Source of the DNA: Streptomyces venezuelae
GTDB taxonomy: Bacteria > Actinomycetota > Actinomycetes > Streptomycetales > Streptomycetaceae
Length of the DNA: 64,000 bases
Direction: 5' to 3'
Assembly (NCBI RefSeq): GCF_008642315.1
Contig: NZ_CP029192.1
Location: forward strand, 6,882,001-6,946,000
Shown here: piece after piece, positions 1 to 64,000 of the stretch
Position numbering within the stretch: the first letter of the stretch is position 1
Layout: each line of letters opens with the position of its first letter
Position numbers and translations under genes: made by a program
The notes under the pieces: generated by a model
Told to the model about the DNA's origin: nothing
Databases searched by the model: none
The model's input: the letters and a program-made list of their open reading frames with translations, nothing else

Positions 1-679
1 TGCGCTCGTCGGGGCTGCGCGTCGCGTGCCGGGCCCAGACACCGGCGTAGCAGTCGGCCTGCAGCTCGACCTTCACGGCGTTGCTGTCCCGGCCCGTGCG
101 GCCGTCCTGGGAGCGCTTCAGGGTGCCCATCAGGTTCTGCACGTGGTGCCCGTACTCGTGCGCCACGACGTACGCCTGCGCGAAGGGCCCGCCGCTCGAC
201 CCGAACTTGGTCCGCAGGTCGTCGAAGAAGTCCAGATCCAGATAGACCTTCCGGTCACCGGGGCAGTAGAAGGGGCCGACCGCCGACGTGGCGGTGCCGC
301 AGGCGGTGCCCACCCGGCCCGTGAACAGGATGGTCCGCGCGGGGGAGTACGTGCCCTCGCGGCGCTGGAACTCGGGCCGCCAGAAGTCCTGGACGCTGTT
401 GACCACCGCGACGATCCGGCAGTCCTCCTTGCTGTTCGCGTCCCGCCCCTTGTGGCAGGTCTGCTGCACCTGCGCGAGGGACGAGGAGGTGACCGTGGGC
501 TCGTCGTTGCCGGACGACAGCCCCAGCTGGTCGGGGCCGACCCCGAAGAAGAGCCCCAGGAGCAGGGCGATCAGGCCGGCGATGCCGCCGCCCACCGTCG
601 CCCGGCCGCCGGGGATCCGACTGCCGCGCACATCCTGCACCTCCGAGGTGTCCAGGTCGGCGTCGTCGTCGAACTGCAT
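1..679 (-). CDS. Neutral zinc metallopeptidase (YpfJ family), 3' end cut by window edge
   Basis: The protein starts at the ATG at 679 and runs off the left edge, so about 226 residues are visible. The N-terminus is acidic (MQFDDDADL), followed by one hydrophobic segment around residues 28-50 that should anchor it in the membrane with the catalytic part outside. The zinc site HEYGHH is readable near residues 173-178, after a stretch FAQAYVVA typical of the family. A short basic and Gly-rich stretch precedes the anchor. Members of this family (PF04228) are putative membrane-anchored zinc proteases with poorly known substrates. The family call is firm from the motif; the role is unknown. The gene is divergent from the one at 906. 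Confidence 0.88.
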
Positions 680-905
680 GGGCGCACCCCTCTGCCGCGC
701 ATCCGGAACGGCACACGCCGTCCCGCGCCGGACCACCGGCCACTTCATCCTGATACGCCCACCCCCACCGAGCCCCGGAGGAAGGTCCGAACGGGGGACA
801 CGAACCGCTCCCCACGCCGTGTCGCCCCCGCCACGGAACGGCCGCCCCACCCCCCGCGGCTACGCTCTGCGCCTGATCCATGACAGTGGTACGGAAGGGG
901 GCGTC

Positions 906-1658
906 ATGGCCGCTCTGCCGCTCGGCGCGACGGGCCTCGCCCCGGCCCGTCGGGGCACGCGCATCGCGCTGCCCGTGGCCCTCGCCGTGCTCGCCCTGCC
1001 GCTCGTCACCGCCGCCCACCACTCGCGGCCCGCCCCCTATGGAGACCGGCTCACCGTCCACGCGCGCGTGGACGACGCGCGGCCCGGCCGGGAACCCGCG
1101 CTGCGCGCGACGGGAGGTGCCGTACGGGCGTACGACGAGGAGAGCGGCGCCCCCCGCTGGACGTACACCCGCGCGGGGCGCCGTCCCGTCACCCTCCTGT
1201 CCACGCCGGGCCACGCCGTCGCGCTCTGGAGCGACGGTCTGGTCACCGACACCGCGCGGGCCGACGGCCGCTCCGTTCGCTGGCACCGCGCCGTCCCCGC
1301 GAGCGCCGACTGGCTGCGCACCCCGGAGGCGCGCGGCGGCGCAGGAGTCCTCCAGCCGCTCACCCCGGACGCCGCCATGCTCGCCGTCGTCACCCCGCAC
1401 CGCATCGCCGCCTACCGCACGTCGGACGGCGATCTGCGCTGGGTGCTGCCCGCCAGGACCGGCTGCGCCTTCGAACCCGCACGCTCCGTCCGCAGGGACG
1501 GGGCGCTCCTGGTCGCCCAGCCCTGCACGGGCCCCGCCGCCTGGACCGCGCAGGTCGTCGCGGTGGACGACTACGGCAGAATCGTTCCGGGCCGCACCCC
1601 GCTCGGCAACGGCGACCTGCGGCGGGGCCCCGACGGCGCCGGGAGCCCGGAAAACTAG
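906..1658 (+). CDS. Secreted or anchored protein with PQQ-like repeat features
   Basis: A 250-residue protein starting at an ATG preceded by a purine-rich GGAAGGGGG. Residues 18-37 form a hydrophobic signal or anchor segment after two arginines (RRGTRIALPVALAVLALPL). The rest has short Trp-containing strands such as GAPRWTY, RSVRWHRAVP and GDLRWVLPA, each following an acidic turn. That pattern resembles the beta-propeller repeats of PQQ-like/BamB-type proteins, but there are too few to make a complete propeller. No catalytic motif is visible. It is probably an extracytoplasmic hypothetical protein; the PQQ assignment is only pattern-based. Confidence 0.6.
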   Translation: MAALPLGATGLAPARRGTRIALPVALAVLALPLVTAAHHSRPAPYGDRLTVHARVDDARPGREPALRATGGAVRAYDEESGAPRWTYTRAGRRPVTLLSTPGHAVALWSDGLVTDTARADGRSVRWHRAVPASADWLRTPEARGGAGVLQPLTPDAAMLAVVTPHRIAAYRTSDGDLRWVLPARTGCAFEPARSVRRDGALLVAQPCTGPAAWTAQVVAVDDYGRIVPGRTPLGNGDLRRGPDGAGSPEN

Positions 1659-1780
1659 TTGCGACGGCCCGTTAGACTGGCTGCCATGGCAGCACCTCTC
1701 CTCAGTTGGACGGCATAGACACCGGTTCCTGAGCACCTCAGTCGTCCCTCTCGCCGTCCACTCTGTTTCAGGAGAACCCC

Positions 1781-3379
1781 GTGATCACCGCTTCCGGCAT
1801 CGAGCTGCGCGCCGGCGCCCGCATCCTCATCGAGAACGCCACCTTCCGCATCGCGAAGGGCGACCGCATCGGCCTCGTCGGCCGCAACGGCGCGGGCAAG
1901 ACCACCCTCACCAAGTGCCTGGCGGGTGAGGGCATGCCCGCCGGCGGCACCATCTCCCGCTCCGGAGAGGTCGGCTACCTCCCGCAGGACCCCCGCACCG
2001 GCGACCTCGACGTGCTCGCCCGCAACCGCATCCTCTCCGCGCGCGGTCTCGACGTACTGATCCGCAAGATGCGCGAGAACGAACAGCGGATCGCGAACGG
2101 CTCGGGCGCCACCCGCGAGAAGGCCCTCAAGCAGTACGAGCGCCAGGAGACGGAGTTCCTCACCAAGGGCGGGTACGCCGCCGAGGCCGAGGCCGCCACC
2201 ATCGCCGCCGCGCTCAACCTCCCCGACCGCGTGCTCGGCCAGCCCCTGCACACGCTCTCCGGTGGTCAGCGCCGCCGTATCGAGCTGGCCCGCATCCTGT
2301 TCTCGGACGCCGACACGCTCCTCCTCGACGAGCCGACCAACCACCTCGACGCCGACTCGATCGTCTGGCTGCGCGACTACCTGAAGACGTACCGCGGCGG
2401 GTTCATCGTGATCTCCCACGACGTCGACCTCGTCGAGACGGTGGTGAACAAGGTCTTCTACCTGGACGCCAACCGTGCCCAGATCGACGTCTACAACATG
2501 GGCTGGAAGCTCTACCAGCAGCAGCGCGAGTCCGACGAGAAGCGCCGCAAGCGCGAGCGGCAGAACGCCGAGAAGAAGGCCGCGACGCTGCACTCGCAGG
2601 CCGACAAGATGCGCGCCAAGGCCACCAAGACCGTCGCCGCGCAGAACATGGCCAAGCGCGCCGACAAGCTCCTCGCGGGCCTGGAGGCCGTGCGCCAGAA
2701 CGACAAGGTCGCCAAGCTGCGCTTCCCCGAGCCCGCCCCGTGCGGCAAGACGCCGCTGATGGCCGAGGGCCTCTCGAAGTCGTACGGCTCGCTTGAGATC
2801 TTCACCGACGTCGACCTCGCCATCGACAAGGGTTCGCGCGTCGTCATCCTCGGCCTCAACGGCGCGGGCAAGACCACGCTGCTGCGGCTCCTCGGCGGCG
2901 CCGAGAAGCCCGACACCGGCCAGGTCATCGAGGGCCACGGCCTGAAGCTCGGGTACTACGCGCAGGAGCACGAGACGCTCGACCCGGAGCGCACGGTCCT
3001 GGAGAACATGCGCTCGGCCGCCCCCGACCTCGACCTCGTCGAGGTGCGCAAGACGCTCGGCTCGTTCCTCTTCTCCGGGGACGACGTCGACAAGCCCGCC
3101 GGTGTGCTCTCCGGCGGCGAGAAGACCCGGCTCGCGCTGGCCACCCTGGTCGTCTCCTCGGCCAACGTCCTCCTCCTCGACGAGCCCACGAACAACCTCG
3201 ACCCGGCCAGCCGCGAGGAGATCCTCGGCGCGCTGCGCACGTACAAGGGAGCGGTCGTCCTCGTCACGCACGACGAGGGCGCTGTCGAGGCGCTCCAGCC
3301 GGAGCGCATCATCCTGCTCCCCGACGGCGTCGAGGACCTGTGGGGCCAGGACTACGCGGACCTGGTCGCGCTCGCCTGA
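1781..3379 (+). CDS. ABC-F family ATPase (duplicated ATP-binding cassette, no membrane domain)
   Basis: 532 residues, GTG start with AGGAG six bases upstream. It has two complete cassettes: Walker A GRNGAGKT at 34-41, signature LSGGQ near 160 and DEPTNHLD near 185; then Walker A GLNGAGKT near 360, signature LSGGE near 445 and DEPTNNLD near 468. Between them lies a Lys/Arg-rich helical linker (about residues 235-310), the part that in ABC-F proteins reaches toward the peptidyl-transferase centre. There are no membrane segments. This is a housekeeping-type ABC-F, probably acting on ribosomes; which member (EttA, Uup-like or other) cannot be settled here. It stands alone. Confidence 0.9.
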   Translation: MITASGIELRAGARILIENATFRIAKGDRIGLVGRNGAGKTTLTKCLAGEGMPAGGTISRSGEVGYLPQDPRTGDLDVLARNRILSARGLDVLIRKMRENEQRIANGSGATREKALKQYERQETEFLTKGGYAAEAEAATIAAALNLPDRVLGQPLHTLSGGQRRRIELARILFSDADTLLLDEPTNHLDADSIVWLRDYLKTYRGGFIVISHDVDLVETVVNKVFYLDANRAQIDVYNMGWKLYQQQRESDEKRRKRERQNAEKKAATLHSQADKMRAKATKTVAAQNMAKRADKLLAGLEAVRQNDKVAKLRFPEPAPCGKTPLMAEGLSKSYGSLEIFTDVDLAIDKGSRVVILGLNGAGKTTLLRLLGGAEKPDTGQVIEGHGLKLGYYAQEHETLDPERTVLENMRSAAPDLDLVEVRKTLGSFLFSGDDVDKPAGVLSGGEKTRLALATLVVSSANVLLLDEPTNNLDPASREEILGALRTYKGAVVLVTHDEGAVEALQPERIILLPDGVEDLWGQDYADLVALA

Positions 3380-3733
3380 GGCCGTCCACCCTGCTTGATC
3401 GAATGACTGATCCACTGGGTATGGATCATTCGGCCGATCCGTGATCCCTCATCTGTGTGAGCCGGCCTCGTACCGAGGTGTGGCATACACGGATTTCCGC
3501 GCTGAGCTGCGACAAGGCTCACCTCACCGGCCGTCGCGGCGCTGACCTGGGGATTCGCCGTCGCTCGCGTTCTGACGCGCGCGCAGCGACGTGCGGAATC
3601 GTTCACTCCGATCGTGATGTCCGTCCCCGAAGGGACGAACCCCGCCGTACGGACCTTGTCGAATGGGTGGCCAGGAAGCCCGGGAGGGGTGATCATGAGA
3701 AGTCCAGAGCGCACTTCCCATGAGGAGGCACGG
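3380..3733. other. Gene-free interval, 354 bp
   Basis: No supported gene. Just after the ABC-F stop there is an imperfect inverted repeat (GAATGACTGATCC and GGATCATTC, about 3401-3431) that may act as the ABC-F terminator. The rest presumably holds the promoter of the HTH gene at 3734. Short open frames here overlap on both strands and lack ribosome-binding sites. Confidence 0.4.
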
Positions 3734-3955
3734 GTGGCCGAGACTCTGAAGAAGGGCAGCCGGGTAACCGGCGCCGCGCGCGACAAGCTCGCGGCAGACC
3801 TGAAGAAGAAGTACGACGGCGGTGCGAGCATCCGGGCGTTGGCCGAGGAGACCGGCCGCTCGTACGGCTTCGTGCACCGCATGCTCAGCGAATCCGGCGT
3901 CACGCTGCGGGGACGCGGCGGGGCGACGCGAGGCAAGAAGGCCGCCGCCGGCTGA
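3734..3955 (+). CDS. Small helix-turn-helix DNA-binding protein (73 aa)
   Basis: A GTG start at 3734 is chosen because GAGGAG lies eight bases upstream; a longer frame to 3614 has no such site. The product is very basic at both ends (AETLKKGSRV and GRGGATRGKKAAAG). The centre, YDGGASIRALAEETGRSYGF, followed by VHRMLSESGVTLR, is a resolvase-type helix-turn-helix with a Ser-Ile-Arg-Ala-Leu-Ala first helix. Proteins of this size and pattern are widely conserved in Streptomyces. Likely a nucleoid or transcription-associated DNA-binding protein; its targets are unknown. Confidence 0.82.
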   Translation: MAETLKKGSRVTGAARDKLAADLKKKYDGGASIRALAEETGRSYGFVHRMLSESGVTLRGRGGATRGKKAAAG

Positions 3956-3990
3956 CGGCGGGCGGCACGCTGTCCCATGGTCCGATGGTG

Positions 3991-4024
3991 ACCACCCGGT
4001 CGGTCAACCGATCGACCGGGTGGT
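3991..4024 (+). terminator. Perfect 12-bp stem-loop after the HTH gene
   Basis: ACCACCCGGTCG pairs exactly with CGACCGGGTGGT across a 10-base loop, 35 bases after the HTH stop and 67 bases before the crotonase start. No long T run follows, as usual in streptomycetes. It could instead be an operator for the downstream gene. Confidence 0.5.
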
Positions 4025-4090
4025 TACTGTGCAGTCACTTACGGGCGCTCCCGGCGTCCGGACCGACCGCACCCCCATCGGAGGCACCCC

Positions 4091-4894
4091 ATGGCTTCGT
4101 CCGACAGCGAGCTCGCACCGGTTCTCGACAAGGACGGCGTACGCCTCACCATCGACGAGGCCGTCGCCACGGTGACGCTGACCAATCCGGCCAAGCGCAA
4201 CGCCCAATCTCCCGCGCTGTGGAGGGCGTTGGTCGAGGCCGGTCAGCTGTTGCCGGGCAGCGTCCGTGTCGTGGTGCTGCGCGGAGAGGGCAAGTCGTTC
4301 TCCGCGGGCCTCGACCGGCAGGCGTTCACGCCCGAGGGCTTCGACGGCGAACCGTCCTTCATCGATCTGGCACGCGGTGAGGACGGCCTTCTCGACGCCA
4401 CGATCACCGAGTACCAGGAAGCGTTCACCTGGTGGCGGCGGAGCGACATCGTGTCCATCGCCGCCGTCCAGGGCCATGCCATCGGCGCCGGCTTCCAGCT
4501 CGCGCTCGCCTGCGATCTGCGGATCGCGGCGGACGACGTGCAGTTCGCCATGCGCGAGACCAGCCTGGGCCTGGTCCCCGACCTCACCGGCACACACCCG
4601 CTGGTGGGGCTCGTCGGCTATGCCCGCGCGCTGGAGATCTGCGCCACCGGGCGCTTCGTCCACGCGGACGAGGCGGAGCGGACCGGCCTCGCCAACCTCG
4701 TCGTGCCCGCAGACCAGCTCGGCGCGGCTGCCACCGACCTCGCCGCCGCGCTCGTCGCCGCGCCCCGCGACGCGGTCATCGAGACGAAGGCCCTGCTGCA
4801 GGGCGCGGTGGGCCGTTCCTACGAAGACCAGCGCGTCGCCGAACGCGCCGCCCAGGGCCGCCGCCTGCGCGACCTCGCGGGCCTCGGCGACTGA
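4091..4894 (+). CDS. Enoyl-CoA hydratase/isomerase family (crotonase) protein
   Basis: 267 residues, the usual crotonase length, ATG start with GGAGG upstream. The first oxyanion-hole region GEGKSFSAGLD lies near residues 64-75 and the second, GHAIGAGFQLALACDLRIAA, near 137-156. A glutamate in MRETSLGLVPDLTG fits the position of the second catalytic acid. The sequence GLDRQAF after the first hole replaces the commoner AGADL pattern. It should act on a CoA thioester, probably hydration or isomerisation in fatty or branched acyl-CoA degradation. It is monocistronic, so the substrate is not indicated. Confidence 0.88.
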   Translation: MASSDSELAPVLDKDGVRLTIDEAVATVTLTNPAKRNAQSPALWRALVEAGQLLPGSVRVVVLRGEGKSFSAGLDRQAFTPEGFDGEPSFIDLARGEDGLLDATITEYQEAFTWWRRSDIVSIAAVQGHAIGAGFQLALACDLRIAADDVQFAMRETSLGLVPDLTGTHPLVGLVGYARALEICATGRFVHADEAERTGLANLVVPADQLGAAATDLAAALVAAPRDAVIETKALLQGAVGRSYEDQRVAERAAQGRRLRDLAGLGD

Positions 4895-4910
4895 TCCGCG
4901 CGCGGCGCGC

Positions 4911-5624
4911 CTACCGCACCTCGGTGATGAGCACCGCCACCGTCGGACCGTCGGGCAGGGCCGCGCCGACGGCCTCGCGGACCGCGAGTGCCACGTCCAG
5001 GGCGCGGTGCCCGTGGTCCGTCGCGAGTTCCACGCGCGCGTGGCGGCGCGGGAGTGCGTGCGACGCCGGAGGCTCCTCGAAGTGGACGGCGCGGCCGAGC
5101 ACGCCGGTCAGCCGGGCCACCCCGGGGACCGCGAGGGCCGCCCGTTCGGCGCGTGCCTCGTCGTGGTCGGCGGCGGGCCGCTCCGGGGCGGGCTCCGGGG
5201 GACCGGTCCGTCGAGGAGGCGCCTCGTCGGCCTCGTCGAGGAGCGCCGTCACCTTCAGGTCCACCTCGTCGGTGATCAGGCCGAGTCCGACCGCCGCCTC
5301 GTACAGCGCCGCGCGCAGCCGGTCCGCCGCCGCGGGCAGTGGCTCACCGGCGACCGCGGCGAACTCCGCCGTGATCCGCAGCGGTCCGGGCGGCAGCGCG
5401 CTCGGGGGCGGCGGAACGGCCGGGACTCCCGCCTCGTCCGGGGCGGCCTGCCCGATGCGTACCGTACCGAGCCGCACCCCGGGCACCCGCTCAGCCATCT
5501 GGCGCAACGCGCCGTCCACCGCCGATTCCGTCACCCACACGCCGTCCGCGGCACCGCCGAGCGGCAGCACCCGGCCGAGCCCCAGCTGCCGGCGCACCGC
5601 CTGCGTCCAACCCTCTGCCGTCAT
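4911..5624 (-). CDS. Hypothetical protein of the 'nucleopolyhedrovirus P10' group, Asp23-like repeats
   Basis: The ATG at 5624 (MTAEGWTQAVRRQLGLGRVLPLG) is preferred over 5642 because the family normally starts here. About 237 residues with a Pro-rich middle (near 85-100). The last third, LAVPGVARLTGVLGRAVHF to HRALDVALAVREAVGAAL and TVAVLITEV, has the periodicity of an Asp23/Gls24 domain (VPGV, then ALDVA..VREAV, then VxVxxxxV); a weaker copy appears in the middle. It faces the Asp23-AmaP operon head to head, so it may belong to the same envelope complex. That functional link is inference; the product name is the one used for streptomycete homologues. Confidence 0.7.
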   Translation of the reverse strand: MTAEGWTQAVRRQLGLGRVLPLGGAADGVWVTESAVDGALRQMAERVPGVRLGTVRIGQAAPDEAGVPAVPPPPSALPPGPLRITAEFAAVAGEPLPAAADRLRAALYEAAVGLGLITDEVDLKVTALLDEADEAPPRRTGPPEPAPERPAADHDEARAERAALAVPGVARLTGVLGRAVHFEEPPASHALPRRHARVELATDHGHRALDVALAVREAVGAALPDGPTVAVLITEVR

Positions 5625-5732
5625 GGCCCCAGCCTGCCGCATCCCGGGCGCGCGGGCGCGGGGCCGCGCTTAATGTGGGCGGAGAAGCAGCCCCACTCGG
5701 GCAGTTCCCCTTTCGAAAGGGACGGGACGGCC

Positions 5733-6218
5733 ATGACCGACACCGGACAGCGGAAGGCGTCGCAGACGCTGGAGAAGGACTCCCCGGACGAGAGCGCGGC
5801 ACGGTCCGCGCCCGGACGGGGCGGCGGTGACCCCGGCAGCCGCGGCCGCACCACGATCGCGGACGGCGTCGTCGAGAAGATCGCCGGCCTCGCCGCGCGT
5901 GACGTCGACGGCGTGCACGCGATGGGCGGCGGCCTCGCCCGGACCTTCGGCGCCGTGCGCGACCGTGTGCCGGGCGGCTCGAAGTCCGTGTCGCGCGGCG
6001 TGAAGGCCGAGGTCGGCGAGGTGCAGACCGCGATCGACCTGGAGATCGTCGTCGAGTACGGCGTCTCGATCGCCGATGTCACCCAGGACGTGCGCGAGAA
6101 CGTGATCACGGCCGTCGAGCGTATGACCGGTCTTGAGGTCGTCGAGGTCAACATCGCGGTGAGCGACGTGAAGCTGCCCGACGAGGACGACGACGAGCAA
6201 CCAGGACGCCTTCAGTAG
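5733..6218 (+). CDS. Asp23/Gls24 family envelope stress protein
   Basis: 161 residues. The first 45 are acidic/polar and probably disordered. The Asp23 domain begins at GRTTIADGVVEKIAGLAARDVDGVHAM (about 46-72) and continues to VSIADVTQDVRENVITAVERMTGLEVVEVNIAVSDV. There is no membrane segment. In Gram-positives Asp23 proteins coat the inner membrane face, held by AmaP. It is the first gene of a tight five-gene run to 8012 that contains a second Asp23 protein and AmaP, which supports that role. Confidence 0.92.
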   Translation: MTDTGQRKASQTLEKDSPDESAARSAPGRGGGDPGSRGRTTIADGVVEKIAGLAARDVDGVHAMGGGLARTFGAVRDRVPGGSKSVSRGVKAEVGEVQTAIDLEIVVEYGVSIADVTQDVRENVITAVERMTGLEVVEVNIAVSDVKLPDEDDDEQPGRLQ

Positions 6219-6229
6219 GGAGCGCGCAG

Positions 6230-6415
6230 ATGAGTATGGCCGTGATCGGCATGATCGCGGGAATGGCTCTGGGCTTCGCCGGATACTTCGGCGGATTCGG
6301 GGCGTTCCTGCTGGTGGCCGCCTTGGGCGCCATCGGCTTCGTCGCAGGCAAGTTCCTCGACGGAGACCTGGAGCCCGGCGAGTTCTTCCGCACCCGCGGC
6401 GACCGGCGGCGGTGA
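6230..6415 (+). CDS. Small membrane protein of the Asp23 operon (61 aa)
   Basis: Starts 12 bases after the first Asp23 gene, with GGGAGCGCAG before the ATG. Residues 3-43 are almost wholly hydrophobic and glycine-rich, compatible with two short membrane helices. The tail is charged (FLDGDLEPGEFFRTRGDRRR). Small proteins with this layout (DUF2273-like) accompany Asp23/AmaP clusters in many Gram-positives. Likely part of the membrane anchor; the family name is inferred from position and hydropathy only. Confidence 0.75.
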   Translation: MSMAVIGMIAGMALGFAGYFGGFGAFLLVAALGAIGFVAGKFLDGDLEPGEFFRTRGDRRR

Positions 6416-6418
6416 GCG

Positions 6419-6763
6419 GTGGCGGCACAGGTCGCGCCCCGGGAGCGCGGCGCGACCCGGATCGCCGACCGGGTCGTCGCGAAGATCGCCGCGAGAGCGG
6501 CCCGTGAGGCGGTGGACGCGGTCCCGGCCGACGGCTCACCGCCCCGCGCCACGGTCTCCGTCCACCACGAGGCGGCCCGCATCCGCGTCAGCCTGGAGCT
6601 GGAGTACCCCTGCGACATCGGCGGGCAGTGCGGCGCGGTGCGTCGCCATGTCACCGAGCGGGTAGAGGCGTTGGCGGGGATGGACGTACCCGAGGTGGCC
6701 GTTCAGGTGGAGCGGCTCCACTCCGCGCAGGTGCGCGCCGCGGCACAGGGGAGGACACGATGA
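6419..6763 (+). CDS. Second Asp23/Gls24 family protein
   Basis: 114 residues, GTG start four bases after the previous stop. It opens with RERGATRIADRVVAKIAARAAREAVDAV, the Asp23 first helix, and contains HHEAARIRVSLELEYPCDIGGQCGAVRRHVTERVEALAGMDVPEVAVQVERL. Unlike the first copy it has no long N-terminal tail and has two cysteines in the middle. It ends with an ATGA overlap onto the next gene, implying translational coupling. Confidence 0.85.
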   Translation: MAAQVAPRERGATRIADRVVAKIAARAAREAVDAVPADGSPPRATVSVHHEAARIRVSLELEYPCDIGGQCGAVRRHVTERVEALAGMDVPEVAVQVERLHSAQVRAAAQGRTR

Positions 6764-7428
6764 GTGAACCCCACGGGGGCGGCACCCAGCCGCTGCCGGT
6801 CGTCGAACAGACGGAGGGCGAGCTGCGCCAGTCGGCGTCCGCGACGGCGTACGACCCGCTGCCCACGCTCTCCGACGACGAGGAGAAGGCCTCCCGGTTC
6901 TGGTCGGCCCGCCGGGTGCCCGCCGCGCTCCTCGCCCTGGTGGTCCTCGGCGCCGCGGGACTGCTCCTCTACGACATCGTCGCCGTCCGGGCCGACCACC
7001 CCGCCATGCACTGGCGGCGCGAACTGGCCCACCAGCTCGGCAGGCGCCCCCTCGACGACACCGCGGTGCTCATCGGGGCCGCGGTCGCCGCCCTCCTGGG
7101 CCTCTGGCTCCTGGTCCTCGCCGTGACACCCGGGCAGCGCGGCATCCTGCCGATGCGCCGCACCCACTCCGACGTGCGCGGCGGCCTGTACCGCGGCGCC
7201 GCCGCCATGGTCCTGCGCGACCGTGCCATGGACGTGCCGGGCGTACAGTCCGTGCGGGTCCGGATGAAGCGCTCCAAGGTCGACGTGCGGGCCGTGTCCC
7301 ACTTCCGTGAACTCGACGACGTACGCGGCGACCTGGACGCGACGATCGCCGACGGCATCCGCGATCTGGGCCTCGCCCGCGTCCCCGGACTCTCCGTCCA
7401 CGTGGCCCGGCCCGGCAGGAAGGGGTGA
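6760..7428 (+). CDS. DUF6286 (Asp23-associated) membrane protein
   Basis: The ATG at 6760 overlaps the preceding TGA and GGGGAGG lies upstream, so the longer frame from 6628 is rejected. About 222 residues: a polar N-terminus, two membrane helices (about residues 51-72 and 104-125), then a soluble domain. The sequence GQRGILPMRR after helix two and a C-terminal part resembling an Asp23 fold (VPGVQSVRVRMKRSKVDVRAVSHF) are characteristic. It probably sits in the membrane beside AmaP. GTGA overlap with the next gene. Confidence 0.8.
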   Translation: MSEPHGGGTQPLPVVEQTEGELRQSASATAYDPLPTLSDDEEKASRFWSARRVPAALLALVVLGAAGLLLYDIVAVRADHPAMHWRRELAHQLGRRPLDDTAVLIGAAVAALLGLWLLVLAVTPGQRGILPMRRTHSDVRGGLYRGAAAMVLRDRAMDVPGVQSVRVRMKRSKVDVRAVSHFRELDDVRGDLDATIADGIRDLGLARVPGLSVHVARPGRKG

Positions 7429-8012
7429 GCGGCATGCTGCGCACGGTCAACCGCGTCGTCCTGGCACTCGCCGGGCTCGTCCTGCTCGTCCTCGGCGGCT
7501 CCGTGCTCGCCGTCGGACTCGGCGCGTCCGCGCCCTCCTGGTGGATCCACGACGGCCGGCACGACGTGCTGGTCAGCGCCGCCGACCGGGCTCGGTGGCG
7601 GGACGAGGGATGGTTCTGGCCCACGGTCATCGCCGCCCTCGCGGTGTGCGTGCTGCTCGCGCTGTGGTGGCTCTCCGCCCAGCTGCGCAGGCGCCGACTC
7701 GCCGAGATCCTGGTGGAGACCGGGGACGGCGAGGGCGCGTTGCTGCGCGGCCGGGCCATGGAGAACGTCCTGGCCCGCGAGGCCGAGACGCTGGACGGCG
7801 TCGACCGCGCCCAGGCCGTCCTCACCGGCAGGCGCAGCGCCCCGCAAGCGCGAGTGGACCTCACCCTCACCCCGCACGCCACCCCGGCCGAGGCGCTGCA
7901 CCACCTCTCCGCCGACACGCTCGGCCGGGCCCGCGACTCGGCGGGCCTCGCGTCCCTGCCCGCCACGGTCCGGCTGCGGGCCGCCAAGCACCGGGCGGAG
8001 AGGGTCAGCTGA
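7425..8012 (+). CDS. amaP: Alkaline shock response membrane anchor protein AmaP
   Basis: 195 residues with two membrane helices (about 6-32 and 65-87) separated by an external loop containing WWIHDGRHDVL, then a cytoplasmic C-terminal domain with VETGDGEGALLRGRAMENVLAREAETLDGVDRA. This is the AmaP layout: two N-terminal helices and a cytoplasmic part that binds Asp23. It is the last gene of the five-gene run and overlaps its predecessor by four bases. The start is the GTG at 7425; an ATG three codons later is also possible. Confidence 0.85.
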   Translation: MSGMLRTVNRVVLALAGLVLLVLGGSVLAVGLGASAPSWWIHDGRHDVLVSAADRARWRDEGWFWPTVIAALAVCVLLALWWLSAQLRRRRLAEILVETGDGEGALLRGRAMENVLAREAETLDGVDRAQAVLTGRRSAPQARVDLTLTPHATPAEALHHLSADTLGRARDSAGLASLPATVRLRAAKHRAERVS

Positions 8013-8023
8013 GCCCCGCGTCG

Positions 8024-8779
8024 TCAGAACCCGGCGCGTGATCCGCCGTCCACCGGCACCATGATCCCGGTCAGGTACGAGGCCGCGGGCGAGAGCAGGA
8101 ACGCCGCGGTGCGGCCGAACTCCTGCGGCGTGCCGTAGCGCCGCAGGGGGATGCCCGCCTCGTTGGCGGCGCGGGTGGCCTCCGGGTCGGGGGAGAGGCC
8201 GTCCAGCTGGCGCATGCGGTCGGTGCCGATCCGGCCGGGCAGCACGCCGACCACCCGGATGCCGCGCGGGCCGAGCTCGTCCGCGAGGGACTTGGCGAAC
8301 CCGGCGAGCCCCGGCCGCAGCCCGTTCGAGATCGTGAGGCCCGCGATCGGCTCGTACACCGAACCGGAGAGCACGAAGCCGATGACGCCGCCCTCGCCGA
8401 GCTCCGCGGCCGCGGTCCGCGCGAGGCGCACCGCGCCGAGGAACACCGACTCGAACGCCGCCTGCCACTGCTCGTCGGTGTTGTCCGCGACGAAGCCCGG
8501 CGCGGGCCCGCCGACGCTGATCAGCACGCCGTCGAAGCGGCCGAAGTGCTCACGGGCGGCGGCGACGAGCGCGGCGGCGGAGTCCGGGTCGGCGTTGTCC
8601 GCGACGACACCCACCGCGTTCGGGCCGAGCTCGGCGGCCGCCTCGTCGACCGTCTTCTGCTGACGGCCCGTGACCACGACCTTCGCGCCGTCCGCGACGA
8701 GCTCGCGGGCGGTGGCGTTGCCGAGGCCACGGGTGGCGCCGGTGACTACGTAGACACGGTTTTCCAGTCCAAGATCCAT
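8024..8779 (-). CDS. SDR family oxidoreductase
   Basis: 251 residues with the NAD(P)-binding TGATRGLG at 13-20 and a Rossmann pattern through about residue 190. The usual NNAG is replaced by ISVGGPAPG, and the catalytic Tyr-x3-Lys segment is altered: the region after LSGSVYEPIAGLTISNGLRPGLAGFAKSLADELG lacks a clear Y-x3-K. This places it with the divergent 3-oxoacyl reductase-like SDRs that use a modified active site. It ends MVPVDGGSRAGF, as SDRs do. Last gene of the SURF1-GH15-SDR transcript, four bases after the GH15 gene. The substrate is unknown. Confidence 0.85.
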   Translation of the reverse strand: MDLGLENRVYVVTGATRGLGNATARELVADGAKVVVTGRQQKTVDEAAAELGPNAVGVVADNADPDSAAALVAAAREHFGRFDGVLISVGGPAPGFVADNTDEQWQAAFESVFLGAVRLARTAAAELGEGGVIGFVLSGSVYEPIAGLTISNGLRPGLAGFAKSLADELGPRGIRVVGVLPGRIGTDRMRQLDGLSPDPEATRAANEAGIPLRRYGTPQEFGRTAAFLLSPAASYLTGIMVPVDGGSRAGF

Positions 8780-8783
8780 GGCC

Positions 8784-10709
8784 CTAGTCTCCCGCGTCCG
8801 CCCCGTAGAGCGCGAGGGCGGTATTGACCAGGCCGATGTGGCTGAATGCCTGCGGGAAGTTGCCCAGCTGACGGCGGGACGAGGGGTCGTACTCCTCCGC
8901 GAGCAGCCCCACGTCGTTGCGGAGCGCGAGCAGCCGCTCGAACAGCTCCCGCGCCTCCTTCGTACGGCCCGTCATGTGCAGGGCGTCCACCAGCCAGAAC
9001 GAGCAGACGACGAAGACGCCCTCCTGTCCCGGCAGGCCGTCGATGGCCGTCTGGTCGGAGGTGTAGCGGCGCAGGAGCCCGCCGTGGCCGAGCTCGGCGT
9101 GGACCGCGTCGATGGTGCCGACGACGCGCGGGTCGTCGGGCGGCAGGAACCCCACACGCGGTATGAGCAGCAGCGACGCGTCCAGTTCGGCGGAGCCGTA
9201 GGACTGTGTGAACGTGTTGCGCTCCGGGTCGTAGCCGCGCTCGCAGACCTCGCGGTGCACCTCGTCCCGCAGCTTGCGCCACCGGTCGACGTCGCCGCGG
9301 AGCTTCGGGTTCTCCTCCAGGGCGCGCACCGTGCGGTCGGCGGCGACCCAGACCATCACCTTCGAGTACACGAAGTGCCTGCGGGGGCCGCGCACCTCCC
9401 ACAGGCCCTGGTCGGGCTCCCGCCACTTCTTGTGCAGGAACTCGAGCAGGGACAGCTGGAGGTGCCAGGCGTGCGGAGGCGTGTCCAGGCCCGAACGGTC
9501 GGCGAGGGCGAGTGAGTCGACGACTTCCCCGTACACGTCGAGCTGCAGCTGTTCGACCGCTTCGTTGCCGATGCGGACCGGGGCGGAGTCCGCGTACCCG
9601 GACAGCCACGGAACCTCGTACTCCGGCAATCGGCGCTCTCCGGAGAGGCCGTACACGATCTGCAGGTCCGCCGGGTTGCCCGCGACGGCGCGCAGCAGCC
9701 AGTCGCGCCACGCCTCGGCCTCCTCCGAGAAGCCCGCGGCGAGCAGCGCGCCCAGGGTGAGGGTGGAGTCGCGCAGCCAGCAGAAGCGGTAGTCCCAGTT
9801 GCGCACGCCGCCGGGTTCCTCGGGCAGCGAGGTGGTGGGCGCGGCGACGATGCCACCCGTCGGGGCGTACGTGAGGGCCTTGAGGGTGATGAGGGAGCGG
9901 ATCACCGCGTCCCGGTACGGTCCGTCGTAGTGGCACAGCGACGTCCAGGCGCGCCAGTCCTCCAGGCTGTGCTCCAGTGACTCGTACGGGTCGACGAGCG
10001 AGGGGCGCGGCTCGTGCGAGGGATGCCAGGTGAGGACGAAGGCGACCTTCTCGCCCTCCTCGACGGTGAACTCGGAGTGCGTGCCGAAGGAATGGCCCCA
10101 GGTGTGCACGGACGGCTCGCTGCGCAGCCACACGGAGTCGGGGCCCGCCACGGCGACGCGGTGGCCGTCCTTCTGGCGCATCCAGGGCACGACCGAGCCG
10201 TAGTCGAACCGGAGCCGGAGCGTGCTGCGCACGGTGACGCGGCCCTTGAGGCCCTCGACGATGCGGATGACGTCGGGGGCGCGGTCGCGCTGCGGCATGA
10301 AGTCCGTGACGCGGACGGACCCGTCCTCCGTGTCCCACTCCGAGTCGAGGACGAGGGAGTCGGAGCGGTAGGCGCGGCGGGTGCAGGCCCCCGCGTCCTT
10401 GGGTGCCATGCGCCAGTGCCCGTTCTCCTCGTCGCCGAGCAGCGAGGCGAAGCAGGCGGGGGAGTCGAAGCGGGGCAGGCAGAGCCATCCGATGGAACCG
10501 TCCCTGCCGACGAGGGCGACGGTCTGGTGGTCGCCGATGAGCGCGAGGTCCTCGATGGGCACGAGCTCTTCGGCGGGCGGGAGATCGGTGGCGGGCGCGA
10601 GGTCTTCGATGTGGCGGGACACGGATGACGGTTTCCCGGAGTCGGGCTCCGTCAATCCGGCGGAATGCGGGACTTCCGCGGCGTAATGCGGGGCTTCCGG
10701 CACGGACAC
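8784..10709 (-). CDS. Glycoside hydrolase family 15 protein (glucoamylase/trehalase-like)
   Basis: 641 residues, GTG start; a second GTG two codons in is also possible. The N-terminal beta domain includes IEDLALIGDHQTVALVGRDGSIGWLCLPRFDSPACF (about 50-85). The (alpha/alpha)6 barrel follows, with GVRNWDYRFCWLRDSTLTLGALL carrying one conserved acidic region and EGVFVVCSFWLVDAL near the second. No signal peptide, so it is cytoplasmic, as are the actinobacterial GH15 enzymes that cleave trehalose or short alpha-glucans. It lies seven bases after the SURF1 gene. Trehalase versus glucan-1,4-alpha-glucosidase cannot be decided here. Confidence 0.9.
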   Translation of the reverse strand: MSVPEAPHYAAEVPHSAGLTEPDSGKPSSVSRHIEDLAPATDLPPAEELVPIEDLALIGDHQTVALVGRDGSIGWLCLPRFDSPACFASLLGDEENGHWRMAPKDAGACTRRAYRSDSLVLDSEWDTEDGSVRVTDFMPQRDRAPDVIRIVEGLKGRVTVRSTLRLRFDYGSVVPWMRQKDGHRVAVAGPDSVWLRSEPSVHTWGHSFGTHSEFTVEEGEKVAFVLTWHPSHEPRPSLVDPYESLEHSLEDWRAWTSLCHYDGPYRDAVIRSLITLKALTYAPTGGIVAAPTTSLPEEPGGVRNWDYRFCWLRDSTLTLGALLAAGFSEEAEAWRDWLLRAVAGNPADLQIVYGLSGERRLPEYEVPWLSGYADSAPVRIGNEAVEQLQLDVYGEVVDSLALADRSGLDTPPHAWHLQLSLLEFLHKKWREPDQGLWEVRGPRRHFVYSKVMVWVAADRTVRALEENPKLRGDVDRWRKLRDEVHREVCERGYDPERNTFTQSYGSAELDASLLLIPRVGFLPPDDPRVVGTIDAVHAELGHGGLLRRYTSDQTAIDGLPGQEGVFVVCSFWLVDALHMTGRTKEARELFERLLALRNDVGLLAEEYDPSSRRQLGNFPQAFSHIGLVNTALALYGADAGD

Positions 10710-10716
10710 CGAAGCC

Positions 10717-11505
10717 CTAGACGGCTGCGGGCGTCGCTTCCGGAGCCGTGGCTTCCGCGGCCGCCGTGCGGTCGCGCCGCTCCCTGCGGACCAGGACCAC
10801 CCAGCCGATCGGGACGCCCGTGGCGAACAGCCACCACTGGACCGCGTACGCCATGTGCGCGCCGATGCTGCTGTGGTCGGGCTCGCCGATCAGCTCGGGG
10901 GAGCCGCCCTTCGCCTCGGGGGCGGACAGCTCGACGTAGCCGCCGAGGACCTCCTTGCCGAGGGCGTCGGCCTGCTGGCCGCTGCTGATCAGCATGATCT
11001 GACGGTCCGGAAGACCGCGGACGTCCTTGATGCCGCTGGCCGCGGACGTCTCGTCGGCCATGAGGCGGCCGGTGACGGTGATCTCGCCCTTGGGCGGCGC
11101 GGGGATCTTCGGGAAGGCGGTCTGCGGGCCGTCGGCGGGGATCCAGCCCCGGTTGACGAGCAGGACCTTGCCGTCGTCCAGGACGAACGGGGTCAGGACG
11201 TGGAAGCCGACCGCGTCGTCGGAGTTGGTGCGGCGCCGCACCACGACCTCGTGCCGAGGGTCGAACGTGCCCTTGGCGCTCACCCGGCGGTAGAGGTCCT
11301 CCTTGGGCACCTCGTGGCCGGGCGAGGTGAGCTTCTCGGCCGGTACCGGGTCGGCGTTCAGCGCGTCCGAGATCCGCTGGTTCTGGGCGACCCGGTTCTC
11401 GTGGCGGTGCAGCTGCCAGAAGCCGAGCTCGACCATCACGGGGATGAGGACGAGGGCGATGAGGGTGAGGATCACCCACTGCCGGGACAACAGGAAGCGG
11501 TACAC
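10717..11505 (-). CDS. SURF1 family cytochrome oxidase assembly protein
   Basis: 262 residues from the GTG at 11505 (VYRFLLSRQWVILTLIALVLIPVMVELGFWQLHR). Two membrane helices bracket the protein, about residues 10-27 and near 218-236 (AYAVQWWLFATGVPIGWVVLV). Between them is the soluble domain with LVNRGWIP, the SURF1 hallmark. SURF1 proteins help insert haem a into the aa3-type oxidase. The C-terminus is a short Glu/Ala tail. Streptomycete SURF1 genes commonly sit apart from the cta operon, as here. First gene of a minus-strand run continuing into GH15 and SDR. Confidence 0.92.
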   Translation of the reverse strand: MYRFLLSRQWVILTLIALVLIPVMVELGFWQLHRHENRVAQNQRISDALNADPVPAEKLTSPGHEVPKEDLYRRVSAKGTFDPRHEVVVRRRTNSDDAVGFHVLTPFVLDDGKVLLVNRGWIPADGPQTAFPKIPAPPKGEITVTGRLMADETSAASGIKDVRGLPDRQIMLISSGQQADALGKEVLGGYVELSAPEAKGGSPELIGEPDHSSIGAHMAYAVQWWLFATGVPIGWVVLVRRERRDRTAAAEATAPEATPAAV

Positions 11506-11554
11506 CCCACGAAGGTACCTCTCGGGTCGTGGGGTGCCCGGCGGCGGGGTCCGG

Positions 11555-11788
11555 TCAGACGTTGTCGACGATGCCCACCCGCCCCTCCGCGCGCGAGCAG
11601 TGGGCGCCGCAGTACCAGTGGCCCTCCACCTCGACGCCCTGGCCGATGATGCGGCACCGGCAGTGCTCGCAGATGGGCGCCATGCGGTGGATGGCGCAGG
11701 AGAAGCAGTCGAAGACGTGCACCGCCCCTTGGGCGTGCACTTCGAAGGACATGCCGTAGTCGTTTCCGCAGACCTCGCAACGTGCCAT
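11555..11788 (-). CDS. Small Cys/His-rich zinc-ribbon protein ('prokaryotic metallothionein' group)
   Basis: 77 residues with eight cysteines in paired arrays: CEVCGNDY near the start, CFSC, CEHCRC and CGAHC, plus several histidines (HVFDCFSCAIHRM, GHWYCGAHC). This pattern should bind two or more zinc ions. Similar actinobacterial proteins are labelled prokaryotic metallothionein, but the spacing looks more like tandem zinc ribbons than a metal-storage protein. It lies 49 bases upstream of SURF1 on the same strand, with a consensus-poor gap. Confidence 0.8.
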   Translation of the reverse strand: MARCEVCGNDYGMSFEVHAQGAVHVFDCFSCAIHRMAPICEHCRCRIIGQGVEVEGHWYCGAHCSRAEGRVGIVDNV

Positions 11789-11881
11789 GCGCCACAGGGT
11801 GGGACGCCGCGGCGGTGCGGGGCGAGCGGTCGGCGGGCGAGTCGCGCGGCAATCACCCGTCTGACGGTTATGGCTCGGGCG

Positions 11882-12877
11882 CTACGACTCCGTGGCGGGC
11901 GTCACGTCCTGGAGGAGCTGTCCGAACGCCGCCTCGTCGATGACCGGCGTGCCGAACGAGCGGGCCTTGACCGTCTTGGAGGTGCCGGAGTCCGGGTCGT
12001 TGGTGACGAGCAGGCTCGTGAGGCGCGACACACTCGTCGCGATGTGCAGCCCGGCCTCCACCGCGCGGTCCTCCAGGAGTTCACGCTCCACGGAGGTGTC
12101 CCCGGAGAACGCGACCCGCATGCCCTGCTTGAGCGGTTTGCCCGGTTCGTAACGGCCCGGGTTCGGGTACGGGCACGGCGGGCGCTTCCGCGAGGGGCGC
12201 CAACTTCCGGGCCGGTACGACGAGGCGGGCGTCGGGCCCGTCGCCTGGCGGACGATGCGGGGCGCGCCGTCCGACCACTCGGTGAGCGGCCTGCACTCCA
12301 GGAGCGGCAGGCGGACGTTGCCACCGGCCGCCGCCAGCAGACTGGGGCGGAACGCCTCGGCGAGCACGCGCGCGTCGTCCAGGGCGTTGTGCGCGTGGCG
12401 CTGCTCGACGCCGAAGTGCGCGGCCAGGGACTCCAGCTTGTGGTTGGGCAGCGGGAGCGCCAGCTCCTTGGAGAGCGCGATGGTGCACAGGCGTTGGCGC
12501 ACGGGGGCGGTGCGCTCCGCGCGCGCGTACTCCCTGGCGATCATCGACCAGTCGAAGACGGCGTTGTGCGCGACGAGGACGCGGCCGTCGAGGCGGGCCG
12601 CGAACTCCTCGGCGACGTCCTCGAAGAGCGGGGCGTCCGCGAGCATCTCGCTGGTCAGCCCGTGGATCCAGACGGGACCCGGGTCGCGCTGGGGGTTCAC
12701 CAGCGTGTACCAGTGGTCCTCGATGTCGCCCCGGGCGCTCACGCGGTAGACGGCGGCCGACACTATGCGGTCGTCGCGGGCCAGGCCGGTGGTCTCCACG
12801 TCGACGACCGCGTATCCCGTTGGATACGCGGCCGGCCAGGGCACTGCGGACGCTGCGGTCGTGCGGTCTTCGAGCAT
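11882..12877 (-). CDS. DEDDh 3'-5' exonuclease with C-terminal BRCT domain
   Basis: 331 residues. The exonuclease motifs are clear: ExoI VVDVETTGL (about 24-32), ExoII in VLVAHNAVFDWSMI (near 100-113) and ExoIII HAHNALDDARVLAEAF (near 160-175). The C-terminal 85 residues (MRVAFSGDTSVERELLEDRAVEAGLHIATSVSRLTSLLVTND to PVIDEAAFGQLL) form a BRCT domain like that of NAD-dependent ligases. This DnaQ-BRCT fusion is common in actinomycetes and thought to act in DNA repair or proofreading. It is not the replicative epsilon subunit by architecture. The Pro/Arg-rich linker is about 40 residues. Confidence 0.92.
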   Translation of the reverse strand: MLEDRTTAASAVPWPAAYPTGYAVVDVETTGLARDDRIVSAAVYRVSARGDIEDHWYTLVNPQRDPGPVWIHGLTSEMLADAPLFEDVAEEFAARLDGRVLVAHNAVFDWSMIAREYARAERTAPVRQRLCTIALSKELALPLPNHKLESLAAHFGVEQRHAHNALDDARVLAEAFRPSLLAAAGGNVRLPLLECRPLTEWSDGAPRIVRQATGPTPASSYRPGSWRPSRKRPPCPYPNPGRYEPGKPLKQGMRVAFSGDTSVERELLEDRAVEAGLHIATSVSRLTSLLVTNDPDSGTSKTVKARSFGTPVIDEAAFGQLLQDVTPATES

Positions 12878-12908
12878 GGTCCATGAGGATACGGGCCGCG
12901 ACCGACAG

Positions 12909-13544
12909 TCAGGGCGCCGGTCCGAGAAGCCCGGCCACCAGAGCCCTGACGGAGGCGGCGAAAACCGCGTCAGGATCGACGGGTCCCGCGAGCGCGCGGG
13001 CGAGCGCGCCGTCCTGCTCCGCGGCCTGAGCCGTCCACAACTCCTCCTCGCCCGGCCGCTGCACGGGCGCCCGTGCGCGGGCCCGCTCGACGAGGACGTG
13101 TCCGACGACGTGGACCTGGACGGCGCGCACGGCCTCGGCGGCGCGGGCGCCGCGCAGACCCGCCTCGTGGACCTCGTGGACGAGCGTGCGCTGGGCGGGC
13201 AGGAACATCCTTTCCGTCAGGCCGCGTTCGTGGACCATCGCGACGAGGTGCGGGTGGTCGAGGAGCTGGTGGCGCAGGGCGCGGGCCACGGAGGCGACGC
13301 GCTGGACGGGGGTGCGTCCTGTGGCGCGGATCTCGCCGAGGTCGGCGAGGGTGCGCTCGACGAGGGCGTCCAGGAGCGACTCGCGGTTGCCGACGTGCCA
13401 GTAGATGGAGGTGACGGCGGTGCCGAGCTCGGCGGCGAGCGCCCGCATCGTCAGAGCCTGCGGGCCGTGCCGCTTGACGAGGTGCGCGGCGGTGTCGAGC
13501 ACGACGGCCCGGTTCAGTTGCGTGCGCGTCTCTTTACCCTTCAC
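12909..13544 (-). CDS. TetR family transcriptional regulator
   Basis: 211 residues from the GTG at 13544 (VKGKETRTQLNRAVVLDTAAHLVKRHG). The HTH is AALTMRALAAELGTAVTSIYWHVGNRESLLDALVE-like, about residues 33-65, the standard TetR N-terminus. The ligand domain shows no known signature. It is divergently transcribed from the decarboxylase/SDR/amidohydrolase operon, and a perfect TetR-type palindrome lies 10 bases upstream of its start. It is therefore most likely the repressor of that operon and of itself. The inducer is unknown, presumably a pathway substrate or CoA ester. Confidence 0.92.
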   Translation of the reverse strand: MKGKETRTQLNRAVVLDTAAHLVKRHGPQALTMRALAAELGTAVTSIYWHVGNRESLLDALVERTLADLGEIRATGRTPVQRVASVARALRHQLLDHPHLVAMVHERGLTERMFLPAQRTLVHEVHEAGLRGARAAEAVRAVQVHVVGHVLVERARARAPVQRPGEEELWTAQAAEQDGALARALAGPVDPDAVFAASVRALVAGLLGPAP

Positions 13545-13553
13545 GAGTCCTGT

Positions 13554-13568
13554 TGTAACTGTGTTACA
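13554..13568. promoter_or_regulatory. Palindromic operator, probable TetR site
   Basis: TGTAAC-TGT-GTTACA is a perfect 6-3-6 inverted repeat midway between the divergent TetR gene and the catabolic operon. Its length and symmetry suit a TetR dimer. In this GC-rich background an AT-containing perfect repeat is unlikely by chance. Binding is inferred. Confidence 0.75.
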
Positions 13569-13627
13569 GAACCGCCGCAAGTCCCGCCCGCGGACCCCCC
13601 GTCCGCGCCGACGAAGGGTGGTACGAC

Positions 13628-14425
13628 ATGGCACGCATTCGCTACGGAGCACGTGACGAGGCGGAGATCGCCGCCGCACGCACAGCGAGTTCCAAGCTCC
13701 CCGACATCTGGTCCACGGGCGTCGTGGCCGTCTGGGAGAGCGACCCGGACGTGGTCGCCGCGGTCCTCCCGCCGCCGCTGAAGCCCACCGGCCGGCCGCT
13801 GGTGCGGGTGAACATCAGCAAGGTCGACCTGCCCGGCTATCCGCTGGGCGCGGGCTCGGTCGCCGTGGCCGCCGAGCACGGGGGAGTGGAGGGCTGGTAT
13901 CCGCTGGTGATGCCGATGACCCACGAGCGTGCCCTGATCGGCGGGCGCGAGGTGTTCGGGGAGCCGAAGAAGCTCGGCGAGGTGGAGGTCGAGCGGGACG
14001 GCCTGGTGGTACGTGCCCGCCTCGCCCGGCACGGCATCGCCTTCGTGGAGGTGCGGGGCGCGGTCAGCGGCGCCCTGCCGCTGCCCGAGCCGACGCAGAA
14101 GACCGACTTCTACTTCAAGTTCCTGCCCGCGGTGGACGGTTCGGGCTTCGACGCGGACCCCGTGCTCGTGCACTGCGTACGGAACGAGAAGGTCCGCAAG
14201 CTGGAGGCCGTCACCGGGGACGTGGTGCTGCGCGAGTCGATGTACGACCCGGTGGCCGACCTGCCGGTGCGCTCCCTCGTCGAGATCACCATCGGCGAGA
14301 AGACCACCGACCAGCAGGGCCGCGTCGTCGAGCGCGTCAGCGCGCAGTCCCTGCTGCCCTACATCCACCAGCGCTACGACGACCCCGCGCAGATCCTCGA
14401 CGGCCCGCCCGAGGGGAGCGCCTGA
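13628..14425 (+). CDS. Acetoacetate decarboxylase family protein
   Basis: 265 residues, close to the 245-265 of the family. GREVFGEPKKLGEVEVERDG places adjacent lysines at 114-115, matching the Lys pair of acetoacetate decarboxylase in which one forms the Schiff base. A conserved Arg/Glu environment (VNISKVDL, YPLVMPMTHERAL) surrounds it. The reaction may be decarboxylation of a beta-keto acid, though many relatives are non-decarboxylating aldolase/dehydratase-like enzymes. It leads a four-gene operon with SDR and two amidohydrolases, which suggests a ring-cleavage or keto-acid pathway. Confidence 0.9.
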   Translation: MARIRYGARDEAEIAAARTASSKLPDIWSTGVVAVWESDPDVVAAVLPPPLKPTGRPLVRVNISKVDLPGYPLGAGSVAVAAEHGGVEGWYPLVMPMTHERALIGGREVFGEPKKLGEVEVERDGLVVRARLARHGIAFVEVRGAVSGALPLPEPTQKTDFYFKFLPAVDGSGFDADPVLVHCVRNEKVRKLEAVTGDVVLRESMYDPVADLPVRSLVEITIGEKTTDQQGRVVERVSAQSLLPYIHQRYDDPAQILDGPPEGSA

Positions 14426-14426
14426 G

Positions 14427-15311
14427 ATGGAGCTGCACGCCGGGCAGGTCGCCGTCGTCACGGGCGCGGCGAGCGGCATCGGGCTCGCTATGGCGCGCAG
14501 GTTCGCGGCGGACGGCCTGCGGGTGGTGCTCGCGGACGTCGAGGAGAGCGCCCTGGAGAAGGCGGCCGCCTCCCTGCGGGAGGACGGCGCGACGGTGCAC
14601 GCGCGCGTGGTCGACGTCGGAGTGCGCGAGCAGGTCTTCGCCCTCGCCGAAGAGGCGTACGACAGGTTCGGCGCCGTCCATGTGCTGTGCAACAACGCGG
14701 GGGTCGGGTCGGGCGCCGAGGGGCGCATGTGGGAGCACGAGCCGAACGACTGGAAGTGGGCCTTCGAAGTCAACGTCTGGGGCGTCTTCCACGGCATCCA
14801 GGCCTTCGTGCCCCGCATGATCGCGGGCGGCGAGCCGGGACATGTCGTCAACACCTCGTCCGGCGACGGCGGCATCGCGCCCCTGCCCACCGCCTCCGTG
14901 TACGCGGTCACCAAGGCCGCCGTCGTCACGATGACCGAGTCGCTGTACGCCCACCTGAAGGCGGAGCACGCGCGCGTGGGCGCCTCCGTGCTCTTCCCGG
15001 GCCCCCACATGCTCCGCACCGGCCTGTGGGAGTCGCACCGCAACCGGCCCGACCGGTACGCCAAGTCCCGCCCCCGCAGGACGCCTTACCGCAGTCTCGA
15101 CCAGTGGGAGACCGCGATGAAGGAGGCGGGCCAGGAGATCGAGTTCACGCCGGTCGAGGAGGTCGCGGACTTCGTGGCCGAGGGCATCGCGGCCGGCCGT
15201 TTCTGGCTGCTTCCGGAGAGCGAGCACAGCGACCGGCAGATCAGGGCGAGGTCGCGCTCGATGCTCGACCGCGCCGACCCGGCGTACCTGGAGAACTTCA
15301 TCCTGGACTGA
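14427..15311 (+). CDS. SDR family NAD(P)-dependent oxidoreductase
   Basis: 294 residues, ATG one base after the decarboxylase stop, so translationally coupled. TGAASGIG (12-19), NNAGVGSG near 90, serine in NTSSGDGG near 148 and YAVTK near 160 give a complete classical SDR active site. It is longer than typical by about 40 residues at the C-terminus (SLDQWETAMKEAGQEIEFTPVEEVADFV), as in the actinobacterial SDRs that act on steroid-like or bulky alcohols. Probably oxidises an alcohol or diol to a ketone before decarboxylation. Confidence 0.9.
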   Translation: MELHAGQVAVVTGAASGIGLAMARRFAADGLRVVLADVEESALEKAAASLREDGATVHARVVDVGVREQVFALAEEAYDRFGAVHVLCNNAGVGSGAEGRMWEHEPNDWKWAFEVNVWGVFHGIQAFVPRMIAGGEPGHVVNTSSGDGGIAPLPTASVYAVTKAAVVTMTESLYAHLKAEHARVGASVLFPGPHMLRTGLWESHRNRPDRYAKSRPRRTPYRSLDQWETAMKEAGQEIEFTPVEEVADFVAEGIAAGRFWLLPESEHSDRQIRARSRSMLDRADPAYLENFILD

Positions 15312-15325
15312 AAGGGGATCCGCAG

Positions 15326-16618
15326 ATGAGCGCTCAGGACCCTCAGGACCCGTACCTGATCATCTCCTCCGACTGCCACGCCGGTCTCCCCACCGAGGAG
15401 TACCGGCCCTACCTCGACCGCCGCTTCCACCGCGACTTCGACGACTTCCTCGGCGAGCGGGGCGCCCGCCGCGAGGAGGCCACCCGGCTCGGCATCCGCA
15501 ACGACGCGTTCGCCGCCAAGTGGTTCCAGGACAACGAAGAGGGCCTGCGCGGCGGCTGGGACGCCGCACAGCGCCTCAAGGAGCTGGACGGCGACGGGGT
15601 GGCCGCCGAAGTCGTCTTCCCCGACGCGGACGCCGTCGACAGCCGCACCGCCGCGCCCTTCGGGGTCGGCCTCGGCCTCTCCGGCGACCAGGACCCCGAG
15701 CTCGGCATGGCGGGTGCCCAGGCCCACAACCGCTGGCTGGCCGACTTCGTCTCCGAGCAACCCGAACGGCATTGCGGAGTCGCTCTGTTGCCCATCACCG
15801 GAGACGTCGACCGCGTCGTCGCCGAGGTCCACCGCGCCAAGGAGTCGGGGCTCGGCGCGCTGATGATCCCCTCCATGTGGGTCGACAAGGCGCCCTACCA
15901 CGACCGGCGCTACGACCCCGTGTGGGCGGCGGCTGCCGAGTGCGCGATGCCCGTGGTCACCCACTCCGGAGCGGCGCCCCGTCACGAGTACGGCGACCAC
16001 CTCGGGATCTACGTCTCCGAAGTGACCTGGTGGCCGGCCCGACCCCTGTGGTTCATGCTCTGGTCCGGCGTCTTCGAACGCCACCCGGGGCTGAGGTTCG
16101 GCGTCGCCGAGTCCGGCTGCTGGTGGCTGCCGAACCTCCTGTGGTTCATGGACCGCCTCTATCTGGGCGCCCACGGAGGCAAGAAGCTCTCCCCGTTCGA
16201 GGAGCTCAAGCGTCCGCCGCACGAGTACCTGGACCGGCAGATCTTCGTCTGCGCCACCAACACCAAGCGGCGCGAGCTCGCCCAGCGGTACGAGATCGGC
16301 GTCGACAACATCCTGTGGGGCAGCGACTTCCCGCACCCCGAGGGCACCTGGCCAGCCACGCGCGCGTGGCTGCGCAAGACCTTCCACGACATTCCCGTGG
16401 CGGAGACCCGCCGCATGCTGGGGCTCGCCGCCGCCGAGGTCTTCGGCTTCGACACGGCGGCACTCGCGCCGCTGGCCCGGCGCATCGGCCCGACACCCGC
16501 CGACCTCGGCCAGGACGCCGACCAGACGTCCGTCGAGGCCTCCTGGGCCCGCTCGCGCGAGGTGGGCCGCCACTGGCTGACCGACCACGACTTCCCGGTA
16601 CTGGGGGCGGACGCATGA
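15326..16618 (+). CDS. Amidohydrolase-2 family protein (ACMSD-like), first copy
   Basis: 430 residues, ATG with AAAGGGGA upstream. Motifs in order: LIISSDCHAG (metal site, residues 11-20), VVFPDAD, HNRWLADF, VVTHSGAAPRHEYGDHLGI (metal His), and WGSDFPHPEGTWP (catalytic Asp, near 335). The first motif is Ser-Asp-Cys-His rather than the His-x-His of most ACMSD-like enzymes. It shares its whole architecture with the next gene; the two are probably subunits or successive enzymes. Reaction likely hydrolysis or decarboxylation of a ring-derived acid. Confidence 0.88.
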   Translation: MSAQDPQDPYLIISSDCHAGLPTEEYRPYLDRRFHRDFDDFLGERGARREEATRLGIRNDAFAAKWFQDNEEGLRGGWDAAQRLKELDGDGVAAEVVFPDADAVDSRTAAPFGVGLGLSGDQDPELGMAGAQAHNRWLADFVSEQPERHCGVALLPITGDVDRVVAEVHRAKESGLGALMIPSMWVDKAPYHDRRYDPVWAAAAECAMPVVTHSGAAPRHEYGDHLGIYVSEVTWWPARPLWFMLWSGVFERHPGLRFGVAESGCWWLPNLLWFMDRLYLGAHGGKKLSPFEELKRPPHEYLDRQIFVCATNTKRRELAQRYEIGVDNILWGSDFPHPEGTWPATRAWLRKTFHDIPVAETRRMLGLAAAEVFGFDTAALAPLARRIGPTPADLGQDADQTSVEASWARSREVGRHWLTDHDFPVLGADA

Positions 16619-17877
16619 GTGCACCACGGACGACCGAGGACCGCTACACCGTCATCTCCGCGGACTGTCACGCGGGAGCCGATCTCCTCGACTACAGGCC
16701 GTACTTGGAGTCGCGCCACCACGACGCGTTCGACGCCTGGGCGGCCACCTACGTCAATCCGTACGAGGACCTCCTCGCCGACACCGCCGACCGCAACTGG
16801 AACTCCGACCGCCGGGTCGCCGAGCTCGAAGCGGACGGCATCGTCGCCGAGGTCGTCTTCCCCAACACGATTCCGCCGTTCTTCCCCTCGGCGTCCCTCA
16901 TGGCGCCGGCGCCCACCCGCGAGGAGTTCGAGCAGCGCTGGGCCGGCCTGCGCGCCCACAACCGCTGGCTCGCGGACTTCTGCGCCGCCGCGCCGGGCCG
17001 CAGGGCAGGCGTCTTCCAGATCCTGCTCAACGACGTCGACCGGGCCGTCGAGGAGATCCACCGCTCCGTGGAGGCGGGCCTGACGGGCGGCCTCATGCTG
17101 CCCGGCACCCCGCCCGGCTCGGGCCTCCCGGAGCTCTACTCGGCGGCGTACGACCCGATCTGGGCGGCCTGCGCCGATCTGGGCGTGCCCGTCAACCACC
17201 ACGCGGGATCGGCCTCACCGCCGCTCGGCGAGGAACCGGCCGCCCGCGCGGTGTTCATGGTCGAGACGACGTGGTTCTCCCACCGGGCGCTGTGGCACCT
17301 CGCCTTCGGCGGGGCCTTCCGCCGCCACCCGGAGCTCAAGCTGGTCCTCACGGAGCAGGGCTCGGGGTGGGTCCCCGGGGTGCTCGACATGCTGGACTAC
17401 TACCACGGGCGGCTGGTCGCCGCGGCGCGGCGGACGGGCGGCGCGGGCACGGCAGACACCGCCGAGTCGAAGTTCGGCGCGGGTCTCGCCGACGCGATGG
17501 GCAAGGGCCCCTCCGAAGTGTGGCGCGACAACTGTTTCGTGGGCGCCAGCTTCATGCGCCCCCACGAGGCGGCCCTGCGCGACCGGATCGGCCTCGACAA
17601 GATCATGTGGGGCAGCGACTACCCGCACGACGAGGGGACGTACCCCTACTCGCGCGAGGGCCTGCGCATCGCCTACGCCGGCCTCCCCAGGGAGGAGATC
17701 GCCGCCATGGTCGGCGGCAACGCGGCCGGCGTCTACGGCTTCGACCTCGACCGTCTCGGGGAGATCGCCGCGCGCGTGGGACCGACGGTCGGAGAACTGG
17801 ACGAACCCCTCAAGGAGACGCCCGCCGACGCGACGAGTCCGGTGTTCGCGACGGGAGGGTCGGTACGGGTCTGGTGA
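16615..17877 (+). CDS. Amidohydrolase-2 family protein (ACMSD-like), second copy
   Basis: 420 residues, overlapping the first copy by ATGA. It keeps the same landmarks: TVISADCHAGA near the start, VVFPNTIPPFFP, HNRWLADFCAA, VNHHAGSASPP and WGSDYPHDEGTYPYSREGL near 335. Again the N-terminal motif is Ala-Asp-Cys-His. Compared with the first copy it has an insertion around YYHGRLVAAARRTGGAGTADTAESKFGAGLADAMGKGPSEVW. The paired, coupled arrangement suggests a heteromer or two consecutive steps. Final gene of the operon; a strong hairpin follows. Confidence 0.88.
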   Translation: MSAPRTTEDRYTVISADCHAGADLLDYRPYLESRHHDAFDAWAATYVNPYEDLLADTADRNWNSDRRVAELEADGIVAEVVFPNTIPPFFPSASLMAPAPTREEFEQRWAGLRAHNRWLADFCAAAPGRRAGVFQILLNDVDRAVEEIHRSVEAGLTGGLMLPGTPPGSGLPELYSAAYDPIWAACADLGVPVNHHAGSASPPLGEEPAARAVFMVETTWFSHRALWHLAFGGAFRRHPELKLVLTEQGSGWVPGVLDMLDYYHGRLVAAARRTGGAGTADTAESKFGAGLADAMGKGPSEVWRDNCFVGASFMRPHEAALRDRIGLDKIMWGSDYPHDEGTYPYSREGLRIAYAGLPREEIAAMVGGNAAGVYGFDLDRLGEIAARVGPTVGELDEPLKETPADATSPVFATGGSVRVW

Positions 17878-17890
17878 GCGGGCGCGTCCG

Positions 17891-17929
17891 GCGAGCGGGC
17901 GGGGGTTCGGGTCGCCCCCGCCCGCTCGC
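17891..17929 (+). terminator. Strong hairpin ending the catabolic operon
   Basis: GCGAGCGGGCGGGGG pairs with CCCCCGCCCGCTCGC, a perfect 15-bp stem 14 bases past the stop codon. There is no T run. Typical streptomycete terminator. Confidence 0.8.
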
Positions 17930-18046
17930 CACCCGTTTGAGCCGGGACCTTTGGTGAGGATCACCAACATCCACACCCGTACCGCCGGTAATACTTGTCG
18001 GTAACAACCCCTAGTCGTGGGCGAATAGCCGTTCTACGGTGCCTGC

Positions 18047-18952
18047 ATGTCCCCGAACCTGCCCGATGTCGTGCTGTGGTCCATCCCGGCCTTCGTGCTG
18101 CTCACCGTCGTCGAGATCGTGAGCCACCGGATCCATCCCGACGACGATGCCGCCGGGTACGAGACCAAGGACGCCGCGACCAGCATCACCATGGGGCTCG
18201 GCAGCCTCGTCTTCGACTTCCTGTGGAAGATCCCCATCGTCGCGATCTACTCGGGCGTCTACGCGCTGACCCCGCTGAGCGTGCCCATCCTGTGGTGGAC
18301 GATTCCGCTGATGCTCCTCGCGCAGGACTTCTTCTACTACTGGTCGCACCGCGGCCACCACGTGATCCGCGTCCTGTGGGCCTGTCACGTGGTGCACCAC
18401 TCCAGCGAGAAGTTCAACCTCACCACCGCGCTCCGCCAGCCCTGGACGAGCCTGACGGTGTGGCCGTTCTACCTGCCGCTGATCGCGCTCGGCGTCCACC
18501 CGGCGGCGCTCGCGTTCTGCTCGTCGGCCAACCTGGTCTACCAGTTCTGGATCCACACGGAGCGCATCGGGAAGCTGCCGCGCCCCGTCGAGTACGTCTT
18601 CAACACGCCCTCGCACCACCGCGTGCACCACGCCTCCCAGGGCGGCTACCTCGACCGCAACTTCGGCGGCATCCTCATCATCTGGGACCGCATGTTCGGC
18701 TCCTGGGTCGCCGAGACCGACCGTCCCGTGTACGGCCTCACGAAGAACATCCACACGTACAACCCGCTGCGCGTGGCGACCCACGAGTACGCCGCCATCG
18801 CCAGGGACCTGAAGGCGGCCACCGGTTGGCGCGAGCGGGCCGGACGCGTCTTCGGAGGCCCCGGGTGGCAGCCGGCGGCCCCGGCCGCCCCCGAGGCGTC
18901 TCCGGCCGTCGTGCCCGCCTCCGACACCCCCGTCCCGGAGCGCGCCGCGTGA
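18047..18952 (+). CDS. Sterol desaturase / fatty acid hydroxylase family membrane protein
   Basis: 301 residues with four or so membrane segments in the first 170. Three histidine boxes are readable: HRGHH, HVVHHSSEKFNLTTALRQ and HHRVHHAS, the di-iron ligands of the FA_hydroxylase superfamily. It lacks a signal peptide and ends in an Ala/Pro-rich soluble tail of about 35 residues. The bacterial relatives hydroxylate or desaturate lipids, or cleave alkyl ethers (alkylglycerol monooxygenase-like). It is coupled to the lysoplasmalogenase gene, which hints at ether or vinyl-ether lipid metabolism. Confidence 0.92.
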   Translation: MSPNLPDVVLWSIPAFVLLTVVEIVSHRIHPDDDAAGYETKDAATSITMGLGSLVFDFLWKIPIVAIYSGVYALTPLSVPILWWTIPLMLLAQDFFYYWSHRGHHVIRVLWACHVVHHSSEKFNLTTALRQPWTSLTVWPFYLPLIALGVHPAALAFCSSANLVYQFWIHTERIGKLPRPVEYVFNTPSHHRVHHASQGGYLDRNFGGILIIWDRMFGSWVAETDRPVYGLTKNIHTYNPLRVATHEYAAIARDLKAATGWRERAGRVFGGPGWQPAAPAAPEASPAVVPASDTPVPERAA

Positions 18953-19668
18953 CGCGAAGGCCCGCGCCGCGGACGGTCCTCGGCGCCTTCGGTGTCGCCG
19001 CGCTCGGTGACCTCCTCGCGCTCCTCGTGGACTTCGAGCCGGGTCACGCCGTCTGCAAGCCGCTGCTCATGCCGCTCCTCGCGGCGTACGTTGCCCTGCG
19101 GGGCGGGCCGCGGCTGCTGATCGCCGCCCTCCTCTTCGGCTGGGGCGGCGACACCTTCCTGCTCCTCGACGCCGATCCCGCCTTCCTCGCCGGGATGGGC
19201 TCCTTCGCCGCGGGGCACGTCTGCTACCTCGTGCTCTTCAAGCGGTACGGACGACGGGCGCCCCGCGCGCGGGGGGCGGGCCTCGTGACCGTGTACGCCC
19301 TCGCGCTCGTCGGCACCGTGGCGCTGCTCTGGCCCGACCTGCCGGCCGACATGCGGGGCCCCGTCGCGGGCTACAGCCTGCTGCTCACCGCCATGGCGTT
19401 CGGCGCCACCGCACTCGGTCCCGTCGCGGCCGCGGGAGGGGCGCTCTTCCTGCTCTCGGACACCCTCATCGCGACCGGCGTCGCCGAGTGGCCCCAGTTG
19501 CCGCGACCCGACTTCGCGATCATGCTCACGTACATCGCGGCCCAGTTCCTGCTGGCCGAGGGGGTGCTGGCGGCTCACCAGCGAATCGGTACCGGCACCG
19601 CGGTGAGCAGCGCCGAGAGCACCACGACGACACCCAGCGCGATCACCTCACCGCGCGCGGGAAGGTAG
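18949..19668 (+). CDS. Lysoplasmalogenase (YhhN family) membrane protein
   Basis: 239 residues from a GTG that overlaps the preceding TGA. Seven to eight hydrophobic helices span nearly the whole protein. Family landmarks are CKPLLMPLL near residue 37 (the conserved K-P), FGWGGDTFLL near 65 and LFLLSDTLIA near 165, including the conserved aspartates. YhhN/TMEM86 proteins cleave the vinyl-ether bond of lysoplasmalogens. The last 30 codons overlap the convergent CopD-like gene by 94 bases, and the terminal Thr/Ser-rich tail may be an extension. Confidence 0.88.
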   Translation: MTRRPAPRTVLGAFGVAALGDLLALLVDFEPGHAVCKPLLMPLLAAYVALRGGPRLLIAALLFGWGGDTFLLLDADPAFLAGMGSFAAGHVCYLVLFKRYGRRAPRARGAGLVTVYALALVGTVALLWPDLPADMRGPVAGYSLLLTAMAFGATALGPVAAAGGALFLLSDTLIATGVAEWPQLPRPDFAIMLTYIAAQFLLAEGVLAAHQRIGTGTAVSSAESTTTTPSAITSPRAGR

Positions 19669-20723
19669 GCCGAGGCGCGGTCCGAGCCGCGCCGCAGCCG
19701 ACGGCGGGCCAGGACCGCGAGCAGGGCGACGGCCAGGACGAGCAGCACCTTGGCGAGCAGGGTGCGGCCGTAGGCCGTTCCGGTGAGCTGGTCGAGGACC
19801 GTGCCCGCCGGCATCCGGCGCAGCGTGCTGCACACCCCGGTCGCCGTGATCGCGGCGAACAGGACGGCGGCCACGCGCGCGTAGAGCCCCAGTACCGCGA
19901 CGGCCTCCTCCGGAGAGGACGTCCGCCATCCGCGGAGTATGCGCAGGACGTACAGCAGACCGCCCGCCCACAGCGCGCCGCACGTCAGATGGACGAGCGT
20001 GAGGCCGCTGCCCAGGAGCGGGGTGTCCTCCACCGGAGGGTGGGCCCGCAGTGCCTCCGCGACGATCACCGCGGCCAGCGGGAGCGCCGCCCCCGCCGGT
20101 CGCCGTGATCGCGCGCACAGGGCGGCCACGATGAACGCGTTGACCTCCAGGAGGGCGAGCCGCCCGTCCCGGGTGTCGTACAGCCGCCCGATGTCCAGGT
20201 CCGGGAGCTCCTGCGGGACCAGATTGCCGTTCGCCACGATCGCCGCGAGCCCCAGTGCCGCGGCGCACCCCGCCCACGCCGCGTACGCGGACCAGCCGCG
20301 CGGCGCCCTGTCGAGCGGCGCCCCCGGAACCCGGCGCGCGAGCCGGACGGTGAACACCTCGCCCAACTGCACGCACAGGGCGGCGAACAGGACCGCCCGC
20401 AGAAAGGTGATCCCGCCCGTGCCGGGAGCCCTGGCCTCACCGGTGCCGTGCAGCGCCGCCGACGGGCCGAGCAGGGGGATCAGCGCGGCGACGGCCACGA
20501 GCACGAGCACGGCGACGGCGCGGCCGGCTGAGGGCCGGCGGCGCGGGGCGCGGTGCGAGACGGGGGCGGTGACGGCTGTGGCCGGCACTCCGGTGGTGGC
20601 ATCGCCTCCGGGCTCGACGGACGGTCGTATGGAGCTCACCACATGATCTTCACCAGGGCTTCCGGTGGTGGGCAAGTCCTGGGGGACAACCGGTGCAAAG
20701 GCGTTCCGATCGGACGCCGTCAC
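19575..20723 (-). CDS. CopD family copper-resistance membrane protein
   Basis: Up to 382 residues with about eight membrane helices from residue 65 onward. The helix containing LVHLTCGALWAGGLLYVLRIL carries the conserved histidine-Trp-Gly pattern of the CopD domain. The start at 20723 lies seven bases after the upstream gene; a GTG at 20639 is an alternative that removes the first 28 residues. CopD proteins are proposed to move copper across the membrane. The 3' end overlaps the lysoplasmalogenase gene tail to tail. Confidence 0.85.
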   Translation of the reverse strand: MTASDRNAFAPVVPQDLPTTGSPGEDHVVSSIRPSVEPGGDATTGVPATAVTAPVSHRAPRRRPSAGRAVAVLVLVAVAALIPLLGPSAALHGTGEARAPGTGGITFLRAVLFAALCVQLGEVFTVRLARRVPGAPLDRAPRGWSAYAAWAGCAAALGLAAIVANGNLVPQELPDLDIGRLYDTRDGRLALLEVNAFIVAALCARSRRPAGAALPLAAVIVAEALRAHPPVEDTPLLGSGLTLVHLTCGALWAGGLLYVLRILRGWRTSSPEEAVAVLGLYARVAAVLFAAITATGVCSTLRRMPAGTVLDQLTGTAYGRTLLAKVLLVLAVALLAVLARRRLRRGSDRASAYLPARGEVIALGVVVVLSALLTAVPVPIRW

Positions 20724-20730
20724 TCATTTC

Positions 20731-21273
20731 TCAGCTGCTCGCCGACCACCACAGCCTGACCGACTTCTCGGGGTCCGAGGGCCGCAGCTCCCACCCCTGG
20801 GCCGTCGCCGTCTGCACGACGTAGTGCCCGCCGCACCCGCGGTAGGCGCGGCGCGGGATCTCGCACTCGGAGATCGGACGCGACTTGTTGCGCACGTACG
20901 GGGCCGTCGCCTTCGCCGTCCACTTGGCGACGAGCCGGTCGACCTCCGCGCGGTAGTACGCGGCGTCCCCCTCGTACCGCATCTCGGACCAGAGCACGCA
21001 CCAGCGCGGCAGCGTGAAGACGCGGCCGAACGCCTTGTCCATGAACCGGTCGAAGGCCTTGTCGTACGACGAGCTCACCGCCGTGATCACCTCGGTGGCC
21101 AGACCGATGGCGAGGGTGCCGAGGAAGATCGCGATCCCGAGGACGGCCCAGAACGGCAGGAACAGCACGGTTGCGGCGAACCGGGCCACCAGTTGCCACC
21201 GGGGGCGCACCGGCCACGCCACCCAGTGCTCCGTGCCGGAGACGACGAACTCGGAGTTCTTGTACTCGTACAT
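20731..21273 (-). CDS. Hypothetical membrane-associated protein
   Basis: 180 residues from the ATG at 21273, with GAGAGGATC upstream. Hydrophobic residues 30-62 (FAATVLFLPFWAVLGIAIFLGTLAIGLATEV) give one or two membrane spans. The C-terminal half is soluble, with CEIPRRAYRGCGGHYVVQTATAQGW containing two cysteines in a Cx9-10C arrangement. No family recognised. It lies between the subtilase operon terminator and the CopD gene and may be cotranscribed with the latter. Confidence 0.6.
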   Translation of the reverse strand: MYEYKNSEFVVSGTEHWVAWPVRPRWQLVARFAATVLFLPFWAVLGIAIFLGTLAIGLATEVITAVSSSYDKAFDRFMDKAFGRVFTLPRWCVLWSEMRYEGDAAYYRAEVDRLVAKWTAKATAPYVRNKSRPISECEIPRRAYRGCGGHYVVQTATAQGWELRPSDPEKSVRLWWSASS

Positions 21274-21304
21274 GACACGTGATCCTCTCGTGGGCCGACG
21301 GAAA

Positions 21305-21336
21305 GGGGCCGGGCGGCCCCCAAGCCGCCCGGCCCC
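21305..21336 (-). terminator. Terminator downstream of the subtilase pair
   Basis: GGGGCCGGGCGGC pairs with GCCGCCCGGCCCC around a six-base loop, 20 bases beyond the second subtilase stop and before the next minus-strand gene. Confidence 0.8.
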
Positions 21337-21355
21337 ACCCCACCGTGTCCCGGTG

Positions 21356-22933
21356 CTACTTGCGCAAGGCGTCCAGCGCGTCGGCCATGCCCACGCCGTA
21401 GAAGCCGTTCTTGTTCCGGCCGCCCTCGCAGACCGCGTCGGCCTTGCCGTCACCGTCGTAGTCGTACGGCTTCGGGCAGACCATCGCGTCCGCCTGGCGG
21501 TAGAGCAGCGCCTTGATGCGCGCCGCCGAGGCGTGCGGATGCGTCGACTTCAGCAGCGCGGCCACGCCCGCGGCGTGCGGCGACGCCATCGACGTACCGG
21601 CCTTGTAGCCGAACTTGCCGCCCGGCAGCGTCGACAGGATGCGGCCGTCGACGGCCGGCGCGTCCGGCGCCTGGTACTTCGTGGAGTCGCCGCCGGGAGC
21701 CGCGATGTCGACGACGCCGTTGCCGTAGTTCGAGTACGACGACTTGAGGCCCTTCGCGCCCGTGGCCGAGACCGTCACGACACCGGGCAGCTGCGACGGA
21801 AGGTCGAGGCAGTCCTTGGTCTTGATGGTCCGCGGCACCGGAGTGGTGTCGTCGGGGCTCGACTCGTCGAGGATCTCGTCCTGGGCGAGGTCGGTCTTCG
21901 CGTTGCCCGCGGCCGCGACGTTCACCGCGCCCTTGCGCTCCGCGTACCTCGACGCCCGCCCGACCGCGTCGACGAGCGCCTTCTGGTCGGCGTCGGTCTT
22001 GCAGTTGAACAGCCAAGGGTCGGTGTAGTAACTGCTGTTGGTGACGTCGACGCCGTGGTCGGCCGCCCACACGAAGCCGCAGACCACGGCCTCCGTGTAG
22101 TACATGCCGGTCGCCGGCTCGGCCACCTTAAGGCTCGCGACCTTCACGCCGGGCGCGACACCGGTGACGCCGGTGCCGTTCTTCGCGGCGGCGATGGTGC
22201 CCGCCACGTGCATGCCGTGGTCGCTCTCCCCGGCCACCGGGCGCCACGCGTCGCCCTTCTGGACGGGCACGCCGCCCAGGCAGCTCGCGGAGGCCCTGCG
22301 GTCGAAGTTCGGCGCGATGTCGGGGTGCGTGTCGTCGACCCCGGAGTCGAGGACGCCGACGGTGACCCTGCTGCTGCCGAGCGAGATCTTGTGCGCCTTG
22401 TCCGCCTTCATGGCGGGCAGGTCCCACTGCAGCGGCTCCAGCTCGTCCTGGCCCGCCGCCGCCTTGCCCGCCGCGGCCTTCGCCTCGGCGGCGGTCAGCG
22501 GCCGCTCCGACTCCAGGGCGTCGTCGGCCTGCGCGGACAGCGGGGCCGTGCGGGTCGCACCCGCCGAGTCGACGCCCTTGACCTTGCGGATCGTCTTCGC
22601 GAAGTCGGGGTCGGCCGAGTGGACGACGATGACGCCGATCCGGTCGTACGCGATGACGACGTCACCGCCCGCCTTGGCGATGGCCTTCTTCGCCCGCTCC
22701 GAACTTCCCTTGCCGGGGCGGACGTTCACGACGTAGCTCATCGACGCCGCGTCCGCGGTCGGCAACCCCAGGGCCTGCGACACCGAGGCCGGAGCGTCGG
22801 GGATCCCCGCGGGCCTGGCCGAGGCCGTGCCGGGCAGGAAGGCGACGGCCGAGACCAGCGCGACGCCGAGCGGCAGGGCCAGCGCGCGGCGGGAGCGCAG
22901 GAAGGCCATGGCCGATATGTGGGACTTGTGCAC
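21356..22933 (-). CDS. Secreted S8 family serine peptidase (subtilisin-like), second of pair
   Basis: 525 residues from the GTG at 22933, chosen because GGGGAGAG precedes it; a GTG at 22951 overlapping the upstream stop is possible. Signal peptide LRSRRALALPLGVALVSAVAFLPGTASA, then a propeptide (inhibitor I9-like). Catalytic residues: Asp in VTVGVLDSGVDDTHPDIA, His in ESDHGMHVAGTIAAAKNG and Ser in YKAGTSMASPHAAGVAALLKS. The oxyanion Asn is in VNVAAAGNAKTD. About 60 residues follow the Ser, including DYDGDGKADAVC, a calcium-binding-like loop with paired cysteines. Exported protease, probably nutritional or developmental. Confidence 0.93.
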   Translation of the reverse strand: MHKSHISAMAFLRSRRALALPLGVALVSAVAFLPGTASARPAGIPDAPASVSQALGLPTADAASMSYVVNVRPGKGSSERAKKAIAKAGGDVVIAYDRIGVIVVHSADPDFAKTIRKVKGVDSAGATRTAPLSAQADDALESERPLTAAEAKAAAGKAAAGQDELEPLQWDLPAMKADKAHKISLGSSRVTVGVLDSGVDDTHPDIAPNFDRRASASCLGGVPVQKGDAWRPVAGESDHGMHVAGTIAAAKNGTGVTGVAPGVKVASLKVAEPATGMYYTEAVVCGFVWAADHGVDVTNSSYYTDPWLFNCKTDADQKALVDAVGRASRYAERKGAVNVAAAGNAKTDLAQDEILDESSPDDTTPVPRTIKTKDCLDLPSQLPGVVTVSATGAKGLKSSYSNYGNGVVDIAAPGGDSTKYQAPDAPAVDGRILSTLPGGKFGYKAGTSMASPHAAGVAALLKSTHPHASAARIKALLYRQADAMVCPKPYDYDGDGKADAVCEGGRNKNGFYGVGMADALDALRK

Positions 22934-22947
22934 GTTCTCTCTCCCCG

Positions 22948-24492
22948 TCACTTCTTCTTCACGGCGTCGAGCGCGTCGACGAGACCGCTGCCGTAGAAGC
23001 TGTTGTCGTGCTTGCCGCTCTGGCAGACCGCGTCGGCGTCGCCGTCACCGTCGGGGTCGTACGGACCCGTCGGGCACTCCAGGCGGTCGGCCTGCTTCTT
23101 CAGGAGCCGCTGCACCTCGGCCGGGCTCGCCTTGGGGTGCGTGGACTTGATCAGCGCGGCGACGCCCGAGGCGTGCGGCGCGGCCATCGAGGTGCCCTGC
23201 AGCCAGCCGTACTCGCCGCCCGGCATGGTGGAGAGGATGCGGCCGTTCTTCGACGGGGTGTCCGACGGGATCTGCCACTTGTCGCCGCCCGGGGCTGCGA
23301 TGTCGACGACACCCTTGCCGTAGCTGGAGTAGATCGACTTCAGGTCCTTGACGCCCGTCGCGCTGGTGGTGACGACGCCCGGCAGCTGGGTCGGCACGTC
23401 GAGGCACTCGTGCGGGTCGATGGTGCGGGTCACCGGGGTGGAGTCGTCCGGGCTGGAGTCGTCGACGATCGCGTCGGAGTCCAGGTCGTGGTTGGAGTTG
23501 CCCGCGGAGGCGACGTGCAGGGTGCCCTTCTTCTGGCCGTACAGCTGCGCGCGGTTGACCGCGTCGAGGATGGCCTTCTGGTCCGGGTCGTCCTTGCAGT
23601 TGTACAGCCACGGGTCCACGTAGTAGCTGTTGTTGGTGATCTCGACGCCGTGCTCGGCGGCGAACACGAAGGCGCAGACCACGTTCTCCGGGTAGAACAG
23701 CTCGTCGACCGGGTCGGCCACCCGGATGGCGGAGATCTTCACGCCGGGCGCCACGCCCGCGACACCGACGCCGTTGCGCGCGGCGGCGATCTCACCGGCC
23801 ACGTGCGTGCCGTGGTAGCTGTCCTTCGACGACGGACGCCAGGCCCCGGCCGAGGTGTCCGCCTTGCCGCCGACACAGCTCGCCGACTGCGACGGCGAGA
23901 AGTTGGCGGCGAGGTCGGGGTGGGTGTCGTCGACGCCGGTGTCGATCACGGCGACGGTGACCTTCTTGCTGCCCGGGTTGATCTTCGCGGCCTTGTCGGC
24001 GTCTATCGCGCGCAGGTCCCACTGGTCGGCCTCCATCGGCTCGGCGCCGGGGGCGGCGCTCCGCTTCAGGGCCTTGGCCTCGGACTTGGAGAGCAGCTTC
24101 GCCTTGCCGTCGTCCGTGGTGCCGGCGGCCTTCAGGGGCGAGGTGTGGGTCGCGCCCGCGGACTGGACACCGCGGACCTTGCGTATCTGCTCGCCGAACT
24201 GCGGGTTCGACGAGTGCGCGACGATGACGCCGATCTTCTCGTGCGTGACGACGACGGAGCCACCGGCCCTCGCGATCGCCTTCTTGACGTACGCGAGCGT
24301 CTTGCGGTCGGTACGGGTGTTGACGACGTACGCGAAGACGGGGGCGTCCTCCGCGGCCTTCGCCGACACCGGGGCGGGCGACTCGTTGGGGGCCGCGGTC
24401 GCGGCGCCGGGCACGAAACCGACCGAGGCGGCGAGCGCGAGGCCGAGCGGCACGATCAGTGCCGTACGACGTCTGGAACGCAGATGAGCCAT
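22948..24492 (-). CDS. Secreted S8 family serine peptidase (subtilisin-like), first of pair
   Basis: 514 residues with a signal peptide (SRRRTALIVPLGLALAASVGFVPGAATAA) and a propeptide to about residue 150. Triad: VIDTGVDDTHPD, SYHGTHVAGEIAAA and LQGTSMAAPHASGVAALIKS. It ends with a DPDGDGDADAVC loop and a DALDAVKKK tail. It is clearly paralogous to the following gene throughout its length. The stop lies just before or within the next start, so the two are coupled and must be made together. The extracellular site is inferred from the signal. Confidence 0.94.
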   Translation of the reverse strand: MAHLRSRRRTALIVPLGLALAASVGFVPGAATAAPNESPAPVSAKAAEDAPVFAYVVNTRTDRKTLAYVKKAIARAGGSVVVTHEKIGVIVAHSSNPQFGEQIRKVRGVQSAGATHTSPLKAAGTTDDGKAKLLSKSEAKALKRSAAPGAEPMEADQWDLRAIDADKAAKINPGSKKVTVAVIDTGVDDTHPDLAANFSPSQSASCVGGKADTSAGAWRPSSKDSYHGTHVAGEIAAARNGVGVAGVAPGVKISAIRVADPVDELFYPENVVCAFVFAAEHGVEITNNSYYVDPWLYNCKDDPDQKAILDAVNRAQLYGQKKGTLHVASAGNSNHDLDSDAIVDDSSPDDSTPVTRTIDPHECLDVPTQLPGVVTTSATGVKDLKSIYSSYGKGVVDIAAPGGDKWQIPSDTPSKNGRILSTMPGGEYGWLQGTSMAAPHASGVAALIKSTHPKASPAEVQRLLKKQADRLECPTGPYDPDGDGDADAVCQSGKHDNSFYGSGLVDALDAVKKK

Positions 24493-24844
24493 GGGATCTC
24501 CACATCATCCGGAGACGGAACCGCACGCGGAATCGCATACGGAACTGCCCGAACACGACTGGTGCTCGGGCAGGTACATGACGGGTGGTTCAGGGTGAAG
24601 CTAACCCTGAAACTTCCAGGCCAGCAATGACTTACCGAAGAAATGGGGGAGTTCGACCACGTCGGACGCGCCGCGGGGACGTTGAGCAGAGAACGGAAGC
24701 AACATCAACCCCCTGTCGGATCACGTCCCATGGCCTTAGCATCGCCATCCGTGGCTCACGTGATCCGCGTCACGCTGGATGTGAGACCAGGAGCCCATGG
24801 AACAACTGTCCGTCCCCACCCCACCCGCACCACGAGGAGACTCC
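24493..24844. promoter_or_regulatory. Divergent control region between subtilases and acetate symporter
   Basis: No gene supported in 352 bp. Three inverted repeats stand out. CTGCCCGA and TCGGGCAG (about 24545-24572) lie toward the protease side, TTCAGGGT and ACCCTGAA lie at about 24589-24612, and GGATCACGT with ACGTGATCC (24718-24726 and 24758-24766) flank the symporter promoter area. These are candidate operators or attenuators for the two divergent operons; the binding proteins are unknown. Confidence 0.5.
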
Positions 24845-25264
24845 GTGGCCACCGACGCACCGCCCCCTTCGAAGGGTGGCGCGGGAAAAGAACCCGCTCC
24901 CCACGCGCCCTCCACGGAGGAGTTCGCCGAGGTGCAGGAGAGCGCGGAATTCGGTGAACTGCGCTCCGCGCACCGCTCGTTCGCCTTCCCGCTCACCATC
25001 GCCTTCATCGCCTGGTACCTCGTGTACGTCCTGCTCTCCAACTACGCGGGCGACTTCATGGGCACCAAGCTCTTCGGCAACATCAACGTCGCCCTGGTCC
25101 TCGGTCTCGGGCAGTTCCTGACGACGTTCCTCATCGCCTGGTTCTACTCGCGCCACGCCGCCTCGAAGCTCGACCCCAAGGCCGAGGCGATCAGGGCCCG
25201 CATGGAGCACGGCCCGCAGAGCACCCCGGACCGCCCGCAGACCCGCCTGGAGGGCGACGCATGA
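24845..25264 (+). CDS. DUF485 membrane protein, partner of the acetate symporter
   Basis: About 139 residues from the GTG at 24845, preferred because GAGGAGA sits at ideal distance; an ATG at 24797 with AGGAG only three bases away is less likely. The N-terminus is Pro/Ser-rich, then the DUF485 core QESAEFGELRSAHRSFAFPLTI and two helices (about residues 55-75 and 90-112). DUF485 proteins (YjcH) are encoded before ActP-type symporters. It overlaps the symporter gene by four bases. Confidence 0.88.
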   Translation: MATDAPPPSKGGAGKEPAPHAPSTEEFAEVQESAEFGELRSAHRSFAFPLTIAFIAWYLVYVLLSNYAGDFMGTKLFGNINVALVLGLGQFLTTFLIAWFYSRHAASKLDPKAEAIRARMEHGPQSTPDRPQTRLEGDA

Positions 25265-26898
25265 GCCCCGCGCACCCCGCCGTCATCGAGCTGGCGGCCG
25301 CGTCCGACGCCTCCGAGCACCGGACGCTGATCATCAGCCTCTTCGCGGCCTTCGTCGTCGCGACCCTCTTCATCACGGTCTGGGCGGGCCGGCAGACCAA
25401 GAGCGCCGCCGACTTCTACGCGGGCGGCCGCCAGTTCACCGGCTTCCAGAACGGCCTGGCGATCTCCGGCGACTACATGTCCGCCGCGTCCTTCCTCGGC
25501 ATCGCGGGCGCCATCGCCCTCTTCGGCTACGACGGGTTCCTCTACTCCATCGGCTTCCTCGTCGCCTGGCTGGTGGCGCTCCTGCTGGTCGCCGAACCGC
25601 TGCGCAACTCCGGCCGCTACACGATGGGCGACGTCCTCGCGTACCGCATGCGCCAGCGCCCGGTCCGCACCGCGGCCGGCACCTCCACCATCGTCGTGTC
25701 GATCTTCTACCTGCTCGCGCAGATGGCGGGCGCGGGCGTCCTCGTCTCGCTGCTGCTCGGCATCACCAGTGACGCCGGCAAGATCCTCATCGTCGCCCTC
25801 GTCGGCGTCCTGATGATCGTCTACGTCACCATCGGCGGCATGAAGGGCACCACCTGGGTGCAGATGGTCAAGGCCGTCCTGCTCATCACCGGCACCATCC
25901 TCATCACCTTCCTGATCCTCCTGAAGTTCAACTTCAACGTCTCCGACCTGCTCGGCACGGCCGCCTCCAACAGCGGCAAGGGCTCGGCGTTCCTGGAGCC
26001 CGGCCTCAAGTACGGCGCGTCCGGCACATCGAAGCTGGACTTCATCTCGCTCGGCATCGCCCTGGTCCTCGGCACCGCGGGACTGCCGCACATCCTCATC
26101 CGCTTCTACACGGTGCCCACGGCCAAGGCCGCCCGTAAGTCCGTGAACTGGGCGATCGGCATCATCGGCGCCTTCTACCTGATGACGATCGTCCTCGGCT
26201 TCGGCGCCGCCGCGCTGCTCAAGCCCGGCGACATCATCGCCTCCAACAAGGCGGGCAACACGGCGGCACCGCTCGCCGCCCTGGAGATCGGCGGCGGTGG
26301 CGACTCCACCGGCGGCGCGATCCTGCTCGCGGTGATCTCCGCGGTCGCCTTCGCCACGATCCTCGCGGTCGTCGCGGGCCTCACCCTCGCCTCGTCGTCC
26401 TCGTTCGCGCACGACATCTACGCGAACGTCATCCGCAAGGGCAAGGCCACGGAGAAGGAGGAGATGAAGGCGGCCCGCTGGTCGACCGTGTTCATCGGCA
26501 TCGTCTCCATCGCCCTCGGCGCGCTGGCCCGCGATCTCAACGTGGCCGGCCTGGTCGCCCTCGCCTTCGCGGTCGCGGCCTCCGCCAACCTGCCGACGAT
26601 CCTCTACAGCCTGTTCTGGAAGAGGTTCACCACCCAGGGTGCCCTCTGGTCCATCTACGGAGGCCTCGTCGCCGCGGTCGGCCTGGTGCTGTTCTCACCG
26701 GTCGTCTCCGGCAAGCCCTCCTCGATGTTCCCCGACGCGAACTTCGACTTCTTCCCGCTGGAGAATCCGGGCCTCATCTCCATCCCGCTGGGCTTCCTGC
26801 TCGGCTGGCTCGGCTCCCTCCTCTCCAAGGAGGAACCGGACAAGGGCAAGTACGCGGAGCTGGAGGTCAAGTCCCTCACGGGCGTCGGAGCCCACTGA
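25261..26898 (+). CDS. actP: Cation/acetate symporter (SSS family, ActP-like)
   Basis: 545 residues, about 13 membrane helices. Family signals include DFYAGGRQFTGFQNGLAISGDYMSAASFLGIAGAIALFGYDGFLYSIGFLVAWLV (residues 48-103) with the SSS core, RYTMGDVLAYRMRQRPVRT, and GTAGLPHILIRFYTVPTAKAARKSVNWA. These are the landmarks of sodium- or proton-coupled monocarboxylate uptake. The gene overlaps DUF485 by ATGA, the usual yjcH-actP pairing. Substrate acetate or related short acids, by family. A hairpin terminator follows. Confidence 0.92.
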   Translation: MSPAHPAVIELAAASDASEHRTLIISLFAAFVVATLFITVWAGRQTKSAADFYAGGRQFTGFQNGLAISGDYMSAASFLGIAGAIALFGYDGFLYSIGFLVAWLVALLLVAEPLRNSGRYTMGDVLAYRMRQRPVRTAAGTSTIVVSIFYLLAQMAGAGVLVSLLLGITSDAGKILIVALVGVLMIVYVTIGGMKGTTWVQMVKAVLLITGTILITFLILLKFNFNVSDLLGTAASNSGKGSAFLEPGLKYGASGTSKLDFISLGIALVLGTAGLPHILIRFYTVPTAKAARKSVNWAIGIIGAFYLMTIVLGFGAAALLKPGDIIASNKAGNTAAPLAALEIGGGGDSTGGAILLAVISAVAFATILAVVAGLTLASSSSFAHDIYANVIRKGKATEKEEMKAARWSTVFIGIVSIALGALARDLNVAGLVALAFAVAASANLPTILYSLFWKRFTTQGALWSIYGGLVAAVGLVLFSPVVSGKPSSMFPDANFDFFPLENPGLISIPLGFLLGWLGSLLSKEEPDKGKYAELEVKSLTGVGAH

Positions 26899-26938
26899 TC
26901 CGAACCGCTTGCCCCCCCCTTTGTTCACACGTTCGTAG

Positions 26939-26970
26939 CGGCCGCGTCGTAGAGTCCTACGACGCGGCCG
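26939..26970 (+). terminator. Perfect 14-bp hairpin after actP
   Basis: CGGCCGCGTCGTAG and CTACGACGCGGCCG pair around a four-base loop, 41 bases past the actP stop. Confidence 0.82.
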
Positions 26971-27071
26971 TGCCGTTCCTCGTGGCAAATGGCCCATGAG
27001 GATGTCAGAGGCGTCGCGTAAGGTCGAAAGCAGTGGACCCAGAACATCCAACCGCCGGGGAGGGGGCCGCA

Positions 27072-28079
27072 GTGCTCATCGACACCTTTGGCCGAGTAGC
27101 CACTGACCTGCGCGTTTCACTGACCGACCGCTGCAATCTGCGCTGTACGTACTGCATGCCGGAAGAAGGCCTGCAGTGGCTGTCCAAGCCGGACCTGCTC
27201 ACGGACGACGAGATCGTGCGGCTCGTGCGCATCGCCGTCACCCAGCTGGGCATCACGGAGGTCCGCTTCACCGGCGGCGAGCCCCTGCTCCGCCCCGGCC
27301 TCGTCGGCATCGTCGAGCGCTGCGCCCAGCTGGAACCCCGCCCCAAGATGTCCCTGACGACGAACGGCATCGGCCTCAAGCGCACCGCGAAGGCCCTCAA
27401 GGCCGCGGGCCTGGACCGGGTCAACGTCTCCCTGGACACGCTGCGCCCCGACGTCTTCAAGACGCTCACCCGCCGCGACCGTCACAAGGACGTCCTCGAA
27501 GGCCTCGAAGCCGCCCGTGACGCCGGCCTCACCCCGGTCAAGGTCAACACCGTCCTGATGCCGGGCCTGAACGACGACGAGGCCCCCGACCTGCTCGCCT
27601 GGGCCGTCGAGAACGACTACGAACTCCGGTTCATCGAGCAGATGCCCCTGGACGCCCAGCACGGCTGGAAGCGCGACGGCATGATCACCGCGGGTGACAT
27701 CCTGGAGTCCCTGCGCACCCGCTTCGAGCTCACCGAAGAGGGCTCCACGGAGCGCGGCTCGGCCCCCGCCGAGCGCTGGATCGTGGACGGTGGCCCGCAC
27801 CGCGTCGGCGTCATCGCCTCCGTCACCCGCCCGTTCTGCTCGGCCTGCGACCGCACCCGCCTGACGGCCGACGGCCAGGTCCGCACCTGCCTCTTCGCCA
27901 CCGAGGAGACGGACCTCCGCGCCGCACTCCGCGCGGCCCCCGAGGACACCGAGAACGGCTCGGACGAAGCGATCGCCCGCATCTGGAAACTCGCGATGTG
28001 GGGCAAGAAGGCGGGCTCGGGCCTGGACGACCCGACGTTCCTCCAGCCGGACCGCCCGATGTCGGCGATCGGCGGCTAG
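27072..28079 (+). CDS. moaA: GTP 3',8-cyclase MoaA (molybdenum cofactor biosynthesis)
   Basis: 335 residues from the GTG at 27072 (VLIDTFGRVATDLRVSLTDRCNLRCTYC), with GGAGGGGG six bases upstream; an in-frame GTG at 27033 lacks such a site. Radical-SAM cysteines CxxxCxxC are at 21, 25 and 28; the second iron-sulfur cluster is PFCSACDRTRL with a further Cys in VRTCLF. The end PMSAIGG is the conserved GG tail that activates the enzyme. It converts GTP to the cyclic precursor of the molybdenum cofactor. Its 3' end overlaps the next, convergent gene by four bases. Confidence 0.96.
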   Translation: MLIDTFGRVATDLRVSLTDRCNLRCTYCMPEEGLQWLSKPDLLTDDEIVRLVRIAVTQLGITEVRFTGGEPLLRPGLVGIVERCAQLEPRPKMSLTTNGIGLKRTAKALKAAGLDRVNVSLDTLRPDVFKTLTRRDRHKDVLEGLEAARDAGLTPVKVNTVLMPGLNDDEAPDLLAWAVENDYELRFIEQMPLDAQHGWKRDGMITAGDILESLRTRFELTEEGSTERGSAPAERWIVDGGPHRVGVIASVTRPFCSACDRTRLTADGQVRTCLFATEETDLRAALRAAPEDTENGSDEAIARIWKLAMWGKKAGSGLDDPTFLQPDRPMSAIGG

Positions 28080-28321
28080 CTCGCCTGCCACTCCTCCAGC
28101 TTGACGACGTCCTTCAGGAAGCCGCGCACCCCCAGGAACTGCGAGAGGTGCTCGCGGTGTTCGTCGCAGGCGAGCCACGTCTTGCGGCGCTCCGGGGTGT
28201 GGATCTTGGGGTTGTTCCAGGCGAGCACCCAGACCGCGTCGACGCGGCAGCCCTTGGCGGAACAGATCGGGTTTTCGTCACTCACGGGGTCACTCACAGG
28301 CGCGTCCAAAAAGTGCTTCAC
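28076..28321 (-). CDS. Small Cys/His protein (streptomycete 'acetone carboxylase'-labelled family)
   Basis: 81 residues with ICSAKGCRVDAVWVLAWNN and WLACDEHREHLSQFL. The CxxxxC and CxxH pairs suggest one zinc site. Homologues in streptomycetes often carry the label acetone carboxylase, which this short protein cannot support. A conserved hypothetical; function unknown. Convergent with moaA, sharing four bases. Confidence 0.75.
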   Translation of the reverse strand: MKHFLDAPVSDPVSDENPICSAKGCRVDAVWVLAWNNPKIHTPERRKTWLACDEHREHLSQFLGVRGFLKDVVKLEEWQAS

Positions 28322-28328
28322 ACAAGGC

Positions 28329-28365
28329 GACGCCGAGCAGCCACGGGGGGAGCTGCCCGGCGTCG
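28329..28365 (-). terminator. Imperfect hairpin between two minus-strand genes
   Basis: CGACGCCGAGCAGC pairs imperfectly with GCTGCCCGGCGTCG. It lies between the DUF3099 gene and the small Cys/His gene on the same strand and could end the first or attenuate the second. Confidence 0.4.
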
Positions 28366-28486
28366 GTCTGTCGCTCCGACGGGGGATGCGGAGCGCGTAC
28401 GAAGTATGTCATGGGGGACCCGGCTACTGGCACCGGAACTACATGATTGATCTGAGGTTTTCTTGAGCTTGGCGCAACGTCGACGG

Positions 28487-28873
28487 TCAGCTCGGTTCGG
28501 TCGTGGCGCCGCTTCGCTGGTCGTACGCGGGCCCCGGGGGATCTTCCGGGACGGATTCCGCGGCGGCGGCTGCGGCGGGCGGCGCCAGCATTGGCCGAGA
28601 AGGAGCGGGCACGAACGTCGACGGCAGCGAAGGCGGACTCTCCCGACCGGCGTTGGCGATCACGACGGAGATGTACGGCAGGAGGACACCGAGCACCAGT
28701 GCGACGAGGGCGACGTGTCGCTCGACGTTCCAGAGGACCGCGGCGGCCACCACCGACACGGTGCGCACCGACATGGAGATCACGTAGCGGCGCTGCCTGC
28801 CCCGCACGTCCTCCGCCAGACCCTGCCTGGCCCCCGTGATCCGGAAGACCTGGCCGCTGCTCTGCTTCCGCAT
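28487..28873 (-). CDS. DUF3099 domain membrane protein
   Basis: 128 residues from the ATG at 28873; a longer frame to 28942 has no ribosome-binding site. MRKQSSGQVFRITGARQGLAEDVRGRQRRYVISMSVRT is the DUF3099 opening. Two helices follow (about residues 35-50 and 56-75), then a long Ala/Pro-rich C-terminal tail, probably disordered. A conserved actinobacterial membrane protein of unknown role. Confidence 0.82.
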   Translation of the reverse strand: MRKQSSGQVFRITGARQGLAEDVRGRQRRYVISMSVRTVSVVAAAVLWNVERHVALVALVLGVLLPYISVVIANAGRESPPSLPSTFVPAPSRPMLAPPAAAAAAESVPEDPPGPAYDQRSGATTEPS

Positions 28874-29098
28874 CACGTTCCACCGCCCTGTCCGCTGCGC
28901 CGGGCTCTCCCTGGAATCCACCCCTGGTCCGGCCCGTCCCACGTTACGCCGCGGCTGCGCCGCCTACGAGACCGGGGCAGCCCTCACCTCGGTGCCCTGC
29001 CTGCGTCGTGCCACGTATGGAGCTGCCCGACATGCGCCGTATGGCGTACGGGACGAGACTGGCCGTAACGCTCATGTAGAGCCGACTAGGAGGCAGCT

Positions 29099-29374
29099 AT
29101 GGGCTGGTTGTGGGCGATCATCGTGGGATTCGTGCTGGGTCTGATTGCCAAGGCGATTCTGCCCGGCAAGCAGCACAGTCCCCTCTGGCTGACCACGGTG
29201 TTCGGCATCATCGGAGCCGTCCTGGGCAACTGGCTCGCGACGCAGTTCGGCATCAATGAGACCAAGGGCATCGACTGGGGCCGGCACGCGCTCCAGCTGG
29301 TCGCGGCGCTCGTCGTCGTCGGCCTCGGTGACGCGGCGTACACCATGCTCCGCGGCAACAAACGCAGGGCGTAG
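29099..29374 (+). CDS. GlsB/YeaQ/YmgE family stress-response membrane protein
   Basis: 91 residues with AGGAGG before the ATG. Three hydrophobic segments with the family glycines: MGWLWAIIVGFVLGLIAKAI, LTTVFGIIGAVLGNWLATQ and LQLVAALVVVGLGDAAY. Members are small inner-membrane proteins induced by stress in other bacteria. Monocistronic. Confidence 0.9.
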   Translation: MGWLWAIIVGFVLGLIAKAILPGKQHSPLWLTTVFGIIGAVLGNWLATQFGINETKGIDWGRHALQLVAALVVVGLGDAAYTMLRGNKRRA

Positions 29375-29390
29375 CCGCCTCGCACGGTGA

Positions 29391-29423
29391 AGGGGGCCGG
29401 TCCACCGGGACCGGCCCCCTTTC
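29391..29423. terminator. Bidirectional terminator between YeaQ-like gene and tyrS
   Basis: GGGGGCCGGTCC pairs with GGACCGGCCCCC and is followed by TTT; it lies between convergent genes and can serve both. Confidence 0.85.
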
Positions 29424-29438
29424 CGCGTACGGCTGCGG

Positions 29439-30704
29439 CTACTGCGTGACCTCGACCGCCGCCAGGTTCTTCTTGCCGCGGCGCAGCACCAGCCACCGCC
29501 CGTGCAGCAGGTCCTCGCGGGCCGGCACGGCGTCCTCGGCGGCGACCTTCACGTTGTTCACGTAGGCACCGCCTTCCTTGACCGTGCGCCGGGCGGCGGA
29601 CTTGCTCGCCACCAGGCCCACCTCGGCGAGCAGGTCCACCACCGGACCGGGCTCGGCGACCTCGACGCGCGGCAGCTCGGAGAGTGCCGCGGCCAGCGTC
29701 GCCTCGTCCAGGTCACCCAGCTCGCCCTGCCCGAAGAGCGCCTTGGACGCGGCGATCACCGCGGCGCACTGGTCCGCGCCGTGCACCAGCGTGGTCAGCT
29801 CCTCGGCGAGCGCACGCTGCGCGGCACGCGCCTGCGGACGCTCCTCCGTCTGCCTCTCGATCTCCTCCAGCTCCTCGCGGGACTTGAAGGACAGGATCCG
29901 CATGTACGTCGAGATGTCCCGGTCGTCCGTGTTCAGCCAGAACTGGTAGAACGCGTACGGCGTCGTCATCGTCGGGTCGAGCCAGACCGCGCCGCCCTCG
30001 GACTTGCCGAACTTGGTGCCGTCCGACTTGAGCATCAGCGGCGTGCCGAGCGCGTGGACCGCGGCGGCCGGCTCCAGGCGGTGGATCAGGTCGATGCCCG
30101 CCGTGAGATTGCCCCACTGGTCGCTGCCGCCGGTCTGCAGCGTGCAGCCGTACCGCCGGTAGAGCTCCAGGAAGTCCATGCCCTGCAGGAGCTGGTAGCT
30201 GAACTCCGTGTAGGAGATGCCTTCCTGCGACTCCAGGCGGCGGGCCACGGAGTCCTTGGTCAGCATCTTGTTCACGCGGAAGTGCTTGCCGATGTCGCGC
30301 AGGAACTCGATCGCGGACATGCCCGCGGTCCAGTCGAGGTTGTTCACCATCGTCGCGCCGTTCTCGCCCTCGAAGGACAGGAACGGCTCGATCTGCGAGC
30401 GCAGCCGCGCCACCCAGTTCGCGACCGTCTCGGGGTCGTTCAGGGTGCGCTCTGCGGTCGGCCGCGGGTCGCCGATCTGGCCCGTGGCCCCGCCGACCAG
30501 CGCCAGCGGACGGTGGCCCGCCTGCTGGAGCCGCCGGACGGTGAGGACCTGCACGAGGTGCCCGACGTGCAGGCTCGCCGCGGTCGGGTCGAAGCCGCAA
30601 TAGAACGTGACGGGACCGTCCGCGAGCGCCTTGCGCAGTGCGTCTTCATCGGTGGACAGGGAGAAAAGCCCCCGCCACTTCAGCTCGTCGACGATGTCCG
30701 TCAC
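29439..30704 (-). CDS. tyrS: Tyrosine--tRNA ligase
   Basis: 421 residues, GTG start. Class I signatures: the HIGH motif as HVGH in [14 protein letters not shown] (near 45) and the KMSKS loop as KFGKS in [15 protein letters not shown] (near 230). The tyrosine pocket sequence YCGFDPT precedes. The C-terminal 65 residues form an S4 RNA-binding domain ([18 protein letters not shown]). It charges tRNA-Tyr. No T-box is evident upstream. Single copy in this window. Confidence 0.97.
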
Positions 30705-30761
30705 GGGTCTCGCGTCTCCTTGGGTGTGCTTACACGGTGCACGTGAGTGCAGGGTCCGAGG

Positions 30762-32156
30762 TTATACGCCCGGACTGACCGAACTCATATTGAAATCCGG
30801 GACGCGCAGCGCGGGCATCGCGGCCCGGGTGAAGTAGTCGCCCCACTCGCGCGGCAGCGTCTTCTCCGTACGTCCCGCCTCCGTCGCCCGGCCGAGCAGG
30901 TCCACCGGCGACTCGTTGAACCGGAAGTTGTTGACCTCGCCCACGACCTCGCCGTTCTCCACGAGGTACACGCCGTCCCTGGTCAGCCCCGTGAGCAGCA
31001 GCGTCGCCGGGTCCACCTCGCGGATGTACCAGAGGCAGGTCAGCAGCAGCCCCCGCTCGGTGGCCGCGACCATCTCCTCCAGCGAGCGCTCGCCGCCGCC
31101 GTCCAGGACGAGGTTGTCGACGGCCGGTGTCACCGGGAGCCCCGTCAGCCGCGCGCTGTGCCGGCTGGTGGCGAGGTGAGCGAGCTCACCGGCGCGGATC
31201 CACTCGGTGGCGGACAGCGGCAGACCGTTGTCGAAGACCGACGCGTCGCCGCCCGAGGCGTGCGCGAGCACGAAGGGCGCCGACTCCAGGCCCGGCTCGT
31301 GCGGGTCGCTGCGCAGCGTCAGCGGCAGCTCGGCGATCCGCTCGCCGAGACGTGTGGCGCCGCCGGGCTTGGAGAACACCGTGCGGCCCTCGGCGGCGTC
31401 GCGGGCCGAGGACTGCCACAGCTGGTAGATCAGCAGGTCGGCGACGGCGGTCGGCGGCAGCAGCGTCTCGTACCGCCCCGCGGGCAGGTCGACGCGGCGC
31501 TCCGCCCACCCGAGGCGCCGGGCGAGCTCCGTGTCCAGGGCGGCCGGGTCGACGTCCTTGAAGTCGCGGGTGGCGCGCCCGGCCCACGCGGACCTGGTGC
31601 GGTCGGGCGACTTGGCGTTGAGCTCCAGGGTGCCGTTGGGCTGGTCGTGCCGCAGCCGGAGCCCCGTCGACGTACCGAGATAGCTCGACACGAACTCGTG
31701 GTTCGCGAAGCCGTACAGCTCACGGCCGCCCGCGCGGGCCCGCGCGAACGCCTCTCCGAGGGCCGGGGCGAACTCCGCGAAGACCGCCGATGACGTCTCG
31801 CCGGCCGCCTCGGTGAAGTCGGGGGAGGCGGCCGTGCCGGTCACCAGTGGCTGCGCGTCCTCGGCGGGCCCCGCCCCGCGTGCGGCCTCCTCGGCGGCCC
31901 GCACCAGCGGCTCCAGGTCGTCCGCGGTCACGGCGGACCGCGTCACGACGCCGGAGGCGGTGCCTTCCTTGCCGTCGACGGTCGCGATGACGGTGAGGGT
32001 CCGTCCGCGCGTGACGCCATTGGTGGTCAGCGCGTTGCCCGCCCAGCGCAGGTTCGCCGTCGACTCCTCGTCGGCGATCACGACGCAGCCGTCGGCGGTG
32101 GACAGTTCGAGGGCGCGCTCGACGATCTCGTGCGGCTTGGTGGCGCTGCGGCTCAT
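30762..32156 (-). CDS. tldE: TldE/PmbA-type subunit of the TldD/TldE metalloprotease
   Basis: 464 residues, TldD/PmbA fold. There is no HExxxH motif, as expected for TldE, the partner without the metal site; TldD at 40292-41818 carries it. The TldD/TldE heteromer degrades or processes unfolded peptides in the cytoplasm. The ATG at 32156 overlaps by four bases the stop of a displaced tldD tail (32153), so the native tldD-tldE coupling is still visible although the rest of tldD now lies 8 kb away. How tldE is now transcribed is unclear. See the insertion features. Confidence 0.93.
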   Translation of the reverse strand: MSRSATKPHEIVERALELSTADGCVVIADEESTANLRWAGNALTTNGVTRGRTLTVIATVDGKEGTASGVVTRSAVTADDLEPLVRAAEEAARGAGPAEDAQPLVTGTAASPDFTEAAGETSSAVFAEFAPALGEAFARARAGGRELYGFANHEFVSSYLGTSTGLRLRHDQPNGTLELNAKSPDRTRSAWAGRATRDFKDVDPAALDTELARRLGWAERRVDLPAGRYETLLPPTAVADLLIYQLWQSSARDAAEGRTVFSKPGGATRLGERIAELPLTLRSDPHEPGLESAPFVLAHASGGDASVFDNGLPLSATEWIRAGELAHLATSRHSARLTGLPVTPAVDNLVLDGGGERSLEEMVAATERGLLLTCLWYIREVDPATLLLTGLTRDGVYLVENGEVVGEVNNFRFNESPVDLLGRATEAGRTEKTLPREWGDYFTRAAMPALRVPDFNMSSVSPGV

Positions 32157-32405
32157 CGACCGGCCTCCTGCGTGGTGTTCAGAATGTTCACGCCCCGGAA
32201 CAGGGCGGACGGGCAGCCGTGCGAGACGGCGGCGATCCGGCCGGGCTGGGCCTTGCCGTAGTTGGAGGCGCCACCGAGGACGTACGTCTGCGGACCGCCG
32301 ACCGCGGCCATCGAGCCCCAGAAGCCGGTGGTCGTCGCCCGGTACGCGACGTCGCGCAGCTGCCCGGCGAGGCGGCCGTTCTCGATGCGGTGGAAACGCT
32401 GCCCC
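32153..32405 (-). pseudogene. Displaced native 3' end of tldD
   Basis: 84 codons beginning right at the repeat core and reading TGQRFHRIENGRLAGQLRDV and on to NTTQEAGR and a stop that overlaps the tldE start. It is about 77% identical (65 of 84 residues by eye) to the tail now fused to tldD. It lacks a start codon and a promoter of its own. Codon use is high-GC like the chromosome, unlike the fused tail. It has Tyr in ASNYGK where the fused tail has Cys (FNCGK). This is the original end of tldD, cut off by the island. Confidence 0.85.
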
Positions 32406-32419
32406 GTAAGTTGAAAGTT
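32406..32419. repeat. Direct repeat core, tldE-side junction of the island
   Basis: GTAAGTTGAAAGTT, matching GTAAATTGAAAGTT at 40548-40561 with one mismatch. On the coding strand it spells the codons for Asn-Phe-Gln-Leu-Thr of TldD. It marks where the displaced tail begins. Most likely an attachment-site half. Confidence 0.8.
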
Positions 32420-32863
32420 CACGGTGTGAGCGGAGGGCATACCCCTCTGATCAGTCTTCGTGCAGGTCGGACGGCGTTTCACGATCTACCCTCAATCCCT
32501 GTCATACCGGTTGAGACCGGACTGTGCGGGGTCTGCTGACGTTCGTGACGACCTCGGGGGCGGTCCTCGCCCGGGCTATGGCGAAGATCATCGCTCATGG
32601 GCGTGAGAGGCCTCAAGGCCGTATCCAGGCCACGGGAGGCTACCGCTCCCGCCCGTTCACTGCCGAGGGCGAGCCAGGAGCAGTGCGTCGTGCGGCGGTG
32701 GATCAGGGAACGTTGAAACCTCGCTGAACCAGGCCTACTCCCACATTTCGTACAGGCTGCGCACTCTGGAGTGCTCGCGCTCGACGAGCAAAGGAACAGC
32801 CGAAGGCATGGCGCCACTGCTGGTCCGAGCCGAACAAGCCTCCGAGGGGGAGCGGATCCTGGC
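32420..32863. other. Gene-free left end of the island (444 bp)
   Basis: Overlapping frames on both strands, none with a convincing ribosome-binding site or recognisable motif. It may hold remnants of lost mobility genes or a promoter that now drives tldE. Nothing definite seen. Confidence 0.35.
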
Positions 32864-33685
32864 TCATGGGTTGGTGGGGTCCGGCGGTGGGAGCGGTGGC
32901 AGGTGCAGGCCCTCATGGACGACCGTGTGGGCAAGGTCGCGCACATCCGTCTGGCAGGCGTGGGCATGGGCGCGCAACAGGGCCAGCGCCTGGCCGGCGG
33001 TCACATGGTGGCGGTAGCTGATCATTCCGGTGGCCTGGTGGACGACGGCGTCGGAGTGCAGGAACCACGCGTCGGCCGCCGTGTTCTCGCCGGGGCGCGG
33101 GACGGCCAGGAGGAGGATGTCGGCGGCGTGTACGTGGGCCCGCACGGTCTCCAGGTCCTTGTGGGGCAGGGGGCCGGGCCGGTCGCGGTAGACGGACATG
33201 ACCAGGCCCGGTTGAGGACCGCTGTGGTCGGGTTCGAGGAGGGCACAGAGCGCGAAGGTGGCACGGATGCCGTGGGCGCGGGCCTGTTGGGCGTAGACGG
33301 GCCAGCCGACGGTGGGGTACGGGTCGTCGAGGTCGGGAACGAGAACCGTTCTGCGCTCTTTGAGGGCCTCTACGCACGGGCCTTCCCCAAGGTTGATCTG
33401 CAAGGCTTCGCCTCGCCGGGCGAGAGGGCCCTCGGCAGCCAGCGACACACGTTGGGCAAGGGCGGCGTCCACTGCCAGCGTGAGCCCCACCGAGCAGACG
33501 TATCTCAGTTCCGCTCGGCACGAGTGCACGAGGCTGCTCGACGGGTCGGGGCGATCCACGTGCAGGGCGGCCAGCTCGACAGCCGCCTTCCGGGAGGCTG
33601 TCACGCGACGAGGGTGTAGCCGACGGGGAAGGACTGTGTCTTCTCGAGCGTGGGCATGGCGGTTCTTCCGATGGGTGGCACTCAC
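32864..33685 (-). CDS. GAF-ANTAR regulator (divergent ANTAR), island gene 1
   Basis: Up to 273 residues; the true start may be the GTG at 33604, as the first 27 residues look non-conserved. A GAF domain covers about 45-200 (LGEGPCVEALKERRTVLVPDLDDPYPTVGWP). The ANTAR segment follows: AVVHQATGMISYRHHVTAGQALALLRAHAHACQTDVRDLAHTVV. ANTAR domains bind paired RNA hairpins to prevent termination. Here the usual EQAKG is HQATG, as in two other island members. Ligand and target RNA unknown. Divergent from gene 2. Confidence 0.78.
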   Translation of the reverse strand: MSATHRKNRHAHAREDTVLPRRLHPRRVTASRKAAVELAALHVDRPDPSSSLVHSCRAELRYVCSVGLTLAVDAALAQRVSLAAEGPLARRGEALQINLGEGPCVEALKERRTVLVPDLDDPYPTVGWPVYAQQARAHGIRATFALCALLEPDHSGPQPGLVMSVYRDRPGPLPHKDLETVRAHVHAADILLLAVPRPGENTAADAWFLHSDAVVHQATGMISYRHHVTAGQALALLRAHAHACQTDVRDLAHTVVHEGLHLPPLPPPDPTNP

Positions 33686-33841
33686 CGCCGATGCTGCCCG
33701 TGATCGGAAGCCAATGTCAGGGTTGTCGTACTGGACGAAACCGTCTGCTCGAATACGTGGACAGCCTGGTTTTCCACCCTACGCCTTCTGCCCGGGGCAT
33801 GGGCATGAGGCCCGTCGGCGACGATCCTCCGACCCTTGAAG

Positions 33842-33867
33842 TGCTCGCGACTTACACTGCTCGCGAC
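33842..33867. repeat. Short direct repeat in the divergent GAF-ANTAR promoter region
   Basis: TGCTCGCGAC occurs twice, 16 bases apart, just upstream of the gene at 33900. Spacing of about one and a half helical turns; possible operator. Confidence 0.4.
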
Positions 33868-33899
33868 GGGTTCGGCCGGGCAGGAGAGGGTAGCGGTCC

Positions 33900-34643
33900 A
33901 TGGCTATGGGTGACCTTGCTGCTGTGCTGGAAAGCCTGCGTCCCGCCCCGGGCGGCTGGGACCTGGTCGGCGCCGACGCTGAGGGGTGCGCCCGCGTGCT
34001 GGGCGTCGACGGGGTGGCCGTGTCCGTGACACCGGGCAGCGGGCTGACCGAACTGCTGTGGGCCACGCCCGGCGCCAGCAGGCAGCTGGAGGACTTGCAG
34101 TTCACGCTGGGCCAAGGACCGGGTCCGGAGGCAGCTTCGTCGGGCGCGCCTGTTCTGGTGCCCGATCTGTCGGCCGAGTCCCCCGACCGGTGGCCTGCCC
34201 TGCTGCCCGAGCTGGTGGCCGTGGGGATCGGCGCGGTGTTCTGCCTCCCGCTGCGCCTGGGCAAGGCCAGCCTGGGTGCACTGACGCTGCAACGAGCGAG
34301 GGCCGGACCGCTGGGAAAGTCACCGTTGGCCGATGCGTGGACGGTCACGCACGCGCTGACTGCCGCGCTGGTCGAGGACGGGGAAGCATGGCAAGCCTTC
34401 GCCGAGGCGGAGGAGACTTCGCACTTCTATCGGGCCGCGGTGCACCAAGCCTCCGGAATGATCAGCGTGCAGGCGGGTGTGTCATTGGCCGAGGCTCTGA
34501 TGCGGCTGCGGGCGTACGCCTACCAGCAGGGGCGGCCGTTGCTGGAGGTAGCCGATGACGTGGTGGCCAGGCGGGTGCGCTTTCGCCATGATGATGGAGA
34601 CGAGCCGGGCTTCGTGGCCGGCGGAGGGACTGAAGGGTCATGA
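33900..34643 (+). CDS. GAF-ANTAR regulator, island gene 2
   Basis: 247 residues. GAF domain about 20-165 (VLGVDGVAVSVTPGSGLTELLW, LGQGPGPEAASSGAPVLVPDLSAESPDRWP). ANTAR part AAVHQASGMISVQAGVSLAEALMRLRAYAYQQGRPLLEVADDVV near 185-230. It begins a three-gene plus-strand run and overlaps the next gene by ATGA. Same subfamily as gene 1 by the VHQASGMIS motif. Starts at ATG 33900 or six bases later. Confidence 0.82.
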   Translation: MAMGDLAAVLESLRPAPGGWDLVGADAEGCARVLGVDGVAVSVTPGSGLTELLWATPGASRQLEDLQFTLGQGPGPEAASSGAPVLVPDLSAESPDRWPALLPELVAVGIGAVFCLPLRLGKASLGALTLQRARAGPLGKSPLADAWTVTHALTAALVEDGEAWQAFAEAEETSHFYRAAVHQASGMISVQAGVSLAEALMRLRAYAYQQGRPLLEVADDVVARRVRFRHDDGDEPGFVAGGGTEGS

Positions 34644-35368
34644 CCCGAGAAGAACGCCTGCTGGCAGCCGTCATCGACGCGGTCGACACGCTCGTCGAAG
34701 ACTTCGACCTGATCGACTTCCTGCACACCTTGTGTGATCGCTGCGTCGAACTGCTCGACGTGTCGGCGGTGGGGGTCATGCTGGAAGACCCCGGCGGGAG
34801 CCTGCAGCTGATCGCCGCTTCCGACGAACACACTCGACTCCTGGAACTCTTCGCCCTGCAACACGACCAAGGCCCCTGCGTCGAGTGCCACCGAAGCGGC
34901 ACGGCCCGGTTGAACATCGACCTCGACTCGACGGCCGGGACAGCTCCCTTCCCCGTCTTCGCGGCTCGGGCCCGAGGGACTGGTTTCCTCACGACCCACG
35001 CACTGCCGATGCGGCTGCGCGACACGGTCATCGGTGCGATGAACCTCTTCGACACTCGGGCGCAGGCCCTGTCCGCCGTGGACACGCGTGTCGCCCAGGC
35101 GCTCGCCGACGTGGCGACCATCGCCGTTCTCCAGCATCGCACCGTCGCGCACGCCAACCAGCAACGCGCGCAGATGCGCGCGGCCCTCACCAGCCGTGTC
35201 GTCATCGAACAGGCGAAGGGCATCCTTGCCGAACGCTGGAATACCCACGTGGACAACGCTTTCGACGCCCTGCGCCGCCACGCCCGTACCCACCGGATCG
35301 GGCTGACGCGGGTCTGCCGTCAACTCATCGACGGCGAACTCGACATCGACGCCATAACCCACACTTGA
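34640..35368 (+). CDS. GAF-ANTAR regulator (canonical ANTAR), island gene 3
   Basis: 242 residues, coupled to gene 2. GAF domain about 10-160 (LLDVSAVGVMLEDPGGSLQLIAASDEHTRLLELF, QGPCVECHRSG, MRLRDTVIGAMNLFD). The ANTAR domain is textbook: ALTSRVVIEQAKGILAERWNTHVDNAFDALRRHARTHRIGLTRVCRQLIDG (about 183-232). Similar in plan to gene 5. Probably an RNA-binding antiterminator whose GAF domain senses a ligand or a partner protein. Confidence 0.86.
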   Translation: MTREERLLAAVIDAVDTLVEDFDLIDFLHTLCDRCVELLDVSAVGVMLEDPGGSLQLIAASDEHTRLLELFALQHDQGPCVECHRSGTARLNIDLDSTAGTAPFPVFAARARGTGFLTTHALPMRLRDTVIGAMNLFDTRAQALSAVDTRVAQALADVATIAVLQHRTVAHANQQRAQMRAALTSRVVIEQAKGILAERWNTHVDNAFDALRRHARTHRIGLTRVCRQLIDGELDIDAITHT

Positions 35369-35451
35369 TCGCAACCGACTTTCTGTGCCGCACGAACAGG
35401 ACCACCTGTCCCGCCGCCCCGCACACACCGCTACCTCTGGAGTGGCACTCG

Positions 35452-36138
35452 ATGGATGACGACGGGCATATCGACGCCTGGCGCCGGACCAGCGACGCCG
35501 AAGACGGCGTCACTCTTGCCGCCGCCGCCCGAGCCTGCGTGGCGGACCTCGGAATTGACAGCCTCGGGGTGAGCCTGGTCGTCGCCGGCGAACTGCGCGT
35601 CATGGGCCACGCCACCGACGAGCGTGCCCGGCTCCTGGAGGACGCCCAGCTCACCACCGGGGAAGGTCCCTGCACCGACGCTTACGTGCAGCGCACCCTC
35701 ATCGAAGAGGCAGATCTGCACCGGGCGTTCGGCCGATGGCCCGCCTTCACCCAAACTGCGGGCGAGCAGGAGATGCGCTCGGTGACGGCTCTGCCCCTGA
35801 CCATCGGGCACCTGTGCATCGGTGCGGTGGACCTCTACCGCACCGCACCCGGCCTTCTCACCGCCCGGCACAAGTCCCGAGCCGGCTCCTACGCCCGCAT
35901 TCTCGCCCTGCTCGCCTTGGACGAGTACCCCCACTTGCTGACAACCGAGTACCGGCTCACTCGGCCCGGCCCACAGGGTTATCCGCCCAGCGTCCACATG
36001 GCGGCCGGTGTCCTTGCCGAGATGAACCATTTGTCCCCGGACGACGCCCTGGCACGCATGCGCGCCCACGCCTTCCGCCACGGCCAGCCCCTTCACCAGA
36101 CCGCCGACCACGTTTTGGCCCACCACACTCTGGACTGA
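35452..36138 (+). CDS. GAF-ANTAR regulator (divergent ANTAR), island gene 4
   Basis: 228 residues from the ATG at 35452, with GGAGTGG upstream; the longer frame from 34885 is a shadow of gene 3. GAF domain about 15-160 (LGIDSLGVSLVVAGELRVMGHATDERARLLEDAQLTTGEGPCTDAYV, LTIGHLCIGAVDLYRTAPG). The C-terminus SVHMAAGVLAEMNHLSPDDALARMRAHAFRHGQPLHQTADHVL is an ANTAR of the same divergent type as genes 1 and 2. 83 bases after gene 3, same strand. Confidence 0.8.
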   Translation: MDDDGHIDAWRRTSDAEDGVTLAAAARACVADLGIDSLGVSLVVAGELRVMGHATDERARLLEDAQLTTGEGPCTDAYVQRTLIEEADLHRAFGRWPAFTQTAGEQEMRSVTALPLTIGHLCIGAVDLYRTAPGLLTARHKSRAGSYARILALLALDEYPHLLTTEYRLTRPGPQGYPPSVHMAAGVLAEMNHLSPDDALARMRAHAFRHGQPLHQTADHVLAHHTLD

Positions 36139-36398
36139 CCTTTGTTGAGGCCGGTCCCTCGCAACACTTCTCGCGCGTGGCGGTCAGCCTCTCTCGCAGC
36201 GGTCTGGTCTGAGCGGGTCCTCCGTCGTCTCCCCGACGCGGTGGTGAGGACCGATCCCGCAGCGGAGCGAGCCTGCGGCGCACACCCACAAGCGCCGGGT
36301 CCGCCTTCCTCTCCCGCGGAAGCGGAGACCGGCCACGGTACGAGCTGCAAGGCGGTTGCAGTCGGCGGAGCGACCAGCACTTCTCAAACGACTGGCTG

Positions 36399-37199
36399 TC
36401 AGGGCTTGGCGGGGACTGTGCCGGCTTCCGGGGGTGGAGGCAGGACGAAGTTTCCGTTGACGATGTCGCGCGCCAGGTCGACCAGGAGCAGGTGGTGATG
36501 GCGAGCGTGCGCACGGAGACGATGGAAGGCGGTGTCGGGGTCGACTGCGTGGCGGGCGCAGAGGAAGCCCTTGGCCTGTTCGATGGCGGTGCGGCTGTTC
36601 AGGGCCGACTGGAGTTGGGCTCGTACCGTGCGGTGCTGGTCGAGGGTGGTCTGCTGGAGCAGGGAAATGGCGGTGGCGTCGGCCAGTGCCCGGGCCAGGT
36701 CGCGGTCGGCTTGCTGGAGGGGGCCGGGAGTGCGTTGGAAGAGGTTCAGCACGCCTATGGTTTCGGTACGCAGCCGGATCGGGGTGGCGTGGACGGATGT
36801 GTAGCCGGAGCGGTGCGCGCGGGCACTGAAGCGCGGCCACCGGGGTGAGAGCGCGGCGCCGATGATGTGATCGACCGGGGCGGACTGGTGGAAGGCGCTG
36901 TGACAGGGGCCTTCGCTGGCATCGAGCTCGAAGAGCTCGACCAGGCGGACGCGTTCGGAGGAGGCGGCGACCAGACGCAGTGGGCCACTGGGCGCGGCGA
37001 GCATGACGCCGGCATCACCGATGTCGAGCAGTTCCATGCAGTGTTCGGCGACGCGGTAGAAGAACTCGGCGGGATCGAAGTCATCGACCAGAGTGTCGGC
37101 CAAGTTGATCAGTGCGGCGGTGATCCGGGCCTCGCGCGGTAATCGGGATGGCCCGTTCACCGAGGGGCGGTCGGGCGGCGGAACGAATGGATTGGACAT
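36399..37199 (-). CDS. GAF-ANTAR regulator (canonical ANTAR), island gene 5
   Basis: 266 residues. GAF domain about 25-180 (LLDIGDAGVMLAAPSGPLRLVAASSERVRLVELFELDASEGPCHSAFHQS, PIRLRTETIGVLNLF). ANTAR: LQSALNSRTAIEQAKGFLCARHAVDPDTAFHRLRAHARHHHLLLVDLARDIVNG (about 195-250). Closest in plan to gene 3. Convergent with gene 4 across a 260-bp gap with no clear gene. Confidence 0.85.
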   Translation of the reverse strand: MSNPFVPPPDRPSVNGPSRLPREARITAALINLADTLVDDFDPAEFFYRVAEHCMELLDIGDAGVMLAAPSGPLRLVAASSERVRLVELFELDASEGPCHSAFHQSAPVDHIIGAALSPRWPRFSARAHRSGYTSVHATPIRLRTETIGVLNLFQRTPGPLQQADRDLARALADATAISLLQQTTLDQHRTVRAQLQSALNSRTAIEQAKGFLCARHAVDPDTAFHRLRAHARHHHLLLVDLARDIVNGNFVLPPPPEAGTVPAKP

Positions 37200-37383
37200 G
37201 CAGGCCTCCGGTTCGAGGGGCCAGCGACCAGGGCCGGAAGCACACTACGGGGGCTGGGTGGAATACCACCCGGCGAGGTGCTGACCTAAGAGGAAACGCT
37301 ACCTTCCGGCAAGTGTGAAAACCAGGCAGTCAGGGCCCGCCGTCAGGCGATACGCGCGGTGCAACCCGGAGGTGTCCGGTCCG

Positions 37384-37493
37384 CCCACCTTCTCCATGGA
37401 ACCCCGGAACTGAGGGGTTGTTCCCTGATGGGCAACGTCCCGGAGCTGCCCGACAAGGCGGCCGTTCCGGATCTCGTATGCCCTCTGCTGAGT
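37384..37493 (-). pseudogene. Decayed second copy of the island-type tldD tail
   Basis: 110 bp aligning without gaps to 40440-40549 with three differences (107 of 110). Read on the minus strand it gives QQRAYEIRNGRLVGQL, then AHQGTTPQFRGSMEKVGG: the changes include Tyr to His and Trp to Arg, and homology stops after the VGG. Homology also stops within two bases of the repeat core: the core itself is absent. A remnant of an earlier integration, or a duplication, of the same element type. Confidence 0.8.
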
Positions 37494-37595
37494 GGTGCTC
37501 TTTGGCCTGTAGAACCCTCTGAACGCTGATGAACGGAGGCCCCGAGTCTTGGACGGAGAGTTCAACGGAAAGTGACCTCCGGGCAGCTGTGCGGG

Positions 37596-39239
37596 TCATG
37601 CGGGGGTTCCGGTGAGGGTGCCGTCGTGGAGTTCCAGCCGTCGGGTGATTCTCACGGTCTGGAGCAGGCGGCGGTCGTGGGAGACGAGTAGCAGGGTGCC
37701 GTTGTAGGAGTCGAGGGCGGATTCGAGTTGTTCGATGGCCGGCAGGTCGAGGTGGTTGGTGGGCTCGTCCAGCACCAGCAGATTCACCCCGCGCCCTTGT
37801 AGCAGCGCGAGTGCGGCCCGGGTCCTTTCACCGGGGGACAGGCTGCTGGCTGGGCGCAGGACCTGGTCGGGGCCCAGGCCGAACTTCGCCAGCAGGGTGC
37901 GGACTTCGGCGGGCTCCGTTTCGGGGACAGCGGCCCGGAAGGCGTCCAGGAGGGTGTCGGCGCCGTGGAACAGGGCCCGGGCCTGGTCGATCTCGCCGAT
38001 CACTACCCCCGAGCCGAGTGCCTGGCGACCGGCGCTCAGGGGGATACGGCCCAGGAGGGCGCCGAGCAGCGTCGACTTGCCGGTGCCGTTCGCGCCGGTG
38101 ATCGCGACACGGTCCGCCCAGTCGATCTGCAGCGTCACAGGCCCCAGCGTGAACCCGCCGCGCTGGACGGTGGCTTCGTGCAGCGTGGCGACGATGGCGC
38201 CGGAGCGGGGCGCGGCGGCGATCTGCATGCGCAGCTGCCATTCCTTGCGCGGCTCCTCCACCTCCTCCAGGCGCTCGATGAGGCGTTCGGCCTGCTTGGC
38301 CCGGGCGGCCAGGTTCTCGCTGTTCTCCATCCGGCCGCTGCGGGCGAACTTGTTGTTGTCCCGGCTGCGGCGCTGCGCGGTGCGCACTCCCTTCTCCGCC
38401 CAGGAGCGGTGCATGTTCGCCCGGTCCTGCAAGGCGGCCTTGCGCTCGGCGTACTCCTCGTACTGGGCGCGGGCCTGATGGCGGGCGCGTTCTGCTTCCT
38501 GGAGGTAGGTCGTGTATCCACCGCCGTAGTGGCGCACCTGTTGCTGGGCGCGGTCGAGTTCGAGGACCTGGGTGACGGTCCGGGTGAGGAACTCGCGGTC
38601 GTGGCTGACCACGACCGTGCCCGCGCGCAGCCCGGTCACGAACTGCTCCAGCTGTTCCAGGCCGGCCAGGTCGAGATCGTTGGTGGGCTCGTCCAGCAGA
38701 AAGACGTCGAAGCGTGACAGGAGCAGCGAGGCCAGCTGTGCGCGGGCGGCCTGCCCGCCGGACAGCGACGTCATGGCCTGTTCCAGCCCGATGCCCAGCC
38801 CGAGCGTGGCGGTCACGTGTTCGGCGCGCTCTGGAAGGTCTGCTGCGCCCAGGCTCAGCCACTGCTGCAGGCTCGTGTCGTAGGCCTCCGCGGCGCCGGC
38901 GACGCCGTCGGCCAGCGCCTGGGAGGCGGTGTCCAGGGCTCGTTCGGCGGCGGCGACGCCGGTGCGGCGGGCCAGGAAGGCGGAGACGCTCTCGCCCGTG
39001 CGCCGGTCCGCCTCCTGGGGCAGGTACCCGATGGTCGCACCGGCCGGGGCCAGCTGTACCTGTCCTTGTTCGGGCCGGTCGAGACCGGCCAGGAGGCGGA
39101 GCAGGGTGGACTTGCCCGCTCCGTTGGTTCCGACGAGGCCGATCACCTCTCCTGGGGGTACGACCAGGTCGAGGCCGGAGAAGAGGGGGAGGTCGCCGTG
39201 GCCTGCGGCGAGATTCCTGGCGGTCAGGGTTGCGGACAT
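37596..39239 (-). CDS. ABC-F ATPase, island-borne (possible antibiotic-resistance type)
   Basis: 547 residues, two cassettes: LVGTNGAGKSTLLRLLAGL near 35-53, signature LSGGQAARAQL near 160 and DEPTNDLD near 185; second GANGTGKSTLLGALLG near 365, signature LSPGERTRAAL and DEPTNHLDLPAIEQLE. The linker is long, basic and coiled (ARHQARAQYEEYAERKAALQ and on to ENSENLAARAKQAERLIERLEEV). No membrane helices. ABC-F proteins of this length and on mobile DNA can protect ribosomes from drugs. The substrate spectrum cannot be read from sequence. Distinct from the chromosomal ABC-F at 1781. Confidence 0.88.
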   Translation of the reverse strand: MSATLTARNLAAGHGDLPLFSGLDLVVPPGEVIGLVGTNGAGKSTLLRLLAGLDRPEQGQVQLAPAGATIGYLPQEADRRTGESVSAFLARRTGVAAAERALDTASQALADGVAGAAEAYDTSLQQWLSLGAADLPERAEHVTATLGLGIGLEQAMTSLSGGQAARAQLASLLLSRFDVFLLDEPTNDLDLAGLEQLEQFVTGLRAGTVVVSHDREFLTRTVTQVLELDRAQQQVRHYGGGYTTYLQEAERARHQARAQYEEYAERKAALQDRANMHRSWAEKGVRTAQRRSRDNNKFARSGRMENSENLAARAKQAERLIERLEEVEEPRKEWQLRMQIAAAPRSGAIVATLHEATVQRGGFTLGPVTLQIDWADRVAITGANGTGKSTLLGALLGRIPLSAGRQALGSGVVIGEIDQARALFHGADTLLDAFRAAVPETEPAEVRTLLAKFGLGPDQVLRPASSLSPGERTRAALALLQGRGVNLLVLDEPTNHLDLPAIEQLESALDSYNGTLLLVSHDRRLLQTVRITRRLELHDGTLTGTPA

Positions 39240-39598
39240 GCGGTCGCCTACCGGAAAGGTCGGTCACCTGTGGTGACAAGTGTGCGAGGGAGGTACGCGC
39301 TCGGCATCACGACGGCAGGCGGGAGTGCACGGCACCAGGAGCCGCTGAGGCGGGTCAGGGGCCCGGATGGCCTCCCCCGACGCACGATGGGCCAAGAGGG
39401 GGCGCTGAGTCGTGCACGACCACCACCGTCGGCACAGCCGAAGGCGGCAGGGCAGCACAGGAGCACTGTGCCGGCTACAGGGGCACGAACCTCAGATGCG
39501 CAAAGTCCACCTCGATCGGCGACAACAGGACCACTCACCACGGTACACATCTGCTGCGGCCCTGTGCGACCTCGATTCCCCGGGACCGCCGTCTTCAC
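39240..39598. other. Gene-free stretch upstream of the island ABC-F (359 bp)
   Basis: Divergent interval between the ABC-F gene and the MFS remnant. GTCACC-TGT-GGTGAC (about 39263-39277), near the ABC-F start, is a short perfect hairpin that could be an operator or part of a leader. No gene with a ribosome-binding site seen. Confidence 0.35.
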
Positions 39599-40140
39599 GT
39601 GGCCTCGCTGCTGTGCGGGATCGCCGTGGACCCGGGCTTCCTGGTGGCGGCGCGGGCCGCACAGCTGGTCTTCGGTCTGATGCTCGGTGTGTTTCTGCTG
39701 ACCTTGGTCGACCGCCACCAGCGACGCGTCCCCCAAGCCGGCACGATCCTGATCGCCCTCAGCCTGACCGGTTACCAGCTGCTGATCTTCAGCCAGGGCA
39801 CCCAACTGCCGTTCGGGCCGCCGCCGCACCGATGCTCCCTATTGGGCTCGGGCTGGGCGCGATCGGCGCCCAACTGTCCGGACTCACCCTCAGCCGGGTC
39901 CACAACGAAGACGCCGGATCCGCCGCTGGTCTGTTCAACACCGCCATGCAGTCGGGCACCACCCTCGGACTGGCCATGGCTTCCTTCGTCTTCTTCAACC
40001 ACGCCCCCGCAGGCAGCCACGGCACCACCGTGACCACTGCCTTCGCAGGGAGCATCTGGTACGTCATCACGGCCCTGACCGCGATGCGGGCCCTCATGTT
40101 CACCCTGACCGAACCGATCAAGGTCCCTGACCGACGGTGA
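39599..40140 (+). pseudogene. Frameshifted C-terminal remnant of an MFS (DHA2-type) exporter
   Basis: The first part (from GTG 39599) reads two or three hydrophobic helices, including AARAAQLVFGLMLGVFLLTLVDRHQ and ILIALSLTGYQLLIFSQG. Near 39825 the meaning moves to another frame: PMLPIGLGLGAIGAQLSGLTL, EDAGSAAGLFNTAMQSGTTLGLAMASFVFF and a final helix. The pattern GLFNTAMQSGTTLGLA is typical of EmrB/QacA exporters. The N-terminal half of the transporter is absent. A decayed drug exporter, close to the tldD-side island border. Confidence 0.72.
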
Positions 40141-40291
40141 AACCCGCCCACAGCTGGAGCCGTATCTCTCCAGGGAGGCTGGACGGGACAGACACAAAGA
40201 ACGGCACCAGGGGGGGCAGCCGGTCCTGCGTTGATGGCCCCCCGTTGGTGGCCGTTTCGGTCCTGACAGCAGGGACCTTGGCGGGCAATGA

Positions 40292-41818
40292 TCAGGAGCG
40301 TCCCGACTCGGTCGAAGTGTTCAGGATGTTCACGTTCCGGAACAACGCGGACGGGCATCCATGGGAGACCGCGGCGATCTGACCCGGCTGCGCCTTTCCG
40401 CAGTTGAAGGCTCCTCCCAGTACATACGTCTGGGGCCCTCCCACCTTCTCCATGGAACCCCAGAACTGAGGGGTTGTTCCCTGATAGGCAACATCCCGGA
40501 GCTGCCCGACAAGGCGGCCGTTCCGGATCTCGTATGCCCTCTGCTGAGTAAATTGAAAGTTGTACCTCTGCATGTCGATCGACCACGACCGGTCCCCGAC
40601 CACATAGATCCCGCGGTCCACGCCCGCGATCAGATCCTCCGTGGGCAGCCCGCCGGGGTCCGGCTGGAGCGAGACGTTCGCCATGCGCTGCACCGGGACG
40701 TGGCCGGGGGAGTCGGCGTACGCGCAGCCGTTGGAGCGCTGGAAACCGGTGAGCTTCGCGATGCGCCGGTCCAGCTGGTAGCCGACCAGCGTGCCGTCCT
40801 TGACCAGGTCCCAGGACTGTCCTGCCACGCCCTCGTCGTCGTACCCGATCGTCGCGAGCCCGTGCTCGGCCGTCCGGTCGCCCGTCACGTTCATCAGCGA
40901 GGAGCCGTACGCCAGCTTGCCCAGCTGGTCGAAGGTGGCGAAGGACGTGCCCGCGTACGCGGCCTCGTAGCCGAGCGCGCGGTCCAGCTCCGTGGCGTGG
41001 CCGATGGACTCGTGGATCGTCAGCCACAGGTTCGACGGATCGACGACGAGGTCGTACGAACCCGCCCGGACGCTCGGCGCCCGCATCTTCTCCGCCAAAA
41101 GCTCCGGGATCTCGGCGAGCTCCGCCGCCCAGTCCCAGCCCGTCCCCGTGAGGTACTCCCAGCCGCGGCCGACCGGCGGTGCGATCGTCCGCATCGAGTC
41201 GAACTCTCCGCTCGACGCGTCGACGGCCACCGCCGTCAGCTGCGGATGCAGCCGCACACGCTGCTGCGTGGTCGTGGTGCCCGCCGTGTCCGCGTAGAAC
41301 TTGTTCTCGTGCACGGTCATCAGGGACGCGTCGACGTGCGTGACCCCGTCGGCGGCGAGCAGCCGCGCGCTCCAGTCGGCGAGCAGCCCCGCCTTCTCCT
41401 CGTCCGGCACGGAGAACGGGTCGATCTCGTACGAGGAGACCCACGTCTTGTCCGCGTGCACCGGCTCGTCCGCGAGCTCCACGCGCTCGGTCGACCCGGC
41501 CGCCTTGATGACCTGTGCGGACAGTTTCGCCATGGCCACGGCCTGCGAGGCGACGCGCGCCGCCGCGTCCATCGTCATGTCGACACCGGAGGCGAAGCCC
41601 CAGGTGCCGCCGTGCACCACACGGACCGCGTACCCGAGGTCCGTGGCGTCGGAGCTGCCCGCCGGCTTGGCGTCGCGCAGCAGCCAGGACGCGCTGCGCA
41701 CCCGCTCCAGGCGGAAGTCCGCGTGGTCGGCGCCGAGCGCCCGCGCGCGGGCCAGCGCGGCGTCGGCGAGAGCCCGCAGCGGCAGCGCCGTGAAGGCTTC
41801 ATCGATGGAATGAGGCAC
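40292..41818 (-). CDS. tldD: TldD metalloprotease subunit, carrying a replaced C-terminus
   Basis: 508 residues. The metal motif HESIGHATELDRALG (HExxxH) lies near residues 260-275. The last 86 codons after the Asn-Phe-Gln core come from the island. In this part A/T-ending codons (gca, gtt, gga, aca, gta) are frequent, unlike the 5' part. It contains FNCGKAQPGQ, whose Cys aligns with the third metal ligand of E. coli TldD; the displaced native tail has Tyr there. The reading frame is complete, so TldD is probably active. It is now separated from tldE by 8.1 kb. Confidence 0.93.
   Translation of the reverse strand: MPHSIDEAFTALPLRALADAALARARALGADHADFRLERVRSASWLLRDAKPAGSSDATDLGYAVRVVHGGTWGFASGVDMTMDAAARVASQAVAMAKLSAQVIKAAGSTERVELADEPVHADKTWVSSYEIDPFSVPDEEKAGLLADWSARLLAADGVTHVDASLMTVHENKFYADTAGTTTTQQRVRLHPQLTAVAVDASSGEFDSMRTIAPPVGRGWEYLTGTGWDWAAELAEIPELLAEKMRAPSVRAGSYDLVVDPSNLWLTIHESIGHATELDRALGYEAAYAGTSFATFDQLGKLAYGSSLMNVTGDRTAEHGLATIGYDDEGVAGQSWDLVKDGTLVGYQLDRRIAKLTGFQRSNGCAYADSPGHVPVQRMANVSLQPDPGGLPTEDLIAGVDRGIYVVGDRSWSIDMQRYNFQFTQQRAYEIRNGRLVGQLRDVAYQGTTPQFWGSMEKVGGPQTYVLGGAFNCGKAQPGQIAAVSHGCPSALFRNVNILNTSTESGRS
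40548..40561. repeat. Direct repeat core, tldD-side junction of the island
   Basis: GTAAATTGAAAGTT, inside the tldD reading frame at the codons for Asn-Phe-Gln-Phe-Thr. Upstream of it (in tldD direction) codon use is chromosomal; downstream it is island-like. Partner of 32406-32419. Confidence 0.8.
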
Positions 41819-41954
41819 GGATGTCTCCCTGCTGTCGGCTCCGGTCAGCCCCGATCATGTCGCGCCCGGCGCCCCGGCGGCCAGGGTTTTCTGTAGGGAT
41901 CCGACAGCGAGTCCTCTGAGCCACTGTCGGTCGCCGATTCTCCGTATCGCGACA

Positions 41955-42724
<770 letters not shown>

Positions 42725-42728
42725 TCAC

Positions 42729-43490
42729 ATGAGCGGAATTCTCGAAGGCAAGCGCATCCTCGTCACCGGGGTGCTGACGGAGTCCTCCATCGCCTTCCAC
42801 ACGGCCAAGGTCGCTCAGGAGCAGGGCGCCGAGGTCATCCTGACCGCCTTCCCGCGGCCCACGCTCACCGAGCGCATCGCCAAGAAGCTCCCCAAGCCCG
42901 CCAAGGTCATCGAGCTGGACGTGACCAACCAGGAGCACCTGGACCGCCTCGCGGGCGTCGTCAAGGAGGAGCTCGGCGGCCTCGACGGCATCGTGCACTC
43001 CATCGGCTTCGCACCGCAGGGCGCGTTCAACTTCCTGGAGGCCTCCTTCGAGGACGTCTCCACGGCGATGCACGTCTCGGCGTACTCCCTGAAGTCGCTC
43101 ACCATGGCTTGCCGCCCGCTGTTCGAGGGCGGCGCCTCGGTCGTCGGCCTCACCTTCGACGCGCAGTACGCGTGGCCGAAGTACGACTGGATGGGCCCGG
43201 CCAAGGCCGCCCTGGAGGCCACCAGCCGCTACCTCGCCCGCGACCTGGGCAAGGAGGACATCCGCTGCAACCTGATCTCCGCGGGGCCGCTCGGCTCCAT
43301 GGCGGCGAAGTCCATCCCGGGCTTCGAGGAGCTCGCGGACGTCTGGAACACCCGCTCCCCGCTGAACTGGGACATGGCCGACCCGGAGCCCGCGGGCCGC
43401 GGCGTCGTCGCCCTGCTCTCGGACTTCTTCCCGAAGACCACCGGCGAGATCATCCACGTCGACGGCGGCGTGCACATGATGGGTGCCTGA
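42729..43490 (+). CDS. fabI: Enoyl-ACP reductase FabI (InhA-type)
   Basis: 253 residues, four bases after the fabG stop codon. GVLTESSIAFHTAKVAQEQGAEVILT at 15-40 is the divergent FabI nucleotide loop; active-site Tyr and Lys are in YDWMGPAKAALEATSRYLARDLG (about 158-163). It ends IHVDGGVHMMGA. Catalyses the last reduction of each fatty acid elongation cycle with NADH; target of triclosan and isoniazid-type inhibitors in the family. Shares a transcript with fabG, and a strong terminator follows. Confidence 0.95.
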   Translation: MSGILEGKRILVTGVLTESSIAFHTAKVAQEQGAEVILTAFPRPTLTERIAKKLPKPAKVIELDVTNQEHLDRLAGVVKEELGGLDGIVHSIGFAPQGAFNFLEASFEDVSTAMHVSAYSLKSLTMACRPLFEGGASVVGLTFDAQYAWPKYDWMGPAKAALEATSRYLARDLGKEDIRCNLISAGPLGSMAAKSIPGFEELADVWNTRSPLNWDMADPEPAGRGVVALLSDFFPKTTGEIIHVDGGVHMMGA

Positions 43491-43522
43491 TCAGGCGCTC
43501 GCCCAGTACTGGGTGTGTTTTC

Positions 43523-43561
43523 GAGGCCCCGTCCCCCGCAGTGCGCGGGCGGCGGGGCCTC
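43523..43561 (+). terminator. fabG-fabI terminator
   Basis: GAGGCCCCGTCCCCCGC pairs nearly perfectly with GCGGGCGGCGGGGCCTC (one stem irregularity) around a short loop, 33 bases past the fabI stop. Confidence 0.8.
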
Positions 43562-43616
43562 ACCCGTTCGGTCCCCTTGCCGGGCGCCGAGGGGTGAGTG
43601 ACCGGCACTCTGAAGT

Positions 43617-43952
43617 GTGCGTCTTACAAGTGCGGTGCTCGTGGCTCTCGCTCTTGTGGTCGCCGCGCCGAGCGCCGCGCCGCAGGGGTCTTCCCCCGCG
43701 CGTGAGACGTCCTCGAAACCTCGGCCCTTCGGGTCGGAGTGCCGCACCGGAGTCGCCGGCTCCCACGTCGTCGCGTACTGCCACAACCCCTACCCGGAGA
43801 CCGACCGGGTCCGTCTGCACGTGGAGTGCGACCAGTGGTGGGACATCGACACGGACTCCCGCCCCGTCGACGCCGAGGCCGCGATGACGGTGCGGCTCAC
43901 CGGACGGTGCTGGAAAGAGGTCCGCTCGGTCTGGGTCAGCCACCAGAAGTGA
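43617..43952 (+). CDS. Small secreted hypothetical protein
   Basis: 111 residues, GTG start, signal peptide MRLTSAVLVALALVVAAPSAAPQ. The mature part has four cysteines (SECRTG, AYCHNP, VECDQWW, GRCWKE), suggesting two disulfides. No family recognised. It is monocistronic and its start is not backed by a strong ribosome-binding site. Confidence 0.65.
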   Translation: MRLTSAVLVALALVVAAPSAAPQGSSPARETSSKPRPFGSECRTGVAGSHVVAYCHNPYPETDRVRLHVECDQWWDIDTDSRPVDAEAAMTVRLTGRCWKEVRSVWVSHQK

Positions 43953-43981
43953 GCCGGACCGGTCGCCGCCGGTGAATCCGG

Positions 43982-44668
43982 TCAGCCACCAGAAGTGAAG
44001 CGGTCCGGGCGGCACATGAACGGGTAGCCCGCGGCCTCCGTCGCGGCGGCCTCCGCATCGCCCGTGCGGATCGCGTCGACCAGCCGCGCGTGGTCCATGT
44101 GCGCCTCGGGCGTCAGCTCCTCGCCGATGTCCTCGCGCAGCCAGTCCCGCAGCACCTCGCCGAGGTCCGCGTAGAGCGCCACCATGACGTCGTTGTGCGA
44201 CGCGGCGACGACGGCCATGTGGAACGTCGCGTCGGCCGTCACGAACGCCTCCGCGTCCCCGGACGCCCACACCTCCTCGCGGCGTACGAGCAGCGCGTCC
44301 AGCTGCTTGAGGTCCCGCTCGGTGCGGCGCTCGGCGGCGAGCTTCGCGGCGCTGGACTCCAGCGTGCTGCGCAGCTCGGCGATGTGCCGGGGGTCCGCGT
44401 CGGCGAACCTGCGCTGCATCACGCCCGCGAGCTCGCTCGTCGCGACCACGTACGTCCCCGAGCCCTGCCGGATGTCGAGCAGGCCGTTGTGCGCGAGGGC
44501 GCGCACGGCCTCCCTGACCGTGTTCCTGGCGACGCCGAGCTGGTCGACCAGCTCGGGCTCGGTGGGGATGCGGGAACCGACCGGCCACTCGCCCGACGAG
44601 ATCTGGTTGCGCAGCTCGGAGATGACCTGTTCGGAGAGTGCCGAACGGCGAGGGGTGGTCAGCGGCAT
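43982..44668 (-). CDS. FadR/GntR family transcriptional regulator
   Basis: 228 residues from the ATG at 44668 (GGAACG upstream; a longer frame to 44734 is rejected). The winged HTH is SEQVISELRNQISSGEWPVGSRIPTEPELVDQLGVARNTVREAVRALAHNGLLDIRQGSGTYV (about 11-75). The C-terminal FCD domain contains the metal-ligand pattern DATFHMAVVAASHN and HARLVDAIRTGD. Divergent from the MFS exporter at 44757, with an inverted repeat in the gap, so it most likely controls that gene. Effector probably a small acid. Confidence 0.92.
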   Translation of the reverse strand: MPLTTPRRSALSEQVISELRNQISSGEWPVGSRIPTEPELVDQLGVARNTVREAVRALAHNGLLDIRQGSGTYVVATSELAGVMQRRFADADPRHIAELRSTLESSAAKLAAERRTERDLKQLDALLVRREEVWASGDAEAFVTADATFHMAVVAASHNDVMVALYADLGEVLRDWLREDIGEELTPEAHMDHARLVDAIRTGDAEAAATEAAGYPFMCRPDRFTSGG

Positions 44669-44717
44669 GACGTTCCTTCGTGCGTGGCCGGTGCGGATGG
44701 GCAGTGTGACGCAATCG

Positions 44718-44731
44718 ATTGGACAGCCAAT
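44718..44731. promoter_or_regulatory. Inverted repeat, probable FadR-type operator
   Basis: ATTGG-ACAG-CCAAT is a perfect palindrome with a four-base centre, between the divergent regulator and MFS genes. A second palindrome, CAATCGATTG, overlaps its left side. Size fits GntR/FadR dimers. Confidence 0.7.
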
Positions 44732-44756
44732 CATCCCATGATTCTATGATGGCTCC

Positions 44757-46073
44757 ATGGCTAGCGAGAAAACCGAGACGATGACCCCGACGGCCGGGGC
44801 GAGCCCGGCACCCCCCGTACGGACCGAGAGCGCCGAGAAACAGGCCCCCACGCGCGCGTGGGCGACGCGACTCGTCATCGTCGGCATCGTCCTCGCCGCC
44901 ATGAACCTCCGCCCGGCCATCACCAGCCTCGGCGCCCTCCTCGAAGAGGTCCGCGACGGCCTCGGCATGAGCGGCACCCTCGCGGGACTGCTCACCTCCG
45001 TGCCGCCGCTCTGCTTCGCGATCTTCGGCGTGATGGCGCCCCGCCTGGCCAAGCGCTTCGGCCCCAGCGCGGTCGTCTGCGTCGGCATGGCAGCCATCGC
45101 CGCGGGCCTGGTGATCCGGCCCTTCATCGGCGGCACCGCGGGCTTCCTCGCCGCCACCGCCCTCGCCCTCGCGGGCATCGCCGTCAGCAACGTCCTGATG
45201 CCCGTCATCGTCAAGCGCTGGTTCCCCGACCGGGTCGGCTCCATGACCGGCCTGTACTCGATGGCGCTCGCACTCGGCACCTCCCTGGCGGCCGCACTCA
45301 CCGTGCCCGTCACCGACGGTCTCGGCGGACGCTGGCAGACCGGCCTCGCCGTGTGGGCCCTGCTCGCCGTCGTCGCCGTCATCCCCTGGATCCCGCTCGT
45401 CCGCGACCGCAGCCAGACCGCGGCCGCCGTCCCGGAGCACGTCAGTGCCGCCGTACGTCGCGAGGACGACGGGCTGCGCATCACCTCCAGCCGCACCGCC
45501 TGGGCGCTCGCCGTCTTCTTCGGCCTCCAGGCCACCGCCGCGTACATCACGATGGGCTGGATGCCGCAGATCTTCCGCGACGCGGGCGTCCCCGCGGGCG
45601 AGGCGGGCGTCCTGCTCGCCGTCACGATGGCCATGGGCGTGCCCCTGGCGTTCGTCATCCCGCGGGTCGCCACGCGCCTGACCAACCAGGGTCCTGTCGT
45701 GATCGTCCTCGGCACGTGCGGCCTCGCCGGGTACGCGGGCCTCTACCTCGCCCCCGCGGGCGGCGCCTGGGTCTGGGCCCTGCTGCTCGGCATCTCCAAC
45801 TGCGCCTTCCCGCTGGCCCTCACCATGGTCGGCATGCGCGCCAAGAGCAGCGTGGGCGTGGCCAAGCTGTCCGCCTTCGCACAGAGCACGGGCTACCTGA
45901 TCTCGATCCCGGGCCCGCTCCTCGTGGGCGTGCTCTACCAGCACAGCGGCGGCTGGGGGCTGCCCCTCGCGCTCATGGCCGGCCTCATGGTGCCGCAGAT
46001 CGTCATCGGCACCCTCGCGGGCCGCAACCGCACGGTCGAGGACGAGGTGACCGCGAGAGCCACCACGGCCTGA
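44757..46073 (+). CDS. MFS transporter, CynX/NimT family
   Basis: 438 residues, 12 helices starting near residue 35 (RLVIVGIVLAAMNLRPAITSLGALLEEVRDGLGMSGTLAGLLTSVPPLCFAIFGVMAPRL). The R-P-A-I-T-S element in helix one is the CynX/NimT signature (cyanate and nitroimidazole transporters). A cytoplasmic loop near 215-235 is polar. Followed 55 bases later by the 38-residue SGM_5486 peptide, which is associated with such transporters. Probably an exporter induced through the FadR-type regulator. Confidence 0.9.
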   Translation: MASEKTETMTPTAGASPAPPVRTESAEKQAPTRAWATRLVIVGIVLAAMNLRPAITSLGALLEEVRDGLGMSGTLAGLLTSVPPLCFAIFGVMAPRLAKRFGPSAVVCVGMAAIAAGLVIRPFIGGTAGFLAATALALAGIAVSNVLMPVIVKRWFPDRVGSMTGLYSMALALGTSLAAALTVPVTDGLGGRWQTGLAVWALLAVVAVIPWIPLVRDRSQTAAAVPEHVSAAVRREDDGLRITSSRTAWALAVFFGLQATAAYITMGWMPQIFRDAGVPAGEAGVLLAVTMAMGVPLAFVIPRVATRLTNQGPVVIVLGTCGLAGYAGLYLAPAGGAWVWALLLGISNCAFPLALTMVGMRAKSSVGVAKLSAFAQSTGYLISIPGPLLVGVLYQHSGGWGLPLALMAGLMVPQIVIGTLAGRNRTVEDEVTARATTA

Positions 46074-46128
46074 CGTCCGGGGCCACCCCGACGCGGAGGG
46101 GGCGGGCAAAGGGTGCGAGACTGGCCGT

Positions 46129-46245
46129 ATGCCCGCCCTCGACCCGAACCCCCAGAACGGCCAGAAGAAGTTGCTCATCGTGCTCGGCTCGATGCTGGCC
46201 ATCACCGTGATCATCGGCATCATCGCCTCGATCGCCTCGCCGTGA
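46129..46245 (+). CDS. SGM_5486 family transporter-associated small protein (38 aa)
   Basis: A tiny membrane protein: MPALDPNPQNGQKKLLIVLG, then a hydrophobic helix SMLAITVIIGIIASIAS ending in Pro. The sequence matches from memory the streptomycete SGM_5486 family that accompanies MFS transporters. ATG 55 bases after the MFS stop with GGGTGCGAG upstream. It may stabilise or modulate the transporter. Too short for default gene callers. Confidence 0.82.
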   Translation: MPALDPNPQNGQKKLLIVLGSMLAITVIIGIIASIASP

Positions 46246-46287
46246 CCGCTCTCATCGCCTCGCCGTGAACCGGCCCCCGGAAGGCGG

Positions 46288-46309
46288 ATGGTGGTGCTGG
46301 CACCACCAT
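46288..46309. promoter_or_regulatory. Perfect palindrome upstream of a small membrane protein
   Basis: ATGGTGGTGC and GCACCACCAT flank a two-base centre, 128 bases before the gene at 46437. CCCCTAGGGG follows immediately. Looks like a tight operator rather than a terminator. Confidence 0.5.
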
Positions 46310-46436
46310 CCCCTAGGGGGCCAGTGTCAGGGTCAAGTGGGTGGATCTCCGGATGGGTTGAGGCGCGCCGATCGCCTAACTTCGAGTTGTGGCCGCGAAG
46401 ACGCGGCTCGGAACACTCGAGGACCACGGAGGCGAG

Positions 46437-46652
46437 ATGTCGGCCCGATCGCACACCCTGCGCGACCCGGCGAAGTCGGGCAGCATCGAGGTCCAGCTTC
46501 CCTGGTGGGCGATCGCCCTCCCCGCCGTCGCCTTCGCGGCGCTGCTCCTGCTCATCCTGAACCCCGTGGACGCGCACGCGGCATCCAGCGAGCCGGTGAT
46601 CACCAGCCTCCTGGAGCGGATACAGACGATGATCCTGCGCACGGCTTCCTGA
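46437..46652 (+). CDS. Small membrane protein, unknown function (71 aa)
   Basis: ATG at 46437 with GGAGGCGAG upstream; the GTG at 46389 lacks a site. One hydrophobic helix, about residues 20-39 (LPWWAIALPAVAFAALLLLI), followed by an external-looking tail. No known motif. Monocistronic, under a palindromic element. Confidence 0.72.
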   Translation: MSARSHTLRDPAKSGSIEVQLPWWAIALPAVAFAALLLLILNPVDAHAASSEPVITSLLERIQTMILRTAS

Positions 46653-46752
46653 CCCGTTTCCACCGGTGCCGCGCACCGGTGCCGTCACCCGCGCCGGGGG
46701 ACCGCACCAACTCCCTGCGCCCCGTGGCGCGTTTCATGCGAAGCTGGGAAGC

Positions 46753-47271
46753 ATGAGCGTCGCAGAACCCCGCAGGATTGTCCTCTTCCGGCATGCGAAG
46801 GCCGACTGGCCGCAGGTTTCCGACCACGAGAGGCCGCTCGCCGACCGCGGACGCCGGGACGCCCCCGTCGCCGGGCGCAAGCTGGCCGACAGCGGCATCG
46901 CCTTCGACCTGGCCCTCTGCTCGACCGCCGCCCGGACCCGCGAGACCTGGAAGCTCGCCGTCCAGGAGCTCCCGCAGCGGCCGAAGACCGTCTACGAGGA
47001 TCGGGTGTACGAAGCCTCTCCCGGCGAGCTGATCGCCGTGCTCAACGAGACCCCGGACGACGTGCGGGACCTCGTCCTGATCGGCCACAACCCCGGCGTC
47101 CAGGGCCTCACCGACGTCCTCGCGGGGGACACCGAGGGCGACGCCAGAGAGCGGCTGAACCGCAGGGGCTTCCCGACCGCGGCCTTCGCCGTCCTGACGT
47201 ACACCGGATCGTGGAAGGCGCTGGAGCCCGGCGTGGCCACGCTCGTCGACTACTGGGCGCCGTCCGAGTAG
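46753..47271 (+). CDS. SixA-like histidine phosphatase
   Basis: 172 residues. RHAK (FRHAKADW, near 13-16) supplies the catalytic His of the RHG-type motif. The distal His is in LIGHNPGVQGL (near 115), and arginines in RTRETW and RPL fit the phosphate pocket. SixA removes phosphate from histidine residues in phosphorelays; here the substrate is unknown. Monocistronic, hairpin follows. Confidence 0.9.
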   Translation: MSVAEPRRIVLFRHAKADWPQVSDHERPLADRGRRDAPVAGRKLADSGIAFDLALCSTAARTRETWKLAVQELPQRPKTVYEDRVYEASPGELIAVLNETPDDVRDLVLIGHNPGVQGLTDVLAGDTEGDARERLNRRGFPTAAFAVLTYTGSWKALEPGVATLVDYWAPSE

Positions 47272-47293
47272 TCCCACTCCCCGCCCGTCGCCA

Positions 47294-47326
47294 GGGCCCG
47301 GCACCTTCGCGGTGCCGGGCCCCTTT
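47294..47326 (+). terminator. Terminator after the SixA-like gene
   Basis: GGGCCCGGCACC pairs with GGTGCCGGGCCC around TTCGC and is followed by TTT; between convergent genes, so it may also serve serB. Confidence 0.82.
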
Positions 47327-47388
47327 GACGTTGATGTACGCGACGCGGACGGACGCGACGTGGGACGTACGCGATGCGCGCCGCCGCC

Positions 47389-48603
47389 TCAGTCGGCGTG
47401 TGTGTCCGCCGCCTCGACCTCTTCGCGGGTGATGCCGAGGAGGTAGAGGACCGTGTCCAGGAAGGGGACGTTCACCGCGGTGTGCGCCGCCTCGCGAACC
47501 AGGGGCTTGGCGTTGAAGGCGACGCCGAGGCCCGCCGCGTTCAGCATGTCCAGGTCGTTCGCGCCGTCGCCGATCGCGACGGTCTGCTCCAGCGGGACGC
47601 CGGCCTCCGTGGCGAAGCGGCGCAGCAGCCGGGCCTTGCCCGCGCGGTCGACGATCTCGCCGGTCACCTTGCCGGTGAGCTTGCCGTCGACGATCTCCAG
47701 GGTGTTGGCCTGGGCGAAGTCGAGGCCGAGACGTTCCTTCAGATCGTCGGTGACCTGAGTGAACCCGCCAGAGACGACGCCGACTTGGTAGCCGAGGCGC
47801 TTGAGGGTGCGGATCAGGGTGCGGGCGCCCGGGGTGAGCCGGACCTCGGAGCGGACCTTGTCCACGACCGAGGCGTCGAGACCCGCGAGGAGCGCCACGC
47901 GGGCGTGCAGCGACTGCTCGAAGTCCAGCTCGCCGCGCATCGCGGCCGCCGTCACCCCGGCGACCTCGGCCTCGCATCCGGCGTGCGCGGCGAAGAGTTC
48001 GATGACCTCGTCCTGGATGAGTGTCGAGTCGACGTCCATCACGACCAGGCGCTGGGCGCGGCGGTGCAGGCCCGCCGACACGACCGCGACGTCCACGCCG
48101 AGCCGGGCGGCCTCTATGGCGAGGGCGGTGCGCAGCGGCTCCGTCTCGGTGCCGGAGACAGCGAACTCGACGGCGGTGACCGGGTACTTGGCGAGCCGGA
48201 AGATACGGTCGATGTTGCCGCCGGTGGCGGTGATGCTGGCGGCGATCGCCGCCGTCGACTCGGAGGTCAGCGGGTGGCCGAGGACGGTCACCAGTGAACG
48301 CCCGAGGCCTCGCGGCCGGTTGTCGCCGATGCCCGAGATGATCTCGGCCTGCATCTTCATGGACTCCGCCCAGCTGTGGACGGTGGCGCGCAGGTCACCC
48401 TCCAGACCGGCGGGCGGCTCGGTCACGAGCGCACACAGCACGATCCGGCCACGGGTGACGACCTGCTCGATGTCGACGACGTCGACGGAGTAGGCGGCGA
48501 GGGTGTCGAAGAGGCCGGCGGTGATGCCGGGGCGGTCCTTGCCGAAGATCTTGACGAGGAGCGTCGGGATGTCGGCGGGCTGAGGGGGCTGCGAAGCACT
48601 CAT
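47389..48603 (-). CDS. serB: Phosphoserine phosphatase SerB with N-terminal ACT domains
   Basis: 404 residues. Two ACT-like repeats in the first 180 residues (TLLVKIFGKDRPGITAGLFDTLAAY; LVTVLGHPLTSESTAAIAASI). HAD phosphatase motifs follow: VVMDVDSTLIQDEVIELFA (nucleophile Asp near 192), SGG in VGVVSGGFTQ and AIGDGANDLDMLNAAGLGVAF. Last step of serine synthesis. The ACT region suggests serine feedback, as in actinomycete SerB2. A 114-bp repeat array lies upstream of its promoter side. Confidence 0.95.
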   Translation of the reverse strand: MSASQPPQPADIPTLLVKIFGKDRPGITAGLFDTLAAYSVDVVDIEQVVTRGRIVLCALVTEPPAGLEGDLRATVHSWAESMKMQAEIISGIGDNRPRGLGRSLVTVLGHPLTSESTAAIAASITATGGNIDRIFRLAKYPVTAVEFAVSGTETEPLRTALAIEAARLGVDVAVVSAGLHRRAQRLVVMDVDSTLIQDEVIELFAAHAGCEAEVAGVTAAAMRGELDFEQSLHARVALLAGLDASVVDKVRSEVRLTPGARTLIRTLKRLGYQVGVVSGGFTQVTDDLKERLGLDFAQANTLEIVDGKLTGKVTGEIVDRAGKARLLRRFATEAGVPLEQTVAIGDGANDLDMLNAAGLGVAFNAKPLVREAAHTAVNVPFLDTVLYLLGITREEVEAADTHAD

Positions 48604-48734
48604 GGTGATCCCTACGGTATCCGCCCTCTTCTCGGCCGCGCCCCCCAGTCCGCCTGCCGGACGCCCCCGGTGACTCCGCACCAATTCCCTCACCCACCCA
48701 CCCGAGCCCCTCCCCAACGCAAGGCGCCACCCGC

Positions 48735-49085
48735 GCGTCCCTCGCGGGCCCGCCCCGCATGGGCCCGCTCATGGCCGACATGTCAGCTGCCCGGTCGGTC
48801 CTGCCGAGCGCCTCCCTCCCCGGGTCCCGCGTTGCGGGACGGACCTGCCCTTCCGTCGCGGGCCTGCCCCGCATGGGCCCGCTCATGGCCGACACGTCAG
48901 CTGCCCGGTCGGTCCTGCCGAGCGCCTCCCTCCCCGGGTCCCGCGTTGCGGGACGGACCTGCCCTTCCGTCGCGGGCCTGCCCCGCATGGGCCCGCTCAT
49001 GGCCGACATGTCAGTTGCCCCGTCGGCCCTGCCGAGCGCCTCCCCCCCCGGGCCCCGCGTTCCGGGACGGATCCGCCCTCCCGTT
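48735..49085. repeat. Three tandem 114-bp repeats
   Basis: Units start at 48759, 48873 and 48987, each opening ATGGGCCCGCTCATGGCCGA. The first two are almost identical (a single T/C difference noted in the first 30 bases) and the third is more diverged. Each contains GTCCCGCGTTGCGGGAC, an inverted repeat. Partial copies flank the array. The frame is open on both strands because the unit is 38 codons, but no ribosome-binding site or conserved product supports translation. It fills the gap between serB and the streptophobe gene. Confidence 0.85.
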
Positions 49086-49144
49086 GTGGGCAGGCGTGCC
49101 GCAGGGCGGCACGGGTGGGCACAACCCACGGTGCCGGGGGCCGT

Positions 49145-51091
49145 TCAGTCGGGCCTTCGTGGGGTCTTGGGGGGTGGTGGCGGAGGCGGAGGTGGGGGTG
49201 GCCAGTCCGCGGAGCGTGAGCGTGAGCGGCGTCGGGGCGGTGGGGGAGGAGGAACCACCGGGCCCAGAACGGTGGGGGCTCCGGAGACGTCCTGGTTGGA
49301 GGGCGAAGAGTCGGAGGGCGAAGTAGTGGGCGCCTCCCGCGGGGGCTCCGGCGTACCCATGGGGCCCGTGGGGCCCGTAGACCCGCTGCGCCCAGCGGAC
49401 CCCGTGCGGCCCCCGGACCCCCCAGACCCCGCAGACCCCGCCGGACCCGAAGCGCCCCCCGGCCCCCCATCCGTGCGCAAGTACGGGTTCGTCTCAGGGT
49501 TGGGTGGCCGGTACGGCCGCCCCGGCGCGTACGGCCCCGCCCCCGAACCCGCAGGCCCGGCCGGACCTGGACGCCCAGGCCCGGGGGGACCTTGATCCCA
49601 AGCCCCACCCGCCCCCGAACCCGCAGGCACATCCGACCCCTGACCAACCCGCACCGCGGACCCCTTCCCCGCAGGGAGACCCCCCGCGCCGGAGGCGAGG
49701 GCCAATGGGGCGGTCCGGCCGCCCGCCGCCCCCGTGAGCACCGCGAGCACCGCCCCCACGACCCCCGCCCCGAACCCCCACGCCGCCCCCAGCACCGCCG
49801 CCATCCCCAGTCGTCCGTGGAGCTCGATCCCCGCGCCGAACGCGTCGAAGCCGAACACGGAGAGCGAGGCGTCCGCCGAGATCTCCGTCAGCCACACCAG
49901 GAGCGGCAGCCCCAGTGCCGTCACGATTCCGAGGCGGACCCCGCACCGCCCCGCGAACCCGGCCGTGGACAAGGTGTCCCGGAGGCGTGGTGTGCGTACA
50001 GCCGTCAGGACCCCCGCGAACAACATCGCCATGGCCGCCGCGACGCCCAACAGCCAGACCCGGCCGTCGAGCTCGGCCAGCCGCCCGAGTGTGAGCGCCT
50101 TGTCGGAGGGGCCCGTCAGGAGGTCGTCCACCGGGTCCGGCAGGAAGCGCGTGAGCGCGCCCGTCGCCTTGCCGTCCCAGGGGACGAAGAGGCCGACCGG
50201 CAGGCCGAGCCACACCCCGTTCGGCGCCCCGAGCAGCGCCGCGCCCGCGATCCGCTTCGGATGGTCGTCGCCGATCATCGCGTACGCCGCCGCGGCGAGC
50301 CCCGCGGCGACCGCCACCAGCACCACCGTGACCAGCGCGGAGACGGCAGGACGCACCACCCGGTGCAGGCCGTCCAGGGCCCGGGGCAACGGCGTGCGCC
50401 GCGACGCGAGGAGGGCGACGAGCAGGACACCGGTCACCCAGACCGCGCCGCCGAGCAGCGTCGGACCCGTGTCGACGGTGAACCCGACCGACGCCTTCGC
50501 CGCCACGAGGTCCCCGAGCCGGTCCGGCAGCAGCCCGCCGATGTCCCCGATCCCACCGGGCAGCTTGTCGCCGATGCCGCCCGGCAGCTCGTCGATGCCT
50601 TTCTCGATCCCTTTGTCGATGCCGAGCTGCTTGCCGTCGATCGTGATGACGTCGTGGCCGGCCCAGGCGAGCCCCGCGAGCATCCCGAGGGAGAGGGCGA
50701 TCACCGCGCCCGCGCGCGCGAGGAGTTCGGCGGGTGCGATGACGACGCCAGCCCCGCGCAGGGAGCGCAGGAAGAAGTGGGCGAGCAGGAGCGCTCCGAC
50801 CAAACCCACACCGAGTGGCGCAATATCGACTGTCGTGGTCGCCTCGGCGTCGTCCAGACCGAACGCCGAGACGTCGCCGGACGGCGTGACCGAACCCCCC
50901 GCGCCCAGCGCGACGGTGGCCGCCGTCAACGGCCCGAGCGCGGCGACCTCGTCCGCGCCGAGCAGGTGCAGGGCGAGCGCGGCCGTCCCCGCCATGCCCA
51001 CCAGCGCCCAACTGACCGCGGCGATCGCGGAGAGCAGTACATCGCCCCACCGCACGCCCCGGCTCTCGCCGTTCCGTTCCTCGGCCTGCAT
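49145..51091 (-). CDS. Streptophobe family membrane protein
   Basis: 648 residues from the ATG at 51091. About ten membrane helices in the first 460 residues, with a Gly-rich amphipathic stretch IDKGIEKGIDELPGGIGDKLPGG near 170. The last ~180 residues are low complexity: collagen-like Gly-Pro runs, then two poly-Pro runs and RRRSRSRS. This is the streptophobe layout found across streptomycetes; function unknown. The disordered tail is probably cytoplasmic. Its 3' side abuts the 114-bp repeats. Confidence 0.82.
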   Translation of the reverse strand: MQAEERNGESRGVRWGDVLLSAIAAVSWALVGMAGTAALALHLLGADEVAALGPLTAATVALGAGGSVTPSGDVSAFGLDDAEATTTVDIAPLGVGLVGALLLAHFFLRSLRGAGVVIAPAELLARAGAVIALSLGMLAGLAWAGHDVITIDGKQLGIDKGIEKGIDELPGGIGDKLPGGIGDIGGLLPDRLGDLVAAKASVGFTVDTGPTLLGGAVWVTGVLLVALLASRRTPLPRALDGLHRVVRPAVSALVTVVLVAVAAGLAAAAYAMIGDDHPKRIAGAALLGAPNGVWLGLPVGLFVPWDGKATGALTRFLPDPVDDLLTGPSDKALTLGRLAELDGRVWLLGVAAAMAMLFAGVLTAVRTPRLRDTLSTAGFAGRCGVRLGIVTALGLPLLVWLTEISADASLSVFGFDAFGAGIELHGRLGMAAVLGAAWGFGAGVVGAVLAVLTGAAGGRTAPLALASGAGGLPAGKGSAVRVGQGSDVPAGSGAGGAWDQGPPGPGRPGPAGPAGSGAGPYAPGRPYRPPNPETNPYLRTDGGPGGASGPAGSAGSGGSGGRTGSAGRSGSTGPTGPMGTPEPPREAPTTSPSDSSPSNQDVSGAPTVLGPVVPPPPPPRRRSRSRSADWPPPPPPPPPPPKTPRRPD

Positions 51092-51356
51092 CAGGACCCC
51101 CCGGACCGCAGCGCGTTGCCCTAAATGCACTTAATGCTCTCAATGAGCATGATCCGTATGCACTGATGGGCGCTTACCACTCTCCGGGGCGATTTCTTCT
51201 CCGTCAACGGGGCAACCCGTCACGCGCGTACGCAGTCTTCACAAGGCCCGACTTTCGGTCAGAGCCCTCCGCCTGAAATAGTTCCTCCCGATGTTCGACA
51301 TCCCTAGACTCCCCATCGATGGGGGCTAGCTCGGGGGACAACTCAGTGGGGCTGGA

Positions 51357-53963
51357 GTGCCGGAACTCGTACTGGAATTGAATGGCAGGACCTGGACGCT
51401 GGACGCGTCCAGGCCGTACACCCTCGGACGTGATCCGCAGGGGGATATCTCGCTCGACGACGCCAGGGTGTCCTGGCGTCACGCGACGATCAGCTGGAGC
51501 GGCCGCAGTTGGGTCATCGAGGACCACGGCAGCACCAATGGCACCTTCGTGCAGGGCCAGCGGATCCATCAGATGGAAATCGGTCCGGGCACGGCCGTGC
51601 ACCTCGGCAACGCGACCGACGGTCCGCTGGTGAACGTGTCCGGTGGCGCCGCGGCCGCGGCCGTCTCCACGCCGCAGCACGCGCCCCAGCAGCATCAGCA
51701 GGAAGCTCCCGGCTGGGCCGCTCAGACCCCGCAGCAGCAGGCACCCCAGCAGCAGGCCCCGTACCAGCCGCAGCAGCAGGGCTGGCAGCAACAGCAGCCG
51801 CCGCAGCAGCATCAGGCGCCGGTGCACCAGCAGCACCCGCCTCAGCAGCAGCACCAGTCGCACGTGCCTCAGCAGCAGGGCGGCCCGTCCGAGCAGTACG
51901 CACAGAAATCTCCGGGTTCCGGCGGTGTCGCGGGGGCCCCGCCGGTCTACGGCGACCGCAGCCCGACGACGTTCCACCAGCTGGCCCTCGGCCGCAAGAT
52001 GCGCATCGGCCGTGCGCTCGAGAACGAGCTGGTCGTCTCCGACCTCCAGGTCTCGCGCCACCACGCCGAGTTCTCCGCGACGCCCGACGGCCGCTTCGAG
52101 CTGCATGACCTCGGGTCGCACAACGGCACGTACGTCAACGGCCAGCCGATCGCGAAGTCCTCGACCGTCCTGATCGGTCCGAACGACATCGTCGGCGTCG
52201 GCCACTCGACCTTCCGCATCGTCGGCGGTCAGCTCGAGGAGTTCGTCGACACCGGTGACGTCTCCTTCTCGGCCCGCCACCTCACGGTCACGGTCGACGG
52301 CGGCAAGCAGATCCTCAAGGACGTCTCCTTCGGCGTCCCGGAGAAGTCGCTCATCGCGGTCATCGGCCCCTCCGGTTCCGGCAAGTCCACCCTGCTCAAG
52401 GCGCTCACCGGCTACCGGCCCGCCAACCAGGGCGACGTCCTGTACGACAACAGGAACCTGTACAAGCAGTTCGCCGAGCTGCGTCAGCGCATCGGTCTGG
52501 TCCCGCAGGACGACATCCTGCACAAGGAGCTGACCGTCAAGAAGGCCCTCAAGTACGCGGCCAAGCTGCGCTTCCCCGCGGACACCACGGAGGCCGAGCG
52601 CGAGTCCCGCATCGACGAGGTCCTGCGCGAGCTCAAGCTGGACATCCACAAGGAGAAGAAGGTCACCTCCCTCTCCGGTGGCCAGCGCAAGCGTGTGTCG
52701 GTCGCCCTCGAGCTGCTGACCAAGCCCTCGCTGATCTTCCTGGACGAGCCGACCTCCGGCCTCGACCCGGGCATGGACCGCGACGTCATGCAGCTGCTGC
52801 GCGGCCTCGCCGACGACGGCCGCACGGTCCTCGTCGTCACGCACTCGGTCGCCGAGCTGGCGATCTGCGACAAGCTCCTGGTGATGGCGCCCGGCGGTTC
52901 GGTGGCGTACTTCGGCCCGCCGGAGGAAGCCCTCAACTTCTTCGGCTACAGCACCTGGGCCGACGTCTTCTCCGCCTTCGAGAACTACCGCGACTACGAC
53001 TGGGCGGGCCGCTGGAAGGGCTCGCAGCACTACCAGATGTACGCCGCGGACATCGACGCCGTCGCCGCGCAGTCCGTACAGATGCCGCCGCCCCAGGCCG
53101 TCAAACCGCCGAAGCCACAGGGCTGGGGCTCACAGCTGTGGACCCTGATCCGGCGCTACGTCTCGGTGATCGCCTCCGACAAGGGCTTCATGGGCCTGAT
53201 GGTGATCCTGCCCGCGGTCCTCGGCATCGTCAGCGTCGTGATCCCGGCCGACTTCGGCCTCGCGCCGCCGAAACCGCCGGTCAAGTTCAACGCGGACGCG
53301 GGCACGATCATGCTGATCCTCGCGGTCGGCATGTGCTTCTCGGGCGCGGCCAATTCCGTACGTGAGCTGATCAAGGAACGGGTCATCTACGAACGGGAAC
53401 GGGCGACCGGCCTGTCCCGCTCGGCGTACCTGATGTCCAAGGTCATCGTTCTCGGCGTGATCACGGCCTTCCAGGGCGTCATCATCTGCGGCATCGGCTT
53501 CGCCCCGCGCGAGCTGCCGGAAGAGGGCCTGCTCATGCCCCCGGCCGTGGAGATGTGCCTGACGATCATCGCGCTCGGCTTCACCTCGATGATGTTCGGC
53601 CTGGTCATCTCCTCGCTGGTGAAGACCTCCGAGAAGACCATGCCGCTCCTGGTGATGTTCGCGATCGTCCAGGTCGTGTTCACCGGTGTCCTCTTCCAGG
53701 TCTACGGCTCGCCGGGCCTGGAGCAGTTCGCCTGGCTGATGCCCTCCCGCTGGGCCATCGCCGGCGCGGGCTCCACGCTCGACCTCGCGCACCTGATGCC
53801 GCCGTGGGACCCGAAGAAGCCGGGCGACCTGGATCCGCTGTGGGAGCACTCGGTGGGCCAGTGGAGCCTGAACATCACGGTCCTGATCGTGCTCGGCGTC
53901 ATCTGCGGCATCGCGGTCTCGCGTCTGCTGCGCCGGCACGAGCCGGAGGTCATGCGCAAGTGA
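51357..53963 (+). CDS. FHA-FHA-ABC-permease fusion exporter (Rv1747-like)
   Basis: 868 residues, GTG start with GGGGCTGGAG upstream. FHA domain 1 about 1-85 (YTLGRDPQGDISLDDARVSWRHATI, GSTNGTFV); Gln/Pro-rich linker about 105-190; FHA domain 2 about 205-295 (IGRALENELVVSDLQVSRHHAEF, GSHNGTYVNG); ABC ATPase about 310-530 (GPSGSGKSTLLKALTG, LSGGQRKRVSVALELL, FLDEPTSGLDPGMD); six helices from about 620. FHA domains bind phosphothreonine, so Ser/Thr kinase control is likely, as for Rv1747. Substrate unknown. Confidence 0.93.
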   Translation: MPELVLELNGRTWTLDASRPYTLGRDPQGDISLDDARVSWRHATISWSGRSWVIEDHGSTNGTFVQGQRIHQMEIGPGTAVHLGNATDGPLVNVSGGAAAAAVSTPQHAPQQHQQEAPGWAAQTPQQQAPQQQAPYQPQQQGWQQQQPPQQHQAPVHQQHPPQQQHQSHVPQQQGGPSEQYAQKSPGSGGVAGAPPVYGDRSPTTFHQLALGRKMRIGRALENELVVSDLQVSRHHAEFSATPDGRFELHDLGSHNGTYVNGQPIAKSSTVLIGPNDIVGVGHSTFRIVGGQLEEFVDTGDVSFSARHLTVTVDGGKQILKDVSFGVPEKSLIAVIGPSGSGKSTLLKALTGYRPANQGDVLYDNRNLYKQFAELRQRIGLVPQDDILHKELTVKKALKYAAKLRFPADTTEAERESRIDEVLRELKLDIHKEKKVTSLSGGQRKRVSVALELLTKPSLIFLDEPTSGLDPGMDRDVMQLLRGLADDGRTVLVVTHSVAELAICDKLLVMAPGGSVAYFGPPEEALNFFGYSTWADVFSAFENYRDYDWAGRWKGSQHYQMYAADIDAVAAQSVQMPPPQAVKPPKPQGWGSQLWTLIRRYVSVIASDKGFMGLMVILPAVLGIVSVVIPADFGLAPPKPPVKFNADAGTIMLILAVGMCFSGAANSVRELIKERVIYERERATGLSRSAYLMSKVIVLGVITAFQGVIICGIGFAPRELPEEGLLMPPAVEMCLTIIALGFTSMMFGLVISSLVKTSEKTMPLLVMFAIVQVVFTGVLFQVYGSPGLEQFAWLMPSRWAIAGAGSTLDLAHLMPPWDPKKPGDLDPLWEHSVGQWSLNITVLIVLGVICGIAVSRLLRRHEPEVMRK

Positions 53964-53985
53964 CCCGGTGCCCTCGGGCACACGA

Positions 53986-54019
53986 GAAGGGCGGCACCCC
54001 GCGTGGGGTGCCGCCCTTC
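53986..54019. terminator. Perfect 15-bp stem between convergent genes
   Basis: GAAGGGCGGCACCCC and GGGGTGCCGCCCTTC around GCGT, 22 bases after the FHA-ABC stop. Serves the exporter and perhaps the opposite transglycosylase gene. Confidence 0.85.
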
Positions 54020-54076
54020 GGCGTCTGGCGAACCTCGGCTTCGGCTGAAGAGGTCCAGTGATCAGGCGATCAAGGC

Positions 54077-54793
54077 TCAGTAGGCGCCGTTCACGTTGTC
54101 CATCGAGCCGTACCGGTCGGCGGCGTAGTTGGCCGCGGCCGTGATGTTGGCGACCGGGTCGTAGATGTTCGTCGAGGTGCCGTCGACGTGGTACGCGTCG
54201 AACGTCGGCTGGATGACCTGGAGCAGGCCGATCGACGGGGTGCCGTTGATGGCGTTGATGTCCCAGCCGTTCACGGCCTGCGGGTTGCCCGCGGACTCAC
54301 GGATGATGTTGCGGTGCAGACCCTCGTACGAACCGGGGATGCCCTTGGCCTTCATGATGTCGAGGGACTGGCGGATCCAGCCGTCGAGGTTGTTGGCGTA
54401 GACGGGCTTGCGGGCGGCGGCGCGGCTCGCGGCCTCCTTGGCCTTGCGCTCGTCCTCCGCCTTCTTCTTCGCGGCGGCCTCGTCGGCGCGCTTCTTGGCC
54501 TCGTCGGCCTTCTTCTTGTCGGCGGCGGCCTTCTCGGCGGCGTCCTTGGCCTGCTTGTCGGCGTTGGACTGCTGCTTCGAGACGCTGGCGTGGACGGCCT
54601 GCTGCGCGTTGGTGCCCGCGGCGAAGGCGACGGGGGAGATGTCACCGGCGGCCTGGGTGGTGGCCTCGGAGTTGCCCGGCACCAGGGAGAACGCGAGGGC
54701 GGCGGCGCCGAGCGTGGCGACACCGGCGATCGAGAGCTTCTGGGTCTTGGTCACGGTCGAGCGACTATGACCAGGAAGGCTGTGCTTGGACAT
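54077..54793 (-). CDS. Secreted lytic transglycosylase (SLT domain)
   Basis: 238 residues from the ATG at 54793 with AGAGG upstream. Signal region TKTQKLSIAGVATLGAAALAF (about 14-35). Residues 70-125 are an Ala/Lys-rich coiled coil (AEKAAADKKKADEAKKRADE). The SLT domain occupies the last 110 residues: IIRESAGNPQAVNGWDINAINGTPSIGLLQVIQPTFDAYH, with the catalytic Glu in IIRES. It cleaves peptidoglycan glycan strands outside the cell, probably in growth or spore germination. Long leader upstream. Confidence 0.92.
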   Translation of the reverse strand: MSKHSLPGHSRSTVTKTQKLSIAGVATLGAAALAFSLVPGNSEATTQAAGDISPVAFAAGTNAQQAVHASVSKQQSNADKQAKDAAEKAAADKKKADEAKKRADEAAAKKKAEDERKAKEAASRAAARKPVYANNLDGWIRQSLDIMKAKGIPGSYEGLHRNIIRESAGNPQAVNGWDINAINGTPSIGLLQVIQPTFDAYHVDGTSTNIYDPVANITAAANYAADRYGSMDNVNGAY

Positions 54794-55116
54794 GCGAGAT
54801 GGACCTCTTCGAATAGCGGAGGTCGCTCTGGTCCGGTGGGGGACAGGTTGCTTCTCCGGCAAAACGCCGCGGTGGTGAGACCGCGGCGCCGAGCGACGGG
54901 AGCAATTCTTAGCGGCAGCAAAAATCTGTGGCAAAGGTGTGACGTACGATCGCGGGTAGTGGATCAGCGGATCCGGACAAGCCTCGACTGGTCCGCATCC
55001 CGCGGACATAAAGGGATTGCTTATCCACTAGGGACCTTCGTACGTGATGTGCGTCCTATGCGCGGGCTCACATCGAACACGTAACAGTCTCACCAGGAGT
55101 TGCCGCAGCAACGCTC
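54794..55116 (-). promoter_or_regulatory. Long leader of the transglycosylase gene with an attenuator-like hairpin
   Basis: No gene in 323 bp. Read on the minus strand, GCGCCGCGGT-CTCACC-ACCGCGGCG is followed by TTTT (plus positions 54861-54890), an intrinsic-terminator shape about 70 bases before the start codon. Such leaders of cell-wall hydrolases often contain riboswitches. I looked for the c-di-AMP (ydaO) signatures GGGGACC and GGGGTGAA here and did not find them, so the class is open. Confidence 0.5.
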
Positions 55117-56181
55117 TCAGTGAGGTGCCTCATCCCGGAGGATGAGGTGGACGTCCCCGAACTCGTGCCACAGGTAGAGACGGCCTACGGCCTCCGCGTA
55201 ACCCCGCTCGATCGCCGCCCGCCCCGCCACGGCCTCCAGCATCAGCAGATGCGACGCCTCCGGCTCATGGAACCCCGTCAGCAGACCGTCCACCACACGC
55301 ACCCCGCGCTCCGGAGTCACCACGAGCTCGGTCCGCCCCGCCGCCGCCCGCACCACACCGTCCGGCCCCGCCGCGGACTCCACGGCGCGCACCGCCGTCG
55401 TACCGACCGCCACGACCCGGCCCCCGCCGGCCCGCGCGGCATTGATCAGCCGCGCCGACGTCTCCGGCACCTCGAAGAGCTCCGGATACGGCGGCTCGTG
55501 CGCCTCCTGGGACGCGACACCGGTGTGCAGCACGACCGGCGCGAACTGCACCCCCCTGCTCACCAGCTCCGCCACGACGGACGCCGTGAACGGCCGCCCC
55601 GCACTCGGCATCTCCGCACTCCCCGCCCCGTCCGCCGACGGCAGCGCGAACACGGTCTGGTACGCGGAGAGCGGCTGATCCCTCTCTGTATAGGAGTAAC
55701 GAATGGGACGCCCGTGCCCTCGCAACAGCGCGGGCACGTCGGCCGACACCCGCACCCACCACAGACGCCCGCTCTCCGTGGCCATGGGCTCCTCACACAC
55801 CAGGCGTACGTCTCCGGGGAGCCGCACCACGGAACCGGCCGGGCCCCCGGCACGCGCGCGTGTGGTGCCCCGCCCGTCCGGATCGCGCAGCTCCACCGCC
55901 CACCGCCCGTCCTCGCCCCGGGTGGAGAAATGCACCACCACGCGCGCGTGCCCCAGGCGCCCGTCCACCGCCGCGGGCAGGGTCTGCGACGTGTTGACCA
56001 CGAGCAGGTCCCCGGCCCGCAGCAGCGTCGGCAGCTCCGCGAACGCGTGGTGCGCGACATCCGTGCCCCGCGACACCAGCAACCGCACCGCATCCCTGCC
56101 CAGACCCGGGCCCCGCTCCTCGGCGGGCACCGTGGCCACGAGGGAGTCAGGCACACACAGCGGCGCGCCCAGGACGTTCAC
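55117..56181 (-). CDS. QueA-like S-adenosylmethionine:tRNA ribosyltransferase-isomerase
   Basis: 354 residues from the GTG at 56181, which overlaps the upstream SDR stop. Conserved stretches: LLRAGDLLVVNTSQTLPAAVDG (near 52-73), PIRYSYTERDQPLSAYQTVFA, and GGRVVAVGTTAVRAVES near 255. QueA makes epoxyqueuosine in tRNA, but this group in streptomycetes is divergent and no other queuosine gene is nearby, so the true reaction may differ. Confidence 0.85.
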   Translation of the reverse strand: MNVLGAPLCVPDSLVATVPAEERGPGLGRDAVRLLVSRGTDVAHHAFAELPTLLRAGDLLVVNTSQTLPAAVDGRLGHARVVVHFSTRGEDGRWAVELRDPDGRGTTRARAGGPAGSVVRLPGDVRLVCEEPMATESGRLWWVRVSADVPALLRGHGRPIRYSYTERDQPLSAYQTVFALPSADGAGSAEMPSAGRPFTASVVAELVSRGVQFAPVVLHTGVASQEAHEPPYPELFEVPETSARLINAARAGGGRVVAVGTTAVRAVESAAGPDGVVRAAAGRTELVVTPERGVRVVDGLLTGFHEPEASHLLMLEAVAGRAAIERGYAEAVGRLYLWHEFGDVHLILRDEAPH

Positions 56182-56876
56182 AGGACACCCGCCGACAGTG
56201 CGGACACCGTGTAGCGCCCACTGGCGGGCCGCTCGGCGAGCAGCCGCAGGAAGGCCGGCGCCACGCTCCCGGGACGCGGCCTCCCGGACGGATCGTCGTC
56301 CGGCACGGCGGCCCGGTACAGGTCCGTCCGCATGTCCCCGGGATCCACCGCCCACACCCTGATCCCGGGCTCCTCCTCGGCGAGGACCGCGGAGAGCTGG
56401 TCCAGGGCGGCCTTGGACGCGCCGTACCCGCCCCACGTCGCGTACGCCTCGACGGCCGCGTCGGAACTGACGTCGATCACCGCCCCCGCGGACTCCCGCA
56501 ACAACGGCAACGCCTCCTGCACCAGCCCGAGCGCCGCCACCACGTTCGTCTCCAGCGCCGACCGCAGCCCGCCGAGCGCGAGCCCCGCCAGCCCCACCAG
56601 GGGCTCGGCCCCCAGCGCGCTCGCGTTGTTCACCAGCAGATCGAGGCCGCCCAGCCGCCGGGCCGCCGCCACCAGGTCCGCGCGGTGCCCCGCGTCGGTC
56701 ACGTCCCCGGGCAGCGCCTCTACGCGCGTGCCGTACCCGCTCAGTTCGCGCGCCGCCTCTTGCAGGACCACTTCGGTCCGCGCGTCGACCACGAGATCCC
56801 AGCCGGACTCCGCGAGCACCGCGCCCAACGCGCGCCCCAACCCCTTCGAAGCCCCTGTGATGAGTGCTACCGGCAT
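56178..56876 (-). CDS. SDR family oxidoreductase
   Basis: 232 residues from the ATG at 56876 with GAGGGGACGG upstream; a longer frame to 56957 is not supported. TGASKGLG (7-14), NNASALG near 85, VSSDAAVEAYATWGGYGASKAALDQLSAVLAEEE holds the Ser and Tyr-x3-Lys. Shorter than most SDRs. Coupled by GTGA overlap to the QueA-like gene, so the two act together, though the pathway is unknown. Confidence 0.9.
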   Translation of the reverse strand: MPVALITGASKGLGRALGAVLAESGWDLVVDARTEVVLQEAARELSGYGTRVEALPGDVTDAGHRADLVAAARRLGGLDLLVNNASALGAEPLVGLAGLALGGLRSALETNVVAALGLVQEALPLLRESAGAVIDVSSDAAVEAYATWGGYGASKAALDQLSAVLAEEEPGIRVWAVDPGDMRTDLYRAAVPDDDPSGRPRPGSVAPAFLRLLAERPASGRYTVSALSAGVL

Positions 56877-57001
56877 GACATCCGTCCCCTCGCTCGCTCG
56901 ACAGGACCACCACCGTAGGAACGCGGGCCCCAGCGGCGCCTCGTGCGAGAGCCGCACCTCACGGGGTCCCTTCGCCCTACTACCGGGCGACGGACCATGG
57001 A

Positions 57002-57021
57002 CCTAGGCCCCGGGCCCTAGG
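57002..57021. promoter_or_regulatory. Near-palindrome upstream of the sensor kinase
   Basis: CCTAGG-CCCCGGGC-CCTAGG, 57 bases before the kinase start, in the divergent interval. Candidate operator, perhaps for autoregulation by the adjacent LuxR-type regulator. Confidence 0.45.
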
Positions 57022-57077
57022 CGGAGGCCTCCACAGGTCGGATACGGACTGTCACACCCCGCCGGTAGCGTGTGGTC

Positions 57078-58223
57078 ATGAGTCAAGGACCCCGATCCGG
57101 CCTGACCGCGGTGAGCTCCGCGCTCCTCGCCATGAGCAGGCACCTGGAGGTGCGCGACGTCCTCAAGACGATCGTCGCCTCGGCCCGCGAGCTGCTCGAC
57201 GCCGAGTACGCCGCGCTGGGGGTCCCGGACGACCACGGCGGCTTCGCCCAGTTCGTCGTCGACGGCGTCAGCGACGATCAGTGGAAGGCCATCGGCCCTC
57301 TGCCCCGGCAGCACGGCATCCTCGCCTCGATGCTGCAGAAGGGCGAGACCGTCCGCCTCGGCGACGTGCGCGAGGACCCGCGCTTCGGAGGCTGGCCCTC
57401 CGCCCACCCGGACATGTCCGACTTCCTGGGCGTGCCCATCCGCTCCGACGACGAGACGCTCGGCGCGCTCTTCCTCGCCAACAAGAACTGCCCCAAGCTC
57501 CAGGGCATGTGCGGCTTCACCGAGGACGACGCGGAGCTCCTCGCGATCCTCGCCCAGCACGCGGCCATCGCCCTCACCAACGCCCGTCTGTACGAGCGCA
57601 GCCGCGAGCTGACCATCGCCGAGGAGCGCTCCCGCCTCGCCCACGAACTGCACGACGCCGTCAGCCAGAAACTCTTCTCGCTGCGCCTGACGGCCCAGGC
57701 CGCCACGGCCCTGGTGGACCGGGACCCGTCCCGCGCCAAGGGCGAACTGCAGCAGGTGGCGATGCTCGCCGCCGAAGCCGCCGACGAACTGCGCGCGGCC
57801 GTCGTGGAGCTGCGCCCCGCCGCCCTGGACGAGGACGGCCTGGTGGCCACGTTGCGCACCCACATCCGGGTGCTGCACCGCGCGCACTCCGCCGAGGTCA
57901 CCTTCGAGAGCAACGGAGTGCGGGCCCTGCCGGCCTCCCAGGAAGAAGCCATGCTGCGGGTCGCCCAGGAGGCCCTGCACAACGCTCTGCGCCACTCCGG
58001 CGCCGAGCACGTCGCCGTGCTCCTGGACAAGCGCGGCGCCGGTGCCGCCCTGCGCGTCGTCGACGACGGCTCGGGCTTCGACCCGAGGTCGGTGCGGAGC
58101 GCGGGGCGCCACCTCGGCCTGGTCTCCATGCGGGACCGGGCGAGCGGGGTCGGCGGACGGCTGACCGTGGAATCGGAGCCCGGCAAGGGCACGACGATCG
58201 AGATGGAGGTGCCCGGTGGCTGA
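57078..58223 (+). CDS. GAF-domain sensor histidine kinase (DevS-like, soluble)
   Basis: 381 residues from the ATG at 57078. No membrane helix. GAF domain about 20-165 (VLKTIVASARELLDAEYAALGVPDDHGG and SDDETLGALFLANKN). The HisKA_3 dimerisation helix has the phosphorylated His in EERSRLAHELHDAVSQKLFSLRL. The ATPase part shows EEAMLRVAQEALHNALRHSGAEH and DDGSGFDP. Similar kinases sense redox or gases through GAF, but no haem ligand is assigned here. Overlaps the response-regulator gene. Confidence 0.92.
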   Translation: MSQGPRSGLTAVSSALLAMSRHLEVRDVLKTIVASARELLDAEYAALGVPDDHGGFAQFVVDGVSDDQWKAIGPLPRQHGILASMLQKGETVRLGDVREDPRFGGWPSAHPDMSDFLGVPIRSDDETLGALFLANKNCPKLQGMCGFTEDDAELLAILAQHAAIALTNARLYERSRELTIAEERSRLAHELHDAVSQKLFSLRLTAQAATALVDRDPSRAKGELQQVAMLAAEAADELRAAVVELRPAALDEDGLVATLRTHIRVLHRAHSAEVTFESNGVRALPASQEEAMLRVAQEALHNALRHSGAEHVAVLLDKRGAGAALRVVDDGSGFDPRSVRSAGRHLGLVSMRDRASGVGGRLTVESEPGKGTTIEMEVPGG

Positions 58224-58896
58224 CGCGGCGCGCAATACGGTCAACGCGGTCGACAAAGGGGCAGGGATCCGGGTGCTGCTGGTCGACGACCACCAGGTGG
58301 TCCGCCGCGGCCTGCGTACGTTCCTGGAGATCCAGGACGACATAGACGTCGTCGGAGAGGCGTCGGACGGCGCCGAAGGAGTCGCCCAGGCCGAGGAGCT
58401 GAAGCCGGACGTCGTCCTGATGGACGTCAAGATGCCCGGCATGGACGGCGTCGAGGCGCTGCGCAAGCTCCGCGAACTGGCCAACCCCGCGCGCGTGCTC
58501 ATCGTCACCAGCTTCACCGAGCAGCGCACGGTCGTCCCGGCCCTGCGCGCCGGCGCCGCGGGGTACGTGTACAAGGACGTGGACCCGGACGCCCTCGCAG
58601 GCGCCATCCGCTCCGTGCACGCCGGGCACGTGCTCCTGCAGCCCGAGGTGGCGGGCGCCCTGCTCTCCCAGGAGGAGACGGGCGGCGGCCAGGGCAGAGG
58701 CGGTTCGCTCACCGAGCGCGAGCGCGAGGTCCTCGGTCTGATCGCCGACGGCCGCTCGAACCGCGAGATCGCCCGCGCCCTCGTCCTCTCCGAGAAGACC
58801 GTCAAGACACACGTCTCGAACATCCTGATGAAGCTCGACCTGGCCGACCGCACCCAGGCCGCGCTCTGGGCCGTACGCCACGGCGTGACCGGCTGA
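58216..58896 (+). CDS. NarL/LuxR-family response regulator
   Basis: 226 residues, GTG start inside the kinase 3' end. Receiver: VLLVDDHQVVRRGL, phospho-Asp in DVVLMDVKMPGMDG (near 74), Thr/Ser and Lys in VTSF and YVYKDVDPD. LuxR HTH at the end: LTEREREVLGLIADGRSNREIARALVLSEKTVKTHVSNILMKL. A cognate pair with the kinase. Two chaplin genes follow directly, a possible but unproven target. Confidence 0.93.
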   Translation: MADAARNTVNAVDKGAGIRVLLVDDHQVVRRGLRTFLEIQDDIDVVGEASDGAEGVAQAEELKPDVVLMDVKMPGMDGVEALRKLRELANPARVLIVTSFTEQRTVVPALRAGAAGYVYKDVDPDALAGAIRSVHAGHVLLQPEVAGALLSQEETGGGQGRGGSLTEREREVLGLIADGRSNREIARALVLSEKTVKTHVSNILMKLDLADRTQAALWAVRHGVTG

Positions 58897-59044
58897 GATC
58901 CTCCGCCGACCCGTCGACTCGCGGTCTGAGATTCATACCGTCGTGTGGATGTCCCCCGGATGGCGTATCCCCCGGGGCGTTCGGGCGTTCTCCAGTGCGT
59001 GCTGCGGCGGCTGGCCGCAGCTTCTGCTCAGGAGGACCGTAGAA

Positions 59045-59290
59045 GTGAAGAACCTGAAGAAGGCCGCTGCCGTCACGATGGTGGCCGGCGGCCTGGTTGC
59101 GGCCGGCGCCGGCATGGCTTCCGCCCACGGTGGCGCGCACGCCGACGGAGTCGCCAAGAACTCGCCCGGCGTCGTCTCGGGCAACCTGGTCCAGGCTCCG
59201 GTCCACGTCCCGGTGAACGTCTGCGGCAACACCGTCACCGTCATCGGCGGCCTCAACCCGGTGTTCGGCAACGTCTGCAAGAACCTCTGA
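59045..59290 (+). CDS. Short chaplin with paired cysteines
   Basis: 81 residues from the GTG at 59045, with AGGAGGACCG upstream. Signal peptide KNLKKAAAVTMVAGGLVAAGAGMASA, then one chaplin domain: NSPGVVSGNLVQAPVHVPVNVCGNTVTV with a second Cys in FGNVCKNL, forming the disulfide of short chaplins. These secreted amyloid proteins coat aerial hyphae and lower surface tension. A long upstream extension to 58943 is not supported. Confidence 0.93.
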   Translation: MKNLKKAAAVTMVAGGLVAAGAGMASAHGGAHADGVAKNSPGVVSGNLVQAPVHVPVNVCGNTVTVIGGLNPVFGNVCKNL

Positions 59291-59366
59291 TCGCATCCTG
59301 CGACCAGCACAGCCCCTGGCCCCGCCACATCCGGGGTCGCCCATGTCAGCAGGAGGAGCTCGTCCC

Positions 59367-59615
59367 ATGAACAACATCGCCAAGAAGGCCGCCCTGGCCG
59401 TCGTCGCCGCCGGTCTCGCCGCGGGCGCGTCCGCCGGAGTCGCCTCCGCCACGTCGGACGCCCAGGCCGACGGTGTCGCCACGAAGTCCCCGGGCGTCGG
59501 CTCCGGCAACCTCGTCCAGGTGCCGGTCGACGTCCCGGTCAACGCCACGGGCAACAGCGTGAACGTCATCGGCGTCCTGAACCCGGCGTTCGCCAACCAC
59601 ACGGTGAACCACTGA
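59367..59615 (+). CDS. Cysteine-less chaplin (ChpE-like)
   Basis: 82 residues, ATG with AGGAGGAGC upstream. Signal peptide AKKAALAVVAAGLAAGASAGVASA, then KSPGVGSGNLVQVPVDVPVNATGNSVNVIGVLNPAFANHTVNH. The two chaplin Cys positions are Thr and Thr/Val, as in ChpE of S. coelicolor, the one chaplin without cysteines. Tandem with the preceding Cys-containing chaplin, 76 bases apart; both share leaders and probably a transcript. Terminator follows. Confidence 0.93.
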   Translation: MNNIAKKAALAVVAAGLAAGASAGVASATSDAQADGVATKSPGVGSGNLVQVPVDVPVNATGNSVNVIGVLNPAFANHTVNH

Positions 59616-59628
59616 GGCACACGCCCCG

Positions 59629-59669
59629 GCACGGGCCCCGCGGACCGCAGAGGTCCGCGGGGCCCGTGC
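59629..59669 (+). terminator. Very strong terminator after the chaplins
   Basis: GCACGGGCCCCGCGGACC pairs perfectly with GGTCCGCGGGGCCCGTGC, an 18-bp stem, loop GCAGA, followed by CTT. Confidence 0.88.
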
Positions 59670-59675
59670 CTTCGC

Positions 59676-60464
59676 TCAGCGCCCGCCCCGCTCGCGCTCC
59701 TCGACACTCGAGTTGTACGCGGCCACCTGCGCCCGCCGCGCCGTCCGCTCCACGGGCCGCAGCGCCTGCACCCGCGCGGCCATCTCCGACGCGCTCACGG
59801 CCCCGCCGTGCCCGTTCTCGTACGCCAGCGAGATCAGCAGACCGACCCGCTGGGCCAGTTCGAGCACCCGCACCGCACGCGGCGGATAGCCCGGTGCGAG
59901 CAGCTCGCGCCCCCGCTCCGCCCGCGCCCGGTACGCGTCGAGCGCCGCCTCGGCCACCGGCCCCGACCCCGCGACGTCGAGCCGGGACAGCACCTCCGTC
60001 GCCTCCCGCAGCGCCTCCGCGAGCTCTCGCTCCGCCTCGCCGAGCGAGGGCACATCGGCGGGCGGCGCCTCACGCACGGGCAGGCAGTGCCAGACGACCC
60101 CCACGTGCACGTCACCGTCGGGCCCCGCCTCGTACACCTCCGGCACCAGGCCGTACGGCGCGCCGAACCCGACGACGGCCTCCTCCGCCTCCAGTGCGCG
60201 CGCGTTGAACTCGGGCGGCCCGCTCAGCCCCAGCGGATGCCCCGGCGCGGGCAGCGCCACCCGCAGACCGGTCACCCCCTGGGAGCGCAGCCGTCCCATC
60301 GCGAGCGTCAGCCCGACCGGGCCGGATTCCCCGGGAAGGCCTTCGACGCGGTGCACCGCGTCGTCGCCGACCATCGCGAGCACGGCGTCGTCCGGCGAAA
60401 CAAGTCCGGCCAAAAGGGCATTTCCCCATGCGGCCAGGCGTCCTGAGCGTGGTTCCGAGAGCAT
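59676..60464 (-). CDS. Conserved hypothetical protein, streptomycete
   Basis: 262 residues from the ATG at 60464 (MLSEPRSGRLAAWGNALLAGLVSPDDAV); a start two codons earlier is possible. No membrane helix or signal. Parts look alpha/beta with acidic surface (DAVLAMVGDDAVHRVEGLPGE). No known domain recognised. Its 3' end is near the chaplin terminator. Confidence 0.65.
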   Translation of the reverse strand: MLSEPRSGRLAAWGNALLAGLVSPDDAVLAMVGDDAVHRVEGLPGESGPVGLTLAMGRLRSQGVTGLRVALPAPGHPLGLSGPPEFNARALEAEEAVVGFGAPYGLVPEVYEAGPDGDVHVGVVWHCLPVREAPPADVPSLGEAERELAEALREATEVLSRLDVAGSGPVAEAALDAYRARAERGRELLAPGYPPRAVRVLELAQRVGLLISLAYENGHGGAVSASEMAARVQALRPVERTARRAQVAAYNSSVEERERGGR

Positions 60465-60585
60465 GCACACAGCCTAAGGACCGGGCTCACGACAGGAACG
60501 GTCGGCCGGTGGCGTAGGTTTTATCCGGGGGCCGCGTCCACAGGCGCGAGCGACGACCGAGACTGCAATGGGAGACAGCGCGCTC

Positions 60586-61383
<798 letters not shown>

Positions 61384-61428
61384 TCGGCGCCCTGTCCCCG
61401 AGGGGACCCGCGGTCCTACGATGACCAC

Positions 61429-61857
61429 GTGGACATCGACGCATGGGTGTGGTGGCTGATCGGGGCCGCCGCACTCGGAATCCCGCTCGTACTGACCGCG
61501 ATGCCGGAACTCGGCATGCTCGCCGTGGGCGCCGTCGCGGCCTCCGTGACCGCGGGCCTCGGCGGCGGCGCCGTGCTCCAGGTCGTCGTCTTCGCCGCGG
61601 TCTCGGTGGCGCTCATCGCCGTCGTACGCCCGATCGCGACCCGGCACCGCGCCGGACGACCCGAACTGGTCACCGGGGTCGATGCCTTGAAGGGCAGATC
61701 CGCCCTCGTCCTCGAACGGGTCGACGCCTCCGGCGGACGCATCAAGCTGGCGGGAGAGATCTGGTCGGCCCGCGCACTCGACACCGACCGTGCCTACGAA
61801 GCGGGCCAAGAGGTCGACGTCGTCGAGATCGACGGAGCGACGGCCGTCGTCATGTGA
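61429..61857 (+). CDS. NfeD family membrane protein
   Basis: 142 residues, GTG start. Two or three helices in the first 70 residues (WVWWLIGAAALGIPLVLTAM, LGMLAVGAVAASVTAGLGGG, VVVFAAVSVALIAVV), then a small OB-fold C-terminus (TGVDALKGRSALVLERVDASGGRIKLAGEIWSARAL). NfeD proteins pair with SPFH/stomatin proteins; one follows here. Likely part of a membrane microdomain complex. Confidence 0.92.
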   Translation: MDIDAWVWWLIGAAALGIPLVLTAMPELGMLAVGAVAASVTAGLGGGAVLQVVVFAAVSVALIAVVRPIATRHRAGRPELVTGVDALKGRSALVLERVDASGGRIKLAGEIWSARALDTDRAYEAGQEVDVVEIDGATAVVM

Positions 61858-61964
61858 ATGCCCCACGGGCGGTACGACGGTCTGACAGACTCGACCAGCA
61901 AGATCTTCGCGACCGCGCGGAGTCTTCCGGGAACACCGAGGCATGAAGGGTACGGGGAGCCACG

Positions 61965-62903
61965 ATGGAACCAATCATCATCGTCCTGATCATTCTGGTG
62001 GTGCTGGTCTTCATCGCCCTGATCAAGACCATCCAGGTCATTCCACAGGCGAGCGCCGCCATCGTGGAACGTTTCGGCCGCTACACCCGCACGCTGAACG
62101 CCGGACTCAACATCGTCGTCCCGTTCATCGACTCGATCCGCAACCGCATCGACCTGCGCGAACAGGTCGTCCCGTTCCCGCCGCAGCCCGTGATCACCCA
62201 GGACAACCTGGTGGTCAACATCGACACCGTCATCTACTACCAGGTGACCGACGCCAGGGCCGCGACGTACGAAGTCGCCAGCTACATCCAGGCGATCGAA
62301 CAGCTCACCGTCACCACCCTGCGCAACATCATCGGTGGCATGGACCTGGAGCGGACCCTGACCTCCCGCGAGGAGATCAACGCGGCCCTGCGCGGCGTCC
62401 TCGACGAGGCGACCGGCAAGTGGGGCATCCGCGTCAACCGCGTCGAGCTCAAGGCGATCGAGCCGCCGACCTCCATCCAGGACTCGATGGAGAAGCAGAT
62501 GCGCGCCGACCGTGACAAGCGCGCGGCGATCCTCCAGGCCGAAGGTGTACGACAGTCGGAGATCCTGCGCGCCGAGGGCGAGAAGCAGTCCGCGATCCTG
62601 CGCGCCGAAGGTGAGGCCAAGGCCGCCGCCCTGCGCGCCGAGGGCGAGGCCCAGGCGATCCGCACGGTCTTCGAGTCGATCCACGCGGGCGACCCCGACC
62701 AGAAGCTCCTGTCCTACCAGTACCTCCAGATGCTCCCGAAGATCGCCGAGGGCGACGCCAACAAGCTCTGGATCGTGCCCAGCGAAATCGGCGACGCCCT
62801 CAAGGGACTCGGCGGCGCACTCGGCAACTTCGGCCCGCTGGGCGGCGGTTCGGGCGGCTCGGCCCCCGCCACCGAGCGCCGCGAACAGCCGCCGATCGAC
62901 TGA
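61965..62903 (+). CDS. SPFH domain (stomatin/QmcA-like) protein
   Basis: 312 residues. An N-terminal helix (about 3-25) anchors it. The SPFH domain spans about 26-190 (IPQASAAIVERFGRYTRTLNAGLNIVVPFID, IYYQVTDARAATYEV, LKAIEPPTSIQDSMEKQMRADRDKRAAIL), followed by a charged coiled coil with repeated EGE(A/K)QSAIL-type heptads, about 185-230. Ends in a Gly/Pro tail. Forms oligomeric membrane scaffolds with NfeD. Confidence 0.93.
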   Translation: MEPIIIVLIILVVLVFIALIKTIQVIPQASAAIVERFGRYTRTLNAGLNIVVPFIDSIRNRIDLREQVVPFPPQPVITQDNLVVNIDTVIYYQVTDARAATYEVASYIQAIEQLTVTTLRNIIGGMDLERTLTSREEINAALRGVLDEATGKWGIRVNRVELKAIEPPTSIQDSMEKQMRADRDKRAAILQAEGVRQSEILRAEGEKQSAILRAEGEAKAAALRAEGEAQAIRTVFESIHAGDPDQKLLSYQYLQMLPKIAEGDANKLWIVPSEIGDALKGLGGALGNFGPLGGGSGGSAPATERREQPPID

Positions 62904-62981
62904 GGCGAACAGAGGACCCCGTGCCCCTTCAGGGGCGCGGGGAACTGCGCGATCAGCCCAGGACGGCCTGCGGCGAAAACA

Positions 62982-63488
62982 CTACGCGGCAGGCTGCGCC
63001 AGCCACTCCGGCAGCGAGGCCAACTCGTCCCGCCCGAGCGACAAGAGCATCGCGTCCGCGGGGGTCGGCTCAAAGGGCTGCCGCAACAACGGCATGCCCG
63101 CCTCCTCCGGAGTCCGGTTCGCCTTGCGGTGATTGTCCAGCGCACACGAAGCGACCGTGTTCAGCCAGGAATCGGCACCCCCCTGCGACCGCGGCACCAC
63201 GTGGTCCACGGTCGTGGCGCGCCTCCCGCAGTACGCGCACCGGTGCCGGTCCCTGACCAGCACGCCACGTCTCGACCATGGCGCCTGTCTTCGGAACGGC
63301 ACCCGCACGTATCTGCACAGCCTGATCACCCGGGGCACAGGTATGTCGATCGCCGCCGCGCGCACACGCAGTCCGGGGTGGGCGTGCTCGACCACGGCCT
63401 TGTCCTGGAGCACCAGAACGACGGCCCGGTTGAGCGACACCGTCGAGAGCGGCTCGAAGCTCGCGTTCAGCACCAGCGTGTCCCGCAT
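62982..63488 (-). CDS. HNH endonuclease
   Basis: 168 residues from the ATG at 63488 with GGAGG upstream; the longer frame to 63605 is not supported. The zinc-bound HNH motif is DRHRCAYCGRRATTVDHVVPRSQGGADSWLNTVASCALDNHRKANRTPEEAGMPL. This is the broadly conserved actinobacterial HNH family with a leading MRDTLVLNASFEPLSTV. Usual role unknown; possibly DNA repair or phage defence. Isolated, so context gives no hint. Confidence 0.9.
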   Translation of the reverse strand: MRDTLVLNASFEPLSTVSLNRAVVLVLQDKAVVEHAHPGLRVRAAAIDIPVPRVIRLCRYVRVPFRRQAPWSRRGVLVRDRHRCAYCGRRATTVDHVVPRSQGGADSWLNTVASCALDNHRKANRTPEEAGMPLLRQPFEPTPADAMLLSLGRDELASLPEWLAQPAA

Positions 63489-63574
63489 CAACCTGCCCAC
63501 CTCCCGTATGCACCGGCCCACCGCCTGGCGGGCTGGGATCAACTCTGGCCGGGCACGCCGAGATGGACAACGCA

Positions 63575-63620
63575 ATAAAAAATGCCCGCCTCTGATCACT
63601 TCCATGACCAGAGGCGGGCA
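63575..63620 (-). terminator. Intrinsic terminator of the YbhB-like gene
   Basis: On the minus strand TGCCCGCCTCTG pairs with CAGAGGCGGGCA and is followed by TTTTTT, a textbook intrinsic terminator and the only one in the window with a long T run. Confidence 0.92.
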
Positions 63621-63654
63621 AACACTGGGTGAACGCTCAGTACCCGACAGTCGC

Positions 63655-64000
63655 TCAGCTCTCCGCGGGAGCCGCGTACTCGGCGATCACCTGGGCGCGC
63701 GCCAGCGTGTGGAACCGGAGGTTGAAGCCCACGAACGCGGGCGGCGCGTCCGAGTCGGGACCCAGCTTCTCCTGGTCCACCGCGTACACGGTGAACACGT
63801 AACGGTGCGGCCGGTCGCCGGCAGGCGGCGCCGCACCCCCGAAGTCCTTCGTCCCGAAGTCGTTGCGCACCTGCACCGCGCCCTCGGGCAGCCCCTCGAA
63901 CTTCCCGCTGCCCGCACCGCCCGGCAACTCGGTCGCCGAGACCGGGATGTCGAAGACGGTCCAGTGCCAGAACCCGCTGCCCGTCGGGGCGTCCGGGTCG
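63655..64000 (-). CDS. YbhB/YbcL family Raf kinase inhibitor-like protein, 5' end outside window
   Basis: About 114 C-terminal residues are visible, reading in from the right edge: DPDAPTGSGFWHWTVFDIPVSA, NDFGTKDFGGAAPPAGDRPHRYVFTVYAVD and FHTLARAQVIAEYAAPAES. The DPDAP and HRY signatures are those of the phosphatidylethanolamine-binding fold. Role in bacteria unclear. The gene continues beyond position 64000. Confidence 0.9.
   Translation of the reverse strand, partial: DPDAPTGSGFWHWTVFDIPVSATELPGGAGSGKFEGLPEGAVQVRNDFGTKDFGGAAPPAGDRPHRYVFTVYAVDQEKLGPDSDAPPAFVGFNLRFHTLARAQVIAEYAAPAES

Follow-up and report, generated by a model that had tools for sequence, protein, structure and literature searches.

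The attP site of an integrative element usually brings a replacement sequence for the target gene, as stated for icd in PMC10111431, and islands often reconstitute the genes that they enter (PMC12884075). AICEs were reported inserted in tRNA genes (36), protein genes (14) and one intergenic site, rlmN being named, and accretion and decay at a single site have been described for them (PMC9513070). Those with tyrosine integrases occupy mostly tRNA genes (PMC3218068). Replacement of the 3' end of a target gene is already known, and the original prediction likewise names icd. The use of tldD as an integration site by a Streptomyces element was not found in the literature searched, judged from titles and abstracts, and the word tldD does not occur in the main texts of PMC10111431, PMC12884075, PMC9513070 and PMC3218068 (the site table of PMC9513070 belongs to its supplement, outside this count). 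The literature searched likewise gave no account of a leader serving a displaced gene fragment. In the locus described here, what appears to be new is tldD as the integration target and a leader that gives the displaced tail a fresh start (5' repair).

The stretch analysed (the window) comprises 64,000 nucleotides of Streptomyces venezuelae. Its tldD-tldE locus is laid out as follows.

40292-41818, minus strand: whole tldD reading frame, 508 aa
40562..41818, minus strand: host part of tldD, 419 codons, HExxxH region included
40292..40561, minus strand: acquired tldD 3' end at attL, 89 codons and a stop
40548..40561, minus strand: attL core, AACTTTCAATTTAC
32483..32570, minus strand: conserved attP-arm stretch upstream of the leader, with a ribosome-binding-like site GAGGG at 32489-32493
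32420..32482, minus strand: element-derived leader, GTG start and 20 codons, in frame with the displaced tail
32406..32419, minus strand: attR core, AACTTTCAACTTAC
32153..32419, minus strand: displaced native tldD 3' end
30762..32156, minus strand: tldE

An 8.1-kb island had been predicted to split tldD, and the two cores indeed lie 8,142 bp apart. The tldD frame runs through its core into a foreign tail of 89 codons counted from the Asn, close to the 86 codons predicted beyond the repeat. The 14-bp repeat is real and present at both junctions but imperfect, since the two cores agree at 13 of 14 positions. Both cores sit within a 263-nt pairing of the two tails (73% identity), and a short shared core is found at both window junctions and at the empty sites, AACTTCCAGTTCAC occurring in 36 of 39 of the latter. 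The reading frame at 32153-32482 on the minus strand is a second tldD 3' end, whose TGA overlaps the ATG of tldE (ATGA). The window has a tldD completed at attL by an element-derived 3' end and a displaced native end at attR, as in a 3'-end-replacing element. A tRNA gene as the target is ruled out, as no tRNA was found in the window.

Our reading, to which we assign a probability of about 0.9, is that the island is what remains, now immobile, of a site-specific element that inserts in tldD and repairs both cut ends, and that two copies were probably stacked in it. Recombination by a tyrosine integrase would take place where tldD encodes Asn-Phe-Gln, across a core some 11-14 bp long. One piece of attP would provide the replacement 3' end, giving a full-length TldD at attL with its third metal-ligand Cys, while the other arm would contribute an NTG start with its ribosome-binding site and 20 further codons. 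At attR this leader would continue in frame into the native tail that was displaced, so that translation would again pass through the former 3' end and reach tldE, which overlaps it.

The native and foreign tails were distinguished by comparison with other genomes. A search of 295 Streptomyces genomes for tldD gave a match in 283. The uninterrupted loci compared number 39, made up of 27 best-scoring element-free loci and 12 from genomes with a second match; they form a selected, non-random subset of the 283. In every one of them the tldD tail overlaps tldE by ATGA and is closer in DNA to the displaced tail of the window (0.803-0.909) than to the new tail (0.705-0.761). The native-type ending expected in other Streptomyces genomes was thus present in all 39; neither a 40292-type tail beside tldE in an element-free relative nor a lack of empty sites was encountered among them. 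In a tree of 72 tails, the displaced tail of the window is sister to that of its nearest relative, the uninterrupted locus L005 (99/80), and 17 of 20 attL/attP tails, the window's included, form one separate clade (100/99). The other three are those of L119 and L120, just outside this clade, and L101. Excluded from the counts were L106 (tldD tail frameshift, no element), L111 (a distant tldD/tldE pair) and L115, L116 and L121, which come from the same genomes as L100, L108 and L102 (identical over 900 nt). L142 is the other end of L119 and L146 that of L108; L142-L146 were outside both the tail tree and the dN/dS set. The copy beside tldE, claimed from the start to be native, holds that position on both the DNA distances and the tree, and by the same sequence comparisons the tail now completing tldD is of foreign origin.

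Two tails could also arise by tandem duplication of the host tldD 3' end, or by homologous exchange, in either case without site-specific integration. The missing integrase of the island fits this explanation, and in L101 the attL tail and the displaced tail hardly differ, as gene conversion would leave them, which means that exchange between tails does occur. We nevertheless reject duplication without integration as highly improbable, on account of the tail tree, the integrase-bearing elements that occupy the same codon and a phage that carries the same leader and tail.

These elements favour site-specific insertion. An element or a remnant of one lies at this tldD codon in 22 genomes including the window's, each genome counted once. 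Over the stretches compared, no pair among the 22 exceeds 95% identity; with main matches of 75-84%, G503 and G557 are not duplicates of the L120 and L118 genomes. Matches to the integrase of Streptomyces phage Success at E <= 1e-30 were found in 62 of 392 Streptomyces genomes, most of these matches being distant. Full-length integrases 85-88% identical to that of Streptomyces phage Success are present in G104, G277, G326 and G333, one of 69% identity in G053, and pieces of 81-84% identity in G036, G080, G146 and G366. All nine of these lie at a tldD that has a replaced or second tail. A scan of named genomes gave 10 loci (S. phaeofaciens, S. griseofuscus, S. lasiicapitis, S. griseocarneus, S. 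caeruleatus, Actinacidiphila bryophytorum and four Streptomyces sp.), three of them from genomes already in the sample. As far as can be read from their sequences, the relatives share both the site and the integrase, and we infer that the Success-type integrase performs the recombination.

Success itself was the only match (two records of that phage) when a collection of 50,697 phage records was searched with the tail. The tail is encoded in Success (NC_073472) as gp10, which carries the annotation 'metalloprotease' and lies some 60 bp away from the gene of a tyrosine recombinase; leader and tail together adjoin this integrase gene, and gp10 is the attP copy of the tldD tail. Viral contigs, scanned both for the tail and for the integrase, yielded no confirmed relative; among plasmids, 8 records had TldD-family matches to the tail, which spanned 86-99% of the 137-aa query in each case. 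No paper on phage Success was found among the best 10 of 55 literature matches. Because the arrangement recurs, whole or as a remnant, at the same codon, and because the tail with its leader stands in an attP-like place in a phage, it is not a product of chance. The claim that integration within tldD replaced the tail of the protein is supported by the integrase-carrying elements at the same site, by the Success tail beside its integrase and by the 39 uninterrupted tails.

The fullest elements are about 6-15 kb long and carry int, xis and RepSA (families TIGR01764 for xis and PF20199 for RepSA). All three genes are whole in L099, L107, L112, L114, L117, L118 and L119; parts are broken or missing in others. 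Many elements also have an HTH gene, and L118 additionally has FtsK_SpoIIIE and GntR genes. The core-to-core length is 1,680 to 8,142 bp in the 14 elements measured, and the A. bryophytorum element, assembled from the overlapping L119 and L142, is 15,271 bp. In a scan that covered part of the ORFs, no transfer gene was recognised in most relatives, and int, Rep and FtsK/SpoIIIE-type genes were recognised together in L118 alone. By their gene content the fuller relatives are pSAM2-type elements.

The likeness to AICEs and pSAM2-type elements consists in the int, xis and RepSA of the fullest relatives, the FtsK/SpoIIIE-type and GntR genes of L118, and accretion and decay. The tldD elements differ from them in that the site is a protein gene and in that most relatives are of 5-8 kb with no transfer gene recognised; the window copy differs further in being without int, xis, RepSA, FtsK/SpoIIIE-type and GntR genes. 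As in the icd-type elements (PMC10111431), the target is kept whole by a 3' end from attP, which int adjoins. Unlike there, the target is the first gene of a two-gene unit, and attP adds a start and a leader for the displaced fragment.

With Success, the best RepSA elements have in common an integrase of 85-88% identity and the leader and tail module, whereas Success is a tailed phage of 57 kb whose genome includes terminase, capsid and tail genes. Descent of the window island from a Success-like tailed prophage, and not from a RepSA-type element, is in our view unlikely. The tails of Success, L103, L105, L109 and L110 do form a group with the window tail that excludes most RepSA-element tails (96/98). 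However, neither Pfam matches of the larger ORFs nor DNA comparison with two Success-covering loci revealed structural or replication genes of a phage in the island, these loci share leader and tail DNA only, and the 8.1 kb between the cores is close to the length of RepSA elements.

The present content of the island is as follows.

39412..40140, plus strand: ORF without a Pfam match, transporter-like by eye only, probably broken
37596..39239, minus strand: ABC-F-type gene, cargo (NF000355, 372.3 bits, just below the cut-off of 380)
37344..37493, minus strand: third tldD tail copy, truncated, without core and without leader
36399..37199, minus strand: GAF/ANTAR gene, cargo, from domain matches
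35515..36117, plus strand: GAF/ANTAR domains of a fourth such gene, cargo, within ORF 34885-36138
34640..35368, plus strand: GAF/ANTAR gene, cargo, from domain matches
33900..34643, plus strand: GAF/ANTAR gene, cargo, from domain matches
32864..33685, minus strand: ANTAR gene with a weak GAF match, cargo, from domain matches

The cargo thus consists of five ANTAR genes, an ABC-F-type gene and the ORF without a Pfam match. No int, xis or rep was found in the island, the integrase gene that relatives have is absent beside attL, and none of the AICE set (int, Rep and an FtsK/SpoIIIE-type transfer gene) was found. Integrase-like genes elsewhere in the window genome are 22-29% identical to that of Success. 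At the DNA level the island matches other elements only in the leader stretch (to about 32570) and the middle tail; a 51-nt match within the ABC-F gene is the sole exception, and no cargo is otherwise shared with them. Elsewhere, the GAF/ANTAR cargo DNA is matched only in part, at 64-78%, with any match in 48 of 150 genomes, the window's own counted.

The sequence of the window copy is visibly that of a decayed element. Since its integrase is no longer recognisable, it is a relic, probably fixed, whose past mobility is known by likeness only. The middle tail copy, which at 37378-37493 is 96% identical to 40434-40549 of the acquired tail, suggests that two stacked elements probably lie behind the island, as do the extra leader-tail copies in L104 and L145 for those loci. 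Neither this copy nor the leader at 32420-32482 had been mentioned in the original prediction.

TldD and TldE of Escherichia coli form a heterodimer, and the zinc ligands of TldD are the HExxxH histidines and Cys454, which with Lys456 tethers the clamp (PMC5810440). Cys454 aligns with the CGK of the tail, at residue 473 in the window, where the acquired tail has the codon TGC (40400-40402). The hybrid TldD of the window accordingly contains both the domains of the TldD metallopeptidase and the third metal ligand. The displaced tail has a Tyr codon, TAC (32258-32260), at this position. The Cys is kept in 20 of 20 attL tails, in all 39 uninterrupted tails and in 17 of the 18 displaced tails adjoining tldE.

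The new tails are constrained (dN/dS 0.02-0.20 in 10 pairs). Some displaced tails are strictly kept, with dN/dS of 0-0.09 in L099/L100, L102/L107, L112/L114 and L101/L109; others are relaxed (0.20 for L105/L103, 0.51-0.76 for L104). The window displaced tail has a dN/dS of 0.24 against L005 and 0.09-0.17 against seven more distant tails, compared with 0.05-0.09 for L005 against the same seven, and its relaxation is modest. With no int, xis or rep left in the island and the Cys lost to Tyr in the native tail, the acquired tail alone probably works in the window, and the host probably now depends on it. TldD with the new tail would then be an active protein.

The leader bears on the second repair. 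Among 392 Streptomyces genomes, its stretch was found in 11, that of the window being one of these; the order sample of 293 genomes yielded 8, from 3 of 9 genera, and four of the eight also belong to the 392-genome sample. The 21 copies compared comprise 18 that adjoin tldE, 2 internal copies and 1 in the phage. All begin with NTG (GTG in 16, ATG in 3, TTG in 2) followed by 20 more codons, and most have a GAGGG site ahead of the start. In all 18 copies beside tldE, leader and displaced tail form a 109-aa ORF ending at tldE, by ATGA in 17 and CTGATG in 1. The tail of the internal copy is frameshifted in L104 and intact in L145.

It is a real possibility, though one that we rate below even odds, that integration and tail replacement took place as described and that the leader is merely attP-arm DNA holding int/xis sites, incidentally in frame, while tldE uses its own ribosome-binding site. 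DNA conservation extends about 100 nt upstream of the leader start, and GGTCGACAC-like motifs stand on both arms; these repeats, which overlap the leader stretch, are likely integrase arm sites. The leader peptide is weakly constrained (pN/pS 0.83 in 15 copies), an AGGAGG lies just ahead of tldE within the displaced tail, and tldE persists intact without a leader in L110 and L113. Against this, all 21 leaders, including those with as little as 56% nucleotide identity to that of the window, are open in the frame of the tail; of the remaining frames, one is interrupted by stops in 21 and the other in 18 of them. The start codon varies yet is always NTG. Decaying displaced tails are also free of stops; simulation gave P of 0.53-0.77, which is not significant, so this absence does not demonstrate selection for read-through. 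A by-eye look at the leader-region alignment established no promoter upstream of the leader.

The reading frame of the leader is evident from the alignment, and the leader would keep tldE translated. We lean, with some reserve, towards the fuller account, in which the elements repair the operon at both ends, with a replacement 3' end on one side and, on the other, a ribosome-binding site, start and leader that serve both the severed fragment and tldE, which is coupled to it; this module would be common to phage and RepSA-type elements, and the foreign tail would in this genome now be the sole keeper of the third metal ligand of TldD.

These results suggest a way for an element to insert in the midst of a two-gene unit that encodes the TldD/TldE heterodimer while both subunits stay readable. 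They also suggest a route by which a foreign protein segment with an active-site residue may become fixed in a host. The leader offers a simple, testable rule for integration sites within operons, and the integrase is a candidate for a new att site in Streptomyces genetics. The module also accounts for the 'metalloprotease' annotation of Success gp10 and for extra short tldD pieces in genomes.

The gene product gp10 of phage Success (L004, 6456-6788), annotated as a 'metalloprotease', consists of the attP leader, which is the element-derived start with its 20 further codons, followed by a tldD tail. It is no protease in its own right.

The cargo of the tldD element in the window includes a row of five ANTAR-domain genes on both strands (32864-37199), and this stretch of DNA found only partial matches elsewhere. 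A truncated third copy of the tldD tail lies at window positions 37344-37493, with the GAF/ANTAR cluster on one side and an ABC-F gene on the other. Since its likeness to the acquired tail starts immediately past the core, a second element or a rearrangement at the core edge is the likely source of this copy. A host from a different genus of the same family (L145 in G503, 8335-13809) has two copies of the leader and tail at its tldD site, separated by about 5 kb, and a PIN-domain gene adjoins the inner copy.

In the tldD-site element of L101 (G137), the attL tail (8874-8608) hardly differs from the displaced tail (2776-2513), which is what one would see if the native tail had been written over the foreign one by gene conversion. 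An apparent frameshift, which may be real or an error of assembly, was observed inside the tldD tail of a genome that carries no element (L106 in G140, 9847-10111). L110 (G053, 9413-11235) has lost the displaced native tail by deletion, and L113 of S. griseofuscus (8298-11578) keeps just the last codons of it; therefore, the sole tldD tail in both genomes is that of the element.
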